From the NCBI RefSeq assembly GCF_026914265.1, contig NC_069127.1, forward strand, positions 68,048,723 to 68,112,722: a DNA stretch of 64,000 nucleotides, given 5' to 3'. This stretch comes from Mya arenaria. Taxonomy: Eukaryota; Mollusca; Bivalvia; Myida; Myidae. Below are positions 1 through 64,000 of this stretch, in pieces; positions within the stretch are counted from its first letter, which is position 1, and each line of letters starts with the position of its first letter. The position numbers and the translations under genes were made by a program. Under the pieces are notes generated by a model. It had not been told where the DNA came from and did no database searches. It saw only the letters and a program-made list of their open reading frames with translations.

Positions 1-3000
1 TGCCTAGGTTGGTATACATTCGTATTTAAAATCAATACATACGCATGTATATCAAACATAAATTTTGAGCTATAAACGTTCATCTTATTACTAAATAATG
101 CATTCATGGAAAATATTAATTATTGATAACAAGATTGTAACCGTGTATTTAATGGCTGAAAACGCACACATATTAAACGATTGGTGAGTCCTTAAAGATT
201 TACAGTGATCAGCTATCTCTCATACAGTAGAATTACCGTGTTTTCTTCACCTATCTTTCAAATAAAGCACAGTATCCTTTATAAGAACCATTGTTATTGA
301 TATTTATTTATCCTTTCCGGTATATTAAAACATTTGTATTAATTGTGGTAAATCTTATTTTGGAGTAAGAGTGAATTTTGGATTAAGTTTATTTTTTTGC
401 TATAAAACTTAACATTTAATTTCAATTCTAAAACTGCTGAAATCTGACAACATACTTTAACCACACCTCCGTATTCAGTAATTAATCATAGAATTGCCAC
501 ACACATGTTTTTTTCAAATGTAAACTAATGTTACATTTTCGTCCTAATTAGGTCAGCCTTATAAATTGTATTGTAAATGGCGATTAAAATGATGCTAAAT
601 AGTGTTAAATAACTAGGCTACCTAAACTAGGCTATCTAAACTACCTACTTAAACTAGGTTACCATAGATAGAAAGATTTATTTCAGTAAGGAATGCACAT
701 CCATGGACAACAAAAATAAAACATGTAAAGTAAATAAAACATAATACATACATGATATTATAAATATAAAAATGACAAGCACACCGACCCAAGAATTACA
801 CAAAAAAGAGAAAACTCTTATTTCCATTGTGATCCTTTGTTTTGGCGGCAGAACTATTCTATTCGCATGAACACTGTTTTTGCTTGTAAAGCGTAATGTT
901 AAGGTATCTAAAATCAATGAAAATGAAGAAGAAAGAAAAAAGTAAAACACTATGATGTTATCATATCAGATTTCTTTCCAACCGTGCTCTTACGATTAAT
1001 TATCGTTTTAAAACATGTACGAGACATAATGCTTTTTGCACTGTATAATTGTATTCATTGCCAAAGTAAAACGCTAACCTGCTTAGTACAGTATTGTAAT
1101 TTATACTATTAATTACTATTCGTATATAATATAAATATCACCACGTGTATTGGAAAAAAGATAAGTTGAGTTGGTCGGGGGATGTACTATAAGGGCGAGC
1201 ATCAAACAGATGGTATCCGCTCAATGATTTTAGCTTTAATTGATGTAAAGTGATACCACTTGACGTGTAGGAAGCTTAAGTGAAGATGTAACTTGGTATT
1301 AGTTTCGGTTTTTTTGTATGGTCAAGGTCATTATTAAAGAAAATGAGCACACATGTTGTGATTGCCTTTTAGATCTTTAGGGTCAATGTAAAAAGGTGAA
1401 TGTTCAATAACTTTATTTTACAATAAAGTAGGCCTTTAGGGATGAAACTTGGTAAAAAACAACCTTATGTAATGTCGTAAATTGGGATTGCATTTTGGGT
1501 TGTACATATAAAGTAAAGTTCAATGTATACGGTAGAGCATGTGTACAGGATCTCAATATGTGTTTCCTTACTTATTTATTTGTTTTCATTTGATAGAAAC
1601 AGTCAGTCAATTCCAAATGCTTCAAAAATGTGTATACAGTAATTATGTATGAGACTTCCTTCAGAAGTTTGTTGAGTTTTTGCATTTTACTTTTTATTCA
1701 TTTTAATTTAAACAAAATATTTGTATTATGATATTTGTCAGGGAGTCTGTTCTTCATATTTAAGATTTCATTTTAGTTTATAGACCTCTTTTCAATAACA
1801 TGGAGGCAAGTTAGGTGGGATAACCCAAATGACGTCAAACGATATATGATTTTGATGACACGAACGCAATTTTCAAATCTTTATTGCAATATTGATATAT
1901 GTTTCTATTTTCAAATAAAATAATAGTATGGATAAATTGAAATTTACTTGTTATAAATAGTATATAAAACAAATAATTATCTGTTCGCTCCTTTTTCAAA
2001 ATAATTCCATTTTATCACCTCGTTAAAATACACAGTATTTTTTTTTATTTTCCACTTATCTGTATACTAATAATACTTGCATATTAAAGCTTTGTATAAC
2101 GTATTCTATAACTAGTGTATGCAAAAATGAGATAATGTGAGTAAAAAGGTGCAAAACTTGATTTCAATTTGGGTTTTAGCCGTCTTTAGTTTCCGAGCAT
2201 AATCAATATTAAAATCATTTATTGTTTGAAGATTGTAATCATGTATTTATGTCCTTTTACTTGTGTATCACATAGGTATAAGGGGAAAAAGTATTGTGAA
2301 GAAGTTATCACCCACCATTAACGTTTAGATAAACACCGAATCTCATGGGGCGTGTGCCACCTTAGCCTAACATGGCTCCACGTATTGTCTATCTTACAAA
2401 ATGCATTGCAATTTAGAACTGTCAAGAATTTGGTGTTTATATCGGATCTGCCGTATGGTATCAGTGACTTTAGTTTCAGCAAAGAACACATTTCAGAGCG
2501 TTCGAAGCAATATGACCAGCTATATGCCACTCTATCCTCGTCTCTGCAAACCCAGATCAATGCCGATGTTTTGAGAGTTTCAGAACCTTTACGGCACAGT
2601 GCTTGTCCCGGTTGTTTCCAGCACAGTCCAAATCAATTCTTAACCCCGATGACGAGATACTGTCTATCAGCGGATGACCAAACGAAACGCAATGCTTCAT
2701 AGATCATTCACTGTTACTTTGTTGATATGAGTTCGCTCCACACTGATTGCAATGCTCCGTGGGTCAGAACAGCCCGTGCAACAGTTATACCGTAGCAATA
2801 GTTTGTCGTGTGTTTTTCTGCCTAGCAAGATGACCTGCTACCTGCATTCTATACTAAACTAATATCAGTAATGAATTAAACATAAAACAAATGTTATCGA
2901 TCAACATTTCTATACAATCAAACTTCCTAAACATTTGGATGTTTACATATCGAATGACAACTTTTATTGTCCATCTACATGTAGAGATTTTCCTGACAAG

Positions 3001-3668
3001 CACTTAGCTTATTATGTGGTTAAGAACATGCCAGTGTTTATCCTGTCCAGATCATCCCTTGTTCGCTGTATATTGTATTTGATACTCAACTCGGGTAAAT
3101 ACAGCTACGTATGTACGTGAACATTGTAAGGATATTTCTTTCCAAGACATCTTGAATGAATATCAAAGGGTGTTTTTCACAAAACAAGAGTTGAGAATGT
3201 ATGTTTTTCGTAACATATTTTACACCATTTCGTTAAATATGGATGCTTTTGAAAATTTTATGGAAATATAAAGTCAATTATTTCAATGAATTACACATTA
3301 ACAACTTTCATTTCAACAGACTGTGGTAGCTACGTTACAACAATCACGATATCCGTAATCCATATGTTATGCAATCGGCATGAAGTCAGTGATATATTTT
3401 GCAAATATTTCAATCATATACAATCCGAGTGTTTTTTCTTGTGTAATGCAATCATACACAGACATGCGAAATGTTTATATAATACCATATATTTAATTCC
3501 ATATGTTCATTGCGTCCAATTCAAGAGGCTTATACTACATGTATATCATAGACTTTTGAAATACTACTTGAATGAAACATGTTGCTGTTATTGATAGATG
3601 TGTAAGATTCCATGGTGCAATTGTTTAATGCTCTGTTTTGATGATGACAGACACATTTTGTGTTTCAG
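1..3668. other. Upstream region, no gene recognised
   Basis: AT-rich DNA with only short open frames. Gene A must have an earlier first exon, because its first visible exon begins in mid-protein after an acceptor, but I could not find a convincing start-codon exon here; it may lie beyond the left edge. The stretch from about 2300 to 2830 is richer in GC and open for about 115 codons on the + strand and 80 on the -, yet neither translation resembles a family I know. Confidence 0.4.
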
Positions 3669-6600
3669 GCTAAGAAAACTACAAATGCAGTCTTCGATAA
3701 CCATGGTAAGTTTTGCTTTCATGTTTTATGTTTCTCTGTATCAAGCAGCTGTCGTAATATTGAAAGTTATTAAAAGAAAAACAATACCGACTAACATTCT
3801 CCAGTTTGTATCACCAGCTCGGTATCTTCTTACAATCGTTTCATCTTCAGTGCCTCGAACTGTGGGTGATCATTTACTTTGTAGATGTCGACCGAGAAAC
3901 TGTCGAGTTTATTACAAACGATTGTTTGTTGTAAAATGTCTAAAAATTATATCGACCAACAATAAACTGTTTAGTACGAACAACACTAAAAAGAATCGGG
4001 TATCAATTTCATTTCTTTGAGCAAAGTATTTGTGTTTTCTTTTCGAACAGTTGAAGACGGACATGTTGCTGCTAGTCTTGGATACAAGGTAACTTTATTT
4101 TATGATGTTTCGTTCCGCGGATTAACCGCACCTTATTTTTTGAATATGTAAAAAACTGTTGTTTGTTCGTGGCATCGCACCTTTATTTTCATCGCGAACC
4201 GGATATAATTGTGGTAATCAACTTTTTTGAAAGCTGCAACTCAATAGATAAGAAATTTCTATATAGCAAGTTCCCTTTGCAATTTTATTGTATTGTTTTA
4301 TAAAGGGTAGTAACCGATGTGTGGAGTTTGATATATGAAATAGTTCAATATAAAAGTTGTTCTCGTTGGTGCCAAAATACAAGGAACCTTTATAGGAGCA
4401 ATATATCAAAAATACTCTAATATAGATTGGTAAGAAAATGACCCATTTAAGCAATGTTAAATATTTGACAAGTTGATATTTTTAACAGTTCCCCTTTTGA
4501 ATATTGTAAATTATCGCCATAAAACAATGTTCAAGAAATCCTCATCAGCACGAATGGGAAACTCCGTTTCAAAATTTACGCACCTTTTGTATTGTCACGT
4601 GATAAAATGCATTGTATTGATAGTAATTTAAGCTGCAATGCCAAATAATTCTGCCTTCTATTTTTGAACCCAAATGTGTTATAAACTTTAACACTTTTCT
4701 GTTGTTTCTATGAATGTTACGAGCTTTCTACTTACTTACTACTAATAACTATTTGCAATACTTGTACCATGAGCCAGTAAAATATTTTTTCGAAGAAGGT
4801 GAAATAGTTCTTCTAACAAATTGTACAATGTGTGACAATGTTACAGGCCATTAAAACAGTTTTCATGATTACAACGTTTTTGTTAAAAGGGAGAAGAGAC
4901 ACCAAAATATGAAATGCTTGTCGGAGTATTTGAGCCAGATATAATTACCCGTCTAGAACCCAAACAAGTTCTGCCCTACATGCCCTCTATCGGTAAATAT
5001 TGTCAATATATTATATTTTTTCTCAAATCAACTTGCAGCATATTCGACCCAAATGTCGATTTTTCTGTTCTTGCGGTATAAGGGGTCACCATAGCATTTC
5101 TAGTTCTTTCAGGCCTGGCATCTCGTTTCCATAATGCATGTACCATTCGCTAAAGCTGACATTATCTGTTATGTCCCGACCGTGAAAAGAAACACTCGAA
5201 AATCGGGATTACGAGATGGTAGGGTTTCACATACAATTGCCATCAATGAGCAGTATCAATCAAAATTGGACTTTTTCTTACCTAAGTACGAATGATCTCT
5301 CTTTCAGAATGCATTTTTATATTTGATTATTAAGTATTAATTTTTAATTATCCAGACAAACTATTAAAACAGCCTTCATATTTAGAGTATACCGATTTTA
5401 TTATATTTTGTATGGGCCGGACTCATTTGTATAATAAACATAAACATAGACAAAAACTTTAAGCATCTTGTTATTGTTGGTGACTTTAACTACCCGAACG
5501 TGAATTGGGACACTTGCACATCCACTGATAGGGAAGGTTCTGAGTGCGACCAGTTCTTGGAGAGTTTGAAAGACTGTTTCCTTGTACAACATGTAGAAGA
5601 ACCAACCAGATACCGTGGCACGCAGAGACCGTCACTTCTCGATCTTGTGCTGACTGCAGAAGAAAATGTGATCAGAGACATGCGTATATTAGCACCCCTT
5701 GGCAATAGTGACCATTGTACTATAGTTTTTGACTACATTTGCCAGCAAGAGCTCTCTTCAAGCAAAACACGGAAATTCAAATACGACAAAGGGAACTATG
5801 CCGATATGCGAGCTTCAATGGCAAACACAGACTGGAAGCAAGAACTATCGACGAAAGACACACAAGAATCATGGGATAGAGTTAATGTCATTATTACCGA
5901 GGCAATAAATGAACACATTCCAACCCACACTGGTGGACATGCAAAAAAGAAACGTCAGATTTATATGGACAGATCAGCGATGAAACAAGTGAAAGCCAAA
6001 CAACGTGCATGGCAAAAGTACACTGAGACTCAAGATTTGCATGACTATGAACTATACTGTAAGACAAGGAATAAGTTGAGAAGTTACACAAGGAACCTTA
6101 GAAAGACGTTCGAAGAATCACTGGCGTATGAAGCAAAACTCAACCCAAAAGCCTTTTGGAGATATACCAAGACCAGATCAACAGTTAAGAGCGGAGTTAG
6201 TGACTTACAAGATAGTGAAGGTGTTATGAGGGGTGATGACGAGGACAAGGCTGAGATATTGAATGACTTCTTTTGTAGCGTTTTTACGAAAGAAAACACT
6301 GAACGTGTCCCAACAGTTGAAAGTAGATGTAATGTTGAATTATCCAGTATTACCATTACAGAGGATATTGTTGGGAAGCATCTGAAGAAGCTCAAGGTGA
6401 GCAAATCGGCGGGTCCTGATGGTTTGCATCCCAGGGTCCTGAAAGAGATTGCACCATACATCACTGAACCACTGAAGATGATCTACATGAAATCCATTAC
6501 ATCGGGGATGCTTCCAAGCCAATGGAAACAGGGACAAATAACGCCGATCTTCAAGAAAGGTGACCGCAGTCAGCCAGGAAACTACCGGCCAGTGAGTCTG

Positions 6601-9600
6601 ACATCTGTCCTCTGTAAAGTGCTTGAGGCAATTATCAGAGAGCAAATGATGAAACACATGGTTGACAATAATCTTTTCTGTGACGAGCAGCATGGGTTTG
6701 TACCGGGGAGATCGTGCATGACTCAGCTCATTACGTGCCTCGACGAATGGACGGAAATGCTTGACAACGGTGATCCACTGGACGTAGTGTACCTAGACTT
6801 CAAAAAAGCCTTTGATACTGTGCCGCACCAACGCCTTGTTAACAAACTTGAAAGCTACGGCATCAAGGGAGAAGTGAAGACCTGGATAACCAACTTCCTG
6901 AACAATCGTACTCAGCGAGTGTCTGTTAATGGAAATCTTTCTAACTGGGCTGACGTAACCAGCGGGATCCCCCAGGGCAGCGTCCTAGGCCCGGTCTTGT
7001 TCGTCATCTTCATAAACGACCTGCCAAACGCTGTAAGAAGTGTAGTGCGTATCTTCGCTGATGACACTAAAATGTATGGCAAAGCAACAACAACCGAGGA
7101 TAGGGTAGAACTACAGAAAGACATTGACAATTTATCAAAGTGGTCTGACAATTGGCAACTCAAGTTTAATACCAACAAATGTAGCGTGATGCATCTGGGC
7201 CATAACAACGTAAGAACTGTGTATCACATGAATGACAATGATGGTGTGCATAGAGATCTCAAGGAATCGGTGATCGAGAAAGACCTGGGGGTACACGTGG
7301 ACAACAAGCTATCTTTTCACCAGCACATTGATGAATCTGTGAAAAAGGCAAATCGTACACTTGGACTAATAAAAAGAACTTTTATCAGCAGAGACAAAAT
7401 GATCATCAAAAAGTTATACACGACAATGGTACGTCCAATCCTAGAGTACGGAAACTCGGCAAGGATACACCAGTATGCTGGAGACACAGACAGGATAGAG
7501 AAGGTTCAGCGCAGGGCCACAAAAATGTGTTCACAACTGAGGGAATTACCATACGAAAGAAGACTTAAAGAAATGAAGCTGCCATCAATGCACTACAGAC
7601 GAGAAAGGGGTGACATGATCCTCACAGGAAAGAACAAGGTCGACCAAGAAAGACTTCTACCACTTAACACATCAGATAGAACCAGGGGACACAACTTGAG
7701 GCTCACTAAAAAGAGAAGCAGACTGAATATTCGGAAGTGCTCTTTCGGGTTACGCGTTGTGAACAACTGGAACGCACTACCAGACTGGGTTGTTAACGCC
7801 ACGAATGTGAATGACTTTAAGAGTAAACTTGAAAAACATTGGAGTGGTAGGGAATACAGCACCAGATCCACGCATGTGCCAGTTATAAACATACTAAGAA
7901 GACCATGTAGAGACTGGGAGTTACAGGCTGCTTAGCCTTTATCCCGAAGATCAAGGTATCAAGGTATCAAGGTATCAAGGTATAAGTTTAGGCCGATGCC
8001 GGGCGGCGTTGACAGTGTGGTAAATACCACCAACGCCAAGTCTCAATCAGACCAATACTACTATTTTCGTTCCGTATGCAACTGTCTATGATTTGCTTCC
8101 GAATGACATCTCTTTTAGAATGTGTAAATCATTGATTTGTCAATGACACTTTATCTGTATATGTACTTAGTTTGGTATTTAAAGCGCTATATTATGTACA
8201 CGGCAACTCACTGTAGTGTAATAACAGGAAAACAACGATATTTATCTAGATCCCATCCTAAGTGACAAAATCAAGAACATTAGCGAGATTGACAGAGCTG
8301 TTGCTTCGGGAGTTCTGCTCGACGCCATAAAACAGTCACGTGATCGAGGAATTTGGCGGGAATTTATGACAGCTTTGGAAGGAACCAGTGAGTAGCAAAT
8401 TCCTTTCCACGGCTTTCTTTAGTATGGTGTCATAAGAAATAAATTAAGATAACAAAAAAATGGGACGGAGATTGTTGATATATGAAATAAATTTTCAGCA
8501 TATGAATGTGTACTTCATAAAATTAACTTCTTCGGCTGGATGTTTTTCGGTTTTGTTTTTATTGTCGATAATTATATTCCCTGCAGAATATATTGCACTG
8601 CGACAAAAACTTCATGGAGACTCTGTTCACGATGATACTAATGAAAGACGGTATATTGAGATTATGACTCCCCAGCTTAGACAAATCATAAATCCATGTG
8701 AGATAACACCCGCGCTTCTTTCTCGTGACGTTCTCATTCAAGAAGACGTAGAGGAGATTACATGTGAGGCAAACAACCGTGGTTCCATAGCGGCAACAGA
8801 TCTGTTATTGAAAAGGGTATCTGGGAAGCATCCCAAGTGGTACACTGAATTAGTTGCAGCTCTTTTCACTAGCGGTATGAGTGATGCAGGAGATATCCTA
8901 CTTGAAGGGTTGAACCGTACGTATGCGGCATTTATATCACAACCTTCTATTATATGTGCTTGCTGTGAAGCTTTTCGCATTAATGGCTACCAACCAACGT
9001 GAACTATAAGTGTAATGTTTTGTTAAATATCTGAAAATGAGATTGTCGTTAAATGAATTAGGTTCATACAAGCTTTCCTAACTTTTCATAACTGTTTTAA
9101 CACGAAACGGCGAGCAAAAAAATAATAATAAATACTCTTTTTTCTTATAACTATTTTTAAACATTACGAATAACGAGGTTGTTTTGATCTTAACAGAGAT
9201 CCCCGAAAGATCAAAAGATTCTATATCGTATCTGACACGATCACATGTTCCTAAAACAGGTATGGACGTACTTATTATTCTAGACTTATTTAAAATGTTA
9301 GAAAACGATCAAAATGTGTTAAAAAACAAAAAAAATACATTTTGTCGAATGTATATCAATTCCCATCATGAACAATCTTAAATATGGAATTATAAAAACT
9401 TCAATGTGTCCTTATAATATATGCATCTGATTTTGCTGCAAACACTGGTATTCCATTGAAATCACTTTAATAATCAAAGCAAATGTTAAACAGTAATATG
9501 ATTGCATCAAACATATTAAGATAATCATGAATCTCTTTCCATCATTACTTCATATGCTTCAATTTTAACAAAGCAAAATACAGGAATACATAGCGACAAT

Positions 9601-12600
9601 GTATTCTTGACGAGATTGTTCATATATATCTTTATATATAGATATTGATTTCTACTGTATTACAGAATTAAAGGGAACACACTCGCGATCCAAATCTGTA
9701 AAAGAGAGAAATCCTAAAACAGGTATTTAAAACCGAATCTGTGTATAATTTTGCCCTGAAAAATAACCAATACAAACGTTGGTGTGGAAGCCAAATATTA
9801 AAGCGTTTGAATTTTTATTATATTACAGAAGTGAAGGGAATGCACCCGGTATCCAATTCTGTAAAGGAGAGAAATCCTACTCAAGGTATTTTTCAATTTT
9901 CAATTACAATACATATGTATATATATATACATCAATAGTTTTGAAGTATATTACTTTGCAAGGCTAAACATGCATCCTTTGCTATATGTCTGGTGTGCTT
10001 TAAGAAGTTGAGAAAAATCTTTTAAATGACTGTTTTGTCAGAATTTTTTACATTATCAATATTTTCTTTGCCAAAATATTACAGACTATCAAATCAGGAA
10101 TGCCATGTTGCACTGGAGGATATCGGACCTAAAATTAACTTATTGTGCATGTGTTAATACGCCATCTTTATCTCGATCGGCAATTTTGAATGAGCCTATC
10201 TAGTGTTTTAACACTATGCCCTAAATTAACCTTTAAACGGCCCTTTCCTATAAATTATAAACTAGACAAGTTACGTGTGATTATATGTATTAATTTTTTT
10301 TGATAACAGTGCTTGATGCGTGATGAAACTCATAACTATCCGTGATTATTACTTTTCGAATTCCCCTCAAATTACTTGTATTTATAGGCAACGGCAAAAA
10401 ACAACAAAGGCCACATTCGTCAGTTACACCGTTATATAAATTGGGTAATCAACCAAGCACACAAGGTAAGATTTAACTCGATGCAGCTAACATAAAATGG
10501 TATTATCACCGTCTACAAATGTTATTTATTCACTGAGAAAAAGGCAGCATTCTTTTTAAATTCTTTATGATAGAATGGTTAAACCTCTTATCCAATCAAT
10601 AATACGACTTATATAAATGTCGGAATGGTTTAATAGTTCATTTTTTTCTCAAAATATACATTTTTTCAGTTCCTTCTAATTCTAAATAGTATTATGCTTA
10701 ACAAATATTTGAATTACTACCTTAAAAGCCTGATAAATTTCAAGTATCGATTGATACCGATATTTTAATGCGTATGAGGTCAATTTGTTTTGTTTGTACG
10801 TTCGTGTCTCTCGTCCAATGTCTTTTCGGCGTTTACCGTATGCCTCTAAACAGGGTTTCTAAAAGGGGCTTTTCCCTGTAGTTTTTATTCTATTATTGTG
10901 AGTCCTCTAGAAAATGTACGAACTTACAGACTCAACATTATTGACTATCAAGTTTCTCTTTACCTATGACGTCAATCCCTGTTGGTCTAGACACTATCAG
11001 AAAAAAATGAGAAAATAAACGAACCATAGATGGTGATGATTTAAACAAACAGGCTCATTGACAATTTTTCTTCACCAGATAAATTTAAGACTCAGCAAAA
11101 TCGGATCTATCATAACTGTATCTTTTAAGAATTCTTTCAATGTGTTTAGCGATTAGAATTATTATCAACAAAAAAAAAATCTTCCTTTTTATGTTAAACA
11201 CCTGAAGGAAAGTATTACATTACACCAGTCATGCAAAGACTAGAGTCTGAAGAACATGTTTATGATGTGGTTTCTGACGAAGATAGCTTATATAAGACCA
11301 CCGACTTTCGGAAGAAGGTAATCGGTCGTATCTTGTGTTAGACTGAGGTTTAGTATTTTTGTCCTTGCTTGTAGCATCACGAGTCGCATGACATAATCGT
11401 TTTTGTTTTGTTTTAATTAACTTTTTTCGTAGCGTTCTTTTTTGTTTTAGAACACAGTTAGTATCATTTGATGAAAAAAACTGCCAGCTATTTTATTCTT
11501 TATAGTCTTGTATTTCATAGTGATAGAAATGGAAGAATACATATATACAATATGCGAATTCTGCGGTTTAAAAATGACAGGCACTTTTTCAGGAAGTAAA
11601 CGAAGATGCCGAGGTGGATATCGCCGACACAGGTAGAGTTTTCCTTTTAGGATTTGATCATTATTCATTTACATGTTACATAACTTTGAATGAAACATTT
11701 AACAAGTGTAACAAGAGTTACCATGGATATAGCCATCTGAAAAAATATATATATAGCAATTTTGAATAAAAACGAGCCACAACTGCACCTTAATTGCAAT
11801 GCTAATCTTGGTAAATGCCAAATGGGCCTTGAAATCCAGAAATCAAGAGTAGACTCCAATGAACATAGCGTGAGACAATTGAGCACAACTAAATTTTAGT
11901 TGTAGTTTGACATCAGATTCATTCCTCAAAGGGTATACTACTATTCTGTGATATTGTATTGAAATCTCGTATAAACATTTATAACATTATACGAAGCTGA
12001 GGAACACCGTGTTGCTATGAAATCCCTAATACACTGCACTGACCTAAAACGTGACTAACCACCAATCTCAATGTTATGCGTCACACATCTCTCTGTTGCA
12101 CGCTACTATTATGAAAGTTTGATTGAGATATCCGCAATAGAAACAAGGTTTTTGTATGACTAAGACACAGAAACGCGTGTAGACCTTATTAAGGCTGCAT
12201 TTAACACCAAAAACAAACAAAAGTGACCTTGCCTTATAGCTCAGAGCATGAGTGTTGTACAGGACACAAATAGTGACATAGATTTGGTTGTGAGACAAAT
12301 AGGTTTTGTAATAATGAAATCCGTATTAAGATGCATGACATTGACCTTTGGGCTGAGTGAACGAACTATTATGCGACACAGCTTCCAATGATGACCCTAT
12401 TATTCAAATCCATCTTCAGTAACACTCGTGACATTTTTATATTGATCGTGAACGACAGTTAGATCTTTCATCGAAATAATTAGGCCAATCACATTGTAAT
12501 TAATACACCAGGCCGCTTTATAGCAGATTGAATGTGGTCTTGTTATTTTTACAATATGGATTACAATTTCTAAAGGCGATTCAAGGTCTTTTAATTCGGA

Positions 12601-15600
12601 TTTATTATATGCTTTCCGGTGGTTTAAAGAGATTGATCAGTGAAATAAAAATGATATTTCGCTGTTAAACAGTGAAATAACTTTTTGATATTTTTGATAT
12701 TTTCATTGTTTTGAAAATTTAGCCCGCTCTCATTTCCAAAACAAACGTCAGTGCGAACTGGGCTGATACACAAAGCCAACGCCGTCATTTCCGAAATTAT
12801 GTTACGTTCGCATACAGTTTGGCGCGCTTTCTTGACAAACTACAATAACTGTCATTTGAAATCCGTTTTTGGCATATTATGTTTGTTGCAGTGTAAGATC
12901 GCAGTATATTTCACCTCTTGAACACCAAAAGAAAAGTTGTTCACGCCACTCTTCGCCTCTCTTGAAGTGCTCACTCGGTGAAAGGTATTACGATATTTCA
13001 CTGAAACAAACAATTATCCTCTACGTAATCTATGATAACAGTAATTAACATACAAAGTTAAAAGACATTTTACCATTTAATTAAAACATGTATTTTTCTA
13101 TACCATAACCCTGATATTTCGGACTAAAGTGATTCTGAATGGACAATCAAAATCCTTTATACCGGAAAGGATAATGCTATCCACATTTTTTGTAAATTTA
13201 CATTAGATTATGACATGCTTGTTTTTTCAGTTTTCAGTATTATCAGAATTTAAGACCTTCAATTTAAAGATATTAGTATTTCTGCTCGCATTATAGTATG
13301 ATAAATAAAAAATCATCTGTTTAAGTAAATAAGGTTAAAAATAATAAACAATATGTCAATTGCATGAGGATTTATTAGCGTTTTGATTTCAGAAAATCGT
13401 ATTTAAATATCGTGGAACAGATTATTCCATTCCTTGTTTTAACCTAACATATGAAGTTTCTGTGTACGTTTGGCAAAAATGTATTTTTTATCAACTTCTC
13501 CAACGTTGTGTGTTTTAAATGTGATGGTTGAACGCACGACCAAAGGCTTCCTAAGATATGAAGTCTTGGACCTTTTTCAATAATATCTTATACTTATGTA
13601 TAAGTGTCACAAATTAAGTTGAACATTTTCCTTGCAAAATCAGATATACTTTGGCCTAGCTGACAAATCTAGAAATATTTTATATATCCTCTCATAAATA
13701 GCAATTGGAAAATGCGACAGAACGAGACGTACATTGATATGATGGCCCCAAGATCCTTTATTTTGCTCAATGTTAACTCGAAGGCATTCGCTGTTTTAAC
13801 TTTCATTGTGATCCGAGGGTAGGACTGAGGGAGAAGAAACCAAGGATTAAATCAAATGTCAGTCTCCAATGATTTGATCACTGATAACACACTGATTCAA
13901 TCGTTATCATTGTGATCCGAGAGTAGGAAAGGTTTGTGTGAGAACTTGAGTGCCTTTACGAAAATCGTCATAACTTAACTATCTAAACCGGTACTTTCAC
14001 AATTTTTGCACCTATATTAAGCTAACTGTTAGGCGAGTTTCAAAAAGCTCTTTATTAAAACTCGACAATAATTGACCGCTTACACTACCGGTGCATTTTA
14101 TAAAAAACGGGAGTGCCCTTACGAAAATCTTAATGATTGTGTTATTAAAATGCTATTTTTACAGTTTGTACACCGTTATAAAACTAGGAAATTTATATTT
14201 CGTTGTGTTTTATCAAAGTCGATCATAACATAGAATCAATTGGCAGTGAAACGGCGAGGTACTTAAAAACCATTCATTTTTTGTAAATTTATCATAAAAG
14301 AAAAAAATATAGATTTATTTAACTTATACCGATATACAAATAAGAAGGTTCCCTTTCGTTTGATAAAAATCTTTCTTGGGGAAATCATTAGTTTTTTAAT
14401 TATGTCTATGGCGAGTAATAAGACATTGTGAAAAATTTCATACAAAGCCGATTGGTGCTATTTAAAACGACTATGATGTTAACATTTTAGGGAACCTGTT
14501 CATTAAACTTTCATTTATTGAAAATAATGACATTATTATTATTTCATTCGATTAAGCTTTATATGTATAACTGACTTCTGTATATTTTATATAGCAAGTT
14601 ACAAAGAATCAGTTCACGAACAACAGCAATTTCAGACGGAAATCAAAGACCGCGTGGGTTCGTAAAAAAGACAACTAGTCTGCATGTTCTCTTCACGAAA
14701 CATAAATGAATTGAATTATAAAGAAATTCGCTTTTGTTTGATAAAATGATGAATTTGAAAGTACTTATTCAATGTGCATCTTATCTTTAAAACATATATT
14801 TTCATACGAGGCTGTAGTATTTATATTTCAAATGAATTATTTTAAAACAAGTTTTATAGGAAAAAGCGAATAAATGTGACTGAAAATAACTGTCTCACCA
14901 GCTTGACTTCCTTTTATTCTTCTTTTCTTTGAATGATTTCTTTTCAAATCTTGGTTTGACGAAATATATTCTTGAGAGGTCATGACACGGGTAGTGCTGC
15001 TTCACATTTCTGTTTTGACTATTATGCGACTTCATTATATGGCTTTGACATTGAGTATTCGGAATTGATCCGCTTATCTTAAATTTACAAAACAGTAATA
15101 ATTATATTATATTAATGTTTTAAAACTATCTGGGACAATATAGCTGTTTTTTGCCCCGGCCAGTCGATCACATTGGATTTCTGAGATAAACAGCTCACAA
15201 GTTAGTGCAGTAATACTGAAACATATGCTGAACAATTGTTAAGAATGTTTCAAAATATTTTCCCTATGTTATGATATAGAGTTACATAATTTTTTCCTAA
15301 AGATAAAGGTTATTTTTTTGTAAAGACTGGGTGAAATTGCTCCACACAGAGCGCACTTTTCCTTTTAGGTTAACTATACTTACAGTACCACCCTATAAAT
15401 GTGTCTGTGAACTGTGCATTGGTTTCCCATCCTTCGACTATCTACCAACTTTAAATCTCTTAACATTTGATCAAGTGTAGTCGTTCTCTGAAATAAAAAA
15501 ATAGATATTACATCATTGACAGGCTCAGAAATATTGTGTTTTTTTTTACAATAATTTTATTATAATTTATAGATTATCGAAAAGGTGAAATGGAATGTAA

Positions 15601-18600
15601 ATTGCATTAAAAGACGACATTCACCTCTCATTTTTTGGTATGCAATATTCAGGGGGGTGTACAGAAAAATTGGCAACAAAGAGGTTGGTTTGCGCGGTAT
15701 GCAGACACGTATTTTTTTGCATCATTTGGTATGCAGTATTTGCAAATTGTTTAGTATTTGTTCAAATAAATCTTCTAAAACAAAGAAAATATGTTGATTT
15801 TAAGGTAATTCCATATTTTCTTACACGAATGATCATAGAAAAACCATTTTCCACGAGTGGCGAACAATATTTTTCTATGAGATCATTTTTTTATATCCTC
15901 TCTATTGTTTTTCTTCAGAAACTGCAAATGACATACCGTATCTTTGTCTGGATAGAGCGTTGGTGGAAGGAACGAATGACATTGCAACACAGGTTTTATG
16001 CACTCACTCTCATTTGTTTGATTCATGTGATATCATATGTAACAACACCTATCTTGAGCACTGACTGTCCACATGCATCAGTTGGTAAATGTCGAACCAT
16101 GTGCAAAACATGTTATATAGATAAGCGTTACGTGAAGCAACATTTTAAGAGAAGCAATACGTTTCATAGAAAAACGTTAAGTGAAGTAATATCTTATTTG
16201 AAAGTCAAGAGTATGTACATACACATTAGGTGAAGCAATATCTTATTTGAAAGTCAAGAGTATGCAGATACACGTTAAGTAAAACAATATCTTATTTGAA
16301 AGTCCAGATTATGTAGATACACGTTAATTGAAGCAATATCTTATTTGAAAGTCAAGAGTATGCAGATACACGTTAAGTGAAACAATATCTTATTTAAAAG
16401 ACAAGATTATGTAGATAGACGTTAAGTGAAGCAACAACTCATTTGAACCTCAAGAGTATGTACATAATCTTTAAGTGAAGCATAAACCATAATTATTGTA
16501 AAGCAAATTAAGGTAGATTAGCGTTTACGAAGAAATCCTATATGTGAAAGTCCAATAATATCACGTTGAGTATATAGATATATCTTATATAATGTCATAT
16601 GTTTTTCAGTACTCTACATCGCTGCCGAAAGTGCCGCCACGACTGCCAATGCGTATTTCAAAGGACAGAGTTGAGTCAATGCCTATGAAGGAGCAGGACG
16701 AATATGTACGTGTTAAAGTCAGGTCATTTTTAAGGAACATTCTATCAGTTTGTCAACAATCGGTTGTTCTAGAAGGATATTTTGTTCAATAATCGCCAAC
16801 GAATATCATCGGCTAGAATCCCATTTGAATCTAATTTCATTAAAAATGGGCATGCTTAACGTGTATCAGTATGGCTCGTCCACTATTTTGCAATATTTGA
16901 ACGATTTATGAGGACATTAAAGTTGTATTATTTGGTGGTGCTTAGCAAACTTTATGCAAAATATTAAAAGACCGATGCAAAGAATATATTAGTCTTATTG
17001 TTACTGGCCTAAGAATATATATGTATTTATTGCAGGAAGACACTGACCTAATGAATGTCAAAAGAGGTAAGTACTATGAAATATGCTTTCAATTTTGTAT
17101 GATATTATATTTTAATGTCATACTCCTAGAGGCAGCTATTTGCCCCATGAGAACAGTACAACTCCGATATTGCTCGGATGTTGTATGATACTGGTGCCTG
17201 TGGTCAACTCCACGAAGCGGTTAGTTCCCCTTGAAAACAGAACAAAACCAAGGAACTGCTAAAAGGTTGTATAAACTTAGTGCTTGTGCCAACCCCCACA
17301 AAGCGGTAATTTGTCCTTAGAAAACAGTACAATTCCGATACTGCTTGGAGATTGCCCTTGTGTGTTGGTTCTCAACTAGACAAATATTAGTTCAGATGTT
17401 GTTATAATTTATAAAGAATATATTTATGTTTCCGATTCATTTCGATTTTTTATGAATGTATATATAAGGAAATATTACAGTTTTCATAGGAATTGTCATG
17501 ACTTATTCACGGTACATGTATGTAAAGATCCTTAGGAACATAATGCTTGAAGATTGTTTATTGGAGCTGAAACACATTATCAACATGTTTCCTCACTGGT
17601 AAAAATTTCTCTCGTTTTCAGAAACCATTTATGTTTATTCTGTAGAAGACCGTGATGCTATCTACGTAAGTAGTTCATTTATGAAATATTACAACGTTGT
17701 TACCATCATTTTACAAAGCTACTCTCGATGCATTGTTGAAGGTTATTTCTTATATATAAATACCTCAAAAATAGAACCTTGCGATGTAACATTGTTAAGA
17801 AAAAATGATGAGTAGTCTTTTGATATTTATACCTTGTCACCACTTTATTTTCATAGCTATATAATGCGTATTACATGTTTTAATTAAAATATTTGTCCAA
17901 AGGTTTCAACAACTAGCATCTTAAACATTGCAGCAGGGACATCGATCTTTTCAAAAGGGGGAAATTATTCGTGTCATAAAACCCAAAGACGATGAACAGG
18001 ACGAGGAATACTATCAGTGTGATGATGAGGCTGGGAACCTTATTCCTAAGAGTTGTGGTAAGTGTCATAACGAGATAGTGTTAACTAAACAAATATTATC
18101 ACTAAGAGACATAGGTGGGTTATGTGACCAATTAACTGACTGGATGTGTTCTTAACGCTATATTGGTCAAGGAGTATTACTGTCCGCTGTTCCCTAAGAG
18201 CTCGGGAACATGTATGATTATTCACTAAGTCACTGGTAAAATCCAGAAGGTTTCCAAAAACACTTCTATATAGATGCAAATATTCTGATTTTTGCTCATC
18301 ATCAGAAGGTTCTTGGGGATGTACGAATAGGGCACTATCACTTGTTTTTTACACAGGAAAGGTGCTTTAGATTAAACCAATATCACTATAACAAGAAATA
18401 TTTGAATTAGTTAAAATGAATGTAAACATTGCTTGCATTTTCTAGTTGAAGTCATTGACATACCAAAGAGAAAACATACAAGTAATCGCAAATCAACTTC
18501 ATCTGGTATGTACGGTTTCTTTATTAAAAATAAGACACATTTTTGGAATGAAAACGATTTTTTGGTTCACAGCCGTGTTACATTCATTAAGATTGAATCT

Positions 18601-20105
18601 GATAAAGACAAATTTTACAGTTTTAGAATCGTAAATAAGAACAAGGTTGTATTGAATGCATTCGAAACAAGCTTCTGTAAAACCTTATGCCACTTGGGCA
18701 CCCCTGTTTTAGACAAAATGCATTGACAATGCCTGTGGCGTTCACTCTACTAATCTTAAATCAAAAGGGAAAATGTATTGGTATAGTACTTAAACAACGT
18801 AACTCTGTTGAGAGTAAACTATAGCTATATCTGTGTCATGGTTAACACTCAAGTTGCATGGTCTTCGTTCAAAGCATTCTTTTGGTATTGTGGAAAAGGA
18901 TGGTCCTAGACTAAGCAGTTTTAGAGTTAGAGTGCATATACATTTTTCCAAACAACATTGGATGAGACCTTAATATTTGGCATACTGATCACCAACACTA
19001 TAAAGGTAATCACTGGTCAATGGCAACATGTGAGTTAATTTGCATTTTTAGTTCGTAGGATGCAGGCTTGCAGACTTTAGTACCGCAAAACGAAATGCCA
19101 CTTTATTTAAAAACAATTATAATATTTCAACGTAAAATAGAAAGAAAGTCAAAGAATCTCAAATGAATCACGGTGAGGAACATAGGGGAATATAAGGTTA
19201 TACGTTACTAAGCAGAACATTTAATATGTTTTGACTAAAAGCCTCTGCCTTACTTTACCTTTTACAAATATTCAATATATCCTCAGCCAATATCGGGTTT
19301 CATGTAATTAACTTAACACTAGCAGTACACTTGCGAGTTAAAAGCAATGTCCATATATAATGTTCAAAATAATTGAAACTCAGTAAGCAGTTTTCAATTG
19401 CAAAATAATGAAAGTTCGATAAGTACTGACTCTCGCTTAAGCCGCGAACAATCTCCTTGTTAGAAACTTCGGTTGTGTGCTTATTAACAAACATTTTGAT
19501 CAACTCGATAATCAAAACATAACGTTGGTAAAAATGACAATTAGATAGAGCTTCAGGAAATCTGACATCCATTAATTTAATACGTATACTATCATTATTT
19601 ATAGTTTTATATTGGAAACTTTCTGTGTGTAATTAAAAAGACTTGTACCATTATACAGAATCTGCATCCGTTGCAACAGACACTCAAATTCCTGAGAGTA
19701 TGATAAAGACGGTTAATCAAATGTTAAGTGATCTTCTGAAGAAACACAAGGTCTTAGAGCAACACGTGGAAGTTCTTAAGGAGCAGCGGGGTGTGCGCGA
19801 AAACGGTATCAAACAAGGTTTGGTCATACCTGATTATAACGTATTTCAATTATCAATTTAATTAGAGTAAATGTGTAGTCAACATGCATCATCTATGCAA
19901 TACGCTGTACTTGTTTAGCCTTTAAAACGCTTGGTTACAAATTGTGTGATGGGATGCATAAACATACAACGTACCATATTGCCCATATAAATTATAGTTC
20001 TAATACATGAATTTCAATTGTACCTATGATATTTTATTGATTTGCGTTTGTTTTTCAGAAGACGATGATGAAGAAGACCTTGAAAACATTACTTCTTTGT
20101 GCTGA
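3669..20105 (+). CDS. Gene A: tandem-CARD, tyrosine-motif, SH3-like, coiled-coil protein (20 exons visible)
   Basis: Exons by eye: 3669-3705, 4051-4088, 4890-4992, 8250-8387, 8587-8916, 9197-9259, 9666-9722, 9829-9885, 10388-10465, 11208-11317, 11593-11632, 14595-14657, 15919-15992, 16610-16705, 17036-17066, 17622-17665, 17934-18057, 18446-18505, 19659-19805, 20059-20105 (TGA). Every junction is AG/GT and every phase matches, giving about 578 residues without a stop. Order from the first visible residue: CARD1 (about 30-105), CARD2 (107-213), micro-exon linker (217-300), tyrosine-rich tail (302-438), SH3-like (440-500), coiled coil (530-560), acidic end. The CARDs are of the RIG-I/MDA5 type, but no helicase follows. 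A cytoplasmic immune adaptor is my inference. The N terminus is missing. Exons 14595-14657 and 15919-15992 are least certain: one has a weak donor, the other lacks support from the gene B copy. Gene B duplicates the first half. Confidence 0.75.
4890..8387 (+). CDS. Gene A CARD1, split over two exons
   Basis: Exon 4890-4992 gives the first helices, with the stretch EPDIITRLEPKQVLPYM, the same pattern as helices 1-2 of RIG-I-like CARDs (hydrophobic positions before and after an L-x-P, then LPY). Exon 8250-8387 gives the last helices, ending in GIWREFMTALE, like the W-x-x-F-hhAL end of RLR CARDs. The first exon ends in phase 1 at GTAAAT; the second begins after TATCTAG. Both boundaries and both exon lengths (103 and 138 nt) recur in gene B at 61316 and 62211. 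The 3.3-kb intron between them is inflated by a LINE. Confidence 0.8.
5461..7935 (+). CDS. LINE ORF2 remnant: endonuclease C-terminus plus reverse transcriptase
   Basis: About 825 open codons. The frame is open from 5368, but LINE sequence begins near the GDFN motif at 5479; the first internal ATG is 5500. In order: end of the APE-type endonuclease (GDFN, later SDHCTIVF), the linker with SAGPDGLHPRVLKE, RT motifs with PIFKKGDRSQPGNYRPVSL and QHGFVPGRS, motif A YLDFKKAFD (about residue 429 counted from the 5500 ATG), motif B SGIPQGSVLGP, motif C FADD (about 519), and the C-terminal region with KWSDNWQLKFN. The catalytic aspartates are present and no stop interrupts, so the copy looks young. 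Missing most of its endonuclease and any ORF1, it cannot act alone in the usual way. Confidence 0.92.
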   Translation, partial: KHLVIVGDFNYPNVNWDTCTSTDREGSECDQFLESLKDCFLVQHVEEPTRYRGTQRPSLLDLVLTAEENVIRDMRILAPLGNSDHCTIVFDYICQQELSSSKTRKFKYDKGNYADMRASMANTDWKQELSTKDTQESWDRVNVIITEAINEHIPTHTGGHAKKKRQIYMDRSAMKQVKAKQRAWQKYTETQDLHDYELYCKTRNKLRSYTRNLRKTFEESLAYEAKLNPKAFWRYTKTRSTVKSGVSDLQDSEGVMRGDDEDKAEILNDFFCSVFTKENTERVPTVESRCNVELSSITITEDIVGKHLKKLKVSKSAGPDGLHPRVLKEIAPYITEPLKMIYMKSITSGMLPSQWKQGQITPIFKKGDRSQPGNYRPVSLTSVLCKVLEAIIREQMMKHMVDNNLFCDEQHGFVPGRSCMTQLITCLDEWTEMLDNGDPLDVVYLDFKKAFDTVPHQRLVNKLESYGIKGEVKTWITNFLNNRTQRVSVNGNLSNWADVTSGIPQGSVLGPVLFVIFINDLPNAVRSVVRIFADDTKMYGKATTTEDRVELQKDIDNLSKWSDNWQLKFNTNKCSVMHLGHNNVRTVYHMNDNDGVHRDLKESVIEKDLGVHVDNKLSFHQHIDESVKKANRTLGLIKRTFISRDKMIIKKLYTTMVRPILEYGNSARIHQYAGDTDRIEKVQRRATKMCSQLRELPYERRLKEMKLPSMHYRRERGDMILTGKNKVDQERLLPLNTSDRTRGHNLRLTKKRSRLNIRKCSFGLRVVNNWNALPDWVVNATNVNDFKSKLEKHWSGREYSTRSTHVPVINILRRPCRDWELQAA
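7950..7981 (+). repeat. Four-copy 8-bp tail of the LINE
   Basis: Four perfect tandem copies of ATCAAGGT immediately after the LINE stop codon and a short 3' UTR. Such 3' microsatellite tails are a hallmark of CR1-like elements and mark the 3' junction. Confidence 0.9.
8587..8916 (+). CDS. Gene A CARD2, single exon
   Basis: One 330-nt exon between CCTGCAG and GTACGT. The protein begins YIALRQKLHGDS and continues RYIEIMTPQLRQIINPCEI, LLSRDVLIQEDVEEI, NNRGSIAATDLLL, PKWYTELVAALF and GDILLEGLN. This is the full helix order of the RIG-I/MDA5/MAVS CARD group: two basic helices, an acidic helix after a 'D-V-L-x-x-E-D' turn, an A-A-T-x-x-L-L helix, then a W-(Y/F)-x-x-L-V-x-A-L helix. Gene B's copy (62468-62797) has the same length and about 12 differences in 109 residues. 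The open frame can be read further upstream, but the acceptor and the gene B match fix the exon start. Confidence 0.85.
9197..10465 (+). CDS. Gene A linker: four phase-1 micro-exons, three of them homologous
   Basis: Exons 9197-9259, 9666-9722, 9829-9885 and 10388-10465, each phase 1 at both ends, so each can be gained, lost or skipped without a frame change. The second and third encode near-copies: both have SVKERNP followed by KT or TQ before the donor. The first ends VPKT and matches gene B 63144-63206. The fourth, with RPHSSV, matches gene B 63923-63988. The sequence is basic, polar and probably disordered. Gene B has one micro-exon (63481-63534, VKERNPNT) where gene A has two, so copy number differs between paralogues. 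Confidence 0.75.
11208..17066 (+). CDS. Gene A tyrosine-motif and proline-motif region (six small exons)
   Basis: Exons 11208-11317, 11593-11632, 14595-14657, 15919-15992, 16610-16705 and 17036-17066. Visible motifs: EEHVYDVV and DEDSLYKTT (exon 1), ASYKES (3), DIPYLCLD (4), LPKVPPRLP and QDEY (5), running on as EDTDLMN (6). Acidic residues before Tyr and a hydrophobic residue at +3 are what Src/Syk-type kinases and SH2 domains favour, and PPRLP is an SH3-ligand type. The layout recalls scaffolds such as FYB/ADAP, an analogy of form and not shown homology. Support is splice phase and sequence bias only, since gene B leaves the window before this part. Confidence 0.6.
12000..12480. repeat. Degenerate mollusc-type dispersed repeat in gene A intron
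   Basis: Repeated phrases such as ATGCGTCACACA, GTGACCTTGCC, GACATTGACCTTTGGGC and TAGTGACATAGATTT recur at roughly 110-130 bp spacing, as in decayed tandem units of a dispersed element. No ORF. The intron 11633-14594 otherwise shows only a second weak direct repeat, CATTGTGATCCGAG(A/G)GTAGGA, at about 13804 and 13908. Confidence 0.4.
16110..16480 (+). repeat. 49-bp minisatellite in gene A intron
   Basis: The phrase ATCTTATTTGAAAGTC starts at about 16191, 16240, 16289, 16338 and 16387, a steady 49-bp period, with a decayed copy on each side. Each unit also holds CACGTTAAGTGAAGCAA. It lies wholly in the intron between exons 15919-15992 and 16610-16705. Confidence 0.85.
17130..17370 (+). repeat. 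About 84-bp tandem repeat, three copies
   Basis: GAAAACAGTACAATTCCGATACTG-like blocks start near 17150, 17233 and 17318, each preceded by a CCACAAAGCGGTTAGT-like phrase. Copies are diverged. Intronic, between exons 17036-17066 and 17622-17665 of gene A; no coding sense. Confidence 0.65.
17622..18505 (+). CDS. Gene A SH3-like domain (three exons)
   Basis: Exons 17622-17665, 17934-18057 and 18446-18505 join to read IYVYSVEDRDAIY, then SFQKGEIIRVIKP, an acidic loop QDEEYYQC, and GNLIPKSCVEVIDI. This follows the SH3 order: ALYDY strand, L-S-F-x-x-G-D-x-I, the W-W strand, and G-x-x-P-x-x-Y-V. Departures: the double Trp is YY, and the 3-10 helix Tyr is Cys (KSCV for SNYV), so binding of ordinary PxxP ligands may be altered, as in helically extended or lipid-binding SH3 folds. 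A basic stretch (PKRKHTSNRK) follows. Homology is judged by eye. Confidence 0.65.
19659..20105 (+). CDS. Gene A coiled coil and acidic C terminus (last two exons)
   Basis: Exon 19659-19805 encodes an amphipathic stretch (MIKTVNQMLSDLLKKH, then VLEQHVEVLKEQRG) with hydrophobic residues in heptad spacing, a likely oligomerisation helix. Exon 20059-20105 adds EDDDEEDLENITSLC and a TGA stop. Both acceptors are good (TTATACAG, TTTTTCAG) and phases match. I see no clear AATAAA in the next few hundred bases, so the 3' end of the transcript is not defined. Confidence 0.7.
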
Positions 20106-22262
20106 TCAAACAAGGACTGTCGTGTACTCTGCTGAAACAAATCACTGTTTGTCGATATGTTTTAACATTTTGCTAGCGATCACCTTCATGATAAGTGCTG
20201 CTTAACTCCAAAATCGAGTAACAATGACATAAATGCTTCAAACTTTATTTGATGGTGATACCTGCAAGAACTTTGGAAGCTAAAAATATGCTTCACAATA
20301 CTCCCTTAAATATTTGTAAAAAAAAGCTGGAAATTAGCTTTGATTGGACACCGTATCTTGTTATGTTTGTACATTTGTTAACATGTTTAAGGAAAACATT
20401 CATGTTTTATCGGATAAGTTTATCTAACACTACTTTAATACTGTGTATATTGCAAATTTTAAGGAGATCAAATATTGGTTCCTTTTTATTTTGATTTATG
20501 TTATGTGTCATAATATATTTTTTTTCTAAATTATTTTAACTCCATTAACAAGGCCATGAAATGAAAAGAAAAGTAATTTCTTGCTCTGTTTCTCATATTT
20601 CATGTCATCAATATATACATTGGAAGAACATGGTTTTAAAAGAGGAAAACATTTATTTTTTAACCTAGAAAGGATGTGAAGTGATGAAATGATTTTCGTT
20701 AGTTACTCAGTAATTACTAAGTTTTTTCGACAAACTCGAGTCAATTAATTACTACTTATATACATATCGGGATTCAAATCCATTTCTTTCATTCATATTA
20801 CTTGGGCCTACACAAAATATGTAACCTTCTATTAAATCATACCAAATAGTTTCCTTGTTATTTTTACAATATTACTTGAATCGTAAAGTTTTAAGTTTCC
20901 TCGCTAGTTTTTATCATGTGGTGACGCATTTATTTAACTGACTTTGACAGGATGACACCACTGAATTTCAATTTCTAAGGTATTCGATGTACAGAAATGT
21001 CAAGTTTGATCCATAGTGACCCTTTATAAATTTGGTATCATATGAAAGGGTTTCATTTGAAGAGGAGGAAGAATATGTAAAAGATATACTGATACAGGTG
21101 TGGCAAAAACGCTGTTTGGACCTAAAATTATTGAACAGTCGGTCATTTAACTTCCGATATCAGTTTTAAAAAGAAACAAAATTTGCCATATCTTTATCTG
21201 TTAGGCATTTTGGTGAATAATTTAAATAAATAGTATTATTTCGAACGATAACAAAATAATATGGGGCCGTCAGGCATCAAAACCAAGAAATAAACACTAA
21301 ACTATCGAAGTCCTACATGAATGTAAGACTATCTTATCATTTCAGGAAATAATATTCTGGAATCCATCTTAAATTACAGAAATTGTTTAAATCATAAAGG
21401 AAACTGACATGAGTTTCAGTGACAAACTGGAAAAGAAGCAAATTTCTGCTCTTTTCCATCTTCAGCATCTCAGCCAAAGAATAAGCAAACTATAGATCCC
21501 CCTTTTTATTGATTGGAATAACATGCACCACATTGAAATGTTTTTATCAAAACTTCAAACCATTAAAGTGTCAACAAAATTTCATTTGTCAGGTAAGACA
21601 GGTCATGGAATATTGCAAAAAGCTGAAAATATCAAAATTGTCTACAATGGAGATGGAGACAATGGAGAAAAAAATAACACTTTCAAAGGTTATGAAATAA
21701 ATAAATGAAGTTATGTCATGCCAAAAACTTTTAAAAAAAACAACATCCAAAGCCGGTACTTTGCTCAACTAACCTTAAACTTAAAGGCAAAAATTGTTGT
21801 TAAAATAAGATAAACCGGACATGTAAGTTATTAAAAAAATTAACTACTGACACATTCAGAAAATGAACTCGAAATGGCAAAAAACTTCTGAACATCATAT
21901 CAAAATAGACAAATTCACTTACAATGCCTATATGCACACATGCTTTAAGTTGTTATGAAAAAGAAATCTGAGAAACATGCAATAATTTGGTAAGTATGTA
22001 AGAAATAGCCACTCATAATTTGCCCGAAAAAGGGGAAATTCACATTTTTTTACAATATCCTTTACAAAACATCAAAAATGATCATTAGATTTAAGCAGAA
22101 AATTAAATACTGATACACCGTTAAATGATATGTACATCAGTGACTGATGGTTTTTAATAAAACATTATATATAAGCAGAAATGGCGAAAGTTATTGGAAT
22201 AAGAAACCCTTTACAACAAACGATCGTGAACATCTGTTATTTTTTAACATTAATACATTTTT
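20106..22262. other. Gene-free stretch after gene A
   Basis: AT-rich sequence with only short chance frames. It would contain the 3' UTR of gene A. The block around 21400-21720 is open for about 60 codons but low in complexity and unlike any family I know. Confidence 0.5.
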
Positions 22263-23290
22263 TTAATTTTTTTAAGGCGCATTCATGATTCCGGAGATAT
22301 CTTCGACATAAAGTTCCCATTAAAAAGTATGGCAGAACCCGTTAAAACGTAATGTCTAGGAGGCACTTTGCGACGTTAGAGACCGATGAAAAAATAACAT
22401 CCAAAGGAGCTCCGTTTACAAAAGGAAATGAGCTGCTTAACGAAAAAAAACGATCCCACGAGCGTGGATGCTGAGATATCTTCCACGATAACTACCCTCA
22501 TTTAGCGCCAGTATAGCGGATAGAAACATGTACGCGAATAGAACCGGTGCGGCAATAACGTCAGAGATGCCACGACGGTCGCGTTACGTAGGGAATTGAG
22601 AACCCCAAGGAAAATGACCGGTCCCAACCTCGGCGCATTCATAGTTCCGGAGATATTTTCAAAATTAACCTCCCTTTAGTAGGTATTGTAAACCCGTTTA
22701 AAAGTAACGTAAAGGGCAATTTGTGACGTTTAAAACTGCTAAACATAAAGCGTCCCATGCTCCCCGACGGTTGCGTTAGGTAGGGTGTAAAGACCCCCCA
22801 AAAAACAACACCTATCCCAAAATCCGCATGCGCGTGGATGCTTCGATAATGTTGACATTAAATACCCGATTGTAAAGTATTTTGGCACAAGCGTATAAAA
22901 AGAATTTGTACGCGAATAGAACCGGTGAGGCAATAACGTCAGTGAAACCCCGTCGGTCATGTGACGTAGGGAGTCGAGAGATCTATTGAATAAGACCGGT
23001 CCCAACTTCAGCGATTTCGGAGTTCCGGAGGTATCTTTGACATTGACGTCAGAAACAGGTTAACAAATAACGTCCCAGTTGTCACGGTACCCGCGTTTCG
23101 TAGGATGTGAAGACCCCTAAAGAACGACATCCGCATTTGGGATTCCTCGACTTAACTTATTCTATTTTAAGCTATGTTGGCGCCATTTTAGCGTATATGA
23201 GAAACATGTACGCGAATGGAAACGTTGCGGCAATTACGTCAGAGATGCATCGACGGTCTCAGAGATGCCTCACAAACAGAAAACACTGAA
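22263..23290 (+). repeat. CpG-rich tandem repeat, about 300-380-bp units, three copies
   Basis: Three diverged units. Marker phrases recur: ACGCGAATAGAACCGGTG near 22532 and 22911 with a variant at 23211; AACGTCAGAGATGCC-like; GTTCCGGAGATAT at three places; and a CGTCCCA...GTTACGTAGG phrase. It is far richer in CpG than its surroundings. A single related unit lies at 58960-59190. No ORF. Probably a satellite-like or non-autonomous element. Confidence 0.75.
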
Positions 23291-23885
23291 GAATAGCGCA
23301 AAACTACACAAACAACACAATGCATATATACTATATATAAAAAACTATGTATGTTCATCTAAGTATTAAATTAATACTTTCAATGTATATTTAAAGTAGA
23401 TCAAATTCATAATGTCAGACAAAAATACGAAAACTTAGACACAAAATGACTTCCATATTCGACAACGATTAAATTGATTACTTTGCAAAAAGAGTTAACA
23501 CATCATATAATATCTTATGCTACAACTTTGGTCAAAAGATGTCTTGGAATCAGGGTCTTGAACTACTTTTTGTCTTTTGGCAGGAATGTCGTCAACATTT
23601 TATTGCATTTTTCCGTTCAAATTAAAAACTTGTATTATACTAAGTTACAAGCATCTTTAAGATTTGATCCTAAAAATGCTAAACAGAGGGAAAGGAATTA
23701 ACAGAAAGTGCACGTCTATGAAAAAAATTATATATAATGCTTTGTTCCTTGTTGTTCAATTTGCATCAACTGAAAACATCTACTCAAACGAATGTTGTTT
23801 TCATATTGTCACTTCAATGTCGCACCTTTGCACAAACCGTAGGACAGAATGCATGTTAACATTGGCCACAGCTATTGTAAAATGA

Positions 23886-24430
23886 ATATATTTATGCGAA
23901 AAACTACAGAAACAAGCTCAGTAGCAAAAAGTTTAAACATAAACCCGGTTTAATGGCACTGGGTAAACGCCAAAGACATACAACATATAAACCAAAATAT
24001 CACAAACAAGAAACATGGAAGAACAGCACAAAACTCCACAAACAGCACAGTGCATACATACTATATATAAAAAACTAGGGATGTTTATCAAGAATTGTTA
24101 GGTACCGCCTTGGAACGGTCGGTAAAATGTAAATTACTGGGGGTTAAAACCAGTTTTAGTGCACAAACCTCACTCTTATCCCAACAATCCTAAATAAAGA
24201 AAAAACGCAAAAGGTAAATCTTATCAAAGTATGCATTAATTTGAGGAAACTTAACAATAAAACAAATAATAATAAACTAATAGGTAAACCATAAGTACTT
24301 CTATGATTATAGATCCCAACTCTATCTGCAGGCGGAGGAATACAATTCAGAGCACCTAATACAAAAACTTTTCAAACTTTTAAACTGTGTGATCATAGAG
24401 TTTCATAATAAAAAGCATCATTGTACCAAA
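23886..24430 (+). repeat. Dispersed repeat family R1, long copy (+)
   Basis: Matches the reverse complement of 29375-29940 along its length: shared phrases include ACAAGCTCAGTAGC, GGTAAACGC(C/T)AAAGAC, CACAAACAAGAAACATGGAA, GGTACCGCCT, CCCAACTCTATCTGCAG and TGATCATAGAGTTT. Shorter copies lie at 39835-39995 (-) and 49865-50015 (+), with weaker pieces near 23270-23355 and 60570-60690. No coding capacity seen; class unknown (MITE- or SINE-like). Confidence 0.8.
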
Positions 24431-25020
24431 ACTGGGAACAAATAAAGAACATTTAAAGAAAGCATTATAAAAACCCAGCGTGTTCATATATATTTGTGTT
24501 GTTTCATAAATTGTGTTGTGTTTTAGGTAAAATATTTCTGACAGGCATACTTTAGTAAGTACTTGTAAAATATGTTTAACCAATCCATCGAGTTTAAATG
24601 CGATTTTGTTGAATATATTCTAATGTTCTTGCTATCATTTACCCGACTTTAAATATAGACTGTTATAGCCTGTATCTAGGGGGATCATGTTCGGCAATAG
24701 TATATCTTAAAGTATTGCAGCATTGCGTACATATCGCGGGCAGAATGCAAGACCTTATAACGCATACTTGTTGTATAAAATTATTGCAAACGCAATTTCA
24801 ATTTCGACTGTATTACTAGTACATGTATACCTATTTTGTGACGGGGATACTTTGCATACAAGTATTTGTTCAGCACTCAAATGCAACCAGATGGCGGATT
24901 TGCCATGATTGTTTCGCCTCAAGCGACATGAGAACTGTCATAACGATAAGTTCAAGGCCTATTTTGGACATGTTGGTCGAGAGATCGCGTCCATGGGCAC
25001 ATATTTTTCTGACATCCCTT
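24431..25020. other. Intergenic, includes distal promoter of Kazal gene 1
   Basis: No gene seen. From about 24930 the sequence begins to resemble the regions upstream of the other two Kazal genes (a CATGGGCACAT-like phrase, then a TGACATC-like phrase before the conserved core), so regulatory DNA probably extends about 90 bp upstream of the TATA box. Confidence 0.5.
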
Positions 25021-25060
25021 TGTCACAGATGTACACTCGGTTCAACTGGGCTATATAAAA
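25021..25060 (+). promoter_or_regulatory. Conserved Kazal promoter core, gene 1
   Basis: Contains GATGTACACTCGGTTCAACT followed by a TATA box (TATATAAA at 25052-25059). Nearly the same block stands before Kazal genes 2 and 3 at the same distance from a TATA-like sequence, more conserved than the introns, so it is probably the shared core promoter. A 5' UTR exon seems to end near 25107 at GTTCGT, with a 5' UTR intron ending CTTTCAG just before the start codon. Confidence 0.75.
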
Positions 25061-25346
25061 AACACCGGGTGGACGAGAATTAGTTATTCAACTTGTAGCT
25101 GAAAAAGTTCGTATTTATTCATTTAACTATTTTAGTTTATTTGTATGTATATAGAAGTGTTGTTTTGTTCTTTGGCTTCGTGCCATTATTTAACAATACT
25201 ATGTCATATGCTGGCTATTAGATTGGAATTAACTGCATAAGAGGTTTATCATAGTTGTATTTTGGTAAGAAATACATTGAACTGTTATTAAATATGAACA
25301 TATAAATCAGATTATTTATTTTTGTATGCGGTCTCTTTCAGACAAA

Positions 25347-27085
25347 ATGAACTCCGTAATCTCAATTGTTCTACTTGTGGTAGCGGTGTCGGCAGGTCAG
25401 TGTGCGGCTTTATTTAATATTAAATGAACACAATGTTATAATGAAATAAGACATAAAATATCATGTCTTGCTAAATAAAATTCTACTTTTACTTTTAAAA
25501 AATCTCTCCGATTTCTGACGTCCACTCTCAAAATTCGAAGAGTTAACTAGTAGTTCATTTTCCTGAAATGACCAGAAAAACTGCAATGTGAAAGTTACAC
25601 GCATTTGAACTCTTTAATCATAAATTTTCGCATAAAGTATTCAAGCGCTTGTATCACATAAATAATTTTGATATCAGTTCGATATCTTACTTACTTGAAA
25701 ATCAATGAAAACAAACCGAAAACCGATATAAATACAACTCTGTATGTATTTTAAATGTTTATTAAATCTAACATGGTCGCTGTCAGAATGAGCCTTACCA
25801 CCTAGGATTCAGTTATTGCCGAATCTAGATTTTGTTACAATTTGTTTCGTATTCTTTTGAAAACTGTGTAGCTGTTGACGCAGAAAGCCCAGGTTGTGTG
25901 TGCAATTATAACTGGGATCCAGTCTGCGGAGCAGATGGCAAAACCTATGGAAATAAGTGTGCCCTAGATTGCGCGTAAGTACATATAATAATAATAGTTA
26001 TTATATAATATGATCTTTTGAAAGTGTGCGTGTATGAAAAGCATAACTAGGAGGATTTAACTTAAATATAATATTTCAACTAACTAAGCGTAGAGAAAAG
26101 ATTTCCCTTTGAAATGATACACAACTTTGTTTTATTTTTTCTGTTTTAAAAGTATGCTCTTTTCAAATCTGCTCCATTGCAAAGACTGCTGAATAATCAA
26201 TTTAACTACTACTTTTGTTGGCACGATGATACTCTAGGGCGTGGTCTTATTATGACGTTGGGTTAACTAGAATAATACTCACTATTACCACTGCGTCAAA
26301 TGGCGCCGGCGGTTATACGTACAGCTAGACGTTTGTCATAGGTCAATCTCATTTAAATGACATCTCAAACACACGATTCATTACGTACACAGCATATTTG
26401 AAATGAATATCACTGTAGAAGTTTTATGAGCTAGGTCAGAGCTAGACTCTGTGTTTCGTTTCTGTCCATATGTTATCGTCATAAACATAACATTGTGTTT
26501 TGATTAATGTTTTTACACTTTTGCATTATTTTTTATTTCAGTAAGGTTGCCCTGCTTTCAACAGGAGAATGCCCGTGCAAATGCCCCAAAAATCTAGCAC
26601 CAGTGTGCGGAAATGATGGTGTCACCTATGATAACGCATGCCTTATGAAGTGCAAGTATGTCGTCATTTCTTGTTTAATTCCCCATTCTTTTATTTCGTC
26701 GTTCATCCATTTTTATTGAAACTTGATAAGAGTTCAATTGTCATTTACGAATTTCAATGAATTCTCCAGTATTTATCCTCATTGGTGGATGACTTGGTCA
26801 GAAATGATAATGTAAACAACTTTGTGTTTTATTTGCAAGTGTATCTTATTGTAAGGAAGAGCACCCGACCCTGATCGATTCGATCTCCTATGGTTATAAT
26901 AACCGGCATCGTTAACAAACTATTGCGGCAGGGTCATGCAATACATTTATTTACACCACGTACAATGCCGCTGTCTCTGTAAGATACCAGTACATCGTTT
27001 CATAAACACAGTGGTACGGTTGTTTGAGTAATTATGTTAAATATATTTCAGGGGAGCGAGCTTCGCAAGTACAGGGCCCTGTTAG
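25347..27085 (+). CDS. Kazal gene 1: secreted two-domain Kazal serine protease inhibitor
   Basis: Exons 25347-25395, 25872-25974, 26542-26655 and 27052-27085 give 99 residues. A signal peptide (MNSVISIVLLVVAVSA) is followed by two Kazal domains with the pattern C-x-C-x7-C-x10-C-x3-C-x(n)-C: CVCNYNWDPVCG...C and CPCKCPKNLAPVCGNDG. The sixth cysteine of each domain lies in the next exon (GEC; ASTGPC-stop). By the Kazal rule (second residue after Cys2) P1 is Tyr in domain 1 and Lys in domain 2, suggesting chymotrypsin-like and trypsin-like targets. All phases agree. Likely secreted, in defence or digestion control; role inferred from family. Confidence 0.9.
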
Positions 27086-27123
27086 ATATGACGTACTGGC
27101 ATTTCCTGTCATGCATTGTCATG

Positions 27124-27129
27124 AATAAA
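27124..27129 (+). terminator. Poly(A) signal of Kazal gene 1
   Basis: AATAAA 39 bases after the stop codon of Kazal gene 1, a normal place for a short 3' UTR. Confidence 0.6.
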
Positions 27130-29374
27130 ATACTGCATAGTTGTTATTGTTTTGTTTCAACCCATACCATTATGACACGTATAGAGCCCTCGTCACACTT
27201 AATCATAAAATCTACAAATAAGATTACGGCACACGTTTCAAGTATTTTAGTTAAGATTTAGGTCATAACTGTAATAACCTTAAATTTGTATAAAAGTCAC
27301 AAATGTCAAAACATTGATTTCTGTTTAATTTTCACAACATTCTTGTCACTTTAAATACTTGCGTTAGTTCAAATACCTCAAATATGTATCAAAATAATAA
27401 ATTTATAGCACTAGAATTCAATTATTATTTTTAATTCGAGTAAGATCTTAATTAGCACCCCCAACCCCGTGCGTAACCGCTTAGGCACCCAATATCATTG
27501 CCGAACATAAATTGTGTATATCAAAATGCTAATTTTACTTTACGACCGACTGCATACACATCTAATAACTTTTGTATACCCCCTCTTCCACAAACCCGCC
27601 AAAAATGAAATGAAAATACTCAAAACACAAAAACAACGATTACAAAACACCTTGTACGACTTTAATATGGTGCGGATATTTTGACAACACATATTTTGTC
27701 TGATATACAGGACCGTGTATTATTTTTACAAAATTATACGCTTAAAAGCACAACCGCAGGACAATGTGCTATTTAAGCCTTTCTATCGCATTCAATAAAG
27801 CATTTTCATTGATTATATTACGCGCAACTAAGCCGTGTTGCAACTCAATCGTTGAACATAACATCACTTTTGAGTTTGATTTCAGTATTCTGAACCTGAC
27901 ATCGTTGTCGTAAAAGCGCCGAGTTGTTTATGGTGTCGATGTTGTTTGGCAATATACAGATATCAATGTTCATCTGTATCAATCCTGTCAAAGTTTCATA
28001 CATTTGTCGGTGTGTTACTTCAAGTTCGACAGTTTCTAAGGCAATAACAACATTTATAATGCTGAAACTGATCTTAAACTTTCAAATAAACATTGATGGA
28101 TAATTCAACTGACGACCATATATCTTTAAAATAATATACTTAAGACACTAGCTTTCAAATTTAGCTTACGAGATAGCATATGCATTGATACATTCCGAAG
28201 TTTTTCATTGCAAAGGCATATAAATGACTTCTCTTATTGCAATTATTGACCAATTTATCAAAAGATCATATTAGGAATGATTCTTAAATCTACACTCTCA
28301 CAGATTTACCGTTTTGACAACTTTTTTTTGTCATATTTTTTTGCCACCTTTTGGGCTTATATCTGCAAACAAGTATATTACTGCTGACAAAATAAAGAAA
28401 AATGGATAAAACATCAGTTGTTAAAGTTTTTGCTACTGACCTTGTTTATGTAGATTTTTGCATAAATATAAATTTATATATATATTTGCGATCTGATATT
28501 TGTCAGCAGCCTTATATCAATGGTTTCCTAGCATTTGTGCATACATTGGCCGGTTCTAAGACAAATAAATAAACAAGTTGTCAAAATGATGAATTTGTGA
28601 GAGTGCAGCTTAAAAATTAAATATTGTGTTCACAACTGCAAAGCCTCCACACTTGAGAGGCCACAACATGCTAGTCGAAAAAGAACGGTTATTTCCCTTT
28701 TGTTTTTTAGCATTGATTTTTATTTTTCGTACGTTCATGAACGCTCGCCCGCGATTTTGAAAATCTATAAAGCGTGCATGATCTTGAAAGCAGTAAAGAG
28801 AACTCAACATGTAGAACAAAATGTCATGGGTAAAAGCACTTGTCACACTTTGCATATGGGTGAGGTGTTATAATATGTCATACACGTTTTAACAGTCCTC
28901 CCATTCTATAAGTGATTCTATTACATAATTCTTATGACGAGGACATGCAATTCCACATTGTTTATCTAACGTGTCACAATTTTAAAACTGGATACATTAG
29001 TGTCATTTTATCAGTTGTTAACGTAAATGTGCTGTGCTATGTTTATCAATCTACGCCGTTGCTTTCTTTGCAAACTACGCGAAAAATGATCACGGAAGTT
29101 CGACCGGTTCAAGCAAAATGAACCAAAATGTTATTGTTCAGAAAATCAAGTACGAATATAAGTATAGATAAATGCAGACTTATAATTCTTAAAATTATTA
29201 ACTCAATTAATATTTAACTTGGTAACAGTTTGAGTGGTTAAAAACTCCAATAAAGTTCACACAGTAACAACATAATTTTCATTCCAGATTTACATTCATA
29301 TAAAAATGTTGACCTAAAACTCCTTTTGTTTGATTCAATATTATTATGTTATCTTTGTTTGGTCCTTGTTTTAA
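27130..29374. other. Intergenic, no gene recognised
   Basis: AT-rich sequence between two convergent Kazal genes. Open frames are under about 85 codons and show no family features. No tandem repeat noticed. Confidence 0.5.
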
Positions 29375-29940
29375 TACAGTGATGCTATTTATTTTAAAAC
29401 TCTATGATCAGACAGTTTCAAACCATTTGTTTTTCTAAGGCAGACTGTGTGTGATGCTCATAGTTTCAAACAATGACTACCTCGTATCTTTGAAAAGTTT
29501 TTGCATAAGGTTCTCTTAATTGTATTCCTCCGACTGCAGATAGAGTTGGGACTTCTAATCATTGAAATACTTTTGTTTAAATATTAGTTTATTCTTATTT
29601 GTTTTATTATTAAGTTTCCTTTCACCTTTTACGTTTTTTCGTTATTCAGGATTGTAGGGATAAATGTGAGGTTTGTGCACGTAAACTGGTTTAAACCCCC
29701 AGTAAATTTACATTTTACTGACCGTTCTTAGGCGGTACCTTATTCTTGATAAACATACCTAGTTTTTTATATAGTTGATATGCACTGTGCTGTTTTGGAG
29801 TTTTGTGCTATTGTTCCATGTTTCTTGTTTGTGATTTTGTTTGTTTTTCTGTTCTTTGTCTTTAGCGTTTACCCTGTACCACCAAACGGAGTTTAACTTT
29901 TGGCTACTGAGCTTGTTTCGGTATATATTTTTATATAAGT
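29375..29940 (-). repeat. Dispersed repeat family R1, long copy (-)
   Basis: Reverse complement of the copy at 23886-24430, aligning over about 550 bp with small gaps. On the + strand it ends in GCTACTGAGCTTGTTTCGG and starts near AAACTCTATGATCAGAC. The two copies face each other across Kazal gene 1 in inverted orientation. Confidence 0.8.
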
Positions 29941-30449
29941 ATTGGGAAAAAAGATTCTACTCCAAATAATAGTCTTATTTCAACAGGTACTTCAGACTAA
30001 AATATTTTCTTATAAGATATTTCAGCTATTATGATAGATTGAAGGCCACTTTTGTTAAACCCTTCATGTTGCAAATTGGGGCGAAAACGTATATTTAATT
30101 ACACAGAAAACTGGTGTTTTAAAGAATCAACTCCGAGAATACTGCAATGCAACTATGCTTGATAGTTTGGTAAACCACTCTATCGAAAAGGGCTTTAAGA
30201 TTCATAATAATACTTTTGTTTGCTAACGTTTTTAATTGTTGTTCAGTTTCATAGCATGGCTTTAATTGGATCGTATAGAAGTAATTTATCATACAGTGTC
30301 GCTTAAAATGTAAACTTCTTATAACCAATTTGGTCAACATTCCCTTTCTGCTCCAAAATATAGTATTTTTTCGCTTTACGCAAAATCGAATATTTTTCTT
30401 GTTGATAAAACATGAAGTCAAGAATCCTATTTAATTGTTCGAACAACGT

Positions 30450-30471
30450 TTTATTTGCCAAGTCTTTTATT
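30450..30471 (-). terminator. Poly(A) signals of Kazal gene 2
   Basis: Two AATAAA hexamers on the - strand (30450-30455 and 30466-30471), within 60 bases after the gene 2 stop codon. Confidence 0.6.
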
Positions 30472-30509
30472 CACATCAAAAACATTACAGAACTACTAGT
30501 AAGTTATAT

Positions 30510-32476
30510 CTAGCATGATCCAGAACTGGCGAGGGTTGCTCCACTGAAATAATTATAACACAATTAAACTACATTATCGCAATCGTTTAGATCTTTTACA
30601 GTCTTAACAAATTTAAACTCCAAAAACTAATATCTACATTGCTATTGTAAATATTTAAGGAAATTCAAAGAATCTAGCTTTATAATGTAGCGAGTGTTAT
30701 GGACCGAGCTGCTTTGTTCGCTCCAGTACAATGACTTTAGAAAAACTGTTGAACATTAAATAATTTTACAATCTAGTTTAGAACGACATGAATATTCGTA
30801 CCTTTGTTAATTGTTATGCAGATTAGTAAGCAAACATAACATATCAAGAAAAACGGGTCAACTACATACTTGCACTCCATGAGGCATTCGTTGTTATAGG
30901 TAATACCGTCATTTCCACAGACTGGATTCAGATCTTTGGTACATGCGCAAGGGCATTGTCCTTGGGAACCGAAGGCAACGTTGCTTAAAAAAATTTGCAG
31001 AAGTGTTAATACCTCTTTAATAACAATCATAGATTAATAACTGACGGTTAATCATAGAAAAACACTGCAAAACTTTAGACAGCCTAGCTCTGACAAACAT
31101 CTAGCAGTACGCAAATTATCAGATTGTATGATTTCGAGCAACTTGTTTTTCTGTTGATCACATAATGGAAAATAAATATATTCATTGTATTTGGATGCAA
31201 AAGGTTTAAATTAACTTGGGAGATTGGAAATTGACGCGAATTTGTAAAAAGGCTTTTAATAAAATGGATTGGTGTTTGTACAAAATAATTTATGAACGTT
31301 AATTACATATTTCAATGATAGACAAAATAAATGATATTAAGATCGTTCGAATTACCCATGTTTGCTCGCATAGTGAAGATTTTTACTGGGATGACCATGA
31401 GAATATTAAAGGAAAAAAATTAAATAATTTATTTTATTTGATTAGTGACACATAAATTATTTTATTGTGTACTACAAATTGTCAATACGATTTTATAGCT
31501 CATGTCATTTTCTTTTAATTCTGGTTGATGGCGTTAGCATAAACGCCCTGCAAAGAACCGTGTCCTTAACTGGCAATCATACGCATGCGCAGAGGGCTAA
31601 GCAATTTACGACAAATATACGACTGTAATAAGGCAGGTGGACCTACAAAATATGCTCTATGAAAGTAAATGTTTGTATACACCGTCACATCTGCTTTACA
31701 TTCAATGGAGCTACAGTAAATACAGTAAATCCTCGATTTTCATTGACCAACAAATATCAGCGAACACTAAGCCCAGTTGAAAGATTATCTTTGTGTCGAA
31801 TACTTCTGAAATTGCTTTCTACATAACATACAGCGTGACTGCAAGGTAATGCATAATAAAACTAGAAACACTTATTCATATTTAGTACTTACGCGCATCC
31901 CAGTTCACACATATTTCCATAGGTGTTCCCGTCCTCTCCACAAACTGGATCCCATTGGGCAATGCATCCACAAGTTGGGGTTTTAGCGTTCGCAGCTACA
32001 CAATATTCAAAAGTTCATGGAATAAATTGAGGAACTGGCACTTGTGAAAACGCACATATAGGATATCGCAAAGACTCGTAGCAATACAAATAATTCAAAT
32101 AAATATAGAACTGTCTTTATATATGTTTTCTGTTAAAAAATGAATGAAATATCTATCTAATAAAAACATGCTTTATGCGATAAAATGTATAAATGTTTTA
32201 AGTGAAATTACCGTATAGAATTTCAAGATTAAATTCGTGTAACTCAAACGACAAGGCAGTTTTTACGGGTATTTTAAGGTGAATGACATACCTTACCCCG
32301 CGATTTTCGCGTGTCGGATAGTTTTCATATGATAAGCATTAAGCATAAGACGCTATTTGGCGCCAGGGTACAAATATAGTCAAGAAATAATTGTGGATAC
32401 TAAATATGAAGTTAAACAGCTCAATCTAACCTGCCAACACAGCTACCACAAGTAGACAGGAGATTACGGACCTCAT
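30510..32476 (-). CDS. Kazal gene 2: secreted two-domain Kazal inhibitor
   Basis: Transcribed leftwards, with exons 32431-32476, 31893-31995, 30870-30983 and 30510-30543, making 98 residues. Exons 2-4 have exactly the lengths of gene 1 (103, 114 and 34 nt) and the same phases. Signal peptide MRSVISCLLVVAVLA, domain 1 CGCIAQWDPVCGEDGNTYG, domain 2 CPCACTKDLNPVCGNDG, ending ATLASSGSC-stop. P1 by the Kazal rule is Ala in domain 1 and Lys in domain 2, so domain 1 specificity probably differs from gene 1. The gene is convergent with gene 1 and divergent from gene 3. Looks intact. Confidence 0.9.
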
Positions 32477-32750
32477 TTTGTCTGAAACGGTCCGCATTCG
32501 GCGTTATTAATTTATTTGAAGATTTTTCACACCATGACTAGACTATAATACAACTATTATACAATATATTAAATTATAGTTCTATAGAAACTACAGGAGC
32601 CTAGTAGCCAACATACGAGTATAAAGTGGTGTTGAATACTTCCACACTTGTACAAACTATTCATGTAAATAACATAGTTTAATAGTAAATAAATAAGAAC
32701 AAACCTTAACAGCTACAGCTGGAATGACTTATACCCGTGTACATTGTGTT

Positions 32751-32790
32751 GGTTATATAGTCCAGTGGAACCGAGTGTACATATGTGACT
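32751..32790 (-). promoter_or_regulatory. Conserved Kazal promoter core, gene 2
   Basis: On the - strand reads ATGTACACTCGGTTCCACTG and then CTATATAACC (TATA at about 32753-32759). Same order and spacing as genes 1 and 3. The 5' UTR exon seems to end near 32704 (AAG|GTTTGT). Confidence 0.75.
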
Positions 32791-32869
32791 AACCGATGTC
32801 AGCAAAATATGCCCATGAACGCGGTTTGACAAATTACATTTCAAAACGAATCCCTGAAATCCTAAGCTT

Positions 32870-33370
32870 TTTATGTTGTTCTTGTCGCTCGAAGGAAATA
32901 ATCATGATGGTATATCCGACAGCTGGCAGAAATCGATTGCTGAACAAATACTTTTTATTGCAAAAAAACATACTACCTATCCCAAATATAGATTAACAAA
33001 TGTTTCAGGCAGCTTATTTACTAGTGGCATAGCCTTTTTTCACAAGGATGGACATGCGAGGCGCCATGTGGACGACCGCCATTCCCCGATGATAGCAAAG
33101 TTCTCATTCCATGATTGCATCACCAATACAGATGAAACATGGGTAGATTACATTGAGCCGGAAAACAAACGCATGTTAATATTGATGGGGCGGCATGACA
33201 GGCCGCAACCAAAAAAGGGCAATGTTATTAAATCCATGGGAAAATGCATTGCATCATATTTATGTACTGACGCAGGCTGCTGCTTGTTCCAATGGCCGAG
33301 GCATGGCCGACGGTTAATGCTGAATGTTATTCTAGAAAATTATTCCAATGTGAAACATGTTTTATAATAT
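32870..33370 (+). mobile_element. Mariner-type transposase fragment
   Basis: An open frame of 164 codons whose second half follows the mariner/Tc1 catalytic core: TNTDETWVDYIEPENKR (family form TGDETW-(V/I)-x-x-Y-x-P-E-x-K-R), then PQPKKGNVIKSMGK (P-x-x-K-K-x-K-V-x-x-S-x-x-K-V) and ASYLCTDAGCCLFQWPRHGR, where a F-W-D-x-x-G motif is expected. The second catalytic Asp position is thus altered (CTDAG for WDxxG). No N-terminal half and no terminal repeats found, so this is a broken DNA transposon, about 170 bp from the gene 2 promoter. Confidence 0.75.
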
Positions 33371-34156
33371 TACAAATATATAAACTTCAGTGCAATATGA
33401 ATTAAAATTATAATTAAGCAGAATGGGTTGAGAACAAATAGCGACTACAGGCGAATAACAAAATAAAGAATTATCTATCTATGATAAGTCCTTGAGGAGT
33501 AAAACACCGTAATACACGTTATAGAAATTGTAAAGTGAACTGATTACATCTTAGACGTCGCGTGGAAACGCCACGTCAGTTGTGGAATAGGTTTCAATGT
33601 TGTACAATGGAGAGTCACGTGATCGAAATGGACCAGCCAACATTATTATTTTAAAATAAAACTATAAAATATGTTTCATAAAATAACTGTTATACACAAA
33701 CACTCATATAAACTGATTAAAGAAAATGGAAACACCAAGATGCAATAAAAATCGTATGACTTATACCGTTCTTACAAACTTTTGGAGACATTTAATGGGT
33801 ATTTTTTGACTTGTCTCCAACCTCGTAGGCTACGGGTTTAAAAGCTTGGTTTACGAACCTTATGACCCGTTTCATTAACTAGTTATGGATGTTTTGCTTA
33901 ATAATAGTTGGGAAAACTTAATATATCAATGACAATTATAAAATATAACAGTATGAATGTAGAAACTGTACGTACCCCAACTATGCACTAGCAGTTCATA
34001 CATCTTGAAGTTCTTAAATAATTGTAGAAATATATCTTTTTATATAATTAATTGATTTTCGTTTAAATTTGATTTAGATTCGTCTGTTATACGGGCCCTT
34101 TTGTACTTCTAACATTAATTTCTCTGAATTTCTTTTCTCTTATATGCTCCTGGGAT

Positions 34157-34273
34157 GGTATTCATAAAATATCGTCAAGTTATATCCTAACTTAAACCAA
34201 CTTTTTCAACATGACCATGAACATAGGAAATCGACTTGAGTTAAGAAATGACTTAAGATATTATATGAATACC
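34157..34273. mobile_element. Short fold-back MITE
   Basis: 117 bp with long imperfect terminal inverted repeats: GGTATTCATAAAATATC at the left, and the reverse complement of the right end reads GGTATTCATATAATATC; the arms continue about 20 bp more. Almost the whole element is a hairpin. No coding capacity; no clear target duplication. Confidence 0.65.
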
Positions 34274-34409
34274 TGTTCACTTGTTATTATTATACCTCTT
34301 CTAAACTGGATGAGAATAGAATTTCCCTTAATCGTCCAAATATTTTGCAACACATGACTCATAGATTAAATATTAAACGTTAAGTTTACAATTGTTAACA
34401 GCACATGGG

Positions 34410-34890
34410 ACTTATGCCCCAAAGGGTAGCATATAGTTATCTGATTGTCAGTCCGTCCACACGTCCGTCCCCAAGGTTTCCGATCAATATCTAAAGAACA
34501 CTAAGGCCCAGGCTTCTTTTACTTTGTAGGCAGATAAGTCATGGCCAGCAGATAATGATTTTTGTATTTGAGGTCAGTTGGTCAGAAGTCAATGCCGTGG
34601 TGACATGGCTTCTGATCAATTTATGAAGGACCCTTAGAGTCAGGGATGTTAAACTTTCTAGATAGGTATGTAGGTAGGTCATGACCATGAAATAAACTCT
34701 ATAGATTTTGATGTTAGGGTGTAAAATGTCAAGGTCGGGATGACCTTTAGTTCAAAATCGGTTTACATTCAATATCTGAATAACAGTTTGGCTCAGGGAC
34801 ATCAAACTCAGTAATATGATTGGTCATGACCATCAGATGAACAATATTAATTTTGAGGTCAGTGAATCTAACCTTAAGATGGTCAAACAT
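34410..34890 (+). repeat. Degenerate dispersed repeat with 'aggtcagt' blocks
   Basis: Roughly 130-bp units repeat phrases such as GGTCATGACCATGA, TTGAGGTCAGT, CAATATCTGAA and AGGGACATCAAACT about three times. It resembles the tandem-cored dispersed repeats common in mollusc genomes. No ORF. Confidence 0.6.
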
Positions 34891-35445
34891 TTAAGAGTTT
34901 TAAGATAAATTTTAAGTGTTATCTATTTGCAACTTTATTACATTGATTCTATAACGTTACCAACATTTTCATATTAAACTAGATAATTCAGCAAGTCATA
35001 CACACAGGCGTGCAATTACCACGAATCTATTCCTGGTCATATAACTGCATATATCTACAAACTCTTTTAACTCTTAACTTGCCAGACGGTGCAGACGGGT
35101 TTCGACCAACAGGTTTTTTTTGTAATAATTTCATTGTCAGAAGAAGTTGGAAATATAAATCTATCGGTCATGAAAAGATCAAAGCTAGCATTATCCTTTA
35201 CCTGGTTCTTTTAATAAAATGCTGAAATTTCTGATATAATCTTGTGAGTTTTTTTGTAAGACAGTGTTGAAACCATGTCATTTAATTTGATCAATTAAAC
35301 TACTTTTGCTTACGTTGTGTACGTTGAAAGATATAAACAAATTATAGGTACTTAAATTAAATCCTCACACTGGAAAATTGTGACTTTCGGCAAACAGATA
35401 AAAAATCATTAAAAAAACAGTGAAAGTAAAAATAAAATAAAAACA

Positions 35446-36146
35446 TTATTTATTTGGAAATAGGAAATGTTTACAAACAAGTATGAACAATATAAGTATG
35501 TTTTTTAAAACAAATACTCGCCTCATATATGACAGAAGCGGCCTTGTGGAAAGACTACCTGTCAAATCTGTATAATATTCAAAATAAGCTTCATCTGTAT
35601 AAAAGCATTCTTTAGAAAACAATGCGGCGGCTACACTTCGTATTGTGTTTGTAAACATAAATAACATATTATTAACGGAATCTTTGCAAGAGCAATCTGC
35701 ACCGTTAACTATATTGTTAAAAACTGGTAAATTAGCAAAATTCCCGGAGCGGAACTGCTCCCGAAAAGAGATATTCCACTGATATTTTATTTCTGAGTTG
35801 TTTGTAGTTTCAGGTACAATACTATTACTTAGTAATGAAGTATGTAACGGAGCATGATCACTCCATTCATTGAATGATTCTATCTTAAAGTCTTTGATCT
35901 GTGAAAAATTACGCCCACTCGATAACAAATAGTCAATCACAGAACAGTCGTTATGTGACAAAAATATGTGTTGATATTACCAATACGACCGTTAACAATG
36001 CGAAAAGTTGACACTTTACAAATATCAAATAGTTTTATCCCATGATTATTATATGATTTGTCGACTGAGGCCCTGTCAGGGGTGCATTTAAATCCGTAAT
36101 TGTGACTATCAGTGTAACAGTTATAATTATCGTGAACAACTATCAT
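35446..36146 (-). mobile_element. LINE endonuclease fragment (non-LTR, APE type)
   Basis: Two overlapping - strand frames join in sense. The upstream one reads TPDRASVDKSYNNHGIKLFD and RIVNGRIG, the middle of an APE-type endonuclease; the downstream one continues CSVIDYLLSS and NEWSDHAPLHTSL, the S-D-H-x-P catalytic end. A frameshift lies near 35950. No reverse transcriptase follows, so it is an old, short remnant, of a different family from the LINE at 5.4 kb. Confidence 0.75.
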
Positions 36147-36149
36147 ATA

Positions 36150-38880
36150 AAAACATAACGTTTTCTAACAAATCAAATAAATCAACATTAACAGATTTGT
36201 ATAGGGGCGAGTCCTCGCCCCAAATATAGGTTCTATATAAATAAATATATTCGAGGATGTTAGAACAAGGTATGATCAAGTTTAAGCCAAATAGTTGTAT
36301 CGAAATGATTTCTAATTATTTCAATTCAATCGCTGAAGTTCTCTTTATAATATAAAACTATTCAACCATTATTTCGCTTTGCGTTCTTATGATGAAATTG
36401 ACGATAGAAATTATATGACTCATAAAGGAAACAAAAATCATATTTATCTTTATTTGCAAAGTCTATATTCTCTTCTTTGTCCCTTTTTTATCCATGCATA
36501 TTCCATGAAAGAAGACAGAGTTCACCTCCGTCGTGTCCCTAGCTCCTCAACGGCTTGCCCTCTACGTACAGGGTGTCTTACACTATCCATGAACGTTTGG
36601 TGATAATTCGATTACCCGATAGGTATTGTGTGTAAACATACCAAGTTTTTTTTTTCTAAAAGAACACTTTACAATCGACTGAAATATGAAAAAAGCAAAC
36701 GCGCAACTGTCGAGACATGTTTCGGCCCTCATCCAGCGTATAAGCAATAATAGCGATAATACAGCGTTTTGGTCGTAACTAACTGCAAAGGCCCTGAAAA
36801 CAGTTAATATCGGCCTGGTTACCATTTAATGGGCTTTCGCCGATGGTAACGACCTCAAAAAAGGTGTATTCATCCTATAATAACATTGCATGTTAAATAG
36901 GAGGTGTACATAAAAAATTATATTGTTTCTAACCCCAAATTGAGATTATCTAGATACTTAATTTTAGATATCATATTTTGACAATACCATGCGGTAGAAC
37001 TACTATCACCTTTTCATGGTGAATGAATTGACACTTTACACAAAACGAGTGTATACATATGTTCTTTTAATCATTTATGAAAATACTTGTCAAGTATGGT
37101 AAAATGTTACCTTTCAGACATAAGTCAATTTCACGCATAAATTGGTTTCATAATTTGGGAGTAAATGACACGTATCGTATGGGTTTATACAGCACGATTG
37201 TCGTTGGGCAGGTTTTTACTCAAAAAGAACAAATGCAGATAAAACCGTAAAACTATACGCCTGTTTACATAGTCAGCAGGTACAATGGACAATGAAAAAC
37301 ATGTCGTCTGCATTTTTATACGTGGTTATTTCGAGTGTGTTTTCATGTTCTTTTTGTATCAGAAATTCTAGTCTTGTTAAGTGCTATCAACATACGTATA
37401 ACAATCCATCAAAAATGAGTTCGAATGTATTTTCTAACTAATCATGTTATGCTAATAGCATGGAAACGTTATTAAAGTCCGATATTTATGTAAATTAGTT
37501 TGCCTTAAACACATAATTATAAACAAAGTAGGTTGTCCTAATTGAAATGTATCCATACCGTTGGGTTAGTCCATAGTTTCAAATAACACAACATGATACC
37601 ATAAAAGAAAATGTTTTGAAGTCTACTTAACGAGTCCGTACTTTCTTCATTTGAAACACGGACACATGGATGTCCATAACATAAATTGTAAAGAAAGAAA
37701 ATATGATGATCCAGTTTTGTTAAAATAAGCATTAAAGCAGGAATAGTGTTGGATGCCGTCCATACTCACAAAAGCATCGCATGAAGATGACCAATGCTCT
37801 GCATTACAAGAATTATAACAATAATAAGATTGCGAGGGCTTAGTGCAAGACTGTTGAAAGCGCATTCGGTTTTCATATTGATATAGTAATAGTCTTGCAC
37901 TATGCCTGCGGTCTGTGCATATGTTCATTGTTACAAAATATGATTTTATGTTTGGAAAAAAATGTGCGAATTTTTTTTCTTCCCTTAATACCATTCTATA
38001 ACCTCCTAGAAAACAACAAAATCAATACTTTTCAATGGTATTATTTCGAATGTCTCAGTGAAGCGATTTGGGAAACCGATTAACACATACATCATACACT
38101 TGCAAAATGAGCAAAGTATGTCTAGTCAACAACGTGCTTGCATAAGATGGAGCTTACAGACGTTGTCGCCTGGCCGATGAAAAACTGAGATAAAACCCTC
38201 TTTACGGGGAAAACTCAGAAACCTCTACCCGTTAGTCATCCAAATTTACAGGATTTTTCTCGTACCGCTTGATGTCGGGCCTCATCATCCGTAAGTTCCT
38301 TAACAATTATGTATGAAAAAAACATCATTTATATGATTCATGTATACGTACTATATTAAGTTATACAAGTGTCAGTTACAACGCTATGTTTACAAGTGAG
38401 AACAAAAAAATCATTCATATGATGAAATTGCATAATAACAGGAAACCTATACTTAAACATTTGCTTGTAAAATTTAACAATCCATTGTACGATGTGAACG
38501 TATCGCCTTCCCAGCGCTGAATGACTTAACATTAGTCCATTACAAACAAGGGATAATAAAATAATTTTCTTCTAATTCGTTTCACTTAAAGGCAGAAAAA
38601 CATATTTTTAGAACGCGTCTCGAGTTATGTCTAAAGTTTCTTAAGTGGTAGCAAAAGCACGATTGAGTTTCGGACTTTATTGATAGTATTCATACTTTTC
38701 GGCGGTTATGATATAAAAAAAAAAGTTTCGTTAAGAACCCAATTTCTGCCAGCTGGTAATTTTTCATAATTATTTCCCCGCGCGACAAAAACACATTTAA
38801 AACCGTCGGATTTCAGGGAATGGTTTTGACATGTCATTTGACAAAACGAGTCCATTGGCACATTGTTTCCAGGCACCTCT
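36150..38880. other. Intergenic, no gene recognised
   Basis: AT-rich sequence before Kazal gene 3. The longest frame, 115 codons on the - strand at 37647-37994, is Cys- and Ser-rich but has no recognisable pattern, no signal peptide and no splice support, so I treat it as chance. Confidence 0.45.
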
Positions 38881-38881
38881 T

Positions 38882-38920
38882 GGTCACAGATGTACACTCG
38901 GTTCAACTGGATTATATTAC
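38882..38920 (+). promoter_or_regulatory. Conserved Kazal promoter core, gene 3
   Basis: GATGTACACTCGGTTCAACT is identical to gene 1; the TATA position reads ATTATATTAC, weaker than TATATAAA. The following 5' UTR exon resembles gene 1 and ends at GGAAAG|GTTCGT (38966). Confidence 0.7.
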
Positions 38921-39205
38921 CAGCACAAGGCGGGCGGGAATTATTCATTCAGGCTGTGGCTGGAAAGGTTCGTAAAAATATCAACTATTTTATTATATTA
39001 ACATTTACATGGATGTTATTTATATTTGTGCAACTAATCAACATGAAGGCTACTGGGCTGGTTCATGTAATTTTTATAGTATAGTTCTATATTATTTAGT
39101 ATAATAGTTGTATTATAGTTAAGACAAGAAAAATCATTCAAATGTTATGAAATATAGTCACATAATATAGAGTATTCATGTTGTTTGCAGTTTCTTTCAG
39201 ACAAA

Positions 39206-41338
39206 ATGAACTCCTTAATCTCCTGTCTACTTGTGGTAGCTGTGCTGGCAGGTCAGTGAGCTGTTTTACTTTATAATTATGTTGTAGAGGAAGTAATTTC
39301 TTGACTATATCAGTACTTTGATGCCAAATAGTGTTATGCTAAATATAATGCTTAACAATTGAAAAATTGTCCGACTTTTTTGTCTCAAATTATTGACGTC
39401 AAGACGTGAAAATAGCGAAGTATAGTAGGTCATCTGCCTTTAAATACCCCGAAAAACTGCATTGTCGATTGAGTTACACGAATTTAATCTTGTAAATCTA
39501 TACTGTAATTTCACTAAAAGCATTTACACATTTTTTATAAAATAAAGAATGTTTACATCAGTTAGACATTTCATTAATACTAAAACGGAAAATAAAACTA
39601 TAAACAGTTATATATTCATGAGTATTATTTAAACTGCTGCATGCCTTAACGATAACCTATTTGTGCGTTGTCACATGTGCCAGCTCTTCAATTTCTTCCA
39701 TAAACTTGAAAACTGTGTAGCTGTGAAAGCTAGTCCGACATGCGTATGCACTGATGAATGGGACCCAGTTTGCGGTGAGGATGGAAATACCTATGGAAAC
39801 ATGTGTGAACTGGATTGCTCTTAAGTATTAAGTGTTTCTAGTATTTTGTGGAGTTTTGCGCTGAACATTGTTCCATGTTTCTGGTTTGTGATTATTTTTT
39901 GTGTTTTATGTCGTTGACGCTCACCCTGTGCCATTAAACGGGGTTTATGTTTAAACTTTCGGCGAGTGAGTTTGTTTCTATAGTTTTTTTATATAAATAT
40001 TTATATAGATTCAACTTATGAAAGTACGCTATAGTTAATGGAGAAAGCATTATTTGAAGGATTCTTCACAACTATAATCTTACAACAGAGCTTGGAGTTT
40101 GCACATATTTGTGACAAAAATACAATCGAGGATTTACTCCATTTACTGTAGCTCCATATCATGTACAGCAGATTGGACACTTTATACAAATATCTATTTT
40201 CGTAAATTTGTGTGGGTTTACGTGACTTGTTACAGTCGTATATTGTTCGTAGATTGCGCTGACCTCTTCGCATGCGTTTGAATGCCAGTTAAGTCTACAA
40301 GCCGTTTATGCTAACGCCATTAACCAGAATTTAATTAGCTATCAAATTGTATTGAAAACGCTTTAGTACAAAATTTAATAATTTATGTGCCAATATTCAA
40401 ATAAAAACTATTTACGTTTTTCCTTTAATATTCTCTTTATGATATACAACCAATCAAGCAAATTCAGTACCAAAAGGTATTCAGTTGATTATTATGAATA
40501 AAACAATCATCATGGTCATCCAAGTAAAAATCTGCAAGCAAACATAGATAATTCGAACAATCTAAACTTATTTTGTTTATTATTGAAAAGTACAATTTAC
40601 GTTCATGTCGTCTTTGTACTAACAGAAATCCAATTTGTTTATAACCTTTTCACAAAGTCGCGTCAATTTATAATCGCCCAACACTCAGTTAATGAAATAA
40701 TTGCCAGTGCGGTTTAACCTTTTGCCTTTAAATTCCATGTTACTACATAAAGGGTGGAGCGTTCGGTTCAATAGGGGCGAACACCAAATAAGTTAGGGTT
40801 CATTTTGGCGATCCACATAAAATGGTGCGAGCTTTTTCGGCCTGCAGCCTCGCTGTTCTGTTGCTCACCAAAATGAACTTTACTATACGAAGGGAATGGA
40901 TTTTCTCTAAAATGATACACAAATTAATATATTTTCTGTAATCGTTTTACACATTTTAATAATCGTCAAATTAAGCCTTCTTGTTTAAAGAAAAATATTT
41001 AAAAATGATTTTAAACTTACTTCTCTTGTTGGCATGATATTACATGAGGTTGTTTTATTCATATAGATGAGTAAACACGAGCAATACCCACTTGTCCTTG
41101 GTGACATCCAAATCATGATAACGTGTTATTTTTTATTTTCCACTACGTGATAAACAGACAAACATGTTTCTCTGAATCGTACATTCTGATGATTTTGCGT
41201 ACAGCTAGATGTTTGTCAGACCTAAGCTGTCTATGGGTTTGCCATGTCCTTCTATATTACAATTGTTATTTAAGGTATTGACACTTCTGCAATTTTGTTT
41301 AAGCGGCGTTCCCTTTGGTTCCCAAATGTCAGTGGGTG
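39206..41338 (+). pseudogene. Kazal gene 3: decayed two-domain Kazal inhibitor
   Basis: Exon 1 (39206-39251) encodes signal peptide MNSLISCLLVVAVLA; exon 2 starts at 39721 with CVCTDEWDPVCGEDGNTYG. Where genes 1 and 2 have the donor GC|GTAAGT, this copy has TC|TTAAGT, so the GT is lost and reading through meets TAA at 39822-39824. The product would have five of six Kazal cysteines. Intron sequence matching gene 2 continues to 41300, and the start of exon 3 (after TTGTTTAAG, near 41312) is visible, but it diverges after TTCCCAA and is cut by a hAT-like element at 41347. P1 would be Asp. It could still give a 49-residue secreted peptide, but it is probably a pseudogene. Confidence 0.8.
39835..39995 (-). 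repeat. Dispersed repeat family R1, short copy in Kazal gene 3
   Basis: Reverse-complement match to the 23.9-24.1 kb part of the long copy: TTGTTCCATGTTTCTGGTTTG, GACGCTCACCCTGTGCC, and a TTATATA end. It starts about ten bases after the lost donor, so it disturbs the exon-intron border region of Kazal gene 3. Confidence 0.75.
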
Positions 41339-41346
41339 ATAAACAG

Positions 41347-42438
41347 TAGTGATGGGCCGATGATCGCCGATAATCGATTATATCGGCAGACATTTGTAAC
41401 TCAGCGGTCGGCGACCTCATCGTTCCATAATCGAATAATCGAAAAAATAAAGTTAGCTTGAAACTAGTAAATGTCCAACTTTATATAGAGCAGTAACTTA
41501 AAGCTAAGGGAAGTAACCGCTACTTTAAGTTTTAACAGTACTTTTATTTAGTTTTTCTTTGTGTTCAAATCGCTTAATGATGGCAGATGGTCAGGGGGAC
41601 ATCGATCTCAAAATATTTGATTACCCTGGTAATCGGTCGTCCAGATGCTGGAAAAGTGCAAATTATTCCAGCGAAATGGTTAGGGTCATTCAAGCCCAGA
41701 TTTTTATGAAACTAGGCTTGATCGACCCCAGATGTGCTCACATATTGAAATGACCGTCAAGATCAGTCGATGTAAAAACAAGAAATATTTGAAGAATTGA
41801 AATGTGTGTTGCCGTCCTGGTCTGAAAATGTGCGAAAAAGTTTTGCTATTTTAATTTTCAATTACTCGTTAATTTTAATAGCTCATGCCATCCAAAACCA
41901 ACTTGTTCTGTCACATTTGTTTCAATTTAATTTTCAAAACCGGTTCAAGCCATTGACAAATTTGTCCAAATGACAAAACATATGAATCATACAGGATAAG
42001 ACATGGTTGATAATTGCCACAGTGAAAAATAATTACCCCCGGGCAATTATTCTTCGCACTGGGGCAATTGTCAGCCAAAAGCCATGGTCAACCATGTTTT
42101 ATTTTATAAATAGCATAATAATGTAATAATATAATAATATTAATTTATTAGTCAACTTAAGTAAACCTCACCACTAAATGTTCCCTTACTTCATAAACCT
42201 TGGACTATTTATTTTTATAATTATTTTTAGAATTATTCAATATGCCAGAAATAATACCTTTATTCGACTGAAGCATTTGAAATGAAATATACATGAAAAC
42301 TTAGGTCCTTATTGATATTTACATCAGTTATTGATGTTTTTGCGATACTGTCCGATTACAGCCGATTAATCGGATAATCGATCGATCAGCGTCTCCGATT
42401 AATCGATTATGAAAATCCAAGCCGATTGCCCATCACTA
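41347..42438. mobile_element. hAT-like element, about 1.09 kb, with 8-bp target duplication
   Basis: Ends are TAGTGATGGGC and GCCCATCACTA, a perfect 11-bp inverted repeat of hAT type. The flanks are ATAAACAG on the left and ATAAAGAG on the right, an 8-bp duplication with one mismatch, the hAT length. Subterminal regions are full of CGATTAATCG-like palindromes, likely transposase sites. A 64-codon frame inside (41559-41753, with PGNRSSRCWK) faintly recalls the BED-finger start of hAT transposases; the rest is missing, so the element cannot move on its own. Confidence 0.8.
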
Positions 42439-42446
42439 ATAAAGAG

Positions 42447-45300
42447 ACACTCAAATATCAAAATGTAACCAAACAAAAGGATTATTAATCTTAATTTTAA
42501 AGCCATTGAATCTAGAGTATCATCTGGTTTACCGAACTATCAAGCATAGCTTCATTGCAGAATTATCGAAGTTGATTCTATACAAACCCATAGTTTCTGT
42601 GTACTTTAGTACAAAGCAACAACAGGAAGTAGAGCCATTTTCGCCTCATTTTCTCAGCATGAATAGCAAAATCTGAGAGCCCTTCAGCCTCTTATAAAAA
42701 CTGAAGTACTATTTAAGAAACTATTCAAATCTAAAGTACATGCTGAAATAAAAATATTGTTTGGAATAAAACTAACATTTGCCAAATGTATATATTTTCG
42801 AACATATGGAGCTTAAGGTGAAATTTTGTAAGATAAGGATCCAACAAGAGTTTAAAACGCACGGGCTGTCACAGTTTTATGCGCAACAAACTCTACTAGG
42901 AATAACAAGCTTGCGTCATTGACTTTTCTTGTTTTCGTTTTCCGCCACCATGTTGCATTATGATTGAAAACGTAATATATAAGTTGTGTTTCTAAATTGG
43001 CTGCACTAGACTATTCAAACTAAATTTTAATGTAATGTGGCATAAAAATGGTAATACCGACTAAAGTATAACTCTCTCTCTCTCTCTCTGCTCAAAAGCC
43101 CTTGCTTAGTACGATGATTTTAGCGAATATATATCAAATAAACAAAAGTAAGACGAGATGTATGAATTATAAGACTTAGACAATCACAACTTACCATTAA
43201 GACACTTTATCAATACGGGCTCCTGGATTAAAGTCCACTGTGTAGTCAGCCGGAAATCGACGAAGGAAGCCATGCAGCTCGTTTACTTCCTATTTAATGA
43301 AAAACTTCAGCATCACACCTAGTAAAGGCAATAAAAAAGCCGCTCATCGACATTGTGGAAGACGGTGTTGTGTCTCAGAAGGGACACTGGTGGGCACGAC
43401 AGCTACATGAATATAACCAAAATATCATAGTGGGGTTTGGGGTGATGAGAGGGGAATGGCGTTCATTAATTCCTGCAAAATGACTACAGCAATGGGCAGA
43501 AACGGCAGTTCATCCAATAGTAACCTATGCGATAAATTGCAAAAGCCATCGCTATCATTAATATTTCACTGCTGGACATTTGTTTAGCTGATACTAAGAG
43601 TGAACAATACATTTTACTTTGCAGTGAACTACCCGTTCTTAATGAAAACGATCACTGGCCCTTACATTGTCATATCAGACTTAGAATTTTACAAAATAAA
43701 ATCAAAGGAGGTACACCAAACCCCACTGTCAACTTATAAAACCAAATAAATCTTGGTTCGGAGATAGGGGAGCAAGTAGAAAGGTACGCCTCTTGATTAC
43801 GCACCTCTGGTGTTAAATCCTGAAACCGCCCCTGATGTGTGCATGATGCATTTGTAATAATACAATCGTACTCTGTTCTATTGTTACCGAGTGTTATCAA
43901 ACGCTTTAATTTAATTTTGAAATTTTGGGTGGGTACTTTCTATATGTCGTGGTATTCGAAAAATGCGGGCGCCACGCCATGTCGGTGACCCGTAAATAAT
44001 TAGTAAACATTTTTTGAAATCATATTGTGAATTACCATAATTTTCATTTTACGATCAGAACGTACGTCTGTCCGCATTAGCCGCCATCTTGGAGAGGAAG
44101 GAAGCCGTCGTTTCACAAGTGGACGCCCTTTGACAGGAAGTAGTCCACTTTAGAAAGCAGTAGACAACAAATCGGGATGTCAGTACCTACCGACGATGGT
44201 TTTTAAAAAGTGCAAATAATCGTATCAACCCGTATTACAGTTTCGAGTATTAAATGTCTAGATATAAACTTAGTGTGTCCTTGAGAAAACTTTTCAATCT
44301 TGAATATTTTTATTAAAATTATAGTAATTCACAATATGATTTCTAAAATTTGCCCACATGGTTGTAATTGTCACTCATAATTATCATCTCAAATGCCCAT
44401 ATCAACTAATATCGGTCATGCGTTAACAGTGAAAAACGGTTTTTCACACCTTATCAAATTGCCTTTCAACTGTCATTGCAATTTTTACAACTTTCGAAAA
44501 TTTTAACACCTAGCAATTGTTTGTTTATTTTGGAACACGCGTTCGGGAAAACGTGTGAAATTATGTCCTCGAGGGAGCCATAAGGTTTTGTGCACGATTT
44601 GTGTACTTGGGACCGTGGATATTGCTCGACTGCTCGACATAATTAGGTTTCGATGCAGCGTGTGTATATTTCATATGAAAATAGAAGGAAAAAAAATCCG
44701 GACCAAGCTCCGACCTCGAGGGAACGCCGGTTCTCGAACGACCGCTTGTTTGAGGGAACGCAGTTTCAATGTATATGGACGGTATCTGCAATTTCATTTG
44801 TTGCAAATGTAGGTTGTATTCTACGCATGGAGTGTGTATTAGATGAGTGGCAGTAGGCGGAACTTTAAACACCCGTGTTCAGTTTGTTTAATAATTAAGC
44901 CTAGTACTTAATGGTTGCCTATCTAATTTCAGTGGCTGAAATGTAGGTTGTATTCATAAAAATATAAATATCATTATTTTAAGATTACTTCTACTGATAC
45001 ACCGACATACATCCGTTGTTTTCGATCGAAATTGGCCTAGTGTACATTTCAAGGGTAGTAACGTCAGGTGAATCCAGGTTTTCTGGTTTATTGTTTTGGG
45101 TGAAAAACAACGTCAACGTTAACAAGCAACTTCTCTACCTCCAGTGCACAATGTCGTTTCTCAAAAATATCGTTGAAATATATAGAAAACAATGTTTAAA
45201 CTCACCGAATCGATGAATCGATAAACCAGGAAACCTTGATGCACTGCCCTTGTATTTGGTTTCCCAGATTCAGTGGTATCCCAAATAATCTTACGATATA
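42447..45300. other. Intergenic; (TC)n run and a long inverted repeat
   Basis: No gene seen before the IAP. It holds a short CT microsatellite at about 43072-43090 and an inverted repeat with arms near 44015-44055 and 44310-44350 (AAATCATATTGTGAATTAC in the left arm, matched in the right), about 340 bp from end to end, possibly a MITE. Frames at 44555-44872 on both strands overlap each other and look like chance. Confidence 0.55.
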
Positions 45301-45339
45301 ATTTTACGATTGCATCATCTTATTGTAACACTGTCGAAA

Positions 45340-47619
45340 ATGGAGTTACACACCAACTCCTTAAGGAAGTATATAGGAGAACTTGTTGTAAATGATAGGG
45401 AAAATCATAACGTATATGATCATGAATGGGCTCGCTTAAGATCGTTTGAAAAGTTCCCCAGAACGTCACTTAGTGCCATAAGATTATCACAGAAAGGATT
45501 CTATTATACGGGTGTTGGAACTGAGGCCCAGTGTTTTAGCTGTGGATTTTCCAACTCCAAGTGGCCAGCGGGTATAAGTATAGAAGACATTCACAGGAAA
45601 GGGTCACCCGACTGTCCATTTATTATGGGGGCCGCATCTTCTAACGTGCCCATTCATGGTGGTGCCGACAGCAAGCCGGAAGGTGAGAATTGTTCAAGTA
45701 CAGATAGTCGCACATCGTTTGTTAATAATCACAACAACAGTGCAGCAGGGCATCATCTCCCTAACTCAAATGCACGATTTGGTCAATACGACAGCTCGAT
45801 GGAAACTGATTGCCCATCTATACAAGAGCGCAGAAGTTCGAAAAACCATACTGCACGTGATACCAACACGACCGATTCATTCTATGAAGGTACGATGTCA
45901 CATTATGATAAATGTTGTGGGACTCACATAAAGGTATCCGGTGTACAATAATGGGTGTAATTAACGTCAGGTGACCCCGCGTTATCTACGTATCCTATGA
46001 AAGGATTGAAATGGAAGACTATGTTAATATAATACAGATAAAAACATTTCACTTCTGATTTCAGCTCCAATATTAACAAGAAGAAAACAAACTGCCATAA
46101 CTGTAATGTATTTTCGGTCTCTTTTATTACACATTGTATAGAAATTGGTATTTATAGCAATACCCTTTGGAGTTATACTATACTATACTAAGCATCAAAA
46201 TTTAACATTATGGCCAATGGCATGACTGAACAAAAATCTGATTTGAAAATCGGATATCTTATAACAATTGAGACTGAGTTACAAAAAAGGAATCTAAAGT
46301 ATGACATGCATACATTTTAATATACATGTATATGAAAAGTGATTTCATGATGTCATTTAGTATACCTCACGTGACTAACAGTTATCATATACACGACATA
46401 ACTCAGTCTGTTTTATTACCTGTTTCGTTTTATAAATAGATATTTGTCAATTTTTGTTGTACATGAAAGCTATAAAAGTTATCATGGTTTGAACTTTTCC
46501 CCACTGTTTCCCTTTCATTGGAATTTCCAAATTTTATTTTTAGATGACACCTCATTCACGTTATTTTTAATGTTTTTCACACTTTGTTCAAATAAAATTT
46601 TGAACAGCTTAATAAAACAGTGACTTCCTTTTTGTTAAAATAAAGTTTCAATAAAGTAATTAAACAGTTATTTCGTGGTGTCGACTGGGAGTAGGACTTG
46701 TTATTTGTCCCAAGTGTCGGGCGGATGACATTCTTCACTGTTGCCCCAACCTTTCGGACTTCGACAACAGTTCATATGTCATCCCCTCAACCTCGGGACA
46801 ACAGTTTTGACTGTTTCCCAATTAACCATGGAATAACTGTATACTACAGAGTACATTTGACATTTGATATACTGGGTAATTGAATACAGCCTATGATTAT
46901 GTTAACATCGCGTGGATCTTAAAATAGACTCTTGGAAAAATATCAAGTAGAAAAACGCTTATAAAACAAGTAATAATCATTGTTATAACTGCAATGTGGT
47001 ATTCCATTACCATGGAAAATAAACTTTTGGACCAACACCTTACTCCCTTGTGAAAAAAACACTGTTAACTGTCCAACGAACTTGTTATCTGATGTTTCAT
47101 TAACTTTAATATAATAAAGTTAATTTCAGATTATAATTTTGTTAAATTTCTTTATAAATGTAAATTTGTTCGGTATAATGAAATAAATATCAGATCATGG
47201 CATATAATGCTGACCCGCAAAATGTCGATGGGTTAACAGTACATTTTATCACCCGCCATTTGAATCTGGTATATAAAAATATAATAGTAAATAGTTATTG
47301 AAAGATATAAGCATCTGCGTCTTATTATAGACATTAAATAATCTAATCTGCATTTAACAATAAACATTAAATAATATATATGCAAGTTTCCACATAATGT
47401 TGTTATTGTTGTTTTTTTACAGTGGAAAAAGCTTTGCAAAACGAAAACGAGGAGCTGCGACGTCAGGTTTCATGCAAGATCTGTCTGGATTTGGACGCCA
47501 GCGTCGTCTTCTTGCCTTGCGGTCACATGGTCACGTGTGAGGAGTGCGCGCCGGCCATGCGGAAGTGTCCGATATGCCGGTCCAACATTAGGGGGACGGT
47601 CAAGGCGTTTTTGCCTTGA
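45340..47619 (+). CDS. IAP family protein: one BIR domain plus C-terminal RING
   Basis: Exon 1 45340-45889 (ATG at 45340; the frame extends upstream without another ATG) and exon 2 47423-47619 make 248 residues. The BIR begins [12 protein letters not shown], with zinc ligands in CFSCGF...W...H-x6-C ([19 protein letters not shown]). A polar linker of about 85 residues follows, then the [27 protein letters not shown] and CPIC, a full C3HC4 set ending FLP. Such proteins bind caspases or IAP-binding motifs through BIR and ubiquitinate through RING. The usual W-x-x-x-D Asp of BIR is Ile here. The layout is like BIRC7-type short IAPs; bivalves carry many. No CARD or UBA seen. Confidence 0.9.
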
Positions 47620-47708
47620 AAATATGAAACGTTTTCGGGGACAAGTTTCCAAGTATCTTATGTCAGAAAGCCAATGTCTAGTTGACATTCATGGACACAT
47701 AACAAACT

Positions 47709-47714
47709 AATAAA
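47709..47714 (+). terminator. Poly(A) signal of the IAP gene
   Basis: AATAAA 90 bases after the RING stop codon, in the right place for a short 3' UTR. Confidence 0.6.
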
Positions 47715-49089
47715 ACATTGAAAGGGGCAAGACATCAGATGGTCAAAACATCGGCAAATACTGAATTCCCTCAAAAAACATAGTCTAGTTACTAGGAGGC
47801 CGATAATACATCGGCTTACTAAGGTTGAAAAAATAAACGCAACAACGGTCCTGTCTCATCTGTGTTTCCCTATTATGGTTTCCCAGTTTAAATCATATCT
47901 GTTTATGAGTACAGATAAATATGCTGACGCTATTTTTAAACTTAATGGGATTTACGTGGTAGATAACCATAAAATTTCGAAGTGGAAAAAAGCAAAAACT
48001 GCGAATAATGCATGCGTCGTAAGCGATGTGATTCATCAGTAAGTAAGATTCAAAGCGTTGTATACAACAATGTCGATTTTATGTAAGTATTTGACAAAAA
48101 AATGCAATTGTTTCATCTTGTGTCTACCCATAAACCAATAAAACTTCAGCTAAATAAACAATCTCATGGATACCCGTTGATACAGTACAAGTAGTCTAAA
48201 ATTAGCAATTCACGTGTTATTTTATATATTTCAGTATTCTAGCGACATAACTGTTTAAACCCGAACTCATGTGATATACTATATTGAAACTTGACTTATA
48301 TTAAACTTCTTTCGTGACATTTATTTGTTACGTATATGAGCATATATATATTCCGAAACAAACCGAACCTTTAAGCGTACATGTGCTTTTTAATGTTGAA
48401 TTGACTTGACCTGTCACCATTTATAACGATGGGCGAACTCGGGTTTTATGTATGTTCAAATGTTTAGATGGGAGCGTTATAATGAAGCAACTCATGGCAT
48501 TCAAATTATTGCATGATATAAGATGTCCGTTCCGATGAATACATTGAAGTCAAAGAGGCACTATGAAGGTTTACACTTGATAGATGCACAAAAGAAACGT
48601 TTTAATTTTAATGCATTATTATGCTTTACTCAGTCGACTTTAATAACTAGGAAAATATAAAAACATATGATTTGTGTACAGATTAAAAGTGTTAGCCTTC
48701 ATAAATTTTACAAATTCCACAGCTAAAGAGCGCCAAAATATCGCAAATACTGTTTTTATTCGTACAAAAGAAAATCCTTTTACAATGAAATATTATCCGA
48801 ATGTCACTGTTATATATCAGATGAGACTTGGGTGAAAATAATGATGGGGAATTAGTTGATAATCCTACTCAAAACCATGGTTGCTGACAAATCATACCGC
48901 TGCATTTTCATGCATAACGGTAGGCGAAAGTTCGCTAAGTGGCTGATAGCAATGGCGCCAAGAAGCGAGGGAAATATGTCAAATGGCGGGCCGAACCACA
49001 GCTGACAGTACCATACATACACTTGTAATAAATGCTTAGACACCTTGAAAGGGAGATGACTACAAAATGTATTCTTAATAGTATATCAT
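47715..49089. other. Intergenic, no gene recognised
   Basis: AT-rich. The part from about 48720 may already be the decayed 5' portion of the LINE that follows, but no motif proves it. Confidence 0.4.
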
Positions 49090-50270
49090 CAAAGTACGCA
49101 AGAATTGTCTCCCTGGAATATGTGTACCGTGACGCAACATTGCCTTACAAGTTTACATTTATTATTCAATAGACTTTATGAAAATGGTACATATCTGCCC
49201 GGGAGTGAAAGCTTTATTGTACCTATTTTCAGGAATGCCCAAAGGAAGACCCAAATAACTTCAGAGCCTGGTCACCAATATGTTGTATCAGCAATTTTCA
49301 AACTATTTGTTGTCATCGCGATGAAGTGCTCTCTTATAATAGGGTAGCGCTCTGGCATAAACTGTTAGAATAACATCGATGGAAAGTTTTCTAAAGTCAT
49401 TTTCGATATGTATGGTAAGGCCGAGTCTTGTGTAAAAGTTTGCAATGCTTTGCCAGCATCTTTCTCTTGTCATTTAGGTGTGCGTCAGTGAAAAAATTGT
49501 CTCCGCTTTTTTTCTCCTTTTCATTAACGATCTTGTACAGAGGACTTTGAAGGTTGTTGTTTTTTTCAAATTATTTTTGTTGTTTTATGCAGAGTACACA
49601 GTAGTTCTTGCTGAATCTGGAAAGGACCTGCAACTGGCTCTTAATGCCATCATCAGTGCTTGCTGTGGTTTATGGTAGTTCAAGGTGAATGTTACAAAAA
49701 CTAAAGTTGCTGGGTTTTCTAGAGGCAAGTTGAGGAATAAGCCTTCTTTTTATTACTAAGGGAATAATGTTAAGGTTGTGGATTATTTCAGCTACCTTGG
49801 AATTTGTTTTATTACAATTGGAAATGTTCAAAAGCAAAATCTCATATTTGTAGTCAATACTTATGTGAAAGACTACAGAAACAAGCTCAGTAGCAAAAAG
49901 TTTAAACATAAACCCGGTTTAATGGCACTGGGTAAACGCCAAAGACATATAACACAAAAACAAATCACAAACAAGAAACATGAAAGAACAGCACAAAACT
50001 CCACAAACAGCTCAAGCCAGAAAAGCTATATTTTCTCTTCTGACTGAAAAACGTGCTATGGGATTACCTATTAGTTATATTGATATTCAGATCCACCTTT
50101 TCGATAAAATGGTTTGTCCAATTATACTATATGCATCGGAAATCTGGGGTGTGAAAACAATACTGATCTTTCAGCGGAGTCTCTATTTTGAAATGCAAGC
50201 CAAGCACGCCAGACATCATGTTGTATGGCGAGTTAGGTTTTTTATTGATGTTTTATTGATGTTGCATATG
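49090..50270 (+). mobile_element. Decayed LINE reverse transcriptase region
   Basis: Non-LTR RT pieces in three frames: LLFNRLYENGTY with SESFIVPIF (49.1-49.2 kb), LFINDLVQRT, then FYAEYTVVLAESGKDLQLAL where YADDTVVLAES is expected (motif C altered to YAEYT), VNVTKTKVAGFSRG, VDYFSYLGI, and finally LFDKMVCPIILYASEIWGV. Several frameshifts and stops; old. The family differs from the 5.4-kb LINE. A dispersed repeat (49865-50015) splits it. Confidence 0.8.
49865..50015 (+). repeat. Dispersed repeat family R1, fragment nested in LINE
   Basis: Nearly identical to 23900-24050 over about 150 bp (AACAAGCTCAGTAGCAAAAA, then CCCGGTTTAATGGCACTGGG). Before it the LINE reads YLGIC and after it ARKAIFSLLTEKRA, which are normally adjacent parts of the RT C-terminal region, so the repeat interrupts the LINE. 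Confidence 0.8.
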
Positions 50271-50289
50271 ACACATGGTAGATAGTGTT

Positions 50290-52200
50290 CATTCAAGCTT
50301 AAATAAACCATGAAAACTTGTCAGCCCTTCGCCCATTCATAGACGGTGTATTTATAGATCATATATTAATGTTAAATACTATTGAATGAACGTGCAACTG
50401 TAATAAAATGCCTTAAATATGGTAAAAGATAGGTACGTAAATAATAATAGCATGTAAATGAAAAGTCTTCAGTAGGGAATATCCACATCAGTATAACCAG
50501 TTTATCTGTAATTACATGTGTACTTGCTAAAAAATACAATCGCAATATATCGTGAATCGGGTCTAGCGTATCGCAAATTATATATCACGCTACGTTTTTC
50601 CGAACCGATTGAGATTGTGCCGTTGGGTACACTTTGGGTTTTTTAACACCATATCATTTTCTTAACCTCAAGAGAAAATTTGCATTCAAACATCAAAAGC
50701 AGTTGCCAATATATTTATATTCAATTTTACTTTGAATGTTTCACTAATCGACGAATTTAAACTCTAATTCGACAGGGCGACTATTGTAGTGACCTCCGAA
50801 CATGGGGATACATGTATTGTTCAGCTATTGAACGCGTACGTGTTAAGTTTTGTAAGCGTATTGCCTGTTTAAATACAGACGGCATAACGGTGGCAGCTGA
50901 CCTCCTCTAAATATGTTTAAATGACAAGTTGTGTTAAATGTTGGCCTAAACTTAACACGATGCAATCGCACAGATATCCAAAACATTGTTATATAATGCT
51001 GCGAATTCTTGACTATCATATGAAAATGGCATGGGCTAGTGGTGCAAAATGCTATTCTTTGAACATGGTTTTGGAATTTTACTTCTTTCTTCTTGGTGTT
51101 TAAAACGCGACAGAAAGCCTATTCGTCTCAAAATATGCATGCATTCATTAATAGCTTTTCAAATTGTTTTCACTATTAAAAAAATAAAACTGTGTTTAAT
51201 CTCGAAACATATTCATTAATTGACCCGCCTTATAGGCTGAAAAATACGTTTGTTAACATTCGTGTCTCAATTCATAACATTTGATTTAGAATTATTGATA
51301 TTTTAAATTATTCCCGTTTTATTTTTAAACAAATATAAAAACAAATTGAATAATAATACTGTAGACGCTCTTTCTATTGCTATGTTTAAGATCAGTTTAT
51401 TTGCGTCGATAAAATGGTGTTAAATGTATTAACAAGACATGTTTTGCCATAAAGGCATTTACGAAGAGGAAAGACTCGTAAATAACCAATATTCTGATAA
51501 TGGTCACACATAAGCGATAAATGTTTGCGTTCATTGGAAAAATAGACATTATATTAGGAGCATTTGTGTTTGTATGAATGTTCTGTATGTTATCACTATG
51601 ATATGTATATTTACAATTCTATCTTTAATAATATATCCCATTTACTATGCTATAGTATTTGTTCCTTGTTTTGCAATACATATATGTTATGTTATGATAG
51701 GTTATGTTGTGTTATGTTATGCAATTCTAGGTTATGTTTGCTATGTTAATATAAATCAACAAGATTTATTATAAATCTTGCATTGTCAGTGGAAACATGA
51801 CTGTGTAGTTTTGGGTTTTGGCAAGGTTAAGATTTTGTGCATATTGTCACTTGAAACAAAAGCGTTCTAAAAGAACGACAGGTAATGATATTTTGATAGT
51901 TTCCATCATTTATGAGACAATTGAAATAGCCGCTTGTACGTCAAGATAATAGGCTATATATCTTGTTTGTCAACTGTACGCACTGCGAGATTCCTCCGAT
52001 TTCAACTTTATTTCTTCCTTTATTGTTTTTTCATTTTCTTTTGTATTTTAAGAAAATGCTGTATATTTTATTTATAACTTTAATGTCACAGCTTAACGGA
52101 CTTTTAAAAATGAGTTAATTATAAATTTGTAAATATATTATTTGTTTTAAAAGTATGGCCATGAAGTCACCACAACATTATGCATATAAATAAAAAAATA
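50290..52200. other. Intergenic, no gene recognised
   Basis: AT-rich, with a TTATG-rich simple stretch at about 51680-51740. Frames are short and of low complexity. Confidence 0.5.
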
Positions 52201-52232
52201 AAAAAAAATATTAGCCCCATTGGAGCCAGAAG

Positions 52233-52494
52233 TTGATCGAAAGTACGTTATACAAGTTCATGATCTGGTTTGTTTGTTTTTCAAATGAACACCGTTTATC
52301 TTTACCTAAATCTTATATGATTAACATTGATGTTATTTATAGCATTGCACCGATTAGGTAAGGTATTATTAATATAGACATGCACTCAAATGACATGTTT
52401 TATATGTAAGCGAATAAATTACTATTTGCATTAAGTTCGAATTCTCCGATTGCTTCCCTTTTTCTCATTTTATTTATTTTTCAAAAATGCTTTA

Positions 52495-52571
<77 letters not shown>

Positions 52572-52740
52572 TGAACTACTTTCGATCAACAGCTAACTAC
52601 TATGTTGATCGAAAATAGGTTATACTGGCTCATTATCATTTTTTTCATTTGAACACCTTTTATCTTTCCTTAGAAGTTATCTTGATGGTATTTATAGCAT
52701 TGTACAGCTTACGTAAGGTATTATTTGTGTTGACACGGAT
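52233..52740 (+). repeat. Duplicated segment of about 140 bp flanking a TA microsatellite
   Basis: The segments 52233-52380 and 52602-52735 match: GTTGATCGAAA, TGAACACC(G/T)TTTATCTTT, GATG(T/G)TATTTATAGCATTG and GTAAGGTATTATT occur in the same order in both. The second copy lies directly before the candidate first exon at 52758. Confidence 0.75.
52495..52568. repeat. (TA)n microsatellite
   Basis: About 37 uninterrupted TA dinucleotides between the two duplicated segments. Confidence 0.95.
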
Positions 52741-52757
52741 ATAAACAGTCGGCAGTT

Positions 52758-52817
52758 ATGTTTAAGAAAAAGAAAAGAGAAAAGAAATCAGACAATATTG
52801 ACTCTATCGAAATACCA
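52758..52817 (+). CDS. Candidate first coding exon (perhaps of gene B)
   Basis: ATG followed by 20 codons (MFKKKKREKKSDNIDSIEIP) and a consensus donor GTAAGT in phase 0. Gene A's first visible exon starts in phase 0 with AKKTTNAVF, so this exon would fit before a gene B equivalent, but no such exon was found between here and 61316, and gene A shows no matching start exon within the window. It could belong to another gene or be chance. The basic start is unlike a signal peptide. Confidence 0.35.
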
Positions 52818-53151
52818 GTAAGTGGAATTTAGAATTAAAATTAGTACCTTAATTTCTATTATCTATATCATTATTATCAATATGACTCGTAAACCAAATT
52901 GTCGCGTGCCATCTTATCTTTTGCGTTTCAGTTCGAACTGACAGCCATTTTCAGGGTAATATGATAGTGATCTAATTAAGAATAAGGATGAAGGTATCAT
53001 TTCGCTATCAATTGGCAGCATATTAAATTTGCAAAACAATTATAAGGTTTTACATGCAGTGAACCTGTTAAATATTTTCTTTTTTGTGAAGCAAATCATA
53101 AATACATTTTCTCAAACAGAAAACACATCAGCTTTTTATATGTTGTTTTAA

Positions 53152-54793
53152 GGCCACACCAAATTAATGTTTAGTTCCTCGGATTTTTGCTAAAATAAAT
53201 TGGAGCGAACGAGCGAAAAAAATAATAATTCTCAGTTTTCATCAAAACCGAAGCGAGCGAAGAGCGAAAAATATATTTTATCTTATATTCAATATAAATA
53301 AGAAAGAATGTTCAAAATAATTGCCCATAAACCCATTTTAATGCCATCTTGAACTGAACCTCTAATGGACATTGGGAAAATGTCGGAATACATACTATTT
53401 ATTCATCCGTGTTTAGTACAAACATTATTTTGATAAATCTAATGTCTTATATAATTAAAACCTACTTTATTATGACGATTATTCATAATAATAAATAACC
53501 CTGCTTTTAGAAAAAAGTTTGAAACGACTTATATTAATCTACCTGATCAGTTTAACATCATATGCAACTGTATTTAAACGTAACTTAGGATTGATTTGGG
53601 ATTTGTAAAAAATGATCACTTACACAGTCATCATCAAACATCAGTCTCCATATAACATAGACTAAATTTTGTTTTTATTATCACAGGAAATGCAATGACA
53701 CGTGCTTATTAAAACAAAAAGAACAAGGGTATTTTTCAGAGTACTTTTTTTGGTTATTTAGATGTTTTTATGCACCAGCTAATTGTATATGACCTCCCCC
53801 CCCCCTCCCCCTAAGTTCGGAATAGCGAGGACTTTGACTTCCGGTCTCTCAAAACCCGGGTAAAATACCCGTCCTGCAGGGACACACTGCTGGGAAAATC
53901 CCTGCCAAATGGCCCCGCAACCCCGAATACATATGTGAGGCCCATTCCCGACTATTTTCAATATGAAGACAAAACCACATTCACTAGGCACTGCGGGGCC
54001 ACATGAACGGTAAAAACACACGTCATTGCCTCTGCTATCCCCGGTATACCGCTGGAACAAGGGCGAGGGTGGGCGGTTTCAATTGACAAGTGCATTACAA
54101 TCCCGGATTATGATGCAAATAAAAACAAAGTATAAGGTGATAAACTTAGGCTTACTTATGTTGAGGTATATCCCAGACCAGTGTTTATATCGCTATTTGT
54201 GAAAAGATATTTGTTCAAAACTGTTGTTTTGTCAGAATTTGATCAAAAATGAGCTTGATACATCAATTTGGACCAAACAATGACTCATGTTCCAGTTAAG
54301 TTGACCTGTCCGATTTCCATTCAAAACGAGTCACTAATTACGCAATATAATCGCTACCAGTCTCAGATACACATGCTTTATTGCATAATGATTGCTTTAA
54401 ATAATGATCCTTTAGTGCGTGAGACGATCAACAATGACTTCAAGCATGCTCAAAACATATTTATTGTCAAAAATAGATTTAATTTCCAAATTTCGAGCCA
54501 CATTGTTTATACCGGAAGCCGCCATTTTGATTGAATTTATTGAAACCCATGCTAAATCGATCGATATACAGTATTAAAACACTACGCATCGGTAACTTCC
54601 CTTAACAAAAACACGAAAACTAGCGTAGAAAAATTATACTTGATTAATTTTAGCCTTTTAATAAATTATTACCTGGAAAAAAATGCGATCAAAATGGAGG
54701 TGCGGGCGCACAAAAAAAATAAATATATTTTTTACATTTTCAAAAAAATAGGAGCGGTAAATCCGCGGAACGAAATATCAATTTGGTGTGGCC
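53152..54793. mobile_element. Element with terminal inverted repeats and TAA duplication (PIF/Harbinger-like)
   Basis: The left end GGCCACACCAAATTAATGTT and the reverse complement of the right end, GGCCACACCAAATTGATATT, match over about 35 bp. Each end is flanked by TAA, a 3-bp target duplication as in PIF/Harbinger elements. The 1.64-kb interior has no transposase. A GC-rich island at about 53790-54070 with a C-run (53796-53811) may be a nested insert; its 93-codon - strand frame has no recognisable domain. Confidence 0.7.
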
Positions 54794-54796
54794 TAA

Positions 54797-56479
54797 GTGT
54801 ACCTTATGTTTTCACGTTTTGCTCAAAGTGCCTTTACTTTCACTGTTTTAGGAGAACAAACATATTGTCATAAATGAATTGTTGCAATTAAACTGACAAC
54901 TGCTCAGTTGTTTGTTTACGTCCTAAAATAACTGTGTAAATATAACTGCTGTTCAACATTTATATAGAACACCCGCATGCGCTTGTGATACCTTTAAGAT
55001 TAAGATGTACATCGGCAACGGTCCAAATGCTATCCTACCCCAATCAGGTATATTCATACAACAATGGTAGACGGATCCGTGGTATATCTAAGTTATCCCA
55101 ACTGTTTTAAAGTACGATTATGTACGAATGCACTAGGCTTTGCTACGAACGGTACACGTTAACAGTCGATGTTTTACAATCTCTCTACGGCTTAGTTGAG
55201 ACTCCAGACAAAGATATAGCGACAATTATCTTGACTAAGTGTGAAACAAGTATTTCCAAATCATAAATCGCCGATACCATAAACTAAACATCTACCCTGG
55301 TATAAATAAACCACAACAAAGTTAGAAATTGGGCTTGTTATTGGCAGCGAATATCTATAGCACATAGTAATGAAGCGTTATAAGAAATTGTGCATGAAAA
55401 ATACATTAATGAAAGTGGTCAGCAAAACAGTAAATACAATTCAAGAAATACACGTACAATATGTACAGCAAAATATATTTGTACAAACATTTTCTTTTAA
55501 TATATGAGATCAATATTCATTTTGCATAAAAATTGTCCACAAATTGTCTACAAAACATTACACTTAACGACAATCGATTTTCATACCCGCCAACAAAGAT
55601 ATGCTAGGGCAAAGTAAAAACCAGTGATAAAACCTCAGTCTCAATATGAATTGTAAAAAGCTATAGACAACAAATAATGCACTAATGCTGTGAATTGTTA
55701 ATGTGCGTAAAAATAGAACGACATCCAATTTAACGCAGGTTAATAAAATGTGTACGAAAACAACTTTGAACTGTATTGTTAAGCACATTCAAATACTAGT
55801 TATATGAACTGCGCAAACGAAGTCTTTAACACGGGAAATATGACAAATAAATAAATGTTATCGCTGCCAAATTATACATCGGGTTGCGAATCTCGCCTTG
55901 AACCTTCTTATATACAACCTCACGAAAACCTTGTACATTCCCGCCAATAACCCTCCGACAAACGCCTCTCTACTCAAGCTGAGACAAAAAACGAAAATAA
56001 TTAAATTTACACATAACGATCGTGAGTAAAACAATCATTTCCCAATTAAATTCGCCGATACCATAAACTAAACATCTACCCTGGTATAAATAAACCATAG
56101 CACAAGGAAGGAATTGGGTTTGTTATTAGCAGCGAATATCAAGCCAAACATAGGGAGAAATTAAACTTATCGAAAAAGTGATGAGTAGAACTCCTCGGCT
56201 TCCTTCATTAGTAGCTTTTAAATGCGAAACCTGAAAATGTCTAACAGCATCACACTGCTTCAAATGATGCATTACTGGAGATCTGTATTCTTTATCATGG
56301 TTAAGCCCACATTATAGATATGTTTGTGTTTACATTTGTATATTATTAAATACAACACATATAAACATCTGTAAAACTAAGAGTATAAACATTTGTATTA
56401 AAATGATATTTTGCAATTTCAAATGTTAGGATTTATTGAATTTACAAAAACCTCCAAAAACTACAGCACCTAGCTGTTT
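54797..56479. other. Repeat-rich intergenic DNA
   Basis: No gene. Two direct copies of an about 95-bp segment lie at 55264-55360 and 56052-56145 (CGCCGATACCATAAACTAAA, TCTACCCTGGTATAAATAAA). A second segment, 55845-56035, recurs at 59290-59475 (TGTTATCGCTGCCAAATTA; CCTTGAACCTTCTTATATA). They bracket the minisatellite region and may be parts of one larger composite repeat. Confidence 0.6.
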
Positions 56480-57405
56480 ACCACTTGCATAGCACTTGCA
56501 GGGAACAAAACGAGTTATTCCACCTCTTGTAGAGCACAATATGTGTTATTACACCACTTGCACAGCACAAAACGTGGTATTCACCACATGCACAGTACAA
56601 AACGTGGTATTCTACCACTTGCAGAGCACAAAACGTGGTATTCTACCACTTGAAGATCACAAAATCTGGTATCTACCACTAGCAGTGAACAAAACATGGT
56701 ATTCCACCACTTGCACATCACAAAAAGTGGTATTCTACCATTTGCAGAGCACAAAACATGTTATTATACCTCTTGCAGAGCATAACACGTGGTATTCTAC
56801 CACTTGCAGAGCACAAAACGTGGTATTACATCACTTGCAGAGCACAAAACGTGGTATTACCCCACTTGCAAAGTACAAAACGTGTTATTACACCACTTGC
56901 AGAGCACAAAACGTGGTATTCTACCACATGCAGAGCATAACACATGGAATTCTACCACTTGCAAAACACAAAACGTGTTATTACACCACTTGCAGAGCAC
57001 AAAACGTGGTATTCTACCACATGCAGAGCATAACACATGGTATTCTACCACTTGCAAAACACAAAACGTGTTATTACACCACTTGCAGAGCATAAAACGT
57101 GGTATTCTACCACATGCAGAGCATAACACGTGGTATTCTACACATGCAGAGCATTACACGTGGTATTCTACCACTTGCAGCGCACAAAACATGGTATTAA
57201 ATCACTTGCAGTGCACAAACGTGGCATTATCCCACTTGCAAAGTACAAAACGTGTTATTACACCACTTGCTGAGCACAAAACGTGGTATTACCCCACTTG
57301 CAAAGTACAAAACGTGTTATTACACCACTTGCTGAGCACAAAACGTGGTTTTCCACTACTTGCAGAGCACAAAACGTGTTATTCCAACACTTGCACCCTT
57401 GTAGA
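56480..57405 (+). repeat. 31-bp minisatellite, about 29 copies
   Basis: Consecutive units of 31 bp built from CACTTGCAGAGCACAAAACG followed by the short palindrome GTGGTATTCTACCAC, which overlaps the next unit. Variants include GTTATTACACCAC and GTGGTATTACCCCAC. Because 31 is not a multiple of three, all frames can stay open and give false 60-233-codon ORFs on both strands with a 31-residue periodic peptide. Confidence 0.95.
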
Positions 57406-57409
57406 GCAA

Positions 57410-58820
57410 ACAAACATGCCATCATTTTTAGCAAGTAAACTATACATAAACTATAAACTATTCATAAACTATACATACATGGATGTATAACTTGTCAAAA
57501 CTAAACGCTTTAATATATTTAAACGAAGCATAAAATACAAACATAGCAAGTAAACTATACATGGTCTCTTCAATGAGTATGCATTTATTTAAGGTATCTT
57601 GATATGATTATCAGCAAGCAATTTATTTTACAATCAAAACATTCACGAGACACATACACGATCATTAATATCGTTTTCTTTTTCAACAAGGGATTATCTC
57701 AAAAGATGTATTACCTGACAAATTAACTAAACCTATGATGATATTTAAACGTAGCACAAAATATACATATTCGAACGACAAATTAAATGACGAAAATTGC
57801 TTGGACTGTAACGATTAGATTCACGCAAGCAGAAGACTACCGCAGTTTGAAGAACTTTAAAGTTATTCCGCATACTCCGTGATAGGTATTGAATTTGTAT
57901 CAAAGTCAAAGTTTACAAGAACATTATTAATGAACATCAAGGAACCTAGTCATTTTCAAATAATTTGTCTTTTTGATGTGAAATAACAAATATACAATTG
58001 AAGCTCAACGTTTAAAACTTTTATATTTATATTTTTCAAAGACAAATATAAGTAACTAGTGCATCCTTTATTGATTATTGTGTTACAATTATTCTCTATC
58101 CATAATCAGTTTTGTACTTGTTCATTCCTATTATATGGATTACATTTGATTATGTTGATAGTACGAAAGTATCTGAATGCATTTATGGAAATTAGATTTA
58201 GATAGCATTATCATTAATGAGTTGTGATTTAACGATGTATACATCAACATAAAAATTATCCACTGGAGCGGGAAAAAATGATGTATTGTCAGTTTTGAGC
58301 TATACGACTTCAAAAAAGCTTGACCGGACAGGGTGGAACAAATCTAAATCTACATTATAATTTCTTTAAACATCTTGATTATCTATTTCATACGATCTAA
58401 ACCTATTGTAAAATACATGTAAAATTATGTCTTATATACACTGGAATATAAATGTTCTAGTATGATTTCATCCAACCAAACATTCACTCATTTCTATCTT
58501 GGAACTTTAATTGCAAAGGCGACAGTATTTATGATAAAATATTATTAGAACTTTAAACCATGCAATTAATGAACGTACATTCTAATCTATATCTGACTGA
58601 TTAAAAAATGAAACAAAACAAACAAACAAACATAATCACTATATAATCTTCCCTTGTAATGTAAGCCTATTTATAAAAAGTACGTATAACTTTAAAACAT
58701 GTAATTCAAGTACAATCTAATCTGCACTTAACTAAATAAAATGTAACAAAACAAACACAATAACATATACATTCTTTCCTTCTTCTATCTTATCCTAAAT
58801 TCACACAAACATCTAAAGCC
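57410..58820. other. Intergenic, no gene recognised
   Basis: AT-rich sequence with short simple repeats (ACTATACATAAACTATAAAC-like just after the minisatellite, AAACAAACAAAC near 58615). No coding sense. Confidence 0.5.
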
Positions 58821-58825
58821 CTGTC

Positions 58826-58955
58826 TATCTAAGCCAACTATCACAAAGGGCATCTAGCCTTGGTTATCTAATCCAAATATCCAAAAGGGCCTCTTACCCT
58901 GGACATCTAAGCCAAATATTATAAAGGGCTCTAGCCATGTCCATCTAAGCCAACT
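58826..58955 (+). repeat. About 39-bp tandem repeat, three to four copies
   Basis: ATCTAAGCCAA(C/A) recurs at 39-40-bp spacing, each followed by AAAGGGC and a TAGCC(T/A)TG-like phrase. Confidence 0.75.
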
Positions 58956-58959
58956 AGAC

Positions 58960-59190
58960 ACTTTGCGACGTTAGAAACCCGTGATCAAATAACGTCCCAG
59001 GCGCCCCGAAGGTCGCGTTACGTAGGCTTTAGAGAGACATTAAGAACAAATTTGGTGCCAGCTTCAGCACTGCTGAGATATCTTCGACATTAACTGCCCC
59101 ATTTTAAGGTATTTTGGCGCCATCTTTAACGTATAGGAGAAATTGTACGCGAATGGAAACGGTGACGCAAATACGTCACTGCCATTTTAA
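58960..59190 (+). repeat. Single unit of the CpG-rich repeat
   Basis: Shares GCGACGTTAGA, AACGTCCCA, GGTCGCGTTACGTAGG, GAGATATCTTCGACATTAAC and TACGCGAATGGAAAC with the array at 22263-23290. It adjoins the 39-bp repeat. Confidence 0.75.
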
Positions 59191-59194
59191 TTTA

Positions 59195-61315
59195 TCCGAC
59201 AACCTTGTCGCTGTGTTCGTTCGTATTGGGATAATCCGATAATTAACTAATATTGTATAAAAACTAAACGTACAAAAATGTTGACTAATGAAATAATGTT
59301 ATCGCTGCCAAATTAAAACCTCAGGTTGCGAACCACACCTTGAACTTTCTTATATACCATAGCACGAACTCCTCATGCATCCCTGCCAATATCCTTCCGC
59401 CAACCGTCTCACTTCTCAAGCAGACTACAAATTATCATTTTTGGAAACGAAAATAATTAAATCTATCTTGAGTAAAATACCCGACAATCCACGAGAACTA
59501 CGATTAAGCGACATGACACTTTATGTCCTATTTACTACGACGATTGTAATAAATTGATGTAATTTATCTTAATACAATATTGGTTTATTGTAGGCTGATG
59601 GTCCTTTTTGTTAATTTACCACAATTAAAATAGTCCGTAAACTATGAAAAGGATCATTTGTACTCACCAACTATCGTGAAATATCGTATCATATCCCCAA
59701 CACTAGAGCAGTAGAACTTTACTAGATAGAACTACGAAAGGAATATGTATATAGTAATAAAATGCGTGCATACATGTACGTGATGAATTTGCTTATTTGT
59801 TGATATTCGTATTATTGAAGTAGAATAATCGTTTATTTGTGAATTCAAGGGCATGACATTCCGATTAGACACGATAAGTTACACTCAGCAAATCGTAATA
59901 AGCCGTAAAATACTCCTGTCCTGTCATGAAGATAACACATTATGGCTCATCAATATCTTGTTTACAATGTAGTCTTCAATAATGACAAAATTAGACAATA
60001 AAAAAACAGGAATTTAACAATTAAATCAAAATAATCATTACACATATACGCAAATTACGCAAACAATCATCATCAAGTATTATGATGCAGCAGACATTCG
60101 TGAAAAAACAACGAATATTCATTATTTAATTATTGATATTTCATAATGTATGTTTATAAAAAGTTTAAAAAGGAGTTAATGTAGAGGCTTGTCGAATAAG
60201 AACTAGAATAGAGTTCCATACGTCTTTGGCTGTTAAAAAACGGTCTGTTTGCCTAATTGGTTTGTAAAAGATCGTTTACTTACTTATCTTAAGATGTATG
60301 GATTATATATACACAGTTAGATTATTTCCGATTAAGAAACGACTAAAGGATGATTGAGTTGCGTTTTGAAAAACAGAAAAGCAAATAGTAACTACACCGA
60401 GACAGTTTTCTTCCCGACTGAGCATAAAAATTCGTATCCAAAATCTTCACAGGGAATCAAATGGAGTTTTTAAAAAATAATTAATAATACATTTGAAACT
60501 TGTTGTACATGAACACATTAAAAAGCAAAAAAAACAACAACGAATAACCTTTTTAGATGCACACTGGTAGGGACGAACAGACATCACGCAATAGCAAGAG
60601 ACACATCACAGAACAGCAAAGGCACATGCATTTAAATATATATTAATAGTCAATGGGTTTACCGCCTCGGAACGGTCAATTATAGCAATCATTCTATAGC
60701 AAATTAGTCTCAACCATAAAAAATGCATTTACAAACAGTAGCCATTATACTACTAAAGACAGTAATGTTCTCCGATAAATCTCGAATGTTTGGTGTTAAA
60801 CAAATTGCAACTCCGATATCCAATATAAGCCAAAGAACAATTCAGCTTTTACCAAACTCGAATAGGCATGTTTTAACAAGACATAACATTCCACTATGAC
60901 TATTTGTTTTCAAAATATTAAAATCATTAGCATGCATCATGGCGTATTCCTAAAACTATCGAAAATATGTAATAACATGCAAATGTTATACATAACATTC
61001 AAAAAGGCCTAATTTGAAAATATTTGTGGCACAAATGAGAGGTAACAGAACAGTCATAGTTTGACAGTGCTAAGCTCTTGTAAACTTGTAAAGGACTACT
61101 ATATGTACTTCAATATAAGTTACATGTAAATGTTTTCTCGTTAGCGCCAAACAAAATATAGGGAACCCTCTATAGGACCATTTATATATCAATATGTTAT
61201 AGATTGGCACCAAACTATATTCAACGGTTTTAGTTTTATAATACTGTTAAACTTGCCCAGAAAAACCTCATGAGCACGGATGAGTTATCAATTATTAAAT
61301 AATTGTTGATTTAAG
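59195..61315. other. Region upstream of gene B exons
   Basis: 59290-59475 is the second copy of the segment at 55845. A weak R1 piece lies at 60570-60690 (ACCGCCTCGGAACGGTC). From about 61020 the sequence matches the intron before gene A's CARD1 exon (GTTCTCGTTGGTGCCAAA-like and TAGATTGG phrases near 4360-4440), so the gene duplication extends at least this far left. I found no equivalents of gene A's exons 3669-3705 and 4051-4088. Confidence 0.55.
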
Positions 61316-63988
61316 GGAGAAGAGGAACCAAATTATGCAGGGCTTGTCGTTGTATATAGATCAGACATCATCAGCCGTCTTGAACCCAAACAAATTCTGC
61401 CTTACATGGCTTCTATCGGTAAATATATATATAATCCATATTCTTCAGTCCACTTGCAGCATGTACGTCCCAGATTTCGATTTTGTTGTTCAATGTAAAA
61501 CTGTATTATCACGCGGTATAATGTCACCGTAGCATTTCTATCTTTCTGTAGACTTTCATTTTCAATTATGCATGTTTCATTCGCTACATCTGGCTTTATT
61601 TGCTATGATTCAAACGTGAATTGATAAACGATAATACAGCGCTAAGGGATAATAGTGTTTGACATACGATTGCTATCAATGAACTGTCTTAATTAAAATA
61701 AGATTGCATTTTCTAACTACGAATGATCTCTCTTTCAGAATGCATATTTTTCGATAATCACGCAGTTATGTTCAATTATCCAGAAATACTAAAAAAAAAT
61801 ACACTATCTTCGAAGTACCTGAACAAAAGAATATTAACTTCTAGTATATGTCTGTGTCATTCGCTTTCATTTAAAATTTACGTATGTAATTGTGTATTAA
61901 AATAACTTAAGTTTAAGTCGATGCTAGGCGGAGTTGATCGTGTGTCACTGACTATCAACGACAATTCTCAGTCCGATCGAAACTAATATTTTCGTATTAT
62001 GAAAACCTATGCAAACCTATGTAGTTTGTGTTTCCGGACGATACCTCTTTAAAAATGTGTAAATCATTGAAAGTGTAAATGAGGCACCTTATATGTACGT
62101 GTAACTAGTTTGTTATTCCAAACGCATAAATGTGTACACGGCAAATCATGTGTATACAAAACACGTGTTTTGTAATAATATGAATACAAAAAACTATGGT
62201 GTTAATCTAGATACCACACAAAGCGAAAAGATCAAGAAAATAGGCGAGATTGACAGAGTTGTTGCTACGGAATTACTGCTAGACGCCATAAAACAGTCAC
62301 GTGATCGAGGAATATGGCGGGAATTTATGACAGCTTTGGAAAGAACCAGTGAGTAGCAAATTCCTTTTCAAGGCTTTCTTTAGTATGAATGTGTACTGAA
62401 TATAATCAACTTCATCGGCTGGATGTTTTTTATTGTTTTTTATTGTCTATAATTATATTTCCTGCAGAATATATTGCACTACGACAAAAACTTCACGGAG
62501 ACTCTATTCACGATGACACTTCCGAAATAAGGTATATTGAGATTATGACGCCCCAACTCAGACAAATTATAAATCCATGTGAGATAACATCCGCGCTTCT
62601 TTCTCGTGACATTCTCATTCAAGACGACGTAGAGGAGATTCTATGTGAAGCAAACAATCGTGGTTCGATAGCAGCAACAGATATGTTATTGCAAAGGGTA
62701 TCTGGGAAGCATCCCAAATGGTACACTGAATTAGTTGCAGTTCTTTTTACTAGCGGTATGAGTGATGCAGGAGATATCCTTCTTCAAGGTTTTAACCGTA
62801 AGTATGTTGAATTTATATCATAGTCTTCTAAAGTATACGTTTACAGAGGAATATTTTCGCATTTAGAAAAATAATATGTTTCAACGAATCTTTACGTGAA
62901 CAATAAATGCAATGTTTGTTAAATATCTGATAATTGAGATAGTTGGTAAATAAAGAAGGCTCATACATTAGGTTTTGAAAATTTCAATCATAGTTTGAAC
63001 ACACCTTTCCGTGTATAGTATATAAGATGAAGAAGAAGTAAAAGAAGAAAGTCTAGGGGAAATATAACACATAATAAATATTTGAAATAAGCTAACATGA
63101 CCCGTGATGAAAACGAGTTAAGTTTTTGTTTTGTTCTCCACAGAATGCCCTAGAAAATCAGAAGATTCGGAATCGTATTTGACACGAACACAAGTTCCTA
63201 AAACAGGTATGGACGTACTTGCTTTTTAGACTTATTTACAGTGTTAGTAAAATATATACCTTTACTAAAATGTATTATTTTTTCCATTAAAATACATCAG
63301 TAGCTCAAATGCTTTAATTTTTACAACACAAAACATAGTTATACATAGCAACATTGAAAACTGTTGGGAAAAGGGTATATAAGCATTTCGTGAACAGAAT
63401 ATAGCTAAATAGGTACAATATATGCTGTACGAGTTATTTTTCATATATTTATGTATACGTTGTTTTCGATTATACAACAGGAGTGACGGTGAAACACCTA
63501 AGGAAATATGTAAAAGAGAGAAATCCTAACACAGGTATTTTAAACCGAATCTGTTTAATTTTCAAAGAAAATGTTCAGGGTTTATATCGATATATATATA
63601 CACTCTTTCGCAAGGTTGAACACACATTGCTACATGTTTTGGTGTGCTTTAAGGAGTGTCAAGAGCTTTAGGAATGTTTCGTCAGAAACTTGTTTAAATT
63701 CCGTTTATAATTCAACGGAGGATAATAAAAACATATCGCTATGTTTTGAGTCAAATTATTCCAGACTTTGAAAATAACAATGTCTTGTCGCACTTGACGA
63801 TGTGCTATTACGCCATTTTTAAACGAAGTTTTTATTGTGTATAACCACTGTCTTAACAAAATGAACGATGCGTGATGCAAGTCATTACTATCTATGATTA
63901 TTCGTATAACTTGTATTTATAGGCAGCAGCAAAGAGCAGCCAAGGCCACATTCTTCAGTTCTCTCGCTAACAGATGTTGGCACCAAGT
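61316..63988 (+). CDS. Gene B: paralogue of the tandem-CARD gene A (partial, runs off the window)
   Basis: Exons 61316-61418 and 62211-62348 (CARD1), 62468-62797 (CARD2), 63144-63206, 63481-63534 and 63923-63988 (micro-exon linker). The first four have exactly the lengths of gene A's (103, 138, 330, 63) and identical phases. CARD1 reads SDIISRLEPKQILPYM and GIWREFMTALE; CARD2 reads RYIEIMTPQLRQIINPCEI and PKWYTELVAVLF. Linker exons give YLTRTQVPKT, VKERNPNT and RPHSSV. No stop or frameshift seen, so it is probably a working gene. Introns also align with gene A, apart from the LINE. The tyrosine, SH3 and coiled-coil parts would lie to the right of the window. Confidence 0.85.
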
Positions 63989-64000
63989 GTAAGATTGTTT

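Follow-up and report, generated by a model that had tools for sequence, protein, structure and literature searches.

Gene structure at the locus

Within the window, i.e., the whole 64,000-nt stretch of Mya arenaria contig NC_069127.1 analyzed here, the forward strand between 3669 and 20105 holds 20 exons that we rebuilt from the raw sequence. All 20 acceptors are AG and all 19 donors are GT, and a single frame runs through the 20 exons for 578 residues to a TGA stop at 20105, which confirms at the level of sequence what the initial annotation had described as 20 exons with AG/GT borders, consistent phases and one frame. The predicted product, of about 580 residues or more, would carry two CARDs of the RIG-I/MDA5 type followed by a scaffold-like tail. 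The gene model has an open 5′ end, since exon 1 (3669–3705), whose acceptor and donor both rank in the best 1% of window sites and whose borders and frame fit, has no in-frame start codon. Upstream, a search of the first 3,660 bases with a set of donor patterns likewise yielded no initial exon with a start codon fitting the exon 1 frame.

Intron 3 harbors a non-LTR retrotransposon (5370–7982, forward strand), non-coding for the gene, with endonuclease and reverse transcriptase (Exo_endo_phos_2 and RVT_1 matches) in one open frame of 849 codons; short ATCAAGGT repeats come after it. The corresponding intron of the second gene copy described below does not contain the element, which was therefore probably inserted after the duplication. 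Intron 13 contains a tandem repeat with a 49-base spacing (16118–16509).

The exon list was compared with the output of an exon-chain search using typed generic splice matrices and generic amino-acid frequencies, untrained on this gene and with the retrotransposon interior removed. At a penalty of −9 the chain scored 105.1, against 10.0 for the reverse strand and a mean of 11.5 (sd 4.7, maximum 27.7) in 60 dinucleotide shuffles. Both halves stand out when taken separately: the head (7937–11700) reached 45.6 vs a shuffle maximum of 8.6, and the tail (11701–20200) reached 39.9 vs a shuffle maximum of 16.3, above all 60 shuffles. When the retrotransposon was left in, scores were 179.3 for the region and 38.3 for its reverse strand, compared with 14.9 to 49.1 over both strands of three further 18-kb stretches in that uncut version. 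Agreement with the list varied with the penalty: 15 exact, four overlapping and seven extra exons in a 26-exon chain at −8; 14, three and six, respectively, in a 23-exon chain at −9; and 12, three and one in a 16-exon chain at −10. Stricter splice thresholds, used in a first version covering 8001–21000, yielded 10 exons, six of them exact.

Exons 2 (4051–4088), 11 (11593–11632), 13 (15919–15992), 15 (17036–17066), 16 (17622–17665) and 20 (20059–20105, acidic C-terminus and stop) were recovered at all three penalties, exon 2 being in agreement by borders and frame as well. Exon 3 was dropped at −9 and −10, yet it is backed by the second copy. The search preferred exon 10 (11208–11317) at 11229–11317, so that an alternative start at 11229 is possible, and for exons 14 (16610–16705) and 19 (19659–19805) it preferred donors 12 bases later, with possible ends at 16717 and 19817. 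Exon 12 (14595–14657) fits by borders and frame and was recovered at none of the three penalties; we regard it as doubtful.

These weaknesses fall around the junction between the CARD half and the SH3-like half, where the locus can also be read as two adjoining genes: a tandem-CARD gene ending after approximately exon 11 and an SH3-like/coiled-coil gene starting from about 15.9 kb, with phases that fit by chance. Such an arrangement, which we consider unlikely, would account for the 2,962 bases that separate exons 11 and 12, for the failure to recover exon 12 and for the weak splice site in each of exons 10 (acceptor in the 55th percentile of window AG sites) and 13 (donor only in the 76th percentile), and the second copy provides evidence only up to exon 9. 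AATAAA/ATTAAA signals are present in the gap and are non-discriminating, as they are common throughout this AT-rich region. Against two genes, a version of the search that permitted a gene end and a new start for an added cost of 4 retained one gene at all four penalties, and exons 11 and 13 are in phase both with and without exon 12. The split-allowed search supports the join between both halves and is no proof of it; with no support for exon 12 and a weak splice site in each of exons 10 and 13, the join rests on phase and on a home-made score, which at −8 and −9 spans the gap by means of exons off the list.

Tandem CARDs

The two RIG-I-type CARDs predicted by the initial annotation are confirmed by profile search, with Pfam CARD_2 matching two stretches of the whole protein (E = 1.6e-22). 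CARD1 starts in exon 3 (4890–4992) and is completed by exon 4 (8250–8387); submitted alone, it reaches 29.6 bits across the exon 3/4 join, while CARD2, encoded by exon 5 (8587–8916), reaches 56.9 bits, both above the cut-off of 28.2. A PDB sequence search with the CARDs returned RIG-I in eight of nine matches (best E = 0.00016), the ninth being an unrelated regulator (E = 1.3), and duck RIG-I is co-linear over both CARDs (22–183 to 23–186, E = 0.022). Of five AlphaFold2 models of the CARD2 exon, one had a mean pLDDT of 72.6 and the remaining four were poor (pLDDT 37–45). A fold search with the former placed RIG-I tandem CARDs in the first seven positions with a probability of 1.00; the best match had an E of 0.041 and a TM of 0.71 by query length, and none reached an E of 0.001 or better. 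An alignment of CARD2 searched against a viral collection gave 73 pattern matches with no relative among them, and an NCBIfam search gave two chance-level matches only (E = 0.079 and 0.21).

The CARDs are followed by a linker exon (exon 6, 9197–9259), by exons 7 (9666–9722) and 8 (9829–9885), and by a basic linker in exon 9 (10388–10465). Exons 7 and 8 fit by borders and frame, are related to each other through a VKERNP repeat and look like a tandem exon duplication spanning 9666–9885. The basic linker was matched by Pfam Baculo_E56 at E = 0.02, a hit of 14.6 bits vs a cut-off of 28.9 that we took as chance.

Second copy and selection

A second, diverged copy of the CARD gene lies at 61316–63988 in the same orientation and runs past the window end, an observation that adds to the initial annotation. 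Matches to the first copy by blastn extend from 61283 to 63960, and the copy comprises six exons, all with AG/GT borders and phase retained: 61316–61418, 62211–62348, 62468–62797, 63144–63206, 63481–63534 and 63923–63988, which are the counterparts of exons 3, 4, 5, 6, 7/8 and 9, respectively. A single exon of the VKERNP type (63481–63534) was found in this copy. No counterpart of exons 1–2 was detected by blastn, and those of exons 10–20 would fall past the window end.

Comparison between copies gave a dN/dS of 0.207 for CARD2, whose 109 codons differ at 17 synonymous and 14 non-synonymous positions (Fisher p = 3.2e-5), and the CARD2 exon is 91% identical, while identity over the aligned columns of the neighboring introns is 85% and 68%. 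Both figures indicate protein-level (purifying) selection on CARD2. The two exons of CARD1 gave 0.45 and 0.49 (jointly p = 0.038). Such selection is not visible in the linker: dN/dS is 1.13 for exon 6 (p = 0.70) and near 1 for the exon 7/8 pair.

The same data bear on whether the locus could be a decaying or truncated RLR duplicate that lost its helicase, with tail exons that are chance or relics. This we find very improbable. The start codon that was not found, the retrotransposon in intron 3, the linker dN/dS near 1 and the existence of two tandem copies speak for decay, while 578 codons over 20 exons without a stop, the low CARD2 dN/dS and tail exons that outscore every shuffle speak against it.

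Tail: SH3-like segment, motifs and coiled coil

Net charge is +12 over residues 217–303 and −14 over residues 304–396; exon 10 encodes an acidic region with a VYDVV motif. The helicase that normally follows such CARDs was said to be replaced by this tail, and its absence is supported: the frame ends at 20105 and no Pfam match to a helicase or to the RIG-I C-terminal domain occurs in the 578-residue protein. Neither was found in 74 of the 111 downstream open frames of at least 60 codons, a scan that shorter exons could escape. No enzyme match was obtained in the tail, and the protein has no Pfam match to SH2, with PDZ and GUK not among the families listed for it.

An SH3-like segment is encoded by exons 16–18, starting in exon 16, with its core in exon 17 (17934–18057) and its end, together with a basic stretch, in exon 18 (18446–18505). 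In a PDB sequence search all 12 matches of this segment were SH3 proteins, among them Nck2, Grb2, drk, Abi2 and nephrocystin (E = 0.0075 to 1.6). Querying with the whole tail returned only the SH3 proteins Nck2 and Grb2 (six of six, E = 0.1 to 1.3). The Grb2 alignment includes exon 16, and that of Nck2 takes in the last part of exon 16 and continues over the exon 17/18 join. The SH3_2 profile scored 20.7 bits on the fragment and 15.6 bits in the whole protein vs a Pfam cut-off of 21.8. The 41-residue core was modeled as three strands (pLDDT 82), and a fold search with it placed no SH3 among the best 50 of 113 matches. The ADAP/FYB hSH3 family was not among the Pfam families listed up to E = 10. 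The SH3-like domain of the initial annotation stands as probable, with a score below the profile cut-off.

Its ligand-binding positions, named ALYDY, WW and PxNY, read SVEDR vs ALFDF in Grb2, YY vs WW in Nck2 and PKSC vs PKNY in Nck2. The ALFDF aspartate and the proline are retained in the segment, and most canonical ligand-binding residues are replaced, so that ordinary PxxP binding and SH3 signaling through it are doubtful. A likelier route to SH3 signaling may be provided by the two PxxPx[RK] motifs of exon 14, PKVPPR and PRLPMR, vs 0.14 expected (uncorrected P = 0.007, with 12 motifs scanned); exon 14 itself fits by borders and frame. The tyrosine motifs of the initial annotation are present without enrichment, which also weakens its interpretation: Yxx[VLIM] occurs twice vs 3.18 expected in shuffles and YDxV once (P = 0.088). 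The motif scan detected neither a TRAF nor a pLxIS pattern in the tail.

The coiled coil, also part of the initial annotation, is retained as a short one: exon 19 contains a single heptad stretch of approximately 25 residues with hydrophobic residues at seven of eight a/d positions (P = 0.013 by shuffling). By hydropathy there is no membrane segment, the largest 19-residue mean being 1.07 in the protein and 0.25 in its last 120 residues.

Comparison with known systems

With RIG-I and MDA5 the predicted protein has in common two N-terminal CARDs of the CARD_2 type, and the CARD2 model matches the RIG-I tandem CARDs first, whereas the DExD/H helicase and the C-terminal RNA-binding domain of RLRs are lacking, as the frame stops after the coiled coil. 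CARMA/CARD9 scaffolds have one CARD, a coiled coil, PDZ, SH3 and GUK in order; a CARD and a coiled coil in one scaffold (in CARMA also an SH3, here a probable SH3-like segment) are shared, and PDZ and GUK matches are not found here. Nck2 and Grb2, whose SH3 domains the SH3-like segment matches best in sequence, differ in that the present protein has no SH2 match and that the ligand residues are mostly replaced.

Neither the single N-terminal CARD nor the C-terminal membrane anchor of MAVS is found. Oyster CgMAVS is described as one CARD followed by a Death domain, with a membrane segment at the C-terminus (PMC5557890); CgMAVS and vertebrate MAVS are similar to our candidate in having an N-terminal RLR-type CARD on a non-enzymatic protein, while two CARDs and no membrane segment distinguish the latter from CgMAVS.

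Helicase-less two-CARD genes are already reported, and the nearest described case is LOC101858480 of Aplysia californica, which is described as having two RIG-I/MAVS-type CARDs without helicase or RLR C-terminal domain (PMC9334734). As described, it shares with the present protein the paired RLR-type CARDs and the missing helicase and C-terminal RNA-binding domain. The passages on LOC101858480 mention neither an SH3-like segment nor a proline motif nor a coiled coil, and the term “SH3” does not occur in that paper's main text. The initial annotation, which knew of no described family with this order, was overstated in that RIG-I/MAVS-type paired CARDs lacking a helicase are on record for Aplysia; overall, the initial interpretation is partly supported. 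Sea-urchin RIG-I-like genes are said to contain either a CARD or a DEAD domain (PMC3308963), and a lophotrochozoan RLR survey reports grafting of N-terminal domains, with “SH3” absent from its main text (PMC8998645). In the portions of the open-access literature searched we found no protein joining CARD and SH3 in this way.

Proposed role

CARDs signal by CARD-CARD assembly, and RNA binding releases and clusters the CARDs of RLRs, as outlined in the introduction of PMC5557890 and in part as general background. We lean, with some reservation, towards one gene of a tandemly duplicated animal family, whose helicase-less two-CARD product would act within the RLR/MAVS CARD relay as an adaptor or a regulator, a function that we infer. 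A scaffold-like tail appears to take the place of the RNA-sensing motor, which would give the protein such a role and not that of a sensor. The paired CARDs would join a CARD helix of an RLR or of MAVS, and the C-terminal coiled coil, perhaps together with the SH3-like domain, could gather copies and so stand in for RNA-driven helicase assembly. Proteins with SH3 domains, presumably resembling CIN85/CD2AP, Nck or Grb2, would be recruited through the proline motifs. The outcome may be activation or damping.

Alternatively, the protein could be a decoy or dominant-negative two-CARD regulator that caps the CARD assembly of RLRs or MAVS and passes no signal, a reading that partly overlaps the regulator half of the one above and that we rate as unlikely. 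In its favor, TRAF and pLxIS motifs, a membrane anchor and a helicase were not found, and selection falls on the CARDs, CARD2 above all. Its long tail, on the other hand, with SH3-like, proline and coiled-coil features, exceeds what capping needs, and the free RIG-I 2CARD is an activator when overexpressed.

Returning to the adaptor/regulator reading, a more specific version, which we offer tentatively and as a less likely one, is a tandemly duplicated family of helicase-free two-CARD scaffolds in which the coiled coil, instead of RNA-driven helicase assembly, would trigger CARD polymerization and the proline motifs and a degenerate SH3-like domain would tie it to SH3 adaptors, making it a further adaptor of the antiviral relay beside MAVS. 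A further CARD-relay adaptor of such make-up was not found in the portions of the literature searched. Relay of the RLR signal in invertebrates is an unsettled question, for which a two-CARD protein whose tail provides for both assembly and recruitment would be a concrete candidate. In Aplysia, MAVS is reported missing and helicase-less genes with RIG-I/MAVS-type CARDs are reported to be retained (PMC9334734), and in oyster MAVS a Death domain occupies the place of the proline-rich region of the vertebrate protein (PMC5557890). Were the protein a regulator only, it would still be a further case of RLR CARDs serving a purpose other than RNA sensing.

Neighboring elements in the window

Between the two CARD gene copies, a BIR domain (45289–45948, forward strand, 3e-13) is followed on the same strand by a RING match (2.2e-16) at about 47400–47700, a position judged by eye; both together are perhaps an IAP gene. 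The interval also includes a Kazal-type protease inhibitor domain on the reverse strand (30776–31033, 1.5e-9), Kazal_1 being matched by two of the 74 open frames scanned. Closer to the second copy, a 31-base minisatellite of approximately 1 kb (56459–57447) reads as long open frames, and GC skew is −0.150 over 56001–60000.
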